A DNA stretch of 64,000 nt from Pezizomycotina sp. ARF18 (Eukaryota; Ascomycota), in assembly GCA_002224055.1 (NCBI GenBank), contig AZLU01000163.1:1-64000 (forward strand), written 5' to 3'. The translations under genes and the position numbers were made by a program. Below the pieces are notes generated by a model. The model ran no database searches and was not told the DNA's origin. It saw nothing but the letters and a program-made list of their open reading frames with translations. Positions 1 through 64,000 of this stretch are shown here, piece after piece; position 1 is the stretch's first letter; each line of letters starts with the position of its first letter.

Positions 1-2445
1 TAAACCAATCTAAGGATCTTCCACCGATAAGGTCGGCGGCGGTGTTCAATTATCACTGCCCAATCACTTGCAGGGTGTTTCGCGGTTCAGATATGACCGG
101 TACTGCTTCAATTGTCGACAATCTAGAGCAGCAAAATGGTGTCACAGTTGCGGATCGCACGATCCAGCAACCTGCTGATACCGCTCACCATCGGGCTCCG
201 ATGGTATTCCAACCCCTGTTCCCGGTTCGGCTCTCCAGCAATTTATGGCACCAGATTCGAGGTACTGCTTCAATTGCTGATCGGGTTTCCAACAACCATG
301 GACGCGGAGCCCTTACAGTCTGTTGGGCTTGAGGCAAATCCAACCGGCAATATGTCGTCTCTGGTATCACCCTGCATCATACTGGCCTTCCGGCTCTTCG
401 ACGGTTCAGACCGCGACTCAAGTCATCACGGTTACTGCTTCAATTGTCGGGCGTTCAGCGCTTCTCAACGAGGCGGGGATACGAGTCGTATGTCTATTGA
501 ACCTGTTGAGGTGGCTTCCTCTATCACTCAGTCACAGGAACTTAACACTGGGATCGCAGATCCTAGTACTCCAGCAGGTTCTCTTGAACCAAAGGTCTCT
601 GTCAATTGCCGGCAAGGTCGAGAATGACGCCATGTCGCAAACTTCCGGCTCCGAGCTCGCCAAAGATCAAACTCCTCGCGAAGTCAGCGCCGCTGACATC
701 CTCGGGTGGCCTTTGAACTGGAACATTGCAATTTTGACGGTGAAACTGAGCGCTGAGGGACCGAATATCGATACTGGCATTGTGGCTGACGACGAAAGCT
801 TAAACGGTGCCACGGTTGAATCTACGATGGATGTGAGGGTGCCAATGGAATACCTCCGTCAGTTCTGATTCTGAGATGGTTGTATTGGGACGGAGCTACG
901 GCAATCTCGCCTGGTGATAATGCCATTGAGAGAGGTATTAGCGTACGGGAGATTCGACGATGCTTCCGACCTGATGCCCATTAACGATGCTTCAGTTGCG
1001 GCTAAGATTACGCGCGACTGCGTTCCAACGTGAAGAATCCCTCAGCTCAAGCCGATTTGAGTACCGCCCAAGGCGTCTCCACTGCGTCGCATCCCTATAC
1101 TCTGACAGCAATGCGGTTCGCCTTCCCGTGGTTCCATGTCCAGAGGAAACGCTCACGATAGCCTTAAGACGCCTCGTAGGTAGAGGCTTCAACGGTTTCA
1201 GCTGATACGGATTCTATGCGAAGCAGTCTCACTCAAGCACGACGATTCTTCACTGCTGCGATTGAACAACCTTGAGCCATCTAATGAGCCCTCCAACAGC
1301 ACTGCGCCGAAGCCAGATTCAAAGACGGGTGCTTCCACCTCGGGTGTATCTAAACCCATCAAGCCAAGTCTGACGACATGAAGAGGCAAAGTTCGACCGT
1401 TTCGAAGACAGTTGGAACTCAGTCTATGGCGAATCAGGATCCAAGCGAATATTCGGACTCGAGATCGAGGAGTCCAGGAAGGCCTTCCAGGCGAAACAGA
1501 GTGCCAGTGGAGCGAACCAAGGCGGTCCTAACAAAGAAGCAAAATCCGAAAGCGGATCCGGGGATAATCTTAAAGCGATGCTAGCCGCGAATCGGGAGAT
1601 TCCCAGGCAAATGCAACTTCGGTAGCTCATCCCCTTATCCGACTAGGAGTATATGTCCCTGCCTCAGGTCGACTCAAACGGACCGGACAACAATCTCGAC
1701 GTCTTTGTTCAAACCGCCGTCGGTCTTATTGTCCACAGCTTTATCCCCAGATGCAATCGGGTGGATTACAGGCGCGGGGCCGCTTCGTAATGCTGCGGAG
1801 GGATCACAGGAGTATCGGGCTTTCGATCCCTTGGAGCAGAGGCTTTTTAGGATTTTAATTGATGATCTTTCGGCGTAAGTTCCATCCCCCCATTCCCCTT
1901 CTCTTCATCCATCTCTTACCTTCTTCCATCTGTGATGCTTTTAAATACTTTTTTTTTGCAAAGTACTAACAATCTCTTTTCCCTCTTCAGCTTCACCAAC
2001 GCGGCCGCCAGTTCAATCAAGACCGCAACAGAATCCAGCAGGTCGACTTTAGCGCCTGGTACCCCTTCCTCAACAGCGCTCTGCAAGCCATTGTCAGCGG
2101 TTACAATCGTGCTAGTTCTTCGGCAAACAGAGAAGCCCACTTGCAGTTCATTAACCACAACCAGTTGATCCGTCACAGTGGTAATGTGAGCGTTCGGTAC
2201 TTAGCTCTTCCGGTTCTCAGAGGAAATGGACTAAGGAGGATTTGTTGAAGAAGTACTTCGGTACTACTAATTATACTTGCCACAGCCCTTCGGGCAGCCT
2301 TGCGACACCCACCGCCACTGGAACCTTTGTTAGCAATTCGTATCTTCAGAAGGTCTCCACAGGGCACCGTGCCAGCAATGCCAGGTTCGAGTATGAGGAG
2401 ATGGATAAGGAGAAGAGGTTGAGGTACGATGATTACGACACCTGA
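1..2445 (+). CDS. Unrecognised Thr/Ser-rich protein, open at the left edge
   Basis: I do not recognise this gene. Coding character is clear from about 1205 onward but moves between frames. Readable stretches in order include a Ser/Asn/Pro/Lys-rich linker (about 1265-1375), a charged segment containing KFDRFEDSWNSVYGES (about 1385-1620), a segment ending LFRILIDDL just before a donor (GTAAGT near 1877), and after an acceptor near 1990 a segment with FSAWYPFLNSALQAIVSGYN. The last exon carries KEDLLKKYFGTTNYTC and ends with a stop at 2443-2445. Upstream, 1-1200 is Thr/Ser-rich with three similar units (separate entry). No signal peptide or catalytic motif can be seen, and the true start lies outside the window or is lost. 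It could be two genes. Confidence 0.4.
101..446 (+). repeat. Three degenerate coding repeats around TACTGCTTCAATTG
   Basis: The 14-base core TACTGCTTCAATTG occurs at 101, 263 and 433. Each copy encodes T-A-S-I in its local frame. The spacings are 162 and 170 bases. The first is a whole number of codons (54); the second is one base short of 57 codons, as expected if one base is missing. The sequence between the cores is only weakly similar. It is best read as an internal protein repeat of 54-57 residues. Confidence 0.5.
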
Positions 2446-2690
2446 AGTACATCATCCCAAATCCCTTATGCCTCGATTCAATATGGTGCTTGTTCGTCTT
2501 CTACTTCACTACTTCTTTGATTTCCTTTGGGCGATTTTTATGGTTTGTTTCATTACTTTTTTTTTATTTTGGTGGTGTTTATTATAATGGGTTTCTTACT
2601 TTTATTTTTCTTCACATCGTGCTCGCTTTTCTTATTTTCCTACAATTATTAACTATTATAAACTAATAATAAAAATCAACAAGAGGTACA

Positions 2691-2754
2691 GCCTAGTCTC
2701 CTCTCCCCCCATTTCCCTTTTCCTACGCTTCTTATGGGGGAGGAGGCACTAGGC
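2691..2754. repeat. Inverted repeat with pyrimidine-rich arm
   Basis: The left arm at 2691-2712 (GCCTAGTCTCCTCTCCCCCC..) is nearly the reverse complement of the right arm at 2734-2754 (ATGGGGGAGGAGGCACTAGG.), with a loop of about 21 bases. It lies about 250 bases after a coding end, so it could be a transcript-end structure or a small decayed transposable-element footprint. Confidence 0.5.
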
Positions 2755-2783
2755 TATTACACTAATAAAGACTTAAAAATTAT

Positions 2784-2816
2784 AGTCTGGGACCCTCCAT
2801 AAGGGGTCCTTAGACT
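2784..2816. repeat. Short hairpin AGTCTGGGACCCT / AGGGGTCCTTAGACT
   Basis: A second inverted repeat follows the first within 30 bases. Its left arm AGTCTGGGACCCT is found exactly, in reverse complement, at 15431-15443. This suggests a dispersed short repeat family. Confidence 0.45.
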
Positions 2817-4164
2817 TTTTCTAGATATGGAGGAGGGGTAAATGGTTCTTTACTTTTTTTTCAGCTATTGTTCAGTTAGATACCTATGTGTATTTAGTTA
2901 AAAGCCAAGCGTTATTAGATAGCGAAAAAAGTTAGATTAGTTTTATCTTTCCTTAATAGCAGTGGTAGTCGAAAGCAAATCAATGAGACTTATTTCTACT
3001 ACTCTTCAGTGCGCTTTCTGTATAGTTCCATCTCTACCTGAGATATCGTGTTACTATCGAGTTGATAAGTCGGATGCAGTGAGACACTCTGAATACATCG
3101 AGAAGAGGAGGATGGTTCTACAAAATTCTCAAGCCCCTAAGTCCTAAAGGGGAGAGCCTATATCGAACCATTGTATATTATACCTAGATTATTACTATTA
3201 TTATAGGTTTCCTTCTTCTTCTTCTTCTTGAGTTAGATAATTGAGATATCAGCGGCAAGGAGAGGGTGTAATAGATTGTAGTTTAGTGTTGTTAAGTTGA
3301 ATGGGAACGATCATTGCATCGCAGTTCTTGGTCAATATCAGATATTGTAGCTTATGCGCTTATGCTTATTTTGCTTTCATTTGAGAGCTTTGTGCTATTT
3401 ATTCCTTTTCATGCGCGTCTGCGGAGGAAATCTTCTAGAAGCCATCGCGCATGAAAATAGATCAAGCCACAAATCTTAACAGCAACCATATCATCTATCG
3501 TTCCTGATGACTTTAAAATGCCAGATTATGCTGAGGATAGCAGCCTTAACAGCTTATTAGTGGATTCGCGACTGGGTGGAATAATATTTACCATTATCAC
3601 GTTCATTTGACTGGGTAAGTAGAAGTAGTCGAGAGTGCATTTGCTCCTCTTTTGAAAGAAACAAACTCCTTCCTTCGTTTCTTCGCGTCTCACAAAAACG
3701 GAAGGCTTCCAGAAGCATGGGCTTGGAAGCTTATAATTATAACAATCATGAAATATCATAAACCATAATACTAGGCTCTTAGAAAAACGTGTACGATTTA
3801 GGCTGACTACCAAAGACTAATTACCCTTTTGTAGGGTCGGCGATGCTACACCTCTTCGTCCGGACCAATGCAGACTCCAACTTTCGGAAAGTCGCTCAAA
3901 CGTGCTCAAAGCCGGACCACGATATTGCTGAATTAACCATGTTCTTTTAGACCATGCTGTTAGTAAAATGAAGCTTCACCAAATGAAGCAGCCGTTATCG
4001 TCTTGGGATACCAGTAAACAAGCTCAGCAATCGATTACGGGATGTGTTTATAAAGAGCTTCCAGGTCCATCGACGATCATCTAGTTTGCAATTCTAGACA
4101 TTGTACCAGATCGAACATCCTCTCCAGAGTTTTCTAAGATACAAGTCACAGTCGAATATTCAAC

Positions 4165-5743
4165 ATGGTACGATCAACTTCCCTGTGCCTAATGCTCATG
4201 GGCGCGTCGCTCTCAGATGCCTACTGCAGATCATCATACGCGACCCTGCGGGTTCTCTATCCCACTCGCCGCTTGACGGCTTCGCTCGTAAGTTCCTTCC
4301 TTTGGTTCTCTTCATCTCACTGCCTCTGATAAAACCTTCTTCAGTCTCTCTTCCCCCCAACGGCCCCGACAAGTCCAACCCCACCCACCTTGCCGCGGTC
4401 CGCTACTCAAAGCCAACGAAGTCGACGAGAAGTCCTTCTGGCTCGCACCTGGGCCGTCCACCCACAACCCCGGCGCATCCGCCGGCGTCTGCAAGGACTT
4501 CCCCTGCAACAAAAAAGTCTCCACCGGGAAATCCTCCTGCGGCCCCCTCGGCTGCTTCACAAAAAGGAACACAAGCACAAGCACGCCGGCGGAAAAGATT
4601 ATACGCTGTACAACATGGCGAAGGGAAACCCTACGACCATGATGAAGAACGATCCGAAGAAGGATCCGCAGAGCTTGGACTGGCTGAGGCACTTGTACTT
4701 TTTGGGTCACGCGGAGAACCGAAGAGTGATAAGGATAGGTTTTGGGGGAGCTTTAAACCGCATGATCGCTGAGCGCGGCGACGAGCGTTATCAAGCTGTG
4801 GAAGGACGTTCCGCGGTGGGAGTTGTAAGTTCCTTCGCGGTCACGTTAATTCACTATATAGCAAGTGAAGTTTTGCTGACATTGAGTTTCTCGGTAGTGT
4901 CACCTTCGACAACGCCGACGATATTTCGGCAGAGGTTCAGCGGATGACGAACAACAAGCACAAAAAAGTACCGAATTGGTTCGCCAACAAAGAGCACAAG
5001 CTTGAGATTCCAGGAACGCTCGGTCAAACGCTACACGGTATGCCCTTTCCTCTTTCACTCAAAATATACCCTTTACAAATAAACGCTAACCCGCTCCGGT
5101 ACCGCAGTCTGCTACATCGACGAACTCGGCGACTGGCGCGCCGTCGCAAACAAAGCCATCTCCTTCCACGCGGTAACCCAACCTGGACCGCCAGCCCCAA
5201 CGGTCTCACCTGCGACCCCGTCGAGCTCCGTGCCCGCGTCCTCCTCCCCGGCCAGGCACCTTCAAGGATATGCACGACGCCGCCGAAGGTAAATTCGACT
5301 TCACCCGTTCCACCGCGCAACCCGGTCTCCGCCTCGTCGAACCGAAACTCGACGAAGACATGACGGAATCGGAAAAGCAGCGGGTCATCGAGAAGGCAGC
5401 GCAGCTACCTCTGGAAGAAGAAGGATGGGTATCTACTGGTCAGGTACATGTTGTTGTGGATAAGGAGCGTGTAACCGAAGTGGAGAAGGTTAAGCACTGG
5501 CAGGACGAGAAGGGGGATGGCGTTGAAATGTTCCGGGGGTTTAGGGAGTCTGACTCGGAGGAGTCGCTTGCAAACAGACGGCTCGCGATAAAGAAGCTGC
5601 CGGTTGTTCACCAGGGTGCTACGGCGATGACGGGCATGACGATGCAGCAGTGGGACGCTGCGATGGTGGAGCACCAGGATGGACACACGATAAAGTTTGA
5701 AGAGTGCAAGAAGAACGGCGGGAGGAATTGCCATTACGTTTGA
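4165..5743 (+). CDS. Unrecognised secreted protein with Cys-rich N-terminal segment
   Basis: The start at 4165 gives a hydrophobic leader (MVRSTSLCLMLMGASLSDAY) typical of a secretory signal. Introns are visible at 4288-4344, 4825-4897 and 5038-5107, all GT..AG. The second exon encodes a Cys-bearing segment (VCKDFPCNKKVS, CGPLGC), then a basic His/Lys-rich turn (KEHKHKHAGGKDY) and LDWLRHLYFLGHAENRRV. Later exons carry WFANKEHKLEIPG, CYIDELGDWRAVANKA, WTASPNGLTCDPVELRAR and a Glu/Lys-rich C-terminus ending RNCHYV. The frame shifts at about four places (near 4408, 4564, 5172 and 5265). At each, one extra base in a C, A or G run would keep the frame, so the product is probably intact at about 430 residues. 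I do not recognise the family and assign no function. Confidence 0.6.
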
Positions 5744-6725
5744 GAAGCGTCGATAATCCTACGTCCACATTATTTCCAAAGAGTGGCGGTTGCATCATGT
5801 ATCTTTGTTACAATCCTTATAGACTAATTTTTAATCCATTTACGAATTTCACTATAGCCAATTCTCCATTCCTATCTACGTGAAAGACGCGTCCAACTTG
5901 TTACAAAAACATTACACAACATCTGCCAATACGACTTGGCAAGGGCTAGTTAGTCTTAACGGAAAATTCCACCTCCAACATTTTGAAGTCCCCATCTCGC
6001 GGAAACGGGATTGCTGATCGAATTTCAAAGGCGCCGCAAAACCTTATCACGAACTGTGGAAATCACACTGTGGGTCCGCTTTGGAAGTTGGAACCATGGC
6101 GCGTATAGGCAAGCCCACCTCAGGCAAAATTGACTCAACCTGGTTTTTAAGCTCCAGACCTCGGTTTCTCGAGTTCCCATGTTTCCTAGCCCAGGGAAAG
6201 GATCCCTCCTGACTCACGATACATCATTAGCCAGTAAACAGGCCTTGAAGAAAACATGCTTTAATAATGACCCTCAATCGATATTATGTTAGTCAATCCT
6301 TTTGTGAACTTTACGCGCGTGACACGACTCGACCTCCTTGATGCTTGAGGATATATTGACAATGGTCTGTGCTATTTACAATGACAGTCGCGAATGGAAT
6401 TACAAAAAACGCAAAATAATGAGAAATGAAATGCTCCAGAAAACGCCTTGTAAGAACCGAACCTACATGTAGTCTAAAAATGGCCCACGAAAAACCGCCC
6501 CAGAAATGAACAAAACGCCGTGATATCAACAGAATGTAAAGAATGACAAATGACCGAAGAACGTGCAAGAAATGGCCTTTTAACCAGAATCTTGCTTGTG
6601 CTCCTTGTCCTCGTGAATCTCTTTTACGCGACCCCTTTCATCTACATCTTCCATCGGCAGACCGTCAAGCTCCTCATCGTGTGGATGCAAACCCGCTTCA
6701 CTGCCGTTCCTGCCCGGCCTTTCCG
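5744..6725. other. Intergenic
   Basis: No gene recognised. The plus-strand frame that starts at 6550 has a hydrophobic leader, but it runs antisense to the C-terminal tail of the minus-strand receptor and is probably a chance frame. Confidence 0.5.
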
Positions 6726-7958
6726 TCATCTCCCGACAACTACGCCGTCTATCGATTCGCCGACCCCCAAATCGAAATCTAGATCGCTGAGTCCCTCCCA
6801 CCGCCTCGAATTTCGGCTCTTATCACGGCTAGAAAAAGCTTTCGTCGGCGGTCTGCTCCCGTTGCGGTGGCGCGAGTTTGCGGAAGTAGATTCCTTCCCG
6901 TGCGAATCGCCAGAGCCGTACGTCCAGGCCAACCTATGCGGTAGGTAACGGGATAGTATTGGTTTCAGGGACGGGAGGCAAGCGCATATCAGCCCAAGGT
7001 TGATCTCGACGGATGACCACATCAGGACTGGAGCGTTGTCATCTAAAAAAAAAAAAAAAAAAAATTGGCGGTCAGTAGGGAAGTATTTCCTTTGGGGATG
7101 GTGCATATATACTTACAGAAAATATCAAGGCTTTGCAGCGCCTTCCTGAGCAGCGCGAACCTTACGATGCCCGCTAGAACAACAAACAGCCGACCGCGAA
7201 CACCAGCACTAGCGCAACCCTCTGTTTCCGCGGCCTGTTGACTTTCCACAACATCGGTATGGTAGGAAGTATACGACGAGATCGTTGACAATATTTATAA
7301 CTCCAGTCGCGGTCCAAAACGCTTTAACGTCGAAGCAAAACTCGTGCGGGTAAATAACCTAACAAGACTCCAGTTCCTCTCGATCGGTATACACTGGAAA
7401 TCACGCACGCTTCTGTCGCTAACCCATTAACCAGCAAAAGCGTAATAACGACAAACACCTTCCTTCGAAAACTCGGATCCACCGATAATCGCAAGTAAAA
7501 TAACATATAGATACTTTCGTCACCGTTATTACCGCGACGTAGGATATTTCGACGATGTATAATTTTCTAGTGCGGCGGGTAGTTTTGCATAATCGGCGGG
7601 TGCGAAGGAGGAAATGTGCAATCCGAAGCCGTTGAGCGCGGACGCGGCCATGAAGTACGAGAGCGCTATTGTCGTCGCCATGGCGGAGAGGATCGTGGTG
7701 TCGTCCCATCCCATCCGGCGCGGACGACGCGGATCCGCACCCAGACGCGCGCGAGGACGGCTATAAAAGCGAGGAAGCAGAAGACAGCATCGATGACGTA
7801 TATTTCAGTCCGAAGGCTGTCGTTGCCCGTCGACCATCAGAGGTGTTATTTGTTTTGTTGAGAGTTGATGGGACAAATTCGAAGGGATGTCTTGCGGGGA
7901 AGCCTGTCGGGCTTATATCCTTCTTCCCACGCCAGCTTTTTAATAGTGGAGTCAACAA
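6726..7958 (-). CDS. PTH11/rhodopsin-type integral membrane receptor
   Basis: This is a fungal seven-helix protein of the PTH11-related, rhodopsin-domain group. Reading the minus strand, the family pattern appears in order: a first helix (YVIDAVFCFLAFIAVLARVW), the loop GWDDTTILSAM, a second helix, a third helix EISYVAVITVTKVSI, then LFYLRLSVDPSFRRKVFVVI, a later helix FVVLAGIVRFALLRKALQS, and after the last intron VLMWSSVEINLGLICACLPS, the usual end of the domain. A Ser/Arg-rich cytoplasmic tail follows and ends in GVVVGR. The last intron (7043-7116) has a T tract directly before its AG. The frame shifts several times; the sites I could judge (near 7570, 7715 and 7775) are one-base losses in short runs. 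The start is uncertain. There is no CFEM domain. Ligand and G-protein coupling are unknown. Confidence 0.75.
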
Positions 7959-10185
7959 TGTAGGTTATATTTGAGTCGCGGCAAAGGCTTTTGAATACTT
8001 TTGAATGGATACGTTGATGACTATATTCCCGAAGAGTAAAACAGGATCGAGTAAAATATACTGGAAGAAACAAGACCCGGAAGGAAGCTATATAAGGGAT
8101 TATATTATAGCACAATCCAGAAACTCAAGGGATATTGGCTATTTATATCATTCTTATCAAGCCAATTATATATATATACCATGGTAAAATACGCCACGCA
8201 AATGTATTTCCGGGATTGTGTGTCAAAACGCAGCTTTCTGCTGTAAATAGAGCGTTGGCAATAGGTGGAGCTGCAAGTGAATAAAATTTTTTTCCTATAT
8301 ATTGAGACGTAACCCCACTTCTAAACCCTTTCGTATCCAAATTCAACAGGATGCCGAAGGGAAACAAAGGCGAATGATATCAAATCGCATAGGGGTGCGA
8401 ATAAGGATAAGAAAAAATCAACAATACCTAGAAAAAACGCGAACACTGCCTACGGTTTAGACTTTTAGAGCACAATTATTACTGAATACGGTGAGGGATT
8501 TCAAACAGGCCTTGTCTGTTGTTCTATAGATCCAGTTGTTGGAGCCCCTAAGGCTGTGAAAAAGTTATTGTAACTCAGCATTCAGATATCGGGCTGACTT
8601 TGGTTAAGCATTCAGCTCATTGGTTAAGAAATAGAGTTTTATACGGTCTTTGTCGCTAACTTTCACCCTGCTTTCCCGTCGCTGTTTCTTGTGAACACCC
8701 CCGCAAATGTCGGAATCGGGTCACGGCCCTCGAATCGACATTATTTCACGATGAGACTAACTTATCTATATCTAGAAGGCCCACTTTGCCAGGTCTAGGC
8801 TATAGGCTATAGCAGGTGGAAATTAAACAGAATAAATTTGAGTGTTGGTTATCTGAGGTCTTGTGTTTATTGCCCGATAAATAACCAGATAAGAGTTTAG
8901 CGTCTGGCTGGCTTCGAGATATTAGGCAAAGGTTTTCTTCTTGAATACGGGGTTTTTACCGGCGCCTGCGGCCTGATAGTAAATGCAACTGGTAATCACG
9001 CTGCCTTACAGATTATACATACGGAACCGGCAGGATGTCAGAAGCATGGATGAAATCTCAGTTTATCTGTCTTTGGTTGGTAACTATACAGTCTCTGAGA
9101 GTTGCGCCCTCGGGAGTGGTAAAGTTGAAAGAAACACGCTTATTGTCATATTTGATCTATTTATTTTGAAGACTCTCTGCATCCTGTCTAAATCCTACTG
9201 AATCTGTGATGTCTCTTTCATCCCATTTGTGTGATGTTTTCGCAAAAAATAGTTCGAGAAACGGAAAAATTCTCTTTAGCGTTTGCGTCGAGAACAATCC
9301 CAGACCCAGGTTTTCGATGTTGTTTATAATTGTTGCATGTTGGAAACATTTGCGTTCTGTTGGATTTCTTTGAACGCTAGAAACAAATTGGGGTGGGCCT
9401 TTGCCGGAATGTATCCCGCGATCTTCAATGGCAACCGTTCAAACACGTTTTAGTCACCAACACTGCCAATAAGGATCGTGTGAGATCATTGACTATAAAC
9501 CTGTATTTTACGTTTTAAGATGGTTGGAAACGTCTGGTCTACGGCATATACGGATAAGAATACTACGCTGAATACGTTTACAACTTTTAGAGAGTACCTG
9601 AACGGCAATGTTACTATACATCACATGGTTAGTCGTATTTCTTAAGAAGCATCGAGTTATCGAGCATCGATTGTTATCGAAATAGTCTCTGACCGCAGCT
9701 GCCGGTGATGATCAAATGGTAATATCTTGCTTAGGTTTTCAGGAAAACTAATGGCTTTCTGTGTTTACTGGTTTATTTCTCACCAGAGGTAGTTGTTGGG
9801 CTCTCCGGAGCTTCTCCAAAACCTCCGAAGAAGCTTCTTCGACTGACAATAGACGCGAGGATCATGGGTGTTCGAATTCAGATCCAGATGCACTTCTTTC
9901 AAAATATAGTAACTGAGGATTCATTATACTCTCTCGCCGTTTATGCATTACACGTTATCAATCTGGTTTGCTAAGAATCCTAGGAGCGAAACAGTTCACA
10001 ATTGCGGGAAAGTGAATGGGTTCATACCCTGGCTACCAAGTTACATTAGAGACAGACATTCGCGCAATTATATCTCCGATTTACCGATTCCCCGAAGATG
10101 AGTGAGTCTATTTCAAGATAAACCAGTAGAATAATACTAATATATCTGAATTTTGAACAAGCGCGGGAGGACATCTCTCATGTAA
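7959..10185. other. Gene-poor AT-rich stretch
   Basis: No gene recognised over 2.2 kb. The open frame at 8983-9201 is short and has no family features. Decayed sequence of the ankyrin-deaminase copy that starts at 10186 may extend into 9950-10185, but I cannot show it. Confidence 0.5.
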
Positions 10186-10966
10186 GCAGCACTTTGGGCG
10201 AATATAGACGTTGTTAATTACCTACTCGACATAGAGAAAGCGAACCCCAAGGTTGAGGATCGGAAAGGCAGACGAGCTTTGGATTTGGCACTTCTCACTC
10301 ATAGGAACGCCAGGGAACGGGCCAACGCCGTGGCAAGATTGCAGAGTGCGTATCGGAACAAGCTCGGAACATTATCGAGGTGCAGTTACGAGCTACCAGT
10401 TCTCAAAGCCATCTGAAAATCCTCTGTCTCGATGGTTTGCCATGATAGGAAGGTTAAATCGGACGTCTCCTGTTTGTTCCTTTTCCACATCTGATGACCT
10501 GAAGTTCGCCGAATATACATTCCATCAAGAAATTAACAAAAAAAGACCGTCTACTCAGTATTTCCAAGCCGGGAAGTGCATTGGACGAATGAATTGCGGC
10601 CCCATTTTCCCCATAATATAGCAGGGCATCGGCAATCAGCCCTGCCAGATCGCGAGCCCGTCTCCCGGGCCATCAAAGCCACTCAACTCCTAGCTTTATC
10701 TGAAATCCATACAGATAGAACCTCATATCCAATTTACCATCCTCGCTACATTATAAAAGCAGTAAAAATGGTAGCCCTAAAGCTATCCGACATTATCCAG
10801 TCATCGCTCGGTAGAGTAGGAAAATATAATGCCGTCAAACCTGCTCTACAGCAGTTACTCCAGTTCCGCAAAATGGTAATGAGATCCGTCAGACGCATGT
10901 TTTTGATCTCGGCGCCTTTTCCGTCCCCGTTAATAAATGCCATCCGCCGCAGGCTGGCAGTCTAGC
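10186..10966 (+). pseudogene. Remnant of ankyrin-deaminase paralogue, copy A
   Basis: The first part (10186-10416) encodes AALWANIDVVNYLLDIEKAN, then DRKGRRALDLALLTHRNARE. This matches the last ankyrin repeat and following helix of copies B (EAALWGQLDIVEYLV, DIKGRQAIDLVSS) and C (GRTALMEAA, DAKGRRAVDFAKF). Around 10565-10620 the linker signature GKCIGRMNCGPIFPI matches B (GKTIGRMNRGSGFPIV). The N-terminal Cys/His module and the first ankyrin repeats are not found upstream. The spacing to a deaminase-like stretch (KATQLLALSEIH, near 10675) is shorter than in B, and the zinc-binding HxE is not seen there. I call it a truncated, probably inactive copy. Confidence 0.65.
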
Positions 10967-13213
10967 TTTAGGCACATCGCGATGTCGAATATGTACAACA
11001 CCTTTGGCCAGCTCGTTCCATGCTCTCGGTTATAGAAGCTTGAAATATGACCTCTCAATCCTTTCAGCCGGCTGAAGTTATTAATGGACTGAAGACTTCG
11101 GTTGGAGTTCAAGCAATTTGAGACAAATTCAATTGCGGAAAAGCTCAATGGAAATAAATCTGAAGAGACATCCCAAGACGATACCGTATTGGGTTTCAAA
11201 CTGCCATGTAAGTACTTTTACACGAATATATAGTTATGGATTCAAGTCTACTTGTTTCTGACATTCTAGTTTTGTTATCATGCTTCGAGAGCAGGTGGAT
11301 GACATTAGAGCCAGGGGAAGGAGGGGGAGACGGTTCGAAGGAAAGAAGCAACAAGGAAGAGTCCTACCATGCGGTATGGAGAAATTTTGGGGATAGAAAA
11401 AAAGAAAAGTAAGGAAAAAAGCTGGGTGGTGTGTCCGGCCTCCCAGATTCCAACCAGGTTTCCTACAGGTAAGATAATAAGGGCCATATTTATTTCTGCT
11501 ATTATTTCGCTGCAATTAAACGCCTGGTTCAAATCCGTGAGGGCACATATAAATCACCAAATGAACCTTTTTTTCATCTACTCCTCGTCGTGAACTACGT
11601 GCTTGTTACCTGGACTCATTTCCTAATAAATGTATGATCTTACGTCTTCCTGAAATCCTAGGTTGCGTTCAAGTATGCAACGGTGATCATTGCAATAAGC
11701 CATTTCCCTCACAGCGTCTTCATTCGACCTTCCGCACAGTTGGCGAGTACGCTAAGGCAATTGCGATTGAGTGACTCCGCATTCGCCGAAGCGAAGCCAA
11801 ACCTTACTCTTAAACTATCAAAGTTATGAAACAACTTCACCGAATCGATCTCAAGATGTATTATCTATTAGAAGCCATAATCCTTTATGTTTTGTCAGCA
11901 ATTGCTTGTTCACAATCTCTTCCTAGAGGATATTTCATATCGGGATTGCTTTTAGTCTCCGCATGCTCTCGATCTCAACATCGGCAGCGTATCAGCTTTC
12001 GGGAGTTCAGAGAAAGCACAACTCCACTAAATTTTGATAGGGTTATAAAGTTCATGGCAAGGACAAATAGAACGCCGCAATCAGCCGAGCTTCGGAGAAG
12101 AGCCGGAGCTTTAAACTCTCTCGAGCTTATATAGTCCTTATTGGGCCCAGCTCTCATCTCACGCCAGCACCTTGTGTTGGATCTAACCGACCGTGAGTTA
12201 CCCCATCTCGTTTAGTCATCAGGAAGGAGCCTGAAGCTAACAAATCATCCAAACTCAAAGTTAGCTCAGTTGGTAGAGCATCAGACTGTAACTGTACAAA
12301 ACAACGTCTATCTGGGTGTCCCTGGTTCGGTAAGACTTCAATCCCAACAATCTTGAACTTCAAAGTCAATTCCAAGACTAACAGCTTCATCAGAATCCGG
12401 GAGGTCGGACAAATATTTTTTTATTTGGATGATATTGTCCTTTTTATCTCTTTTTTCTTTTTGCAAGTTGGGTATGGTGACAGATGAATGCTAAAGTGCA
12501 GTTTAACGTAGGGAATAAGGGAACAGGACGTCGTACTTTTTTTTTTTTTTTTCAATTCTTCCCAAGTCTTATTAATCTTGCTCTAGAAAAAAAAATCTTT
12601 CTGCTGCTGTGGCTTAATAACAAATTTGCTCCATCATCTTTGCCTGATTGATCCTCCGCTATTTTATATACTAAAGCTCCTATACGGGCTTTTATCTTCC
12701 AAGCTTCCAATGATTCCGAATGTAAGAGAAATGAAAGAGGAGAGGAATATATAGAAAAAAATGATTGCGGAATTGTTCAACATCCACCCTGCAAAAACAA
12801 TCATCCGGATACTATAGATCCATGTACGAAAGAATCCTCCGACCCATCAATACATTCCCCCCTATATCTCGCATTTCAACCAGGCTATAAACACCTCGAT
12901 CGGAGGTACACTAAGGAGGTCTTCGGAAGAGACCTCACCGGATATTCCGGCGTAAACTGTACAGAACACCACCAATTTGTAAATTTTTGAAGCTGCTTTT
13001 TAATTTCTGCCAGTTGAAGAAACAAGGCTTTCTCAAGTCGAATCTGACGAATGATCATGAACTTGCTCAGCCTTCTCATATTCACCAATTATGATAACTT
13101 ACCCCTCCTTTCGATCCCGTTTACTCTTAAGTTTCCGAGTGTTTCTTACTCTCATCTCAATTTGCGATTCTTAGAACACAGTTTATAGACAAACTATCGT
13201 CTTTGACAAAAGT
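10967..13213. other. Intergenic with a tRNA-Tyr-like fragment
   Basis: No protein gene recognised. Open frames at 10930-11199 (minus) and 11826-12134 (plus) show no family pattern. A T-rich run lies near 12538-12554, and the tRNA-like piece is listed separately. Confidence 0.45.
12256..12345 (+). pseudogene. tRNA-Tyr(GTA)-like pseudogene
   Basis: The D arm TTAGCTCAGTTGGTAGAGC (from 12261) is intact and is followed by TCAGACTGTAA, giving anticodon GTA at 12288-12290. An intron-like insert follows at the position where nuclear tRNA-Tyr introns sit, then TCTGG as the closing anticodon stem and the start of a T arm (CCTGGTTCGG). The 3' half of the T arm and both acceptor strands do not pair, so the gene looks decayed or truncated. 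Confidence 0.55.
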
Positions 13214-15260
13214 ATGAACGAAATGAACAACAATCTGGATAACAATCACGCCAGGGGCAGCGCCCCGGGCTCCGAGAACCGCGGGGCGGATAATACAAAC
13301 CCTGAGCCCGCCGCAAGCGATACCAACAATACGTGTACGCCGAGAGCTACTGTCCTTTGGTGGAATGGTGAGAAAGTCTGCATTAGATGTCCGTACTGTC
13401 GTGAAAGACACGAGCATCTTCCTGTATGGAAAGCTGGCCTTCCAGACCCAGGACACACAGACGAATGCCAGTGCCAGCCTGGTAATTTTACGACCACCTT
13501 CAAGTTCAGATACCGTCCACTTTATCCTTTCAAAGAAGACCTCGATAAAAGCGATCGCCGACAGAAGCCACTACCCTGGGAGTTCAACTCAAAGTTAAGC
13601 AGATTCGAAACGGTGGAGATAGAGAATGACAAAGAAGATTGCGACAGCGTCTATTCGCAAGACGAGGATGATGATCTCGATGAGAAATACTCGGATTCGG
13701 CGGTCAGTATGACTGCGGAAACAATGATCGCAGGCTCGACAAGTGAATTACTTCAAGTCGCAAAAGGCATAGAGGTTTGCAGATCAGCACAACAAGCAGC
13801 GCAGCATCATCGACCACCAGGCTACCTCTGGTGAATCGGAGAAGAATACTCTAGAATTACCGACCGTGCCTTCAAGAACGATTGTGTCCTCTTCTTTATT
13901 AGTAAGACAGCGCGCACACGATTCGGCTCATTACGTCACCGCCGAATATTTTCCTTCGTCAAAAGAGGAAACACAGACGGCCTGAAAACCTTATTAACGA
14001 GTATCCGGACGCAAACTTGAATATCAAGCCATTTGTTGATAAGAGATCTAGTAATGGTTTTATAGTTGCAGCTACTTACGGACACCTTGATGTCCTTCGC
14101 TTGCTATTAGGATCGCCGGGGAAACGGATTGTCGTCGATGCCTTCAATAAGCATAGGAGGACTGCGCTTATGGAAGCCGCTTTATGGGGGCAGCTTGACA
14201 TTGTGGAATATTTGGTCTTCACAGCGAAAGCAAATTGTAACTATCGAGACATCAAAGGCAGGCAGGCTATAGACCTGGTTTCTAGCACGAGTAGGAGAAA
14301 TACAAGAGAACGACGACAACGAAACAGAAGGCTATATAACAAGTACAGAGATATTCCAGAGCAAGCAATCAACGCCATAGAAATTGCCTTAGAATTGGAA
14401 TGACACCATCGACCACCCAGAGCCCTACGAACGTCACGCTACAAACTTGCACGAGTGTATCTCTGAGTATTTTACAAAAATCCGGAGTACAACGAAATTT
14501 ATTCTACAACACTCTGCAGCGAACCACTACAAAGACGATATACAACTTCAAAGGCATGCCAAATTTTCATCCTCGGAGTGGAAAGACAATTGGTCGTATG
14601 AATCGCGGATCGGGATTTCCAATTGTCAATGCACTATCAGGATATTCCCAAGGTGGCTGGCCTTATAGCAAAAGCGACACCACTGAAATATTCCTATCAA
14701 ACAATATATGGACTGGCAAGGTTCGGGCTTATGCTGGGACGCATTGGGTTATGGTTCAGACGATCCCGATATTGGGGTCGGTACGCATGCCATGTGGAAG
14801 CACAGCTATTAGCTTACTATATTGACAAGCACGTCATTGACGGCCGTACTGGGATCACGCTTGATCCTTCTCTCATATCTATGTTACCACTGGATTGGAG
14901 CCACCGACTGCGCAAATACTCATAGGCGGAACGAGAGAGGCTAAGCCTTGCGAGCATTGTGCAAAGTTAATATCCAACGTGGAGGAGAAGCTGGGATTGG
15001 TAATCGAGGTCGGCAGCCCATTCTCCCCAAAACTACCCGACGGCGAAGCCCATGACGACGTTTGTGGGATTCGTACGTTCTCGATCAAGGTAACTTGCTC
15101 TTTACTAGTACTCTTGAGACCGTTCGAAAATCCCTAACAACGGGTTCTCTTTGTGTTTTTTTCTTTCTTTTCTTGTTAAAAGATCAACCCCATCCCCCAA
15201 CACCCGCAGTTCTTAGGGCTCGCAGGACGGCAAGGCGGAGGGCTGAGAAACCAGGGTTGA
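13214..15260 (+). CDS. Ankyrin-repeat protein with C-terminal deaminase-fold domain, copy B
   Basis: The start at 13214 precedes an Asn-rich leader. The N-terminal module reads ATVLWWNGEKVCIRCPYC, with CPYC at 13388-13399, a His at 13409 and a later HTDEC (13454-13468), a likely zinc-binding set. It ends with YRPLYPF and PLPWEF. An acidic linker follows, then ankyrin repeats (GFIVAATYGHLDVLRLLL; RTALMEAALWGQLDIVEYLV) and a conserved GKTIGRMNRGSGFPIV. The C-terminal domain has HVEAQLLAYYI (His 14791, Glu 14797) and, about 50 codons on, PCEHC (14945-14959) followed by LGLVIEV. That HxE/PCxxC pair is the zinc site of the cytidine-deaminase superfamily and resembles DYW-type deaminases. An intron is seen at 15090-15182. 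The reading frame changes several times. Substrate and role are unknown; nucleic acid is the inference from the superfamily. Confidence 0.7.
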
Positions 15261-15761
15261 ACATGGACCACTAACAAGTTGAACAACCGCCGCGCTCGTT
15301 CAAATATCGACGTAACTGAATTCACTGATATCAATCACTGCCATATCAATGCTCACTTCCCGCGCAGTATATTCTTTTCTTTTCTTTTTCCCCTTATCTA
15401 TCTAACTCAGGAACGACTTCTATAGTTCGTAGGGTCCCAGACTAGTCTTCAGTATAATAAATTGAGTAAAGTTTACTACGCCAATTTATAAAAACTACAG
15501 CCATACTGTGGGCGTATAAAGCTTGTTCTCCTGACAACCGCCATATGCAAATACCCGCGATGTCTCTGCCTCTGATTAATACCTTAGGTTTTAAACCCTC
15601 AATAAAAAGAACTTCACTATCCCTCCTGCTATTAGTATTATAGCAGTCGCGGCTAGCTATATTCTTATGTATTTAAAGCAGAAGTACCTATCTATTGTGT
15701 ATTCTCATCTTCATGCTCAATAAAATCCTTTTGCTCACATATATGATTGAAAGGTTTAAAC
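15261..15761. other. Intergenic
   Basis: No gene recognised. The stretch holds AGGGTCCCAGACT at 15431-15443, the exact reverse complement of one arm of the hairpin at 2784-2796, in AT-rich surroundings. Confidence 0.5.
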
Positions 15762-18260
15762 CTACACATACATACTAAATATAATAATAAATGGAAAATT
15801 GCATACAACTATGCCCCTGAGCTGAATATAAGACTCAGAACCAATCGTGAGCTCATTATACATCACTATTAGACCTTCCAGACGCTCGGTCGGATCATAT
15901 TCAGCGGTATCACCGACATCACGGAGAGGTACGGGTTGATGTTTGCTCATGAAACCCTAAAACCCGGAACAAGAGGACGTTAACTTGAATATTTCCTTCC
16001 AGAGGTATATGGGATTTTGGAACACGGAAATCAGTATTATAGACACATACCTCAACGAGAGCGCCTACAGCAGTCATTGAAGCTAAAGACAATGGAGTGT
16101 ATTTTGTCAGCAAGACGCAAATCAACACTTCGAGAGTCCGGATAATTCCATACCATAGCGAAGCACAAGTACCTCCAACCGAAGTGATCCTTTAATGCGC
16201 CACCTGCAATCAAGGGTTAGATCGACGAATGAGATGAAGTTCCCGTAGTTCAAAGATTTCGAGCTTACCAATGAAAGGTCCGATCAATGAACCAAAGGCA
16301 TACATGATACCGCAAATCGAATACTGTTCATAGCATCAGCACATCATCCATGTTCCATAGCCAAGTCATGCACTTACCGCCATCCCAACCCCTCTCCTCC
16401 GCCCCTCATCCTACCCACCCTCTCCAAATCCCTAACGCTTCGCCGGAAACTCCGCCGAAACACTTGAGCTTCTCGCCGTCCCGGTAAATCCGATTAGCAC
16501 AAGCAGCGTCGCCAGGATCCCAACCCGTTTCTGCGCATCCGCATCTAACGGCGTGCTCCTCAATACCTCCACAATATTCATTAGCGTTGTCTTCTGCACA
16601 AACCCATCCCAAATATAATCGGCGTAACGACCACAAAGCTAAGCGTAATGATAGTCTAGGCGCCTGCGTCTTATCCCGTATCCACCGAAGAACGGACCGC
16701 AAAACGATGGTATGACGATGGTGGTAAACAGCGCGGCTGTTTCCGCTGGACCGTATCCGAATTCCTCATTCGCGAACAGTGGGAGTGTTGCTTCGAGGGT
16801 CTGAAGAGGGCCGTACCGAGGAGCATGGAGAAGCAAGCGCAGTTGAAGCGAGCCGAGCTGAAGAGCGCGAGACAGACGCGCAGTGGGGAGGTTTGCTCAG
16901 GCGTTCGTTCTGTGGTTGTTGATCGGAAGATGAAGAGGCTTGTTGGTCGTGGCCGTTAGCGAGGAGCGGGGAGCGTTCAGTGTCTCCGTTCCGGATGGCC
17001 CATTTGACGCTGGCGGCGAATTCCGTGCTTCGATGACAGCGCGGAGAGTCTTTGGTTCGATGATTATAGTGCGTAGGACGATGTCGAAGACGAGCTACGA
17101 GAGATATATCAGTTATATAACTTAGACTTCGACCGTATAAAATGGGACAACGGAGCGAAAACACCTACGAGGCCGAGAGCCATATCGAAGACTTTTATGA
17201 ATAGTTACAGGCATTAATACACACGAAGCTTCCCCTATTTATGATTGTAATACTTACCAGCGTTATACCCAGCCCTTTTGCAACACCGCATTCGTCAGCT
17301 TCACTCATGATTACCGAGGGGAAGTTTAAGAAGAAAGAAGACTTACCTAGCATATATAGCACCCCCGACAACCGGCCCCATAAACATCCCGATATTCCCA
17401 CCGACGCCCATGAGACTCAGGTATCTCCCGCTCTCTCTCTCGTCGACCCGATCAGCGAGCAAACTCTGTCCGACGTCCAGGTGAGGCAAGCCGCCATGCC
17501 CGTGAAGAAGCGACCACAGACGAGAACCCAGACCGCCGTGCCGAACCGTATTATCGCCGTGGACACAAGCAGGAATATGAAGCGAGCAGTAGGGGAGGCG
17601 GCGCTAGAGGCGACCTCTGTTGCATCTTGTTAGACGGATTGAAGTGTGAGAAGACTAGGAGATTATGGCATACCACTGATCCACCCACAGAGCGCTACAT
17701 ACAGGTTCGCTGTCGTTAGCGTTTTGTAAACCGAATGGAAATTACGAATGGTTGATGACTTACGCGCTCGACGAGGACTCCGGCGCCGCAGATGCCCACA
17801 AGCAAACTTAATACCTGTTGTACTGTAAAATCGAAACAATATTAGTCTGGCTATAAGTCAATTTTGCGGTGGTAGCGTTATGTCTTACCATCTTCCTTCG
17901 GTACGCCTGATCGCTGCTGTAACGAGAATGGGAATACAGGTAGTACGAGACTATAAGACGTCATCCAAGGGGTGTCGCAAAGACCAGCGTTAGCTATCGT
18001 GACGTAGAAGCATCGAGAGTATCAAGCAGTCCTATCCAACGTGTAAAGAATATTGAAATGGTGATTACCCGTAGAGAAACGTATCCTGTTTCAAATGTTT
18101 AGAACGTTAGAATACATCGCTGCGCAAAGGATAAGACCATGAGGAAACTCACCGTGAAAACAGACATGACCGCGCACGCCGCGATCAGGAATTTACCGCT
18201 TCTGAACTCGAAGAACATGTAGCCGCCATTGACGGCTGCTTTGGAGGAAGAGTCAGGCAT
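15762..18260 (-). CDS. Major facilitator superfamily transporter, DHA/vesicular-amine-like
   Basis: This is a proton-coupled exporter-type permease of the plasma membrane or vacuole; the substrate cannot be told. The minus-strand start at 18260 gives MPDSSSKAAVNGGYMFFEF followed by a first helix. Later exons read YSLVLPVFPFSLQQRSGVP, QQVLSLLVGICGAGVLVER, RFFTGMAACLTW and SLMGVGGNIGMFMGPVVGGA. The last matches MFS motif C (G-x8-G-x3-G-P-x2-G-G), which marks drug:proton antiporters. The second half has LPLFANEEFGYGPAETAALF, MYAFGSLIGPFIGGALKDHF and a cytoplasmic tail with SKHQPVPLRDVGDTAEYD. At least five short introns are visible, with frame changes between exons. It sits between deaminase copies B and C on the opposite strand. 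I see no sign that it belongs to a biosynthetic cluster. Confidence 0.75.
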
Positions 18261-19351
18261 TGGTAGTATGTAAGGTTAAGACGAAGCGGGGTGAAATATC
18301 GAACTGACAGACACTAGTTCTTGGAAAGAAAATGAGGGGAAACGCGACCGTATTATACTAGCTCATAACGCGAAAGCTGGGAGAGACTGAGAACAAAAAC
18401 AGGGTATTTTAGTGTAAAGTTGTGCAGAAAGGAACGATAAGCAAATCAGGGATAAACTAAAAAATCTCCGATCTGCGGGCAAGGAACCAGACTGGCGCCA
18501 TTCGTACTACACTGTGCCGTAAAGGGCAAGACATGCAGATAGGATTAAGATTTTCGCTATTGGCTCGAAATCTCCGCCGATTCCCCGTGAGACGGATCGA
18601 GGCTCCATTCTATCCATTTAGGATTATCATTCTATCCCTTTAGGATTATTAGGATTATGTTACACGCGCAATGCCCAAGGCCTCTAGGATTATAATCCTG
18701 AACGGTTAATTTCCTTCAAAGATACCTCCTTCTTAAACACTACATTGCTAGGCATCCAGCCGGTTAATAGTCGGAATAGCCGTAGAGACCTCGCGTATTT
18801 GAGGATTTATATCAACTATTATACTATGTAGAAGTTCAAGCGGGTTCTATTTGAGATACTGCTGGATCTACAACTTATCAGGCATTACGATTAGTTTATT
18901 CACTAAGAGTGCGCATACGGTATAAGTAGGACTCAAGTTCGATGAACTTATATCAGCGATATACTATAGAGCTCCGCTGCTCCGTAATCCCTCTCGTGTT
19001 ACATAGGCGACTTCGAATCTTGTAAACAAGTCCTTGTTTGAAAACATACTCATAAATAACAATATTATTCTATTTATTGACGCCTGCCTGTTTTAGCTCG
19101 CGTTTCGTGAAACGAGGGGTTCATCCCGCGCAGCCGTGCCGAGATACACTTAGAGAGAGCCTTGCATGTTGCGAAGTTCCAAACCCCTTTTTGATCGCAG
19201 GCATACATAGCCCCGCTGTCGCTATTTATCTCCTGACTCACCATCAGCTCCAATGTTCTTCCTTCTGATAAACAAGCTTCAACCATCACGATCGCGGGCA
19301 AGGCCTCTTCCTAGTCTCTCTGGATTCATTGACTGAACTAGAGATTCTAAG
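18261..19351. other. Intergenic with short TAGGATTAT repeats
   Basis: No gene recognised. Between 18615 and 18700 the word TAGGATTAT recurs four times (TTTAGGATTATCATTC, TTTAGGATTATTAGGATTAT, TCTAGGATTATAATCC), probably a decayed local duplication upstream of copy C and the divergent transporter. Confidence 0.5.
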
Positions 19352-21526
19352 ATGCGACAAGCACAATACACCATGGGCAGCTCCGGCGCCTCAAACAACC
19401 TCTCATACGACTCGACATCTCCGGATTCTACAACACCAACGGCGACAGTAATCTGGTGGAACGACAAAGTGTCTGCGTCCAGTGTCCCTATTGCCTCAAA
19501 CAGCACGAGAACCCGCCCGTCTGGCAGAATGGCCGTCCTCTAACAAACCACACAGACTCCTGCGACTTCCGGGTCTGCGGGTACGAATATGTCGTCTGCC
19601 GTATAGGCCGCTATACCCCTTCGAAGACGGCCATTCGACTCCTTTATCGTGGAAAATCGATAAGGAGGTTGGGGAGTTTGTTACCGTAGGATTTGCTGAA
19701 ATTCCTGAAGAGACGGATTACAGCGAAGACGAACGGAGCGACGGTTATGAAACCGACGAGGAAACGGATAAAACTGCGAATGGAACGCCAGCAACGCCGG
19801 CGCGCCCACGTACTGGATCGATACAGCGGAACATGAGGGCTAGCACGCCGGGCGTGAACTCTTTAACGGACGAAACGAACAGATTGGGCATCAATGATCA
19901 AAGTGAATTGAATCCTGAGATGGAGGAAATTATGAGCGAAATGGAAAGGTTGGGGCTGTCAGGCGAAATCCGGCCACAGAACATAATTTTACAATCAATA
20001 GCAGAAGACAGAAGCAAGCCTCCCGCTACTCCGTCGCCACCGGAGCGTTACCGTCCTGCGGCACCTGGGACTTCAATGACGAAACCGCCGTTTCTGACGC
20101 CTCCGATGAGTCCCGAGAGCCCTAACGGCAGGTTAGCATCCCTAACCGAAAGTATACAGCTCTTCTTAGAAACTTTGGGGACCAAACCGCCCGGGCGGAG
20201 GCTTTATCTAAGACCGCAGCAAGCACTGCGGCAACGCTAGCTCAAAATCCTCCCCGCACGGCGCCATCTACTCCTCAACGCCCCGCTCCCGCTCGTATAC
20301 ATCCTATACAGAAGCGAGACCCGCCGCCGCAACCATAGATCCTAATTCACTCTCCCTCGATGGTCTCTCGATCGACGATGCACCGGCCACGGCTGGTTCT
20401 CCTGCTTCGACGAAGGAATCGACTTATTGATGAAAAACAGCAAAAAGAACGATAGGTTACGTTACTTTGCTCTAATTCGCTCGTCCGACGAATTTCACCT
20501 CCGCCTGCTCTTGAAGCCTTCAAATACTGCAGATCTCCTCGATCTCCGCGACAAGAAGGGTAACACGGGCATGATACTCGCTAGTAGATATGGTTCCGTG
20601 GATATCGTCAAGTTACTACATGAAAACAAGAAGTCACTGCGCTACGTTAACGCTCGCAATATAAAGGGCCGCACGGCGCTGATGGAGGCTGCGTGTGGGA
20701 CAACTCGCTGTAGTACGGCATTTACTATCGTAGGCGCGGATCCGGACGTGCAGGACGCGAAAGGACGGCGCGCCGTAGATTTTGCAAAATTCAGTAAACG
20801 TAACGTACATGAGCGTTCGCAGCGGAATAAACAACTGTACGAAAGACACGAGAAATTGCCGGAGCCGATACTTAATGCCATATCGGCGCATCTCAAAGTA
20901 TCAAAAGCTCAATCGCCTGCGACTTCTAGTAACAAGTTAGGCTACGTGGAAGAAACGAACATGTCGTCAACATCATCCTATTTCATACGATACCCTTCAT
21001 CTCTCAGTTCCGACACCTTCTCTGTTAACACACAAGCAGATCTCCGACAATACGCAATTACGACGTACTCCAATATCCCGGACTCGAAAAAGTAATCGGT
21101 CGCCTCGACCGTGGTTCATTGTTCCCGTCGTCAGCGCACTCAGCGGGTATACTCAGACATATTACGCTCGCAAAAACAAAGACTTCCTGAATAACAGCCT
21201 CTGGACGGATAAAGCGAAGATTTATCGGATAAATATGACATGTATTATCCGAAAAAAATCAGCCACGGGATGGCATCGCATGTGGAGAAGCAGCTGCTAG
21301 CTTACTACATCTACAATCACGTTTTGTTAAAAGGCGAGCATGTAAACTTGAGGAGTGTAACGCCGCCGATGGACGCGCTGCCGATGGCGAGTATAGTCGT
21401 GGGAGACAAGGCGGAGCCGTGTGAGAGGGAAGAAGCTGTAAGGTGTTTATTGAGCAGATAGTTAGGAAGATTAGGCTACCGATCGCTGTTACTAAGAGAG
21501 TGCATAGATGTCGTATGCGGGCTTGA
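19352..21526 (+). CDS. Ankyrin-repeat protein with C-terminal deaminase-fold domain, copy C
   Basis: This is a paralogue of the gene at 13214-15260 with the same domain order. The N-terminal module reads ATVIWWNDK then VCVQCPYC (CPYC 19483-19494), a His at 19504, HTDSC (19549-19563), YRPLYPFED and PLSWKIDKE. A long disordered acidic, then Pro/Thr-rich linker follows (about 19700-20400). Ankyrin repeats are at about 20460-20790 (NTGMILASRYGSVDIVKLL; GRTALMEAA), followed by DAKGRRAVDFAKFSKRN and SERSQRNKQLY-like helices as in copy B. The linker near 21110-21210 carries VSALSGYTQ and LNNSLWTDKAK. The deaminase part has SHVEKQLLAYYI (His 21279, Glu 21285) and EPCE (Cys 21420), but the second Cys appears several residues further on than in PCxxC. 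The frame changes several times. Confidence 0.7.
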
Positions 21527-23071
21527 AGGATAGGAACGCTATAGAACATGTTTGATTAAGATAGGAGAGCAAAGTAGCGGTCGGGCTTCTATTTCGCTTT
21601 CATTCTTTTTCTCCGTTTAGGGTTTCCATACGTATCGTCGCGGGCTATGGGTTCACGATCGTTAAGAGGGTTGGAAGTTTTGTATGCTATGGTTTCTGTT
21701 GCATTTACTTTGTAGTTCATGATACCATTCCTAATTTTTTTTGGTAAGATGAAGCAGTTTCAATATTTCGGTGATCTGTGAAAGAACCGGAGACCAAAGT
21801 CCGCTAATTCCGCCCCAGTTCCATACCCCATCTGCTTGGTTAGGGCCGTCTGCCGTTGGAACAAGGTTCATCATGAACCTGAACAAATTTCGGCACTTAA
21901 ATAACGCTAATGAAAATATTTATAGAAGAGATCTCCGATCTCCGAAGAGCGGAAACGTCACGGCCAGAGTAGTACGTTCCCGTGTAATTTCAGCGTCCGA
22001 CAAAAGATCTTCTAGAAACTCAGGCGCGTAATAATGTTCATCCGGAAATGACGTCTCTGGATCTGGTACTGTGCCCTGCAATCCTTTGTAAATCGCCGAG
22101 GGAATGTGAATCAGGATTGGGGGGTTGTTTTTCAAACCGGCGTTCGGTTCCATAACCGTTCACAAGAAACAATCATAAGATTATATCGGGCGCACGGCCG
22201 AGGTGATTGCGCTTCTCACGATCGGATCTCGTTAAGGACGTATGTAGTAGCAAAACGCTTTTGGAGGTGTCATTCGCAGATTTCGCTCCCACCGATGCAG
22301 CGATGCATGTTACCCCGCTGTGCTGTTCGCCATGCAGGCTGCTAGTGGACAGTGTCTTTTTCCTCCATCCTCCTTAAGGATCTTCTACTCCGAAGCCGCA
22401 CAATTGATTGACCAACAGGAAGTCCAGGAAACCTCTTAAGTTCTGCAGCTTTTGGACGGACGAAACGCACTACTATAACTCAGATTAGCTCACTTCGGTA
22501 AGTCCATCTGTCATGTGTCTTCTTTGGGTTATAACTTCCAGGCAGACGGCTGGAGTGAAAAGTTAGTTCGTCAGGCGACCAGACAGACAAATCACCGACA
22601 ACCTTTTCCCCCTCAATCTCTCATTCGACTTATTCGTATTGCTGACAACTTTCTCCTTGGGATCTCTTGTTAGGCAATTTGGGATTTCCGTTGCATATAC
22701 TGGGTTGTTCCCGATTTCTCTGGTGCCCCTAGTCATCCTAGTCCCAGGAATTCTCCTGTACTTTGGTCAATAATTCTGCCACTAACCCTTCTGCAATCCT
22801 GGTGAATCTTTAAAGGTCATTAATCCCAGATTTCGCCTCATGCACACTGGCATGTACATCTCGTATACGAATTTTTTTCAGAGTTGAGTTACATCGAAAA
22901 AATTCTGCGATCCGTTGTATCTGCAAAGCAACGCTGCAGAGCGGGAAGCCTATTATAGGTAGAAACAAATCATCGGAGTCGGAAGAGAAGGTATACTATC
23001 AACGATTCCATGAAAACTAGAGTATACATACATAAACAAGGCCCCTTCCGAACAAGGGCAGCTATAAAGAA
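21527..23071. other. Intergenic
   Basis: No gene recognised with confidence. A minus-strand frame at 21920-22153 (starts MEPNAGLKNNPP, contains PDEHYYAPEFLEDLLSDAE) has a protein-like composition and might be a fragment of a small gene, but no homologous pattern is visible. Confidence 0.4.
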
Positions 23072-24444
23072 ATGGTAAACATTTTTTACCGGAGACCAAA
23101 GGAGGTTTCGCCGGAAGATGTGGCATCGTGGCCGGAGACCATCAATCCCGACGAGATGAGAAAGCAGACGCTTGCCCTAGCGGTATTCCGTCCGGTTATC
23201 CTTTGACAGGATAATCGACGGTCGCACATGTTATGTATGTATCCAATTGTTTCTATACTACTTAGTAACGATCTTTTTTGCGATGCTTGGGGATAGGAGC
23301 TAACTTGCAGAATTTTAGCCATGTCGTCTCCGTGACTTCATGTTCTACCTCCGCTTCGTCGAGCTCAGCGCTGAAAACCTGCGGTTCTACCTCTGGTACA
23401 AATCATACTGCGAGAGATCCAGAAGCTCCGCAGAGGAGAAAGCCTCTCGCCACCCTACATACCTAATAATAACAGGAAAGGCGATTGGATAATTGAAGCG
23501 ACGACAAGAGCCCTCCCGACGGCCTGGAACCTTCCAGACAAACAGCACCGCCGAAAAACCTCGACATCGACATGAGAAAACGTAACAATCTGCGACGGAC
23601 GAAACCGCCGAAGCATCCACCCTCCACGACCCTTACAACTACGACTCGAACATGAATTTCACAATATTAACCAACCCTTCCGCTCTGAAATAAGCCGCGT
23701 TGCGTCGCTCTTCTTATACCCCTCGTCACCTCTCGAATTGAATCTCTCCTACCGTGAGCGCCATTTGGCCCTCCAAGCCCTCCGAACAAAACACATCCAT
23801 CCGCCTTTACACCGCACTACTCACCGCCGAAAGATTCCTGCGATGCAGTCGCACCCCAACTTCGTGCGGCGGCAAGTATCCAACGCCAGCCCCGCGCGCA
23901 CAACGTAATGCTGCTAATCGCGTCCTCGCGACCGTGTTAATGCTCGCCAGCGCGGTGCCGTTGACTCAGCAATAAACCGAAACCTTGGCGTATATTTCCC
24001 GCGGGACTCGGCTCCATCGCGATCGTAAGTTTGTTCGCCGCGAGCGGACTTCTGCTGGCGTTTTTTCTCCAGGGTGGGAGGCGGAGTAGGACCCGTGGGA
24101 CATGCCCGATCCGACAGCACCACCAGCAATAATAATATACAGAAAAATACATCGGAGACGTGGAAGCGGACGCCGTAGCGATGGAAAGAGGATTCGAAGG
24201 TGTCATCACGACGACGGTGCACGATTTGAGTTTCCGGAGAGAGGATAGCGGCAGAGAACGTGCGCGTCTCGAACAGAAGGGCTTTACAGATAAAGGGTTC
24301 GAGATCGGTGTGAGAGTGCAGGATAACGACGTGAGGAGGATACAGCTGGGGATTTACTTGCAGATGTGGCTGCTGTGGGTAATCGGCACGGGGTTCTTGT
24401 GTGCGATATTGATGCCGCTGCCGAAGGTTGGACTGATCAAATAA
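23072..24444 (+). CDS. RGS-domain protein with C-terminal membrane helices
   Basis: Regulator of G-protein signalling: RGS domains speed up GTP hydrolysis by Galpha subunits and so switch off receptor signals. The start at 23072 gives MVNIFYRRPKEVSPEDVASW, a leader I believe is typical of fungal membrane RGS proteins. The RGS core is at about 23315-23435 (LRDFMFYLRFVELSAENLRF, then YLWYKSYCER), and the second half at 23640-23800 (QPFRSEISRVASLFLYPSSP, ELNLSYRERHLALQALRT). A MQSHPNFVRR segment follows, then hydrophobic stretches near 23930 and 24005-24065 (LGSIAIVSLFAASGLLLAFF) and a last helix (LQMWLLWVIGTGFLCAILMP). Frames shift between these parts. Three PTH11-like receptors lie in the same window, but a functional link is only an inference. 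Confidence 0.7.
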
Positions 24445-26115
24445 CTTGAAGTCGGTGGATTGGTCACGATAGGTCACATAGATCACGGGAACAATAGTTT
24501 CACTCCGAGGGCATGTTTATTCTTTTTTTCTTTTCTTTTCTTTTTTTCTTTTTGGTACAAGCGTCACAGTTACAGGACATGTAAATACTGAACATCATGA
24601 TCACGGCTAGTTTAGGGGCGTTGGGATAGTGCTTTTCTACGAGAACATTCAACATCACTTTAGTAATTAATTAATGCTAATTCTAAGACCAAGAACGTGT
24701 GACAATCATTTAAAAGTCATCGTGAGAGCTAAGCGAGAAAACGGATATTCAATGGAGTCAAAAATCCGCCTTTCGAAGTCCAAGTAACATCATGGTCAAT
24801 CATGATCAACGTGAGACCTTTTTCAAAACGGACGTCAGGCACTTCTAGAGAGTATCGATCTCGATCTGGCCCGCCGCCGTCGCGACACCCTGCCGAAACC
24901 TTTCAGGCAAAAGAAAAAAAGCTTAGCGCTCCTACCCTGTTCATCCTGTTATGCATGATGCTCCGAAAGGCCGAGCGGGAAATTCGCCGGTCTGGACAGG
25001 TCTACCGAGTTCACGAGTTCACAGAAGTGATACAATTCCTCGCTAAGCCCTGTAGAAAGCGTGAGCAAACTAAACATGGAAACATGCATCGCATGCCTTT
25101 CAAGTCATTGTAGATGAAAACGCGACATGCAGGAGATGGATGCATGCATGCATGCATGCATCGTTAACGAATAAATTCCCCGACTCCGCGTGCTGCTATT
25201 TCCATATGATATCGTCGTTTATACCTCTCATTGGTTTCGTGGCAGTCGCCATGAGATATGCCTGGTGAGCAGCATGCTGGCGTAGAAAAAGGTCTCGATC
25301 AACATATATCAGCATGTTCATCGTTTCTAAAGAACGCCACCATGTCCAGATGGCAGTTGGCTTCCGCTGCATGTCATCATGTAGACCGCTAGATTTTTCA
25401 GACTTATAGGGAAATTAAACCCCCGTGCTCATTGACAAAGCACTTCCGTGCGCCTTCTATTCTGAGCCATCGAACCGGTCCACAAATGGCAATGGCAGAG
25501 CATGGGGTAAATGGGGGGCAGACCATGAATACGAGGTGGAAGCCCCATCCAACCAGTCACATCCGTGCCTGCCCCATGGCCCTTGCTGCTCCCCACTTCT
25601 GTTAGTATGGAACACTGTTGAGTTTGAGAAACTTCCTACCGTCTGCGGCAATAGCCTGTTCAAGCTACTAGCAAATGCTAAGACTTACAGTGCAACGTAG
25701 CATGTCGCTACTATGCCAGTACTAACGTGCTTGCCGCTTTTCTCTCTCCCTCGTCGTTTCGAACCGCTCAATTTCTTACCGCTGTACTGGCTCTGTTTTA
25801 AGAGCGAAATGTTTTGGACATTCCATGCTGAAGTCATTTTTCGCCCCATTTCGATATCATTTCATCTTCAACCTGCCTTGAGCCCGATCATCTTCATCCC
25901 ATTAAACTTTATTCAAGGCTATCCTATCCAAACAGGTAGGCATTCTGAATACCTTACTCATCTGTCGAAACAGCCTTCCTACAATTTCCGAGTCCGAGTC
26001 TTTTCGTAAGCGATAGTTTCATTTCCCTCGGAGGCGTATAAAGAGACATCAACCGGCCAAGGACGTAGGAACAATATGCTGCCTTTCGCTAGCTTTAGCA
26101 ATTTTCCCTGTCACC
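24445..26115. other. Intergenic
   Basis: No gene recognised. The stretch holds a T/C-rich tract at 24519-24552 and a GCAT microsatellite (separate entry). Open frames at 24802-25113 and 25425-25700 lack family features and conserved context. Confidence 0.5.
25138..25162. repeat. (GCAT)n microsatellite
   Basis: The self-complementary tetranucleotide GCAT is repeated about five times in a row. The tract lies between genes, with no coding context. Confidence 0.85.
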
Positions 26116-27316
26116 ATGCGTATCCAACAGTAAGTATACTCTCTAATAAGTTATACTCTTCTTTTTCATCTCCGGTGTAAGTAACTACGCGATGAAACCA
26201 TCACGATAGCTACCTCGGTGCTCTCCCTCTGCTGGGAGCTACCACACCCGCCGTCGTTGAAGCGATGCAGAACTTCCGCATAGTCTCACACAACATCCGC
26301 TACGCCCGGAACCCCCCATATTCCCGGCGAGCACGTCTGGTCCCAGCGCCTTCCCGGCCACCTTAAAGAACTATAATGTTCACCCGCTTCCAGGATAATC
26401 CTTTTGTTTGCATCCAAGAGTGCCTGCACAACCAACTCGTCGACCTAATCCAGGGATTAAACATGGGCTCGCCGTTCAAGGAGTACCGACGTTTAATAAG
26501 AACGGCTCGAGAGTAGATACGCTGGGTAGATTAGAGTTCGACCGCACGCTCGACGGAGAGATGCCCTACGATACAACGCAGGAGTGGACCTACATCGGCG
26601 TCGGCCGCGATGACGGCGTGCGCGCCGGAGAATACAGTCCGCTATTCTATAAACCCGCGATATGGCGCTCGATACGTGGCACTCGATCTGGATGTCTGAC
26701 ACGCCGAACGTACCCAGCCGCTCCTTCGGCACCGGTAACAACAGGATCCTAACGCAAGGCGTCTTCACCAACCGTAAAAAGCCACACCCTCCAAGTCGCC
26801 GTAATGAGCACCCATCTAGACGACAACTACTACGACGTCAACGACGACCCCCGTACAAGTCCACGCTACTAATGACCGCGGTAATGGATTACTACACCGG
26901 CCGCTCCATAAACAGCAACTACTCGATCCCCGTAACGCTCGGCGGCGACTTCAACGGGAACCGCACCGATCCCGCAGTCGAGAACTTCCGAAACGGTACG
27001 AATAACATGGACGCGTTCGAAGAGGTAATCGCTATATCGCCGTATTTGGCGTGGGGTGAGGATGGACGTATACCAGTTTCGGCGGGGAGTACAGGGAGGA
27101 TAACATCGATTACGTCTGGGTAGTCCATGGAGCAACAACGGCGGGAAGGTTGTCTACGGCTTGCCGCGGAAAGGGACGGGTTACGGTACAGGGAAGAAGT
27201 ACTGGAAACCGTGGTTATGGTGTTTCGCCGACGAAGTTCGAGATTTCGGGAATGTAGAGGATAGCGACCATAGGCTTATTTTCGCTGATATGGTTCTCGC
27301 GGGACCGGGAAGCTAA
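26116..27316 (+). CDS. Secreted endonuclease/exonuclease/phosphatase-fold enzyme
   Basis: This is a metal-dependent phosphoesterase of the EEP (DNase I-like) superfamily, probably secreted. The start at 26116 and an intron at 26130-26209 give a leader MRIQHYLGALPLLGATTPAV. The domain begins with FRIVSHNIRYARNPP (the Asn of the first active-site strand). It continues with FVCIQECLHNQLVDLIQGL (the catalytic Glu), YIGVGRDDGVRAGEYSPLFY, a strand with STHLDDNYYDVNDDP, TLGGDFNGNRTDP (the Asp/Asn pair) and, near the end, EYREDNIDYVWV and EDSDHRLIFADMVL with the catalytic Asp-His. All expected EEP motifs are present in the right order and the length (about 370 residues) is normal. The frame changes at several points. 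Substrate (nucleic acid, sugar phosphate or lipid) cannot be told. Confidence 0.75.
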
Positions 27317-28166
27317 ATACATAAAGCAGACCTTGCTGGTACATAGGCACGACCTGGACTATAGCCTTATACACCTCGAAGGAGTTCTTCCAAGCATCAA
27401 GCATTAAGCATCGATACCCATATTATACTAGACTACACGCTTACATCCATCCTTCAATTTCACACTTCAAATTTCCTTATTTCTCAACAGTTCAACGCTT
27501 TTTTCTTAGTTGTAAAGTTATGCATTTCGTTGTGGGGTTATTTTGTGGGCTGAGGGAGTTTCTGAGCGCAGTTTTAACATCGTGACCATAGCAAAACACC
27601 ATAATAGCATCAGGGGAATCCATACACGTACACAATACTATTAGAATGTACCTTAAACGTATCATAAATCGCCAACAAATCACAGTCCTGTTTTCGTACA
27701 GAGGCTCACTACAGCTTCACATGCTTGCGGTTTTGACTATAAAGTTCCTTGAGGAGGGGGTTCAGGTTCAGGGCTGTAACTGTTCGTTAACAGCAAATTC
27801 TCCGACCGGATCTGGCTAAGCACAGACATCCAGCTCCGTTTTCTCCGCTTGACAACGTCATTCCAGTTATGAATGCAAACCGCAACAGATAAAAGAGTAC
27901 CTATCATCCTCGGTATGGAATAGATTGGTATCTTGCGCGATCTTTAATATATTAGTGCTTAGGCTGGTTCCTGACTAGGGGGATTTGGTCTAAGCTTCAA
28001 CTTGTCAATCAACAAGATTTACTCCATATCATGATCTAAAAACGTAAACAAAAGACTTATTTATCTATTCACGAGACATAAAAAGTACATAAAAGGAGAA
28101 ACAGAAACATTTTCAACATAGTTAGGGAAGATTGTCCGCCACAGACCATCTTCGACATTTTTCAGC
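27317..28166. other. Intergenic
   Basis: No gene recognised in this AT-rich spacer. Confidence 0.55.
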
Positions 28167-28901
28167 ATGCCCTTCGTCACCTCCCGAATCGCGATGCACG
28201 GTTCCCTGAACTCTTCGACTACTTCCTCCGCTTCCTCACCTTTCGCCCGGCATCACCCTCCTCATCCTAGGCCTCCTCCCACCTCTAATAGCCTCCCACG
28301 GCAACCACGGAAATCGCACGACAACGTCCCCTGCAACGTAAACCTCCTCAAAAACCCTTCCTTCGAACAAACAGCATGCGCGGCCACGACGTCTCCCCGT
28401 GGACAACAAGCGGCCAACTATCCTCCTGGCGCGCGAGCACGGACCACGCCTCCCACGGATCCAACAGTCTCAAAGTATGGACGAAAGACGCATGCTGGGT
28501 CGGTCAACACTTCGACCACGAGGAAGGAGGATACACCGGTGGTTTTTCCGCTCTATGGACGCCGGGAAAAAAGAACAAGAGAACGAAAGATAAAGCGTCC
28601 TCGCCGAGTCTGGAAAAGAAGGAAAGTGTAAGATTGTGGTCAGGAATAGCGGGAAGGTCGTTTTTGAGAAGCCGAAGGATATGCAACCGGGGAAGTGGAG
28701 GAGGTATAGTTTTAGGTTCTCGTCGAGCGAGATGCAGCAGATTCGGACGGGCAGGGGAACTTCGAATGGGTTTGTGTGCGGCGGGCGGACGAGGAGCGTG
28801 AGCGCGGTGGCGATGATGAAGGGGAGGAGGATGTTTATTACTTTGATGAGATCGATGTTAGGAAAAGAATGCAGGAAAGGCGTCATCACGATGAGCTGTA
28901 A
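28167..28901 (+). CDS. CBM-like protein with signal/anchor segment and C-terminal HDEL
   Basis: The leader contains a hydrophobic segment (ITLLILGLLPPLIASHG, about 28245-28300). The body resembles a carbohydrate-binding-module beta sandwich (CBM_4_9 style): NVNLLKNPSFEQ opens it, then SPWTTSGQLSSW, ASHGSNSLKVWTKDACWVGQ, YTGGFSALWTPG, VVRNSGKVVFEKPKDMQPGK and WRRYSFRFSSSEMQQI, ending with VYYFDEIDV, the usual closing strand. The last residues are RRHHDEL followed by a stop at 28899-28901. HDEL is the ER-retrieval signal of fungi, so the protein is predicted to stay in the ER. The frame changes at least three times; the one near 28752 fits a single lost C. A role in glycoprotein handling in the ER is possible but is inference. 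Confidence 0.6.
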
Positions 28902-29108
28902 TCGGATCGGCCATATTAGCAGTGTTTCTTCACGTTTTTGCCTCTAATGTATTGATAGGAGAATTACCATCATTTACCCTTGAAGCCCATCATTCTATAA
29001 CCTTCTTGTGAGAAAGTGGCGTGATTATATACAAAGAAAGTGCTTTTTTGTTTGCGCTATGATACAAACCGTTATACATGCATGTACAGTGATCGTGTAA
29101 TAACAGAT

Positions 29109-30571
29109 TTAGTTCCCATGTCCGCTGGCCCGGACTTCCTCGCCAGTTTCCTCCTCAATAACCTCCTCATAAAGCTGCTCCTCCAGCTCATCCTCAATCT
29201 CTCTACGTCCGGCTCCTCCTCCAACTCCAGCTCCTCAATCTGCTCCAGCGCCTGCGCCGCCGGATCCATACTAACAATACTCCTCCCCCCATCAAACGTA
29301 ATCCTCTTCCTAACGCTCAACTCCAGAATCCCTTCGCCTCCATCCCCCCTACTAACCTTCCTCTGCTTCATCCTCTTCTCACCAATAGCATCGTCATCAT
29401 CCGCCTCTTCAATATCAAACCTTGTAACGCCATCGATACTGCCGTCGTCGGCAACGGGCGGTTAACCACCGCCGTGGGTGCGAATACTAACGCCTGTCCG
29501 ACGTTCAATTCTATGATACGGTTGAATACGTCTTCCCTTTCTCGTCTTGGACGTTAACGTGCTTCCGAAGGGTTCGAAACCATTCTGGACTAGTAAACCT
29601 GTGGCAGACGGTCATGGAACATAAATCCAGTAAACGCGGGCTAACCGTGGGTTCCTGCGTCGATATAATTACACGCGCGCCGTAGTGTCGCTGCTGCCGG
29701 ATAAGTGCCAGCAGGGAGTCCGTAAACTTCGCCGCGGCCGGGGAGTTAGTGATATACTTGTGCGCTTCGTCCAGCGCAACCACAAGCCCTCTATTCCCAC
29801 CCTTCGCGCTAGCTCCGCTCGCCGTCAAATAAAAGTCCATCGATATACTAAACAGCGCGCACGCAGTCTCCGGGTCTACGAACGGACAACTTAAATCAAT
29901 AAGCGTAAGCACGCCCGTTCGACACTGAACTGACTCGCCGTATCGTCATCGCGAGGAAAGACTCCAGTAGCTCCAGACGCATATTGAGCATGCTCGCCTG
30001 CTCGCGGTTTAAACCTGCGCTGCCGAGCTTCCGCTTAAAGGCGAGGTAATCGAACGCGCCGCCTTTCATCGTCGCCATGTCGCGGAGGATTTGTGTTACG
30101 CGGTGCATGTACAGCGGCGTGTTGCTGGTAGAGGTGCCGACGGCCATGAGCTGGAGCATCGAGCCGATCGTTAAATCCTTCGGTCGGAAGCGTAGGGCGG
30201 AGACGGACGCATTAGGGATAGAGGCGTACGCGGCTTTCATGTTTGCGTAGTTCGATGCAGAAACGAGTATGCGGACGCTGCGGACGGATTTGACGGTGGT
30301 GGGTAGTGGATCTGTTGGTAGAGGTGGTTTTCCGAGGTATCGGCCTCGCAGGGTCGGAAGGAGGAGTGCGAGTGAGGGCTGAACTGGAAGACGAGGCGGA
30401 AGTGGCTTTTGCAGCATCCGAGCTTTGGTTCGGGGACATGAAGTTTTTCCAACATACAGGATAGAGTATGTGACTTGCCGCTGCCTTGAAGACCACAGAT
30501 GAAGGCGGAAAAGGGACATTGGCGTTGGTGAATAAGCGCTTTGTCTCCCCGCCAACAGACGTCGTCCCCAT
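29109..30571 (-). CDS. HerA/FtsK-like P-loop ATPase
   Basis: The protein shows an ATP-binding core of the HerA/FtsK type, known otherwise from bacterial and archaeal DNA-pumping ATPases and from a fungal family of unknown role. Walker A is GLQGSGKS (30471-30494), after TNANVPF..SAFICG. Walker B is VVALDEAH (29760-29783). Further motifs are LTLIDLSCPFVDPETACALF, LLALIRQQRHYGARVIISTQ (sensor with Thr-Gln) and PRLLDLCSMTVCHRFTSPEW. The C-terminal part reads NRIIELNVGQALVFAPTAVV, then KRITFDGGRSIVSM and an acidic end (EIEDELEEQLYEEVIEEETG). Glutamate after the Walker B Asp suggests an active ATPase. Several frame changes occur. Whether the acidic region upstream belongs to the same gene is open. 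Confidence 0.7.
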
Positions 30572-30699
30572 CAGGGAGAACTGCGGTACTTTCGGTACTA
30601 GCGCATCGTTCGCGGTTTCTATAACATCGTCGGATAGTAGCGGTGAGTTCGCGATCCTGTGGGATTTATCGAACCCTGCTGAGGCGCCGCCTCGCGATG

Positions 30700-32011
30700 A
30701 GGAAGCTCTGGTCCTCGATGCTCGGTACCATCCGGGGAGCCGTCAACCCTTCCGTCGCAAGGTCCCGCCAATTATCGACCGGGTCCATCTTCATCCCTAG
30801 CGATCTCCTGCGACACCCCGCTCTTACCGAACACGCTCGCGACGTTAACCGCCAGCTTCTTCATCCTATCCTCGATCGTAAACTCTTCCCTCGCGCTTTT
30901 CGCCGCTTTCTTTTTCTCGACCCTCTCGGCTTCTTGCCCTTAATCTCGCGGGACTTCAATATTGACCTAGGTTGCTTAAGTTGCTCCTTTCCGCGGAACT
31001 CAGGCTGGTTTTCATCTTCGCATTCTTCTCGAGCTGCTTTCAGCTTCTCCATTAACTTCTTGTACTTCGTCGTACCTAAATACTGGCACGCCTTGCCGAT
31101 GAGTATTGGGATCTGGCTGGATGTAAACCTGCCCGCTTCGCCTCCTCTATTATAAGTTCGTCTGCTTGAGCGCAGCTCGTACTCCTCAAGCTTCGCTTTG
31201 TGAGTCGATTTTCCCCCTTCGCATCTGGCCGCGAGCGCTTCGTCGACCGCTTGCACGTAGCCCTCAAATGCCTCCCGACCAGTCGTCGTTTCAAACGCCC
31301 TTTCCTGCACGCCCCGAGAATCGCCCAGCTCGAGGTCAAAGTCGTGATCCATGTCATCTTCCTCCAACAGCACCTCATCGCCCAGCTCGTCCACCAATCG
31401 CTCTAACCGCTCGGCCTCTGTGATTTCGGCAACTTCATGCTCCCCAGGTTCCACCGCTTCGAGTATGTCCTGATCCTGCATCTCGTATTCCTCCAGATAC
31501 TCGTGTTCGAGATGCTCCGTCCACTTCGGCACCGCGGTATCCAGCATCTTGAGGTTCGCCACGCAACCATCGGTAGCTCCCTTGCAGTCCTGGTTCGAAC
31601 GGCTCATCCTCCCATGGTATCCGTATAACGGCGTTGTCGATGGTTGGCGCGGTATGAGCTTCACCTGGCCTAGGTATTCGGCTTGATCATATTCGTTGCG
31701 CTATACGATTCCGAGAAGAAGCAAGAATTAGCACTTTGTAACTGTAGATACTCCTAAAGCTCAATTGCGTCGCGAGAAAGTTGCTGTATATGTTTCTAAT
31801 GACAATTTAAAAGAATTGAAAAAGAAGCGACTTACTCATCCCATATCGCTTCACCAGCGCCTTCGCCGTCTTCTGACTGTGGCCGGACGGCAATTCTTCG
31901 AGAACCCTGCCCGAAAGTGTTCGAAGTTCCTGATGGACCGTTCTGAACGTGAGGGAAAATGGTCCTCCGTAGCCACGGCAGGAGCGACACGCCCCGAATC
32001 TTGCTGCCCAT
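30700..32011 (-). CDS. Unrecognised acidic protein, possibly the N-terminal part of the ATPase gene
   Basis: I do not recognise this protein. A start at 32011 (MGSKIRGVSLLPWLRRTIFP) precedes an intron with donor near 31835 and acceptor near 31692. The main exon reads GQVKLIPRQPSTTPLYGYHG, then a very acidic stretch (EHLEHEYLEEYEMQDQDILE, LEEDDMDHDFDLELGD), a segment with GREAFEGYVQAVDEALAARC, TSSQIPILIGKACQYLGTTK and a Lys/Arg-rich end. After it, FTIEDRMKKLAVNVASVFGK continues in the same direction toward the P-loop region. With no clear stop-plus-start between them, one polypeptide of about 850-900 residues is as likely as two genes. Confidence 0.45.
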
Positions 32012-32959
32012 CCTTGGAAGTTCGTGATGGCGATCGATGGAGGTCGAACGATGGTGATGTAAGAGGTTGGTGGTGAAATTTAGAGTTGGTCCGAAGTTTT
32101 TCTTGCCGCCAGCTAAAAAGTTCTTTGCGACGGGACGGGTAAGAAAGAGTTTTAGCAAGCGAAAATGCCAAGACCCTCGGATTAACTTCCGGCGTTTCGG
32201 GTACCATTTCTCCGTCCCTATCTTCCAGGAACCACGTTCGAGTCCGGGGATAGGCGTGAACACGGGTTTTGAGGTCATGACAGGAGCAAAGCGTGGATAT
32301 AGAGGTCTTGAGAGATGAGAATATAATGATGAAGGTTTCCATTGTAAAGAGATACTCCGGATATAACAAGACGGGGGCACAGATCTGGAAAATTCTCAAG
32401 TTTCTAAGTCCTTCGAATGTTTGTATTATTTTATAATATTATTATTGTAGATTCTTCTTTTTGTTCTTCCATTACCTAGATAATCAAGATATTAGTTGCA
32501 ACATTCGTCGCTAAAGCTTAATCTCAAAGGTAACGCAACGCACTCTGGGGCGTTTGGTCGTTATCCAGCTACAGAGGTCGCTCAGTCCTAATAGCATACA
32601 TTAGGCATTGGATGCCGTAGATGATTGGTCGACGATCTAGGAGCGACCTCAAGCCTCCCAATCATCACTAGTTTATGGGCGTTTTTCTTGGGTCTGGATG
32701 CTGTAAATCTTAATATCATCAATGGCTCTAGATGCTCGCGCCCATGTGCAAGAGAACCTAACTTTAACTCGAATCCACTCACCTTTCACGGAACAAAAGA
32801 CCGCGACTCTATGTCACTATTTGCGAGCCATGATCGTCCCACGTCGTTGCCATATTGTAAGGAATCGGGATTTAGATCGATCCATAAGCGGCAAACTTGG
32901 CGCGCAGTGTTTCGTAACGGTATTTCAGTTTTTATCGCTAATATAAAGCATTCTTAGCC
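32012..32959. other. Divergent intergenic region
   Basis: No gene recognised. It lies between the minus-strand acidic protein and the plus-strand transporter, so it should hold both promoters. Open frames at 32625-32957 show no family pattern. Confidence 0.45.
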
Positions 32960-34544
32960 ATGGCTTGTCCAGCGCCGGGTCTGTATACCGGCATGCTGGA
33001 GCGGCCGTCAATATCAAGTGAGCTCGAACGGACCCCTTCAATCATCCCCACGCCATCCGAAAAGACGCCAATGCGACGCTGCCCGCCACGACTAATCTCC
33101 CTCCTCGGAACTATCCCACCTATCACACGAAGACTACGCAAGCTCGAAAAACGCCTCGTCCGAAAGATCGACATCCGCCTAATCCCATGATGACCCTCCT
33201 CCTCCTTCTCACCTCCTCGACCGCGGTAGTATAGCATCCGCGCAGATCGCGGGTCTATCCACCGACCTTGCCATCTCGAATAACCAGTACAACACCTCCA
33301 TCATGGTGTTTTATTAGGATACATGACCACTCAACTACCGGTCTAACATGTTACTAGGTAAAGTCCGGCCGTCGTGGTATTTACCGCCGGAGCAATAGGC
33401 TGGGGTCAACACTCTGCAGGGTTTCATTAAAAACTACGGTGGTTTATTAGCTACTAGAATTTATGGGAGTCGTACAAGGTCCGTTTTTTCGGGGACATCG
33501 TTTCTTGACTACATGCTGGTATAAAAAGAACGAGCTACCGCAGAGGACGGCGTATTTATACGCTGGAAATATCCTGTCGTTGGCCTTTGGCGGTCTCATA
33601 GGTGCTGGGATTCTCGGCAGCCTGGACGGCGCGGCGGGATTAGCGGTGGAGGTGGTTATTTATAATATACGGCGCGATTACGGTGTTCATTGGTATACTG
33701 GCAATATACGTGTTTCGGATTATCCCCAAGACTACGAAGTGGCTTACGGACGACGAGAGAATCTTCGCAGAGTGGCGGCTGGAGAACGAACTCGCGGGGT
33801 GAAAGACGACGAGTGGGGAGGTGGATACTGGTGGGCGTTAAAGAGAGCCTTAAGGATCGCTGACTTACCTGTTTCACGTTTATGGGGATGAATATGTGTA
33901 CAGCTGGGGCGTTCGTGTAGGTCTCGAGTCTCATCATATAACATTATGACGCTTTTTCCCAAATAATGGCCTTATACTAACTTGTCAAATACGATGACGC
34001 AGTTCTCCTCCCCTCCATCATGAAAGTAATGCTCTACGGCACGGAGCTCAACATCCCAAGGACAAACCAGGAGCTCCTCCTCACCGCCTCCCTACTTCGT
34101 CGCCTCGTCGGCTCGCTCATCGTCGCTCACTCCACGGCGAAGCGCGGCGAGCGTTGCATACACACGTGCGTCCCATGTTAATCTCCCTCGCCGGTTCGAT
34201 ATGTTGTCTGCCCCTCATTGGACTCCTTTGCCGCTCGTTATGTATCCGTGTTTTTGATGGTATTCGGATATACGCCATCTACGCCGTTCCGATACCGTGG
34301 ATAGCGTCGTCGATACCGCGGCCGAGGTCCGAAGAGGGCGGCGGCGCTGGCGATTATTAACTTTGTTAGTAGTGCATTACGTATTTTTATAACAGCTATT
34401 TGTTCCGGATAGTAGCGCGCCGAATATGTTCTCGGTAGCGTCGTGGTGAGCGTTTCGATAGTTTCGAGTATTGTTGGAGCGGTGTCGGTGAGGGCTTACT
34501 TGCAGGTGCTGAACAGGAGGTTGGAAAGTGAGGGAAGAGTTTAG
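32960..34544 (+). CDS. MFS transporter, anion:cation symporter (allantoate permease-like) family
   Basis: Plasma-membrane uptake permease of the fungal ACS family, which carries carboxylates, vitamins or similar small acids. The start at 32960 gives a hydrophilic N-terminus with EKRLVRKIDIRLIPMMTLLL, the typical lead into helix 1 of this family, then AQIAGLSTDLAISNNQYNT. Around 33460-33850 the sequence reads GPFFRGHRFLTTCWYKKNEL, PQRTAYLYAGNILSLAFGGL and IGAGILGSLDGAAGL, then PKTTKWLTDDERIFAEWRLE in the central loop. The second half is more broken (helices near 34150-34300) and the C-terminus reads VVSVSIVSSIVGAVSVRAYL followed by QVLNRRLESEGRV and a stop at 34542-34544. Frame changes are numerous, so a decayed gene is possible. 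The substrate is unknown. Confidence 0.65.
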
Positions 34545-36161
34545 ATATGTACTATAATTGAGCTACATATTTTGAGAAATTTCACTGTCCACGTTCTAAT
34601 CACGTTGTCCGAAAGGTCCATATCTTCTTGATCAGGAGTTGGTACAGTGTTAGAAAAAGTCTATCACGGTTTCGATGGGCGTAAAGCTCTCTCAGTAGGG
34701 GAGAATATGCATTCGAAAGACAGTACTAGGAGATTGACAAGAAGCTTTGCATTACGCGCTGGCCTCGTAGTCTGCCATACATAGAGCCGAGTAATAGCGT
34801 AGTTAGGCTCCAAACTAACATCACCAGTGGAGCTTTCACATGTAATGGTTGTGGACTGAAGCTCGTCAATGCTTAGGATAGTCTGAATATAGATTATGCA
34901 CCGCGAAAACGCGACGCACTGGCATATATTGAGCATGCACCCATGGTCAGGCGAACCCGTGCGGGTGCCGGTGTCCTGGTCTCATTTCAAACGGTTAAAC
35001 TACTCTGATACATTTACCATTCCCAAAGGCGATTCGACAGGTGATGATCCAAGATATTCATATGCGATATAGGTGCTCCCACAGTGGGCTAGCATCACTT
35101 TTTGATGAAGGTTTTCCTTCAAACTATAATGATCCTATATAATATCACGAAGCCAATTGGGATTATGAATACTAGGTACTTTCGGTATTCTGCTTGAATC
35201 AGCTCTTCCCACAATTACTATGTTACCTTCGCCGCGTTTGGGCTGATTGACAGGACAACCCCGAGAGGCATTACGAATGTTCAATCTCGTAGTATCGTTT
35301 TAGCCATTTGTCCACATAACCACCGCGATAATTACAACGCGACAGCATCAATCACGGGCAAAAATCCTTCAACATCTTCCAGCCTTGTCAATATGTAGAC
35401 TATCCGAAACAGATCTTTCCCCGAATGCAGGACGCCGACCACTCCGCTCTATTAAAAAGCACGCAAGAAAGTAATACAAGAGGTAGGTTAATTTCAACAG
35501 ATATTAACGATAAGAAATAGCTCAGAGAGAATCTGCTAAGCCTTAGATTCTAAACGCATGTGTATGTTATAGAGCATCACGAATGCTACCTAAGCCTTTA
35601 ATAAGTAAGAACACAATAAGGTATAGAATACTGGAAGGATATTGCATGCCATACTAGCACGGATCTATAGACCCTCATTTAACCAGCCAGTGCGGGAGCC
35701 GTCAAGGGATTTCGAAGATTGTACGTAAGAGCGTCAAAGTGCTGACAGCTGTCCGACTGGATATATGGATAAATATTGCAAATATAAAAAACGTAGCAAA
35801 GCTAAAGACCAATCATTGTTCTGAATTTCCACGCTTTCTCCTTATCATTCTATGATTTGCTTTTCATGAGAATATAGATGCGAGTTCGACCATGGTTTCC
35901 CTTAGGGAGGGTGGCTGCAGATCAAGATTGCAGATGGAGGGTCGTCGAGGAGTGATAATGCCGCTGTCACGGCTGCTGGAAAGCTTAGCTTATCATTACT
36001 CAATATAGAAACCACTATAAACCGCAGTATGTAAAGAGTACATCAACTCTATAGCCTCTCCAAAGTGTACCGTTTATACTAAAAAGAAAACTTAAACAGA
36101 AAAGTGTAGAGTATGTTAACGCTCTACAGAGTACGACGATAGCAACTGCCTACACACTATT
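34545..36161. other. Gene-poor stretch
   Basis: No gene recognised over 1.6 kb. The minus-strand frame at 34664-34936 has no family features. Confidence 0.5.
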
Positions 36162-38611
36162 ATGGCGCACCGCGACCGCTATCGTTCCTTCCGGCTCCAA
36201 AGGTCACAGCTTAGGTCAAGATATATAGGATCAGTCGAGCGGTATCACGGGTTCCGCCAACTAACTCTAATGGCGCATACGCTCGTTACGGCTGCGGATA
36301 ACTTGAATCATTCGGCGGACTAGGTCAGCGGGTGGTTCACGGCTATGGTCAGGGCGGCGACGGAGAGCGACGTTGATTGGGACTGTGCGTTGATATGTAG
36401 GAATTCGGAGAGGTGCTGCCGGCTTCAAGTCTGACGCTATCAAAAGTAGCCGCGATAACTAGGAGGAAGGATGGCCGTTGGAAATCCTTTTGGAAAACAC
36501 AGCTTGGTTGGGCGATGATATCTCAATGCTGCTGGCTGAGAGCACTGGAGGCCTCAATTTGCTCGCCCTCGCGGCCGTTTTGTGCTCTGCAGAGAGGCAG
36601 TATTTATTCAAGGGTGCGCAGGTTCTGCATAACGTTATGGAGACGCAACTAGTGAACGCGGGAAGAACGAGCTACCGCCGATGTGGGCTCTCGAAAAGCT
36701 GTGGATAGCGATGCAACCGAAGATGAAGCAAGCCGGGTTCGAGAAGACACTCCATGGCTGGACGGAATTCCTATCGACGAAGATTCAAGGCGCTGAGGCC
36801 GAGTGTGTTTTTAAGGAGCTGGCAATATTTCCGACTAACCTTTTAGGAAAGATTATCACGACTTTCATCAACATCGAAAGGGAGAGACAAAGTCTGTCAG
36901 GATACGGATGACGAAGCTGGTTCCCTGGATCGTTTCAGTAACTTCATGGATCTTGGGAAGCCCTCCGCACATTGTAGCGCAGCAGGATGGATCTACTATA
37001 TTTTCTTCGCTTGGCTCGAAAGTTACCGTCGAGGTTTTGAAGCTGGAGGATCCCTTGCGTCTATCGATGAACCGGACTTCTATAAGAACAAGAGGAATTC
37101 GATATGTGTCAAGGAATTCCAGGCACTGGAAACTATTGAAGCGACGCCAGCCGCCAGCCAACCTTTTCAAGTTCAAGAGAATTCTACGAGCACAAGCGAG
37201 CATCTCGATATGAGATGGGGAGATGGAGGCATCGCTTCAACGTCGACATGGAACCGATGCTAACACGGCGTTACGGCGCAGACGACTCAAATATACAGCA
37301 TCGGCAGGGTATGGGCGGTATCACGACGGCTATAAGTGCCGTGGACGAAACAGAGAGCGGCTGACGAACGATTGGTATGATGGCTTGTTCCGGCCGCTGA
37401 AATTAGCTCTCTCGCTTAAATGATGGGTCGAGGGACACTACCAGTTCCTCTGGGACACTAGTAGAGTCTTCCTTGGACCTCCCAAATCGGGTGACGATAG
37501 AGGCACCGCAGAGGCCGTCGGTGCACTTCAGCTCTGACAGTTTCAACAAGCTTTCAGAATCAATCTTGCTATTATTGAAATGCTGCCCTTTGCGTGCAAG
37601 CAAGCATCTCATCTGATCCACGAAGAAAGGGAAAGTTCCGCCGCTGCATAGCAGTACCAGTGCAAGCTCGGCACGAGTACCGGTTTTCACCTTTGAATAG
37701 GATCATGGGCTCCCTCCTGCGTGCTATATCGACGAGAGGCATCTTTGACAACCCCGTACGAAGAAGTATATGAGCATGCCATACACACTCCACTTGTATC
37801 GCTTCAACCCGGGATCCCTCTCTTGTTGAAGTCGGAAGCTGCAAATGCTCAACCTGCCCTACTTCCAGAAAGTATTAGAAATTGCCAAGTCCTCGAATCG
37901 GAGAAAGATGGCTCGGGGCGGCCAGTCGATAAACGTTATCAAGACCTTATCCTCTCAAACATTCTGGTTCCTACAGCTTCGCTCGCGCCTAATGATCTCT
38001 GTGTAAGACTCCGATTCTTTCGGACGTTGGCAATATGTACTATCGACGTCCTATATCACTCATTAATGGCTCACCCTGACAGCGCCAAAGGAGGCGATAT
38101 ACCACTGGCAGGCTCGGAAAATAACCACGACGCAATCCATTTCTCGACGAAGATTGAATTCGACTTTGATCGTGTACCCGAGCCGTTTTTCAACTTCGGA
38201 GCATCGCTCTTTTGGATATTCCTTACGGGAAAACTGACTACATTAAGACACGGCGACGCGCTATCTTGCCTGCTCTGGCTCCTAGGTATAAAAGTTCATT
38301 CGTCGAGAGATAGCTCCATTGTCCCTACCGCTGCTGCGAGTTTTAGTGCCAAAGCACAGCAAGCCGCAGAAGATTTCGTTCGGCGTAATAGCCAGGTCAT
38401 CGAGGAGCAATTCGCGCGTCGGCTTAGCCAAGTTATGGTGGAGGAGCAGTTCGCGCGCCGGCGGAGTCAGGGCAAGATGGAAAATCAGATTGCTGGCTCT
38501 CCGCGTGCGCCGATCGACGAGGTGGATAAAGTACCTCATATCCATGTGAACGATAAATTTCACGACACGAATGAGGCCCAAAATGAAGGCACCCGCGGAG
38601 GGCTAACGTAA
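36162..38611 (+). CDS. Large unrecognised fungal protein
   Basis: I do not recognise the family. A start at 36162 (MAHRDRYRSFRLQRSQLRSR) leads into DNLNHSADLVSGWFTAMVRA-like sequence. Further readable parts in order: AWLGDDISMLLAESTGGLNL (36505), ALEKLWIAMQPKMKQAGFEK (36685), KIQGAEAECVFKELAIFPTN, VPWIVSVTSWILGSPPHIVA (36920), a region with NRVTIEAPQRPSVHFSSDSF (about 37480), the long frame 37721-38611 with IPLLLKSEAANAQPALLPES and FGASLFWIFLTGKLTTLRHG, and near its end two copies of EEQFARRxSQ. Frame changes separate these parts. There is no signal peptide. The WILGSPP-type segment reminds me of fungal proteins of unknown function that lie in variable regions, but I cannot name them. Two adjacent genes are possible, with a boundary near 37430. 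Confidence 0.45.
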
Positions 38612-39096
38612 ACCCCACAATATGTCGCGAACGACTTGGATTCACATATGATAACTGGATGTTCCGAAAGGCTCTTGTCGCGGTGTTCGTGAAGTTGTTT
38701 GAGATATAGCTCCAGATATTCTCTCCTCAGGGCTTAATTTTATTCCGAATAAGATACGTATTGTTTCCACGGCGCTTAGAATTAAAGCTCATGAATCATT
38801 GTATATGCCATAGGTGGAGTTAAGGATCTATTGCAAAATAGAATTTCGCCTCCAACCTGTTGTAACCTGTTGTATTTTCCTAATATAATTCATTACTACT
38901 TAAGTAGTTATTAGACGTTTCGAGATGGATTGAATCAAAATCTCAATCTCTTCATGTTGTGAAACCACCGAAATCGGCTCCCATCGGTATAACCTCCGGC
39001 TGTGCTGCGGCAGAAAATCTTGTCGAAAATAACTTCATTCGCCGCAATAACTCTAAGCTAAGTTTCTCGAGATAGAGCAAAAGGCGAACAAGAAAG
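38612..39096. other. Intergenic
   Basis: No gene recognised. This is the probable promoter region of the dehydratase gene that follows. Confidence 0.55.
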
Positions 39097-40210
39097 ATGG
39101 CCGACACGACTGACTACCCGCCACTATCACGGCAATCTGTCCTGGACGCTCGCGAGCGTATAAAAGGGTATGTCCACCGTACTCCGGTACTCACCTGTAA
39201 GACCCTAGATAAGCTAGCATTCTCCGGTCCAATCGAATCTTCTTCGAACCCTTCGACGGAGCACCTAGACGACACCTCGTCATTGAATCAGAACCCCAAG
39301 ATCAACCTATTCTTCAAATGCGAGAACCAGCAGCGCGTCGGTGCGTTCAAAGTGCGCGGGGCATTCCACGCCCTCGGTCGCATTCCGCCTGCCCAACTGA
39401 CCAAAGGCGTTGTAACCAACAGCAGCGGGAATCACGCGGCCGCCCTCGCCCTGGCCGCGAAGACCTTCGGCGTGAAGGCGTACATCGTCATGCCGGAAAT
39501 ATCGCAACCGTCAAAGATCGCCGCGACGAGATCGCACGGCGCTGAAGTTATATTCTCGGGGAGCACGAGTGTTGAACGCGAAGCCGTGACGGAGAAAGTG
39601 ATCGAAGAGACCGGCGCGCTTTTAGTGCCGCCGTATGACCATCCCGATATTATCGCCGGCCAGGGTACGATGGGCTTGAGCTGCAGGAGCAGGTAGAAGA
39701 ACTCCTTGGAGAAGGCAACCAGCTCGACGCCGTGCTAACGCCTTGCGGTGGTGGTGGAATTCTCAGCGGCGTCGCATTGTCATTCCGAGGAACGGGAACC
39801 CACGTCTTCGGAGCTGAGCCGAATTTTCAAGACGCCAATGACGCGGAACGAGGCTTGAACGCGAATCCGCCGAAGAGAGTCGAAAGCGTGAAAACGCTGA
39901 CCATCGCCGACGGGCTGAGAACACCTCTCGGCGTGTGGAATTGGGGCGTCATGAGCAACAAGGAGAACGTAAAGGTGTATATAGCGCTGACGAAACTGCG
40001 ATTAAAGGGGCGACGAGGCTTGTCATGGAGAGGATGAAGACTTTCGTCGAGCCTTCGGCCGCTGTTCCTTTAGCCGTTGTCCTGTGTAATGAGAAGTGGA
40101 GAGAGCATATGAGGGAATTGATGGGAGATAAGACGGAATGGAATATTGGGATCGTATTGAGCGGTGGCAACGCTACTATCGAGTCCATCTCGAAGATATT
40201 TGCTAGTTAG
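39097..40210 (+). CDS. PLP-dependent serine/threonine dehydratase or serine racemase-like enzyme
   Basis: Fold-type II PLP enzyme that deaminates or racemises serine, threonine or 3-hydroxyaspartate in the cytosol. The start at 39097 gives MADTTDYPPLSRQSVLDARE, then HRTPVLTCKTLD, FFKCENQQRVGAFKVRGAFH (the Schiff-base Lys is residue 85), VVTNSSGNHAAALALAAKTF, YIVMPEISQPSKIAATRSHG, PYDHPDIIAGQGTMGL and the phosphate-binding loop TPCGGGGILSGVALSF. The C-terminus has IVLSGGNATIESISKIF with the usual SGGN. The length of about 370 residues without an ACT regulatory domain fits the racemase/SRY1-type group rather than biosynthetic threonine deaminase. Two frame changes occur, near 39677 and 39974. 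In each a single extra G in a G run keeps the family sequence going, so sequencing error is likelier than decay. Confidence 0.85.
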
Positions 40211-40844
40211 ATATCCATGTCAGTTGTAGAATCATAGAATTATCAAAGCCTGAGTCTGGCTTGCACCGGAATCCCGTCCTCCTGGACGAAACGTCAACGT
40301 CATCCTCGAATTGATGATAATGAGGGATAAGGGCTTAGATGAGCGATGAAACATTCGGGAACAGGTATCGCTCGTATCACCGCGTTGAAACGTGTCCATC
40401 TGATCATAGTGGCGTTGAACGGGCAAATGAATCCTTTCAACTGGCCAATCCAGAAGCCTTATGGTTCGCCTATGATCCTCGATCAAGACCACGGAAGACA
40501 CAAGCGTTGCCAGTGTTTTGTCTTTTTAAATTTCTCGGCGACTGACAGGCAACATGCACCTCGGAAATGAGACCATCGACCAATCTGGTATGGATCCACT
40601 TTGCGTACCTTGGCTTCGAGCCGCAACGGAAATACTTGAATTCAGCCCCCGATACGAAATTTTTGTTGCATTGTTTTTTTCCCTTAGCAAATTTCCTAGT
40701 CGTCTCCTCGTGTGCTGTTTTGTTCAATTCTCCTCCAGGGAGCGGTATCTTGGTGTCCCTTTTTCGATGGATTCGATAAAGAGTTGACCAGAATCTCGAA
40801 TCGGAAAACTCGAAAGGAACGAAGAGAACGATGCGTCGCACGCC
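40211..40844. other. Intergenic, probable 5' region of the next gene
   Basis: No gene recognised. Overlapping frames on both strands (40470-40907 minus; 40554-40787 plus) have no family pattern. Confidence 0.5.
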
Positions 40845-43800
40845 ATGGCCGCCTACCAACGCTCCTTCTACCACGGCGGTAGGTTCCCGTCTGCAGAAAA
40901 CGTACAAACGGCGCGACCTTCGTCCGTCTCAAACGATCGCGGGAGGGGTCAAAGCGTCGAACCTCAGGTAAGGAAAAAAGAAGGATTCGTGCAGGAAGCA
41001 AACATAATGTCCTGCAAGTAGCCGTCAGTGGTTCGAGAATGAAGGGTGAATCCGTTAACATGCAGTTTACTCGAAAAACCTGCAGATATTATCCCGACCG
41101 ACGTTCGGGCCCTGAAGAAATCCGTCACCTTCGACTCGACACACCAATACGTCCCCCCGCCTCCCGCGATCCCTCAACCAGGCGAAGACAACATCCTCTT
41201 TTGAGCCCGCAGAAGACGACGACCTCCCTCCACCTCCTAGGCGATCCGCCGAACGTCCGCCACCCCGGCGCAGCGGCGAGAAAGACCGCCACGATGAGGA
41301 CGACGACGAAGAAGACGACGACGAAGACAACTCCCACCAGTACCACGCGGTCGACTCCGACGGCAGCGACGTCGGTGAGATCCCACCGCGACCATCGAAG
41401 CCATGGCCGCGCCGAACACTCTTCAAGCGCCACGGCTCTTCCTCCTCCCCCGAGCGGTCCAACGCGACCGAAGACGACGAAAACGAGGACGACTACGAAG
41501 ACATGATCGGCGTGCAATCCTCCTCCACCAACGACCGCCGCATGCAGGAACCCACCCCGGCCAACCCGTCACCTCCGCGGCCGCCTACACCCTCGGCGAC
41601 GAAGCGCGACCGTCGGGTCACCAGAGAATCAACGTGCTGCAGCCGCAGAGGACTAACCTGAACTGGCAAACGTCCGGTCCGAATTACAGACGGCAGAGCT
41701 CGCTGAGGCCGCAGCAGACGATGAACTACCGCCCGGGGTCGATGAGCATACCGACGGCTCCCAGCCACGGGGTTTATGGGGGATCGAATCCACCACAGCG
41801 GCCGAGCGTTTTTAGGTCGAGGGAGGAGGTTAGTCGGATCCAACCTGGGTACTATGAGGACTCTTACATTGCCGCGGAGCGGATGCCGCCCATGCCGTCT
41901 GTATTCGATGAGTATGAGAGGGTCGAACAACGGCGTACGGCAAGCCCTCGGCGGCCACCGCAGCTGAGAAGAGCGTTCGAAAGACAAAGTAGGACCGAAG
42001 AACCGGAGCAATTACGACCGGATGATTCTGCTGCTGATGGAGGTGGGCTTGTTGTTGATCCTGGCAAAAATGTTGAGGATCTTAATCTACGGCGGCGACT
42101 GACAGGGCAGGAGAGATTACAGCAGAGGAAGCAGATGCAAAGGGAGAAAAGGGAGAGGCGAATACTTCAAAAGGAAAAAACGAGGCTGCAAGTAGAGGAT
42201 GAGCTGGAGAAGGAAGAGCAGAGGAAAGTAAGACAAGAGGAGGTTATCGCTAACCTTGAAAGGCAGCGAGATCAGCTGAGAGAGGATGTCGCGAGGCTAG
42301 AAGCAGAGGCGGAAGAAGAAGACGTAGAAGAGCCAGCATCGCAAGAAGAACCTCAGGGAAGCCGGCGCGCATCGAGAACAACAGAGACTGAACGTGAGCT
42401 CCGAAGACAACTTGAAGAAGAGAGGCGGCGGAGGGCTGAAAACGAGAGAGACGCCGAACGTCTGATGGAGAAAGAGCAACAGAGACTAGCTGCGGAGTAC
42501 CAGGGAACCATCGATAAGCTCAAGGAAGAACTTGCGCGGAAAGATGTCGAGGCCCGACGCTCAAAAATGGTATTCGAAGATGCAGCTCGGGTAGGTGAGA
42601 GCAGTAAAGTGGGCTTGAGCGAGGATGCACCAATCCACTGCGGCCCGCTCCTCCACCTCCCGTCCCGAGGTCATCTATGGCAGGAAGGACTTCATTAGCA
42701 GAGCCTCCTCCACATCAATTACGAAGGGCTGCAGGCGCAACCTCTCAGTCGCGGCCACGCACCCCAGTCGACCAGCAAGATAAACCCCATTCCATACCCC
42801 AAGTCCAAACAACCCCTCCACCCGCTCCAGAATCACCTGCCTTTGGAGCTGCTTCGCCGAATTCACCGGCCTCACCGAAGCTGCCACCTACCTCACCGAC
42901 CTATTCCCCCAAATCGCCAAAGTTTTCGCCTACATCGCCCAACTACTCACCTACATCCCCCCTATTCGAACGCCGGAGTGCTCCTGGGTTTGTCGACTCG
43001 CCTCGCTCACAACTCTCCTCTGCATCGAGACGGCAGCAAGCTCCTACATCAGCACCGCAGGGGGATCAAAACCGGCATTCCTCACGCCTAGCCCAATTCT
43101 CTGAGCCCGAAGATGAAGAGGAAGAAGAGGAAGAAGCCGGAGTCATCATCAAACAAGAGGAAGCTAGCAGTGTCGAGGGAGATCGGAGAAGACGCCTGAT
43201 GTCGACCCCCTGGCCTGAACGGGAATACACCATAGAATCGTCAGATCCGGCAGCGAACCAACTTAGCAGGGAGTATACCACGAGTTCCGGTTTTAGCGGC
43301 CCGAGGCGGCCGTTTGAAGTGCTCGTCCGACCGCCTTACCGGCAGGGCACGCAGGACACCGACGCGACCGGTGCTACTAATGTCACTGGTGACTCGAGAG
43401 ACCAGCACTTCCGAAGACCGCCGCGACCGTACCGCCACGATACGATAAAGACCGAAGGGACCGAAGAAAGCCGGGACTACCCCTTCATAATCCCACCCAA
43501 CGACGGTGATCGCCGCCACCTACAATCCCCCGTGTGGTCATCGGACGAGGAAGGAGTGTACCGAGCGCGCACCAGCGGGCAGCGGGTCCGCCGGAGCAGG
43601 AGCAGATCCGCCGCGTACCCTCCACGGCTGCCATATGGTGGTTCCGCGGTCCACGTCGATGCGAGGTGGGGTTTCCATCCGGAACCGACTTTCCGAGCAG
43701 CGACGCCGCCGGGAGGCTACCATGCCGGCGGTCCCGAGGTAGCGGAGTGGTTCTTCCCGCGGCAGGAGCAGGTGGACCGGTACATCATCCAGCCGATGCT

Positions 43801-43921
43801 TACGAGGGCTTTGGGGTCGCACCAGGGTTCCTGGATATTGGCGAGGAAGGTAGCGGAAGCTTCGACGGCCGGGAAGGCGAGGGTAGTCGTGAAGCAGCTG
43901 CTGTCGAGGAAGAGTGAGTGA
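40845..43921 (+). CDS. Disordered coiled-coil protein with CTD-like heptads
   Basis: A start at 40845 (MAAYQRSFYHGGRFPSAENV) is followed by an intron at 40968-41085 and IIPTDVRALKKSVTFD, then Pro-rich and acidic low-complexity sequence (41150-41550). About 41620-42000 is Arg/Pro/Ser-rich. From about 42080 to 42560 the protein is a long charged helix or coiled coil (QERLQQRKQMQREKRERRIL; RELRRQLEEERRRRAENERD). After a frame change come Pro/Ser repeats with four RNA polymerase II CTD-like heptads (separate entry), an acidic patch, a Ser/Arg segment and a folded-looking end (WFFPRQEQVDRYIIQPML; LTRALGSHQGSWILARKVAE). It reads almost directly into the channel-type region at 43918, so both may be one gene. 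A scaffold role is a guess. Confidence 0.5.
42890..42967 (+). repeat. RNA polymerase II CTD-like heptad repeats (coding)
   Basis: The frame encodes PTSPTYSPKSPKFSPTSPNY followed by SPTSPLF: about four heptads close to the YSPTSPS consensus, with Tyr or Phe at position 1. They sit in the disordered part of the coiled-coil protein. Confidence 0.75.
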
Positions 43922-44224
43922 TGCCTGCTAGGATACTTCGCCACCTGAAGGAGCTTGAAGGATACGATACTGACTTCGATGGAATAGAGCTGAAAACCAG
44001 GAACGATCAACAACCGTACGTCGCATCCTTCGACGAGATATACCTGAAGGCTTGCCTCGATGCTTCTGCTCACAAGAAGCTGCCGACTCTGATGGATGTT
44101 GCGTTGAGGATAAAGAAGAAGAAATCTGCGAAGGCGAAGAATTTTGCCCCGAGTGGATATTCGTTGATGTAAGTTGTTAAGGGTTGGAAGTTTGTTGATG
44201 GAGAACAAACAACCTGGGCTAGCG

Positions 44225-44258
<34 letters not shown>

Positions 44259-46054
44259 ACCATGGAAAAACCCTCGCGATCTCGTCTTCACTAAGATCAG
44301 TACTGACGATTTCCACCCCAATTATAGCTTCGTCGAGAACTGTACGCATTCAATCGACGTGCTGGATGGTGTCTTCGACCTTAGGAAGTCGATATTGGGC
44401 GATGACGATGACGACTTCCTCACATGGGTTAAAGGATGGAAGGGTTGAAGAAGAAGGGCTTCTACTTCTCGAAGGGCCAGAACTCGCGGTTGAAGTCGTT
44501 TACTTGGGAACCATTCGGCTTCAAGGAAGTTTCAGAGAAGTGTAAGTCTCCTCAACAAAGGGCATTGTTCGTATATTGAAGAGAACTGTCTAATACTGTT
44601 AGCCAGGGCCGAGGAGAGTTCGTCGGTTACAATTCACGTTCGAGTTCTACGTCCCGTATAGGTGTCCAGGAAGAGCCAACTGCCAGCGCAGTGACTTGCG
44701 TTTGTCATCGGAGAGCGGTGGCTCACATTCACATGTTTTCATCCAAAGACGTAGCGTCCTCGCACAGGTCTCCATCCCCGAGGCCAACGTGACCCCATTC
44801 GCTTGGTACCCATGGAAGGACTACACCTGCATCGTCGTAGACAGACCGACGTCGCTGTCTCCCGACGAAGAGGATGTCTTCTTCAACACGCTAGACGCCT
44901 CCCGCTACCGCTTCCGTCCGTCGTTCCAGCTATCGGCGGATACAGACAAGTGGTACATGGGCGCCTGCATCTACTTCATCATCCGCGATACCCTGCGGAG
45001 CTGGGAGACACTTATATCCGTTGCCATCGACCATGTCAAGTCTCGCGAAGACGAGGTGGTGCAGAACCCCACTGATCAGGGACATACTACGAACCTCTGG
45101 AGCGATCGCGCGACGTGGTTGGAGCTATCCACATTGCTAGACTCGCATATTAGCACAATAGGGCAGATACGGAACTTCGCTGTCGAGACGTTCGAGATAC
45201 CTCCCGAAGCAGCCGCGGAGCTGTTCGATGATATTTACATGCGCACGGATGACATAGCAAGAAGTATCGAGAAGCAATTGCAGGGGCGAACGGACAACTT
45301 GGTGCAGTTCGTGTTCAATTACATTAACTCTCACGATACGCAGATATCGCTTGAACAAGGGAAAATATCCGCATCGACGGGCACTAGCATGCATAGGCTG
45401 AGCTGGGTTACCTTCGTCTTTCTACCATTAACATTCCTCGCTGTAAGTGATTCTCCCATCGACTTTATCGTTCACTTGCACTCACGACATCTCATACGCC
45501 AGGGTATATTTGGTATGAACGTCGACCAATTTTCCAACGCCGCCGATATGCCAATAAAATGGTATTTCGTCTCCGCCGCCGTCATGTTAGTTGTAGTCAT
45601 AATGGCCGTCTACGTCTTAAAATTCTGGCGGAGAGGCTACAGGGTCATGAACGGTATGATAAGGTGGGCTATGACGCTGAGCCGGAAGCGGCGGAGGCCC
45701 CGACCGAGGACGGAGGATATCGAAAGCTGGCTGCGTCCCGAGAAGAAAGTTATACAGACGGCTCGTTTTCAACAGTCTCCATTGCTGAACGGCAACGTCA
45801 TATATCCCACGATGCAAGTGAGAACTGTTCCGCCGGAAGTATTCAAAGGGATTCCAATGATCGAGGAGCGACCGGTCAGTCCCAAGGGAAAGGTTCTGCC
45901 GTGGAAAACGCTGATGCAGCCTGGACCCGATCCTGTCGACAACCAAGTCGATTTGACCGTCACGAGCGAGCTTCATAGCGATTCGTATAAACCGGCGAGG
46001 CCGATCAGTAGAGTAGACTTGAGCGACGTTGTGGTTCACGTTGTCATCGCGCTT
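43918..46054 (+). CDS. CorA-like magnesium/divalent cation channel protein
   Basis: This is a two-helix CorA-family channel of the plasma membrane, recognised by the GMN signature (codons 45512-45520) at the end of helix 1: WVTFVFLPLTFLA, intron 45443-45502, then GIFGMNVDQF. Helix 2 is WYFVSAAVMLVVVIMAVYVL. The long N-terminal domain contains SFDEIYLKACLDASAHKKLP, FTKISTDDFHPNYSFVENCT, LDGVFDLRKSILGDDDDDFL, SFTWEPFGFKEVSEK, FYVPYRCPGRANCQRSDLRL and a helical stretch before the membrane (DDIARSIEKQLQGRTDNLVQ). Introns lie near 44170-44255 (carrying a run of 30 A) and 44541-44602. A long charged tail follows helix 2. The first codon is uncertain because the upstream coiled-coil reading may continue into it. 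Fungal CorA-like proteins of this size are common, and not all are proven Mg channels. Confidence 0.7.
44225..44254. repeat. Poly-A run of 30 within an intron
   Basis: Thirty consecutive A lie just before the apparent 3' splice AG of an intron in the CorA-like gene. Confidence 0.85.
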
Positions 46055-47676
46055 GTAAGTTTATAATTTTCACTGGAACCTAATGCATCTTAATTTGATC
46101 TCTGGTATTCACATTGCGTCTTCTAGGGTATGTCGGGCTACAGCGTAATGTGCCACGCCAGCAGGAAAGACAAAGGCGCCCTCATCGGGTTCACGAGCGC
46201 CGTAAAGTTCGATCTTGGCTCGAACGAAAGGAATATTCGCGGCTCATCCGCTACCAGCAACACCAGATGACCACCTACGGCTGGGGCGATATCGATACAA
46301 AATCCGTACCACGGCTCGCTAGTAACCTCGAAGCCGCGCTAGTGAAAGCGTTTGCTCCTTCTCCGAACGACCGCATCCGACGTTGGCCGACAATCAATGG
46401 CTACGTCCTCCAGCGCACTTTCGACGACCACCACTACGCCGCAAGGCTATCGAACTTGCCTCGCGCTACCATGCCGCTGCGGTTCCGGTGCATAGCCCGC
46501 TCCGACGCCATCGCTCTCGGTCGCGTATCGCTTGACAGGCCAGTACTGGTCGTCAGTCACGTCTCGCCTTCCCGCCGGCGTTCCGCGACGAAGATAAATG
46601 CTCCGGGAGCTAAAACGAGCATGAGCCTTACATGGCACCACGCCATCGCAGAAACACTACCGGACGTTAGCTTCACCCAAGTCTTGACAACGTACATTCT
46701 CGACGTCTTCGACGAGCGCAAGCTCAAAATTAACGACAACATCGTCGATATAGAGGAAGTGATCACGACCGACGAAGTCGAAAGCAAGAGGGTCGTCTAC
46801 GGTCGGAACAGGAAGGTCGGGTGGGGAACCGTCATACTGCAGGACTACTCGTGGCTCTGCAACGACGACATCGAGGTTCCGAAGGGTTACATATACATGC
46901 ACCAGTCGGAGAAGACGTTCCAGATATCGCTAGTGCAGCTGAAGGATTGCTTCGACAAGTATACCACGTTTATCGCCAGTTTCTTCAGGAGGCAGATTAA
47001 GAGCGTTATCGCTGGTTCGGTAAGTCAAAGATTATCTTGTTAACTCCGTCGAAACATAATTCGTCAACTGATGAATATTTTCCATTATAGGCAAAGAAAC
47101 CCGCCCTTCTCGTCGCTGAGGGACTCCTCAGCGACTACGAGTACCCCTTAAACCCACCTGCAATCTGGCACAGTGTCTTCGAAAAGCTAGGCGACGTGTT
47201 TGAGAAGTGCATATACTCTGACGGGGAGGACATGATGCGGAACGTGCTGGAATACTATTCGGCCTTAAGACAGCGGATAAGATACAGATACTCGATCACG
47301 ATGTACTCAACGTAGACTCGTCGATCACGGCACGTTCGCGAAGGTCAACGTTGATGGAGGAGAAAAATGGGAGAAGTTACAAGAGAAAGGCCATGGGAGG
47401 ATGAGTTCGATAGAGGAAGGAGAGCGCGGTGATCTTTCGCAGGAAAGCAGCGGCGGAATGGAAATGGTGATGAAAACGGTCAGCAGGACACAGAGAGTAG
47501 CCAGGATAATAACGGTGAGACCGGAAGTAACGAAGAAATGACGGACTCTCAGGATACCGCGGTCGGCGAGTCGATAAGCGATCCGCTAGCTGGCAGTTTT
47601 CCCGGAGATGAGGAGTCTACGAGAGCAGTACGACCCGACGATCATGATCATGAACACAAGTCGAAGTTGGATTAGC
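46055..47676 (+). CDS. Unrecognised C-terminal region or separate gene after CorA
   Basis: Coding continues after an intron (46055-46126): RLIRYQQHQMTTYGWGDIDT, PRLASNLEAALVKAFAPSPN, SLTWHHAIAETLPDVSFTQV, NDNIVDIEEVITTDEVESKR, GWGTVILQDYSWLCNDDIEV and KDCFDKYTTFIASFFRRQIK. After a second intron (47020-47090) come KPALLVAEGLLSDYEYPLNP, WHSVFEKLGDVFEKC and an acidic Gln/Asn/Ser-rich tail ending HDHEHKSKLD with a stop near 47674-47676. The first part of this exon lacks a good start, and the preceding CorA exon ends at a good donor in frame, so I lean to one very large gene. I do not recognise the domain. Confidence 0.45.
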
Positions 47677-49811
47677 GTTGTTTTTATCCTCAACATAGCA
47701 TCCATAAGCGATGGGAGTTGTTTTAGCATGGTTGACGTGCATATATATAATTCATAATTTATACCCAGAAGTCTGTTTAAATTTTGTGTCAGACCTCACT
47801 TGGGTATGAGGCCTTTCTATTTCGTTTCATCTTTAGGACAGTTGATCTCAGTGGCAAACCTCCGGATGAAAAAGCTATCTGTAATTTACAGCTCGACTAT
47901 AGTGCATTGCATTCTAAATTCTGACGAAAACCTGAAGGAACACCGTGGCCGGCGGCCTATGTCGCACTGCGCGATGTGGTCTGATATAGACAGCTACCTA
48001 GTTTTCGGATGCCCCCTCCTGCGGTTTAAAAGTATATATGAAGCATAAACCGGCAGACGTTGAAAACAACATAACTAAAGTTATTAAGGTGTCGCCTGAC
48101 CTGGGTTCGAGGTTACAACAGGGGAGGCACATTACTATATGCATCAGTGTGCTTCTAGGATATTCTAGAAGCCGCAGGCATCATCGGACGAAGACTTGAA
48201 CCGGTTTAGCTTCAACAGAAATGAAATAAGACTTGTCCCGATATCATAAGAAGCTGCAGAGAAGCGTATTATTCAGTTACCTTTTCCCCTCAATCTGAAA
48301 CCAATTTATATGAATATTTCAGTCCTGCAGGCTAGAGATTCCTATATTAATCACCAACTTTTATAATCTAATAATTATTCTAAATAGAATCCCCAAGCTC
48401 AATGATTCGTTATAGGAATGCCTGTATAGTATTCCCTCCTGAATCCGCGACTCGGCACAGATTCCGAGAAAACTGCTAGGCAGGCTACTTATAGGTAGAC
48501 AGTTTCGCGGTTCAAGCCTTCGGAGCAATGGCCGAGACCTAAATGAGAGTTAAAATCCTCTTATGATCTTATAGCTGCACAGATGCGAGATTGGTTATTG
48601 CCGTTCTTAAAATACGTTTATATTCTACAGCCGTATAATAGTATTCTCTCCCACTGTCTCTTTGTGGAATAGCACTAGTGATCAGCGGGCGCTATCATAG
48701 AGCCAATGAGATCCCCGGATCCTCGCAAGCTGATAATTACGGCCCCAGGAATCTGGGAAATTACGTGCCAAGAAATTTCTCTCGCGGATACGAAAGCGGA
48801 ATGTCCAAGAGGTAAAACATCCTTGAGGCCAATACCACGGTTTGGGAGCTTCGGAGCCTATGAATTCTGGCCTTCTGTAGCTTACGTCTCTGCCCCCAAT
48901 TTTCACTGGTCGTGCCGCCGTTGCACACACTTTTTTAATCAGCAGCTTCCGGCTTCGGTACTCCCGAGGTGTGGGACTCATGTTAGAATAGCAAAGCGAT
49001 AAGAAGCAAGAGGCCAGAGTTTTGAGGCACTCTTCACTCTCTTCGGACTAGTATTTGTTCTCATCCTGTATACTTACTTGCTTGCTTACCACTTATTTAC
49101 CCCTCTCACCCGCCCTCCTTAGCAGTTAATTTGGTGAGTCGCTGCCAATAGCCATAGCGTTTTACAGTGGCAACCAGCGTAGACTTACTTCGCCGATGTG
49201 TTTTCATGTGGATTGGATGGCGTAAATGTTGAGTATACGACATGCAATTTGTTTTCCCTAGCGACTGAGCGACTTTGGAACCCTCGAAGTCTCCGCAATG
49301 GGTCTCCAAACCTTCTAGGATGGTTAAAATAAAAAACCTGGATTAGCCTGTTCAGGTTAATATCCGCTATTGTTTCAAACAGGTATTTTTGCATCCATTA
49401 GAATCTTCCAAGAGCTGTTCCCGCTGTGGGCAGAACATGGGTAGTAGACGAAAGAGAAGAGCAAAAAAGGAAGCTATACATGTGAGTGCGGGATCCAGAT
49501 ATTTATTAGATAGGAACCGGAACAAGGGGCGCTAAATTTTATAAGAGAAGAAAGTGACGGATGTTGAGGATTTTCTTTTTTGACATGTGCCCGGCGGCGA
49601 CTTCAATATATTACTTCTGCATGGCCCCGGATTTCTGTTCTGACTCGGATTCTCTTCTTTCTTGTCCGCCATGTAAATAGCTCTACGACTTCACGAACAA
49701 CCGAACGATCGTCCAAAGCCCTCTTCGACCGTGCTTGGAGAAGGACGCGATACCCAAAAACGACAAATCGATCCCAAACGAGGCTTCCGAGTCTCTACAT
49801 GCACAAGCGAT
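47677..49811. other. Intergenic
   Basis: No gene recognised with confidence. Overlapping frames on both strands at 48682-49002 lack any family pattern. The frames from 49580 onward may hold an unplaced first exon of the next receptor. Confidence 0.45.
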
Positions 49812-51513
49812 GCCAGGAATTCATATTACCGATTCGGTTAGAACCGAGCTTCTCGGTCTAGGTCTAATGACCATGTTTATGTCGCCGGCAAAGGATACGA
49901 AGATGTCGGAGCTCGTGGGAAACATTGTCTCGAATCCGAACAACAACAAACCATTCCTAAACGAAATTGGTCTTATCATGAAAGCACAAGGCTTCAACCA
50001 AAGCGCTCTGTTATCCTAGACATTCTGGCCGCCTGGATCGAAGCACAAGGGAGCTATACGGCGTCGGAGCCCTGGATAACACTTTTATAATTGCCGCTGT
50101 AACGGGAATATTTGTCGCCCTGAGAGTATATGCGAAGTGGTTCGTCAGCCGGAATATGAAATCAGCGGATTATTTGATTATTCTAGCTTGGGTGAGCATG
50201 AAGTACATAATTCCACGATGGAGTCATTAAGACTAAAGGTTTATTTCTCATCAGCTCGCAACTATTGGCTATTGCATCTTAACATATATACGTAAGTACA
50301 ATCTTTACCTTATAGATATTTTAATAAGCATATAGATGCGCAGAAGCTAATATCATCGGTGTTCTATTAGATGAGACTCAATGTATGTCCGAATCGTAAA
50401 CCTCCAGCTAGAAAAAATTAATGCGATGTTGTGTTCGATCTAGTCCACAAACTGACACCCAGGGCAATAGTCAAGGTCTGCCATCACGTTTGGGACTTCA
50501 CCCAGAATGAATACAAGCAGGCGCTACTGGTAAGAAGCAAAACGTCACTTTTCACTTCAATTTTACAGCAAAGCTCAGCAAGTTCTACCAATACTAATAT
50601 CGTGAAATCGGATAGTATATCTTCTGGCTCGAAATAATATTCGTCGTCGTAACGCTACTCATCAAATGTCCATTATGATGTTCTACTGGGACCTCGTACC
50701 TCGACTCGACTCGACCTTCCGCTTCTTCCACGGCTCCATCTTGCCTCTGGACTTCTCGTAGCGATTGCATCGATCACAGGCATTTTCACTGTCGTGTTTC
50801 AATGCAAGCCGGTGGACTATTGGAATAACCCCCTGGCCGCCAAGTGCCTACCCCGCGTTCCACTTTGGACCTCAATGTCGTCGGTTGTAGCGTTTACAGA
50901 CTTTCTTGTATTGTAAGTACAATCCAAACTAAGCTCCACAACCGGGTCCACTCCTCGGATCAATCGATTGATTCTTGGTTAATACTTTGTCTAACTGCTT
51001 CCAGAATACTCCCCATCAAAGTCGTCTGGAATTTGAACCTTCGCCGACGGGAAAAGATCATCGTCACATGTTTGTTTGGTTTGGGAACACTGTAAGAATC
51101 CACCTCCAACAATTTTTCTCAGACGCCACAGAGTGGGTCCCGGATGTTTCTGAAACAACAACCAACTAACTCTGCGAAAAAAAAAACCCCCCAGTTCATG
51201 TGTCGCTGCAATCCCGTATCATAATAACCGCGGGCTTCGTAAACGACCAGATCTCACTTTCAAATCCTGCGAAATCACCGTCTGGGCACTATTAGAGTTT
51301 TGCCTAGCCATCATAGCCGCATGCATACCGTCCACCAAGGCGCTTGTGATCTTGTACACGCCCAGACTCCTAGGATCGCGGTCCCGCTCAAGAGGTATGA
51401 GTGGTGGTGACCGCTCGACGCCAAGGGAGTTCCGCCTTGGTCGGAATCCCGCGTCAGATTCCCAGAGGAACATTATCGAGGAAGTTGAGTTGAAGGATGA
51501 GGTGGGTCCATAA
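49812..51513 (+). CDS. PTH11/rhodopsin-type integral membrane receptor with soluble N-terminal segment
   Basis: This seven-helix fungal receptor has the same architecture as the gene at 58722-60364. From a Met at 49812 the protein has a soluble N-terminal segment (MPGIHITDSVRTELLGLGLM; NEIGLIMKAQGFNQSALL). Helix 1 then reads IAAVTGIFVALRVYAKWFVS and SADYLIILAW. Further parts are HHVWDFTQNEYKQALL, FWLEIIFVVVTLLIKMSIMM, FQCKPVDYWNNPLAAKCLP (the usual Cys-containing loop), LPIKVVWNLNLRRREKIIVT with CLFGLGTL, and CEITVWALLEFCLAIIAACI, the usual last helix. The tail ends in ELKDEVGP at 51513. Introns start near 50190, 50529, 50915 and 51090. Some frame changes are present. The true start may lie further upstream. 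Confidence 0.75.
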
Positions 51514-52060
51514 GACCGTGGAGATACAAGTAAGAGGCATGGACGAAGAAAACTCCATCGATAGTAGTCGAAGAGGAAATGCCGTGCATATCGAGAGGAC
51601 GAGGAAAGTGGATAGAGTCTTGGGATTTAACTCTGAGGAAATAAAAGGCCACCATTTCCAAGGACATCGGTAAAATTTAGATATTCTACGCAGGACCGTA
51701 CTTTCCATTCTTGTATATTCTCTGATAGAACTGGGCGCAGGTGTATGTATATAGACTGTTGTGTTTCTAGACAATTGTAAATTACATGTAAATTAGAAAT
51801 ATAGATATCCAAGTGGTAACATGTACCCTGATGTATGACAGATATGAAAACTTTTTACCGGTGACAATATGCGTTAAATACGGTGTTTTAAATAGTCCAT
51901 GCGCCTTCCCTGACCCAAACTACTCCTCTATACGTTACTGAAATATATACGGTGAAAATATTTACGGTGAAAATTAATATTATAAGTCATAAATACTATC
52001 GGCCTGGCAGAACTCCTCCATTCGAGCAGAACCTTTTTGGTGCCGACAAAACAATGTCCA
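51514..52060. other. Intergenic between convergent genes
   Basis: No gene recognised. This AT-rich spacer holds both 3' ends. Confidence 0.55.
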
Positions 52061-54235
52061 TTATGCAGTTCCGTCATCGGGTGAGTTGTAGGAAGTGCGA
52101 CGGTGGTACCAGCCGGGCGGAATTTCCCTTGTCTGGCGATCTTGATCCGGGTCCGACATACCGCTGCTGGACACGCTGCCCATATTCGTATAGTACGTCC
52201 CCTTGGACAAGAGTCTGATTTGTAAGGAGACGACTTCGTGCGATCCAGCTCGTAGCCGTCCTCGGGTAGCTTCGGAGGGCCTACAAGCATATAGCGATCC
52301 ACGATCTCGTGGTATTGATCGTTGACAACTGTTAAGATTGGTGGTTAGCCGAGCTGTTTCCTTGTATATTTTGGAGAGTAGAAGGTATAAATAATACTTA
52401 CAGTCGGCGAGGACGGGTATCCAAACGGTCAGGGCGATGATCTGACCGAACCCCACGAATGGTGATCAATCGCCTTCCAGAATTTGATCAGCATCTCCAC
52501 ATTCAGCCCAACAATGCAGCCGTAGACGTGAAGGATGATTAACCCGGCGATCGCGTTAAGAGGCCGCTTCATCGCTTCCACGCGTTGGATACAGCACCAG
52601 GATGATCCTGTGGGCCTCAAAGTGGTGCGCCAGTAGGGAAAACATCACTGCAGAGCACCAGGCGAGGATGGCAATAAGAACACCCGTCGGGACGACCCGA
52701 AAGGCTTCTTCGACGATACAAGGCCGCTGGCTCGCTCGGTAAGGGTCCAGCTGCTCTGATCATCGCCGTACTGGAAGCTTCCGGTCTTGTTCCAGTCCCA
52801 GCAGAAGTAGTAGGCGCTGAGATAGATGAAGTACATGTTGCTCCACTGGTTTATCCCGATCGATGCGAATACCAGGCACATGATGAAAGTGGCCAAGGTA
52901 AGCGTGTAGACGTACCAGCTGCGCGGGGCGACTATATAGAGTGGAAGCAGTGTCAGGGATAAGAGCGCCATGCCGTTGAGGGTCACGACGATAAGCAGGA
53001 ACTCGTCCAGAATGCCGATACTATGGTGCCTACTCTTAATGAACGCTGCTGCAGCTAACGCGCCGACAAAGAATATCTGTGTCTTCTGGAAGTTGATGAG
53101 GACGTTGACGAACGGTTTCGAGTGAAACCAGGACGTCTGGCGTCTCGCTGACGAGATGTTGAATATGGAGGAGGCGAACCATTCAATCGCGCCGCAAATA
53201 ATAAGAATGACGGCGATGAGCAACTGGAACGCATAAGAAAGGAAGACTATAGGAGAAATTAGTAAGGTTATCTGCCCAAAGTTTGGTTTTCTAAACACTG
53301 AGATTCGGCTTACCTCCAACACCGCCGATATCGGCATCATCCATTGTAAGCTGGACAGTTCGTTGACATATCTTTTGTTGACATTGTAATTCATTATCAT
53401 GGTTGAGTACCGCCCGTTCATCTTCTTGGTCCCGGTCGGAGGCTTGCCTTCGCCACGAAGTGTTGTAGCCCAATTATTCTGGACATACAAGCTCGCGTAG
53501 GAGCAAGGGTTATCGGTGCTTTCTTTTCGCGTATGCCCTTTGAGCAATCAATGTTCTGGCACATATCGTGAAGAAATGTGGCGGCCTCGACTGTGACATT
53601 AGAAGCAAGGCTTATAGCAGCATCCTTCTCACCAGGCAGGTTGGGTTCGGGATGTAGTAGTAATCAAGAACGTATGTCTTGAACTTCGGCGAGAACTTGG
53701 CCCCGTCGAGCTGATCGTAGGTAAAATTGGCAGAAGCGACGCATGCGTTAAAGAACCGAAACGTCCCGAACCCTCCCACACTGGAATCGTAGAGTTTGTA
53801 GCGAAATTGGTTGCACCAAAAATCAGTCAAGTTGAACGAATTCGTGATAAGACCTAGGGTGTAATTGTTGGAGTCGATGTAGTCATCGAAGTGAAATTAT
53901 AGCCAACTGTAATATCGTTCAGGAAACCATCGACAGACGGATCTATAGCAGCGTCAGAGTCGCTAAATGTTGGGAAGGCGTCCTCCACAAGCGTAGGGGT
54001 CCCGAAACGCTTTCCACGGATGAAGTCACGGTCGGTCCCTCTGTTGAGATCGAGGCACTCTCTCCGATGGTGTTATCTGAGAGCTTAGGCTACTTTCTAA
54101 CCGCAGATGAGGTTGCCCGTGAGCCTTCAACGCTGCCTGCTACCGATGAAACGGTTGCGAGTCGGATGCTGTCGACTGAGCTGTTGCATTTATAGCAGCC
54201 ACCAACAACACCGGCAGAAAATGTCTCAGAAGCAT
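52061..54235 (-). CDS. Membrane protein with secreted-type ectodomain and multiple helices, unknown role
   Basis: The minus-strand start at 54235 gives a clear signal peptide (MLLRHFLPVLLVAAINATAQ). The ectodomain has several N-glycosylation-like sites and Cys residues: NYTLGLITNSFNLTDFWCNQ, ACVASANFTYDQLDG, YIPNPTC and NPCSYASLYVQNNW. After STMIMNYNVNKRYVNELSSL and a short intron come at least six hydrophobic segments, among them FLSYAFQLLIAVILIICGAI, FVGALAAAAFIKSRHHSIGI, FLLIVVTLNGMALLSLTLLP, WYVYTLTLATFIMCLVFASI and FGQIIALTVWIPVLAD. A Ser/Arg-containing tail (MLVGPPKLPEDGYELDRTKS) ends at 52061. Frames change in the ectodomain and near 52640. The layout (ectodomain, helices, cytoplasmic tail) suggests a sensor or channel, but no known family pattern is seen. 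Confidence 0.6.
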
Positions 54236-56235
54236 GGCTAAGACGCGGTGTGAAACTTTCTACGTTATTATGTAGATAAAATATCCCGCCTCAAACGAAC
54301 GACGATGTATAAAATAATATATTGTAAAGTAGACTGCGAGCGAAAGTCCTAACAAGCGCAAGCGCGGTTTATTGCGATCAGATTTATAATAAATTTCTAG
54401 TTTCGTGACGATAAAAGGAAAAGGGGATCGCCGGCTAATATATGGGAAGCTTCCCCTCTTTTGAAGGGCGATATTTCCGTGTAGCCTCGCCGCGCAGCCA
54501 GGGTAAGATCTTCGGTTAACAGCGAGGTTGGGGCTTTTTTCCTTCTTCGTATCACGGGCCCGTGTTTGATAATGAGCGCCAAACACGCAAGGAAAAAGCA
54601 GGAGACCTTCCCCCACGCACACGGAAGAGTCATATAACATTGCGACTACGGCAAGTTCCCAAAGATGTTCTGATCTTCCCTGTTTATTCGATCCGCGAAA
54701 AGGCTTGATTATATGCATGAGAATACGGTACGTTCCCCGATTGAAAGATCACAGCCAAGACGAGTATAGCCCCTCACTATTGACAGATTCGGTTTCTCAC
54801 TCTTCTCTTCTCATCCCATTCGACGGAGACAACTTCCCGATTAAAAATCTTCTTCATGTTGGAATATAATGTTCGATACTTGTTTTGAGTCAAGGTGCAA
54901 TAGACTCGAGGGTCTGAAGAAGGAGTTTTTGAGCCTCTAGGGCTGAATATGCGCATGCTCACGAATATACATTCTCACGAACGATTATAAATAGTCTGTC
55001 TGCGCATGCGGAGTTAATTTATATACTGGCTAAGAGTATCACTCAAAGCGTACAAGCCAACGCCCGGCGATACCGAAGGAACACAGATCAGATCAGGAAA
55101 GTAATAAGAATATCCCTCTCGACATCTGAAATACCTAGTTCGCTCATATACTGCAAATAAAAGTACCCGTTGCCAAGCCAATAATCGAAGAGGAGAATGT
55201 ACGAAGTTTTTGCGGCTTATAGACCACTAATTCTGGGAGTTTCTATTTCAGGGTCTCCTGCATCCTTACAGCCATCTGTACACCATGTCACATCCACGGG
55301 CTGAGAAAAACAAGAAAATTTCGTCAACAAAATTTTGTGTACTAAATTTGATTCCTATCTATATTCTCTGCCCAATTCTACCTGGAGTATCAGGAGACAA
55401 GCCCTACAGTGAACACCTGAAGGACCATTAGGAGTTCCTGTAGGAGAATAGGAATATTTTATCGCGATTATGTGATACTTAGGTGTCTAAAATCAATGCA
55501 GTTATAGTTAAACGCAGGAAACATGTTACGACCATCCACATCTGGCTGTTTTTATGAGAACGTTCGGGAGGCTTTCCTGAACGTACTATTCAAACGCTTT
55601 TGGACCTCTCGTCTCACTTCGCGATGAAATTTGTGATATGTTGATCAATTATTTACCCCTGTTATACGTCAACGAAACGAAACACTGTCAGTTTGGGATG
55701 AAACAATATATTCATACGCTGGGGGAAATAATATTCCCAACTACCGAGACAAATCTCTGATCTATTGATTTGTCGTCTATTTCCTTGTAATCAGATTATA
55801 CCTTGAGACAGTTACACGAAATACAACGCGTACTACCTGAGAACATTAAGAAAGCGATAGAGAGCCATGATCTTGATAGAATGAGGTTACTATTATATAC
55901 TATCTCATGCGATTACTAGTCGCTATGAATGCTGTATCCAAATGTAAATACAAAACTTTTTATTGCCCCTTTTCCCAATGTTCCCACCGAAATGTCCAAA
56001 ATGCTTTTTTTAAGTAACCTCCGAAAGCAAAAACTTTTGATTACCCAACCTTCGAGAAAAGCAAAACTTTTTGTGTCGTCTATGCTGTAAATTACAGATT
56101 TAGGTATTAAGTTGTTTGATTGCCAATAGGCATGATTATTGTTGAAGGAGGGGTAGGCATGGGTGTTGAATTTGATATAGTATGCGTGGCGTTATAACAA
56201 TAGGCTAGTTGATTACTCTTCCGCCAGACGAGTGT
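54236..56235. other. Gene-poor AT-rich stretch
   Basis: No gene recognised over 2 kb. The 152-residue minus-strand frame at 54260-54718 overlaps the promoter region of the upstream membrane protein and has no family pattern. A small decayed repeat is listed separately. Confidence 0.5.
55951..56072. repeat. Degenerate direct repeats CAAAACTTTT
   Basis: CAAAACTTTT or CAAAAACTTTT occurs near 55951, 56029 and 56063 within AT-rich sequence. The spacing is uneven, so this is only a weak local repeat. Confidence 0.4.
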
Positions 56236-56550
56236 TTAGTAAGAAGGAGCCGGGGTAGCCTTGCAGACGAATACCGTAGTGGTGCTAGCGGGAAGAACGA
56301 GGGTAGCGGTGCGGCCTCCGGGATTACCGGGCCGTGGCCACCAGCGCGATCCAGCGCTCCTCAAGGAGGCAGCCCTTGCAGTCGACCTCAGCGGTCGCAG
56401 TGACGATACTGTCGTAGACGGTAGTGGTTCTCGACATATCGATCTTGTGAGTGAAACACCGCGGTAGTGCAGGGAGACTGAGAGGTGGCTGGCAAAAGCA
56501 GCGACGGCAGCGGCAAGGAGGGAGAAGACGGCAACGGTGGATGTGTACAT
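56236..56550 (-). CDS. Small secreted protein with Thr/Val-rich tail
   Basis: The minus-strand start at 56550 gives a signal peptide (MYTSTVAVFSLLAAAVAAFA). After frame changes the mature part contains TTTVYDSIVTATAEVDCKGC and a Pro/Thr-rich end with TLVLPASTTTVFVCKATPAP, stopping at 56236. Paired Cys residues, the T-x-T-V runs and the length of about 105 residues resemble small secreted fungal proteins, often called effector candidates. I have no evidence for a host-directed role. Confidence 0.55.
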   Translation of the reverse strand: MYTSTVAVFSLLAAAVAAFASHLSVSLHYRGVSLTRSICREPLPSTTVSSLRPLRSTARAASLRSAGSRWWPRPGNPGGRTATLVLPASTTTVFVCKATPAPSY

Positions 56551-58721
56551 TTTGAATCTATTGATGCTGTTGTTTGGAGATTGTTTTAAGGCTATTGAAA
56601 GCTAATGCGCGTTGTGGTTGATTTTGTGTGGAGCTGGTGAGTAAAACTCGAATATCGTTTGTGAAGGTTGTGGATGGAAGTTGATGATTGCAGATCGAAC
56701 TGATGATGCTGATGATGCTGATGATGCTGATGAACGAACTAAGAGAGGAGATTAGTGGTCTTCTTATAGACGATGAAGATGCTGATCGAGGCTGTTTAGA
56801 AATCGTTGAAGTGGATGAGCCGGAATGGTTCCACGACTTTGGATTCCGCCGCTCGCCGGGTGACGGCATCCAAATGTATGCCTAGATTTCTAAATAATCA
56901 GTTGTTCAAGGAAAACCCCTTGCTTTTCACACGCGCGCAGACATCGAAAAGCTTAATAAAAGCTTGTCAGGCACTAATCGAAACACATAAATTGCCATGT
57001 GCGATTTCTGTGCACTGAAAGCACGGGAGATCACCATCGTCGGATTTAGACGCGCTGAAGAGATTTCCAATCCATGAACAGAACATTCTGGCTTGGGAGC
57101 AGGGACTGGTATGTCGCTCATCCGAAGACAGCCGTCATCGATCCATCTTTGTTTAAAGATCGCTTCATCAGAAAGGAGAAAATCTTCCCTGTAGAAATTT
57201 TTCGCTTTCATAATTCTTACTATTTTTGAAATTTAAAAGGCTTAGCCAGGCTTCAGCTCACTGCTGGTCATGAGTGAGTGTGCGGAACGGATAAACAACA
57301 GGAACGATAAAACGGCCGCAAAGAAGAAACGAAATTGGCTAGAGCTCAGTTAACTAGGGTCACGGTGAGAAGTCAGAAAAAGCTTGAAAGTGATATGATA
57401 ATGGCTGTTTAGCGGTCCAGAAACAACCTGGTATTACCGCAAGATCGTTATGTTATTTCCTTAATTGTGGATTTATATCGTCTTATACAGCGGAAACTCT
57501 CGAGTGAATTCCAGGAAACAGCTAGGATCACATCCAATCGCCGCACTCCGGTGGCCTCGGATTTAGGTTTGCATTAGAAGGGACTTCTAGTTGAAGCTTG
57601 AAGCTAAGATTGTTGATAAACAGCTTCCGGATCTGGGAGAATCCTACAAGGAAAATTTTTTCCTCCACCGAAGAAAAAATTTTTTTAATCCAGTAAACAA
57701 GAATCGTGTCCCTGCAGTTTCCGAAGTACACTATATGAATGTTATATTGAGGCCAGGCGTTGGCCTTGGTTTATTTATTTATTAAATTTTTTTTTTTTGA
57801 AAAAAAAAAAGGTATTGTTCCGCGCTCATTGCTAAGCAAACGTAGAGCAATCGTATTCGCTCAGTGAAGAGCTACGGTAATTTCGCATCTAATCCAAGTC
57901 TATCGACCCCTCCAAAGGTTTACTCAGCAGTTTCTCTGAATCCGCCCTAGTGGAACGAGGCTACAGGGTGACTTTGATAAATAGCTCGTATGACGAAGTC
58001 CGTTGCGTAAAGATGATAGGTTTTGCTCGCTTCAAAGCGGAATCGTCGACTGTTCAGAAACGGTAAGTTTAAAGATTTGTTGTTTAGACACCACCCATAA
58101 TGGCCATATGGGATCGTGAACTTTTCAAAGTTGGTCTTGCATACTCGTAGAATCGGTTTATTGAAAAAAGTGAACAATTAAGATGGTACGATATTCTCAC
58201 GATCGCGAACACGAAAGGATTAGAGAGCGACGCTGAAAATTATGAACTCTGATTGAAACATCTCAAAACATTGATATAAGTTGATGATCACGAGAATAAA
58301 ATCGCTGAGGAACGAAACTTCGAAATGTAAAGAAATTGATAGTTGTTTATCCTATTATATGCCGATATATTCTATAACCTGTAATCCGAGACGGACGATT
58401 GACAATGAAAAATATATTAAGGTATCGCTAATAGTAAACTATATACAGTAAAAACAATGTAAGCCCCTTGTCAAAGAGCCAGCTCGATGGACCGGGGTTT
58501 CTTGGGCAAAGCTTAGCCGATGTGGCCGCGAAAAAAAAAAAAAACATTGAAAAATCACCACCGTAGCCTCAGACCAGTCATCATGTTGCTTCCTTCCACC
58601 TCAAATATATCGTCAAGCTTAACCTGAAAGCTTCACCGGCATACTCGAACTTACTACCGCTATTAGTGCTATTGCGGTCAAAAGCCTGCTGTCTGTGATT
58701 TGGAATGGTCTAAACGTCCTC
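56551..58721. other. Intergenic with 9-base microsatellite
   Basis: No gene recognised. The word GATGATGCT repeats about three times near 56701-56732. A T run followed by an A run lies at 57786-57812. Confidence 0.5.
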
Positions 58722-60364
58722 CTATTGAATTCTCCCTCTCCATCGTTGTTGGAAGATCTCGCTTTCTCTCTGCACCATTATAGGCGGAAGAGGCTTGTTG
58801 AAGCGGTCATCAACCTTCACCGGATAGGCACCGTGCCTGCTAATGCGCCGCCGATCTACCGTTTCATCGTAGTCGCTCATTCTCTGATAGTCTGCCCTTC
58901 CCTTCAAGATCGACGAACGCCGACTGGATGTCGGACGGCTAAAGTTCGTGGGAGAATAGATTGGGGTGGAGGTTACTGTAGAGATGTTACCAAATTGTGA
59001 GCTTGAATCGAAGGGATCCGTCTTTGAGAACGTGTTGTTATCTGGTTCCTCAAATCGCTCCCGGTGCGACGAGGAGTTTCGGTGCATGGTGTGAGATTAG
59101 AGCTCTCAGTGCAGGGGCAGAACACATATAATTGTTAAATTAAGTTCCAGTCTATCGGGAGAATACAGCACCCCGTTAGCGATTATTTTACTACGGAGGA
59201 TATGAGTATGATCCGCTGACTTACGAAGTGAAGATATGTATACTACTAGGCGTTGTTTGCCCTGCTGTCTCGTTAAAGTCATGCTTTAGGGCCATGAGTC
59301 GGAAACCGGACGCAATACACGCCGCGGTCCCTAAGCCGAATGTTACAATTGCACCAATTTTCTCCTTCCAATGTAGCCGTAGCTTATAGACCAGAACTAT
59401 CGGCAGTACCCTAGTTAAATATTAATTCAGTCAAATACTGACCAACTGAGATTTTGCCGACTGCAGCGAGGGACATACCATATTGCAACATCGGTAATTA
59501 TCGTAAAAGCCGCCTCCACCACAACGATCATGACGTAGTCCAGGGACAAGTGTAGCCAAACCAATCCGTCCAGTATTGTATGGGCAGGCAGGAAAACAAG
59601 TACGTGAAAAAGCCGGCGACCATGGCTAGAACGTGGAGAACCCAGGTATTGACAACAGCAAGCCGGAATGCTGTCCACGGGGTTAGTTGCCAATAAAACA
59701 ATAGCAGCGATGACTTGATCACTATCTGGGCTAGGGGTAAAGCAGCATATTTGCCAGCCCTTCTGCTTGTTGCGCTATGAGCTGATTTATCGTATTGTCG
59801 TACCAGCCTGTAAACGGCTCCGAAACGCTCTGGGCTAGAAAGAAGTTAGATCCTGCTTACAGAAGGCAAGACGGACAAGGCATGTGGCTATCTTTCGGGA
59901 CTGAACTTACCGACAATGTTCATGATTCCTATTGCAGTCGTGATAATATAACCAAACACCATAATATAATCGTAAAGCTTGACGCCTCCCATAATCTTAA
60001 TCCTCGAGTATAATCGTAGCGCCAGCACGATGGTCGCTAAAGCTGTCATGACTCCGAAAATGACAGGAAACCCTTCAGGTTGCCGGTTATGCGGTGCGAA
60101 GGGTCGGATTTCTTCAGCGCTCAGAATGTCTTCTTTCGTTTGGTTGAGCCCGTTGTGGTAGTCTATCAATGCGTTCATATCCGATTCCTTCGCACCTACG
60201 ACCGCTGCCATTTCTGCTGCGGTAGCATTCGGGTTCGTCTTCAGATATGCGGCCAGCACTTGTAAAAGCTTGGAAACCACGACATCTTTGAACTTGGACA
60301 CGACACCAATATCCTCCGCTGTGTTCGAGAAATCTTCAAGGTCGTCTGCCGTAAAGTTCGCCAT
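58722..60364 (-). CDS. PTH11/rhodopsin-type integral membrane receptor with long N-terminal segment
   Basis: The minus-strand start at 60364 gives a soluble segment of about 95 residues (MANFTADDLEDFSNTAEDIG; KTNPNATAAEMAAVVGAKES; DYHNGLNQTKEDILSAEEIR) before helix 1 (FGVMTALATIVLALRLYSRI) and LYDYIMVFGYIITTAIGIMN. Later exons read KSSLLLFYWQLTPWTAFRLA, VVNTWVLHVLAMVAGFFTYL, FSCLPIQYWTDWFG (the Cys loop), VEAAFTIITDVAIWYVP, LPIVLVYKLRLHWKEKIGAI and VTFGLGTAACIASGFRLMAL. The cytoplasmic tail is Ser/Arg-rich (SRPTSSRRSSILKGRADYQR) and ends at 58722. Exon order and motifs match the PTH11-related group. The N-terminal segment resembles in layout that of the gene at 49812-51513, which suggests a duplicated pair, though the sequence similarity is low. 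Confidence 0.75.
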
Positions 60365-63300
60365 CTTAATATTCTCTCAAATCCAGAAGAACCCGAAGTG
60401 TCAAATGAACAATTCGTTAAAAATAGGTCGTAAACCGGGCTAATTTAAAAAAACGATTAATTTCGTTCGTGAGATCGTCTAGCGGTCTTTTACTGATATT
60501 CATGAAATATGATAATACCGACTGTCAAAATCGGCTGTTAGTATAGGCGCTTTGACCGTCGAGGCCTACAAGCGCTTTTAAAAATGATAGTCGGGAGATT
60601 TAGAGAGCCTGTGGCTTGCACAAGGCTCAACTATCACCAGGCAACTGGATACCAACTTGTTCTAAGGGATAGATCGAAAAACGACCTCGGGCAAAGGGAG
60701 GATCTCCTGATCCAGGGTGGCTCTTGGGAATATATAAGGCTACGAGCAATGAGACGCCCGCCTTACAGGCTAGTGTGTTATACGGACGGACTTTCACCCC
60801 AAGGGACATAATCCCCGCTTTCGCGAAGTACCAAGGATCAATTAGGGCCGAAAACGATCAGCTCGTCTCGGAAAACGAAGAATCGCGTACGTCTAGCGTC
60901 ACGGAATTCATATGGAAAAAGTGTAACTGTATTTTCTATTATTTTGTCCCAGTCACATTTTTCTTTCCCTTTGCTGGATTGGACTTCTCGGCGCTTATGC
61001 TGCTACGGATAAAGTACCGTCGTGAAAAATTCTTAAAATTATAATAGGGCAAAATGGAACTCGGTATCATGTTGAACTCAGATTTGCGCTGAAAAGACCC
61101 CTTTCCTGCAGAAAAGGCGTTCAGGTCTTATAAAATTATAAAATCCCACCCAGGGTCACCACTATATAATTTCTCACGGGAGTTCTCCACGTTTCGAGGC
61201 GGTCATTGGGTCCACATATTCAACTTTCAAACACAATCATTTGCCGTGAGGATATAAACCCCGCTATGTTATTGAATCTTTGTTCTCATGGCAGCCCTTT
61301 GTTGAGAAATTATGATCGGCTAATGTTTATTGGTTTTATTATTGGTTTAGTCTTGATCGCGCCCAACCCTGTTCTCGCTTTTATTGCAATTGGCTTGTGC
61401 TTTGTAGCCAGGTAATAGGTAAACGGTCTCCTACGGTGCTACCAGCACTTACGACTTTAGATGGATTAGTATTTAGGATAATTAGATCTCATCCTTTTTG
61501 AAACGTATCGCGACTCGGAGACCGATTGCTCAACGTGTGGGAGCAAACAGCGGACTTTTGAAAATGCCTGCGCCATATCCTCGCCTCCTAATCCAGATGC
61601 TCAATCCCAAAACTATCTGGAAGCCTATAAGGTATCATGATACTTGCTCAAGGGATCCGAGAGTGTTGTTGCATCTTGCAAAAGATTGGAAATCGCTGCG
61701 AAAATTTCAATGCTGAGTTGTCTATAAATCCCCTTTCACATTAGATACTGCGATATAATTTACAAAAGAATCGTAACATCTATCTTCCGGTCTAGTTTTA
61801 TATTGATGGTGCATTCTGGAAGGACTGCAAGGACACTTCGCGAGCGATTCTAATGAAAGTATAGTTTTCCTGAAGGTCTTGATGGGTGTGCTCAAAGAGC
61901 CGCTTTGTGAAACCGGAGGACTGTTGATCTTGTCCTCGGAAATTTGGAGCCCCAGTGAGTTCTTATTCGACCGACACTATACCCCTTTTAACCGGAACGC
62001 TTCGGTTGCGTAATGGCAATATATCGGAAGGGATGGATGAAACGAGGAACTGAGAGATGGAAGACCCCTGCGGGCCCCATATCAATGGATATTATCGTCT
62101 TTGTGGGCGTGGAGATATAAATCATCGTTAATCCAATACACCCGTAATATAGGCAGCTTCCCTGAAACAAATTCAACGACAAAGCTCTTAAAACATCCTG
62201 ACCATATTTCCGATTTCTCGATAAGCTCACATCGCCTCGGAGAAAAACGTAAGATTATATTTCGTGAATTTAGATTGCCTCTACCAAGTTGTCCTTATGA
62301 ATTGTTTCGCAGTGGAGGATTCTGGCCTACCATTAGGGTAAAAAGTAAACATCAAGAATACCTTTGTAGCAGAACTAAAGCTGACAGAAAACGGCCAATC
62401 CTTCGAATCTCTCATAAGCGGATACAGATTAGATCCCCCTATGCTTGTCAAGAACTGTAGGCTGATGAGAAAAGCTAGAGATCGAGTTGTCGCGCTCACA
62501 ACACTAGAATATAGCAATATATACATGATCGAAGGCCGGATGAACGAATAGCGTTCTTTGTGTTACTAAATCCACAGAGAGCTAACGATGATCTATGGAA
62601 CTATTATTTCATTCTATTTATTTTGTCTAGATCGGTATCTTCTAGACTTAGAGATAAGCTTACGAAGCTGAAGGATTCGGAATCTCTTTTGAGATGTTCT
62701 TTCAGAGTTTTTTTTTTTTTGTACGGTTGGCTATTCTTTTCGGTGCCGTTTGGAATACAATTCCTGCCTTTATGGCGCGACGGCCCGGGATGCGTTTCCA
62801 TAACTTCCCGCAGAGCGATGTGAGCAGGGATACGGCGTGGTTAAAGATTGAGAAACGGCCCGGAAGCGATTCGCTCTATTGCCTATCAAGCCCAATGGCC
62901 CAGGAACATCGCCACGCCGCGAAAGCTCTCAGGCTATCATTCATACTGACATACAAGGAACGGCGCTTATCTGCCAGTCCCAGGAACCCTTTTGTTAATA
63001 TGAGTCAACCAGGAGTCCGCGATTAGTATGCGTCATTCATGCAACTACAGGCTTTGATACAGTAAGATCATTGATATCATTAAGAGGCTGAGCTATCCGC
63101 AGGGCAAAGAAAAAACGTGGAGGTGAGTAATGTGGGAATCTTGCGTCTTAAACATCCCGAATCTCGCGAGAGCGTTTCTTGAGATCCATGGAGATTTCGC
63201 AACAAATCCTGTAGCCTCATTCGCTCTCGCTAAATCGACAATGCTATCGGCCGATCGACGGGGCCGGCATGTTCTAAAGAGGCTTGGGCTACATTTGTGG

Positions 63301-63683
63301 ATGGCGGGCATATTTGAAAAGAGATGTCACGAGGAATTATCGACGCGATTTCTGAAAACCCGGGGACGCACTAAACTTATGAGGGGATTTTGGTTCTCAC
63401 TACGTCCAACGCCCGGGAGCCTAGTCTGCGCGTTTATAGAACAACATCGCCGAGCGGTAATGTGGCGCATTGCGGACCTAAATGGCAATCTAGATCTTAT
63501 AATAGCGATAATATGGCATCCGTTTGCTCCCTCATAAAGGTATATAAGCAGCATATTGGGGAATATATCGAAGCTTATTCAAATAGTCTTTACACTTTGA
63601 AGCAATCACTCTGGTGTAAAAAATTATCTTCAATATCACTATACGCGTAAATTGATAATTCTCGGAGTTATTGATTGATCACT
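60365..63683. other. Gene-poor stretch
   Basis: No gene recognised over 3.3 kb. The longest frame (63130-63537, plus) starts MWESCVLNIPNLARAFLEIH and has no family pattern. Others at 60724, 61206, 62101 and 62560 are short and unsupported. Confidence 0.45.
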
Positions 63684-64000
63684 ATGCGCTTATCCGGCCC
63701 GCATATTTATTCTTAGGCTTGTGATAGCCGTTGCGTGGAAAGCATACAGCTACCTCAGCACTTTCCGACGCAATCTCAAGCTTGCTAGAAGCACAGGTTT
63801 ACCTTATGGTAAAGCGTTCGAGGACCTACGGGAACATCTCATAATCATCGATGCTAACTTCGTTCTTCACGCGGATATAGTTTCTCGCCTATACACCCAT
63901 GAGAATATCGACCCGCATCTTCGTGCCCCTCCTGCGGTAATCGTTAGCTTTCTACCCGCTTTTTGCAGCGAAGCCGTCTGTTGAGGTTCCTTGACCACAT
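63684..64000 (+). CDS. Probable N-terminus of a cytochrome P450, cut by the window edge
   Basis: After a possible start at 63684 the frame reads RLVIAVAWKAYSYLSTFRRN and LKLARSTGLPY: a membrane anchor followed by the basic stretch and ARSTGLPY pattern common at the start of fungal microsomal P450s. IIIDANFVLHADIVSRLYTH then resembles the first beta-strand region. The haem-binding part would lie beyond 64000, so the call rests on the anchor pattern only. Confidence 0.4.

Follow-up and report, generated by a model that had tools for sequence, protein, structure and literature searches.

Organization of the Locus

The window, that is, the whole 64,000-nt stretch of DNA analysed here, carries three related copies of an ankyrin-repeat gene: A (10156–10618), B (13214–15089), and C (19373–21490). 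Copies B and C share one layout, comprising a Cys/His module, an acidic linker, ankyrin repeats, a GRM linker, ALSGY, HVE(A/K)QLLAYYI, and a PC-containing stretch, as the first-pass annotation had described and as alignment and ankyrin profiles now bear out. The coordinates given there were also about right, with copy A beginning some 30 bases earlier. The features are as follows.

10156–10359, + strand: copy A, last ankyrin repeat and the basic helix after it, with an in-frame stop (34/68 identities with B, z 25.9 against shuffles)
10562–10618, + strand: copy A, GRM linker KCIGRMNCGPIFP, in a frame different from that of the A ankyrin part (11/18 identities with B)
13214–13834, + strand: copy B, N-terminus with the Cys/His module WWNGEKVCIRCPYC..H.H..HTDEC, YRPLYPF, and acidic linker (alignment)
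13987–14400, + strand: copy B, ankyrin repeats (Ank_5, E 5.7e-11; Ank_2, E 3.4e-10)
14574–14735, + strand: copy B, GRM linker, ALSGYS loop, and beginning of the SsdA_C-like stretch (PF24120 alignment)
14747–14898, + strand: copy B, run-up to the HVEAQLLAYYI helix (HVE from 14791), split between two consecutive frames
14901–15089, + strand: copy B, PPTAQILIGG, PCEHC (from 14946), and tail
19373–19760, + strand: copy C, N-terminus with the Cys/His module, YRPLYPF, and acidic stretch, in three frames (alignment)
19761–20436, + strand: copy C, Pro/Thr-rich low-complexity linker, with frame changes placed by eye only
20490–20915, + strand: copy C, ankyrin repeats (Ank_2, E 2.4e-8; 45/128 identities with B)
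21083–21225, + strand: copy C, GRL linker and ALSGYT loop, in two frames
21237–21425, + strand: copy C, HVEKQLLAYYI (HVE from 21279) to PMASIVVGDKAEPCE, a single open frame (PF24120 match at the HVE end)
21437–21490, + strand: copy C, CKVFIEQIVRKIRLPIAV, candidate counterpart of the second Cys of B and the helix after it, in another frame (6/18 identities, z 3.7)

Copies B and C are paralogues. Using tblastn within the window, we matched their ankyrin stretches (E 6.6e-19), CPYC modules (E 7e-11), ALSGY and GRM pieces (E 1.5e-6), and HVE stretches (13/18 identities, E 7e-4), as well as copies A and B in an ankyrin alignment of 70 residues (E 1.3e-12) and at the GRM linker (E 0.014 and 0.007), which upholds the proposal of three paralogous copies. 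Ankyrin families scored above the Pfam cut-off in both B and C in the profile search. Overall, B and C are 45% identical, with HVE, PCE, and SGY conserved in both, and their codons differ at positions 1, 2, and 3 in 135, 110, and 210 cases, respectively (n = 313 codons), an excess at the third position as expected with selection on the protein. The nine aligned B/C segments contain no stops, which carries little weight because the segments were chosen from open stretches.

Copy A does retain the last ankyrin repeat and the linker, as claimed earlier, but its in-frame stop, which lies opposite a Glu of B in the alignment of the ankyrin stretches, and its division over two frames had been missed. 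A motif scan of 10100–11100 did not find HxE followed by PCxxC, the catalytic region. Copy A is a real remnant, and its frame change is not −1.

Frame Breaks in the Window

None of the copies is a single open frame; A, B, and C are each frame-broken, which the first-pass annotation had overlooked. Across all six frames, no open frame of the window contains H[AVILMCST]E followed by PCxxC 30–70 residues on. The PCE(H)C motif attributed to B and C is present in B as PCEHC, but in frame 0, with HVE in frame 1, while C reads HVE and then PCEREE in one frame, without PCxxC. The candidate second Cys of C (CKVFIEQIVRKIRLPIAV) lies in another frame and is weakly aligned to B, with a score (25) below the best of 300 shuffles (27).

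The frame changes placed by alignment were all net −1 by frame label (13/13), with five in B, six in C (the last of which depends on a weak alignment), and two in a PALP/serine racemase gene at 39097–40207. Three further changes, located by eye in the linker of C, share this sign. The −1 remainder was obtained by arithmetic for 11 of these 16 changes, the sign of C2–C5 and of the second racemase break being taken from frame labels. When joined with X, the racemase pieces align, through the two breaks, with serine racemases of solved structure (6lut being the best, E 7.3e-59), indicating that an ordinary enzyme in the window is broken in the same manner as B and C. Elsewhere in the window, inspection by eye of an ATPase-like gene (29511–30665) gave one change other than a single −1, and a CorA-like gene has no breaks in 487 codons.

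Introns were rejected as an explanation of the frame changes where the gaps are short (11/16 leave fewer than 12 bases and three more leave 18–34 bases), the two long gaps of B falling outside this rejection. Programmed −1 frameshifting was set aside given that the housekeeping racemase has the same breaks. A further explanation is genuine pseudogenization of B and C as well as of A, a small tandem ankyrin-deaminase family killed by frameshifts in this strain. This explanation would fit the broken state of every copy, the evident remnant A with its stop, and a density of alignment-placed changes that is higher in B (about 2.7 per kb) and C (about 2.8 per kb, or about 4.3 with the three by-eye changes included) than in the racemase (about 1.8 per kb). 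However, it accounts poorly for the uniform −1 sign of the alignment-placed changes, racemase included, and for the third-position bias in the B/C codon differences, and we consider it rather unlikely. On these two grounds, B and C are more probably genes whose sequence lost bases during assembly than pseudogenes, and systematic single-base losses are the more likely and best explanation of their frame breaks. Broken frames in this window are, by themselves, no sign of dead genes.

A Deaminase-Like C-Terminus

For the profile search of the C-termini of B and C, the pieces from the broken frames were joined as amino acids, with X at the breaks. The only Pfam match of either joined C-terminus was SsdA_C (PF24120), with E 0.26 (12.4 bits) in B and E 0.1 (13.6 bits) in C. 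Trimmed to the matched region, these became E 0.026 (15.6 bits) and 0.0084 (17.1 bits), values that flatter the match given that the trimming was done after it had been seen. Trimmed or untrimmed, both copies fall below the curated cut-off of 27 bits, a weak test for queries joined from broken frames. In B, the joined pieces cover positions 2–55 of the 56 in PF24120, a span that opens with ALSGY and reaches the HVE helix; in C, the best stretch covers only 10–13 residues at the HVE end.

None of 18 controls matched SsdA_C (0/8 untrimmed shuffled or reversed and 0/10 trimmed shuffled sequences), and three of the 18 matched some unrelated family at E 0.074–0.14, no worse than the untrimmed SsdA_C E-values. 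Among 390 bacterial genomes of one order, we noted 18 sub-cut-off PF24120 matches (15.1–22.4 bits; 10/18 with internal stops), indicating that chance matches at genome scale score as high as B and C. Above the cut-off, neither PF24120 nor PF14432 was found in these genomes, nor in any of 14 control genomes, and the result hence has no bearing on absence. Kinship of the B and C C-termini with SsdA_C is supported, at scores below the cut-off.

The assignment to a DYW-like deaminase class made in the first-pass annotation fares in the same way: both copies gave the SsdA_C match that the controls did not, but the DYW_deaminase profile (PF14432) matched neither the B/C pieces nor the joined C-termini at E up to 5. 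Because published work assigns SsdA to the DYW-like clade (PMC7901873), the DYW-like class of B and C is probably right. The separate open-frame pieces, compared with Pfam at E up to 5, returned ankyrin families in B and C and otherwise chance-level names, without a deaminase. The deaminase part likewise had no match in NCBIfam or PHROGs, and neither single-sequence nor profile search returned a deaminase among PDB sequences. The predicted model of the C open frame (pLDDT 43.8) has a helix from HVE, then strands, and then a helix near PCE, an order that is not reliable at this score, and the model of the N-terminal module is similarly low (pLDDT 44.9).

It could be argued that the C-terminus is a non-catalytic ankyrin-partner domain in which HVE and PCxxC are incidental, given the low-pLDDT model and the lack of above-cut-off profile matches and of relatives in the collections searched. 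Against this, the single family that both copies match is one of deaminases, at the expected place, and HVE, PCE, and SGY are conserved in copies only 45% identical; we find this explanation very doubtful. A related alternative is a deaminase-derived domain that has become inactive and only binds, e.g., in nucleic-acid or partner sensing. At the place aligned to SGW, both copies have ALSGY, with SG kept and Y for W, and the second Cys of C lacks a certain placement, both of which would suit such a domain. The retention of HVE and PCEHC in B, and of HVE and PCE in C, speaks against it, and we regard it as distinctly unlikely.

Proposed Function and Relatives

Taken together, we think it fairly probable that B and C represent a pair of diverged, apparently fungal genes for ankyrin-repeat proteins with an SsdA/DYW-related deaminase-like C-terminus, which would act by the mechanism outlined here, with breaks owing to assembly losses and with A as a remnant. 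The protein would be intracellular and multidomain, in the cytoplasm or the nucleus, with a probably zinc-binding Cys/His module followed by an acidic, flexible linker. The ankyrin repeats would bind a partner or hold the enzyme inactive until a signal from an intruder or non-self appears. In the C-terminal domain, HVE would supply both a ligand for a zinc ion (its His) and the residue that activates water (its Glu), the other zinc ligands would be the Cys pair of PCxxC, and the ALSGY loop, where SsdA has its SGW loop, would adjoin the active site. The putative reaction is the conversion of cytosine to uracil in single-stranded DNA or RNA.

A role in conflict may be inferred for B and C. The most specific version, an ankyrin-guided SsdA-like mutator of single-stranded DNA or RNA from intruding elements or incompatible nuclei, APOBEC-like or RIP-like yet of independent origin, duplicated in place and equipped with its own Cys/His sensor module, is a long shot. 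If active, proteins of the B/C type would give eukaryotes an equivalent of the SsdA-type DNA mutators. They might then take part in self/non-self conflict or in the defence of fungal genomes, and would offer compact parts for base editors. The literature searched gave no tested function of any fungal ankyrin-deaminase.

No relatives of the two-row B/C alignment were confirmed in the genome_contigs and viral_contigs collections, nor of the B ankyrin open reading frame in viral_contigs. Eight Sinorhizobium plasmid records (tblastn E 0.3–0.7) were taken as chance, since in the one record examined the match is out of frame with an overlapping long open reading frame. The latter encodes 472 a.a. 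and is amidase-like by eye.

Comparison with Known Systems

The SsdA/BaDTF2 toxins of bacteria (e.g., Pseudomonas syringae SsdA) share with B and C an HxE motif, an SG-aromatic loop ahead of it, and a Cys pair, of which the second Cys in C is a candidate only. In published work (PMC7901873), the SsdA group is marked by SGW, located between strand 2 and helix 2. In contrast, B and C have SGY rather than SGW, HVE rather than HAE, and PCEHC (in B) rather than CxDC, and they carry ankyrin repeats and a Cys/His module in place of a secretion-system fusion; no toxin-delivery domain known to Pfam occurs on their pieces. Because their score is below the cut-off, we have not placed B and C in the SsdA_C family.

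No DYW tripeptide occurs in any forward frame of 14500–15300 or 21000–21700, nor does a CxC downstream of the B/C zinc motifs. In plant PPR-DYW RNA-editing factors, a deaminase domain at the C-terminus comes after a PPR array, an order of repeat array and deaminase that B and C resemble, although their repeats are ankyrin rather than PPR. Fungal DYW-type deaminases with ankyrin repeats were reportedly described by Iyer and colleagues in 2011. The mention of such a fungal combination in the first-pass annotation agrees with the print record (PMC11789416). Likened by description only, these proteins and B/C have in common ankyrin repeats, a C-terminal deaminase of the DYW clade (predicted in B and C), and a fungal origin (apparent in B and C), and B and C would belong to this already described type.

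Paralogy and Architecture of the Three Copies

Three related stretches lie on the forward strand within the window, which looks fungal from the kinds of genes it carries:

10156-10618 (+), copy A, reduced to an ankyrin stretch with a stop inside and the GRM linker
13214-15089 (+), copy B, ankyrin-repeat and deaminase-like
19373-21490 (+), copy C, ankyrin-repeat and deaminase-like

Copies B and C could be aligned across their entire architecture, from the N-terminal module to PCE, with 141 identical residues over 313 aligned codons (15 of them from the PC stretch). The order common to both is a WWN and CPYC..H..HTD.C module, YRPLYPF, an acidic linker, ankyrin repeats, a GRM/GRL linker, ALSGY, HVExQLLAYYI, a short strand, and PCE. 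With twelve pieces as tblastn queries, the significant matches in the window fell at the places of A, B, and C. The paralogy and shared architecture of B and C noted in the first-pass annotation are thus upheld by alignment, with the amendment that the pieces sit in different reading frames.

Differences between B and C at codon positions 1, 2, and 3 numbered 135, 110, and 210 of 313 (0.43, 0.35, and 0.67) in a protein-guided alignment, which slightly favours positions 1 and 2; between A and B, the ankyrin part gave 31, 20, and 44 of 68. These codon-position counts suggest selection on the protein through most of the family's history.

Broken Reading Frames

Other features of the window include:

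16400-17633 (-), pieces of an MFS transporter gene lying between B and C and spread over several frames; one matched MFS_1 below cut-off (E 1.5e-6)
29511-30665 (-), ATPase-like gene in pieces, with a P-loop (GLQGSGKSHT) and a Walker-B-like motif (VVALDEAHKY) seen by eye in separate ORFs; Pfam matches weak, below cut-off only
38389-38462, 39-base unit twice in tandem, within a 304-aa ORF
39097-40207 (+), racemase gene (PALP family, close to serine racemase)
42608-43921 (+), Ser/Pro-rich ORF with YSPTSP-like repeats; RNA polymerase II CTD repeat (PF05001), 25.9 bits, above cut-off
44225-44254, run of 30 A
44603-46066, CorA-like ORF, shortly downstream of the Ser/Pro-rich ORF

By alignment (position modulo 3), the frame succession is 2-1-0-2-1-0 in B, and in C 2-1-0 as far as the linker, then 0-2-1-0-2 from the ankyrin repeats onward; the low-complexity linker of C holds three further changes of the same sign, placed only by frame appearance. 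The racemase, a housekeeping gene that provides a yardstick for assembly errors in the window, runs through frames 1-0-2 (two net -1 changes), and when its pieces were joined with X, the alignment to solved serine racemases spanned both breaks (E 7.3e-59). The net change was -1 in all 13 alignment-placed cases in B, C, and the racemase (16 of 16 counting the C linker), the matching remainder having been computed for 11 of the 16 and the sign taken from frame labels alone for the other 5; two of the B changes sit in gaps 152 and 179 bases long, each of which may conceal more than one event. Outside this count, the MFS transporter gene shows one change, apparently -1 (by eye). Three observations speak against a strict rule: the change in copy A is other than -1, one in the ATPase-like gene differs from a lone -1 step (by eye), and the CorA-like frame has no breaks in 487 codons. 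Random decay is expected to yield frame changes of both signs; the recurrence of a single sign in B, C, and the housekeeping racemase suggests that the breaks stem from bases dropped by the assembly.

Identity of the C-Terminal Domain

As separate pieces, B and C matched no deaminase family among the Pfam profiles. When the broken-frame pieces of each C-terminus were joined at the amino-acid level, with X at every break, both copies matched a single family among 24,736, SsdA_C (PF24120), below cut-off, with E-values for B and C of 0.26 and 0.1 untrimmed, and 0.026 and 0.0084 trimmed to the matched region. The match in B spans ALSGY to the HVE helix, and the best stretch in C is limited to the HVE end. 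As controls, 8 untrimmed sequences (shuffled or reversed) and 10 trimmed ones (shuffled) were run; none of these 18 matched SsdA_C, and three matched unrelated families (E 0.13, 0.14, and 0.074). Given that 390 bacterial genomes yielded 18 sub-cut-off PF24120 matches (15.1-22.4 bits; 10 with stops), scores of this size prove nothing alone; the match carries weight because the family is the sole one found, is of deaminase type, and falls at the motif position in both copies. Scans of prokaryote and viral contigs returned no confirmed relatives, and two structure models, of the C open frame (pLDDT 43.8) and the N-terminal module (pLDDT 44.9), were too low in confidence for use. The earlier reading of the domain as a deaminase gains from this sub-cut-off match in both copies; the domain is probably of the deaminase class, with a predicted deaminase role for the B and C proteins.

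Comparison with Known Deaminases

SsdA-like names are borne by fungal proteins in public databases. SsdA itself, a toxin in the DYW-like clade, deaminates cytosine in single-strand DNA. It is set apart from plant DYW proteins by carrying SGW between strand 2 and helix 2 and by the lack of the DYW end, CxC, and PG motifs (PMC7901873). B and C carry SGY at that place and, unlike the plant proteins with their DYW end and CxC, have no DYW and no trailing CxC. The catalytic motifs of SsdA, as given in a further source (PMC11789416), are HAE and CxDC; the corresponding motifs here read HVE and PCEHC. The same source mentions fungal DYW-type deaminases fused to ankyrin repeats. On paper, B and C would resemble an SsdA/DYW-type deaminase in their predicted working; they are not counted in the SsdA group because the profile score lies below cut-off and SGW is replaced by SGY. 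The word deaminase did not turn up in a term search of a review on cell death in fungi from 2025 (PMC12881547). The fungal ankyrin-deaminase is an already known kind of protein, of which B and C would be members.
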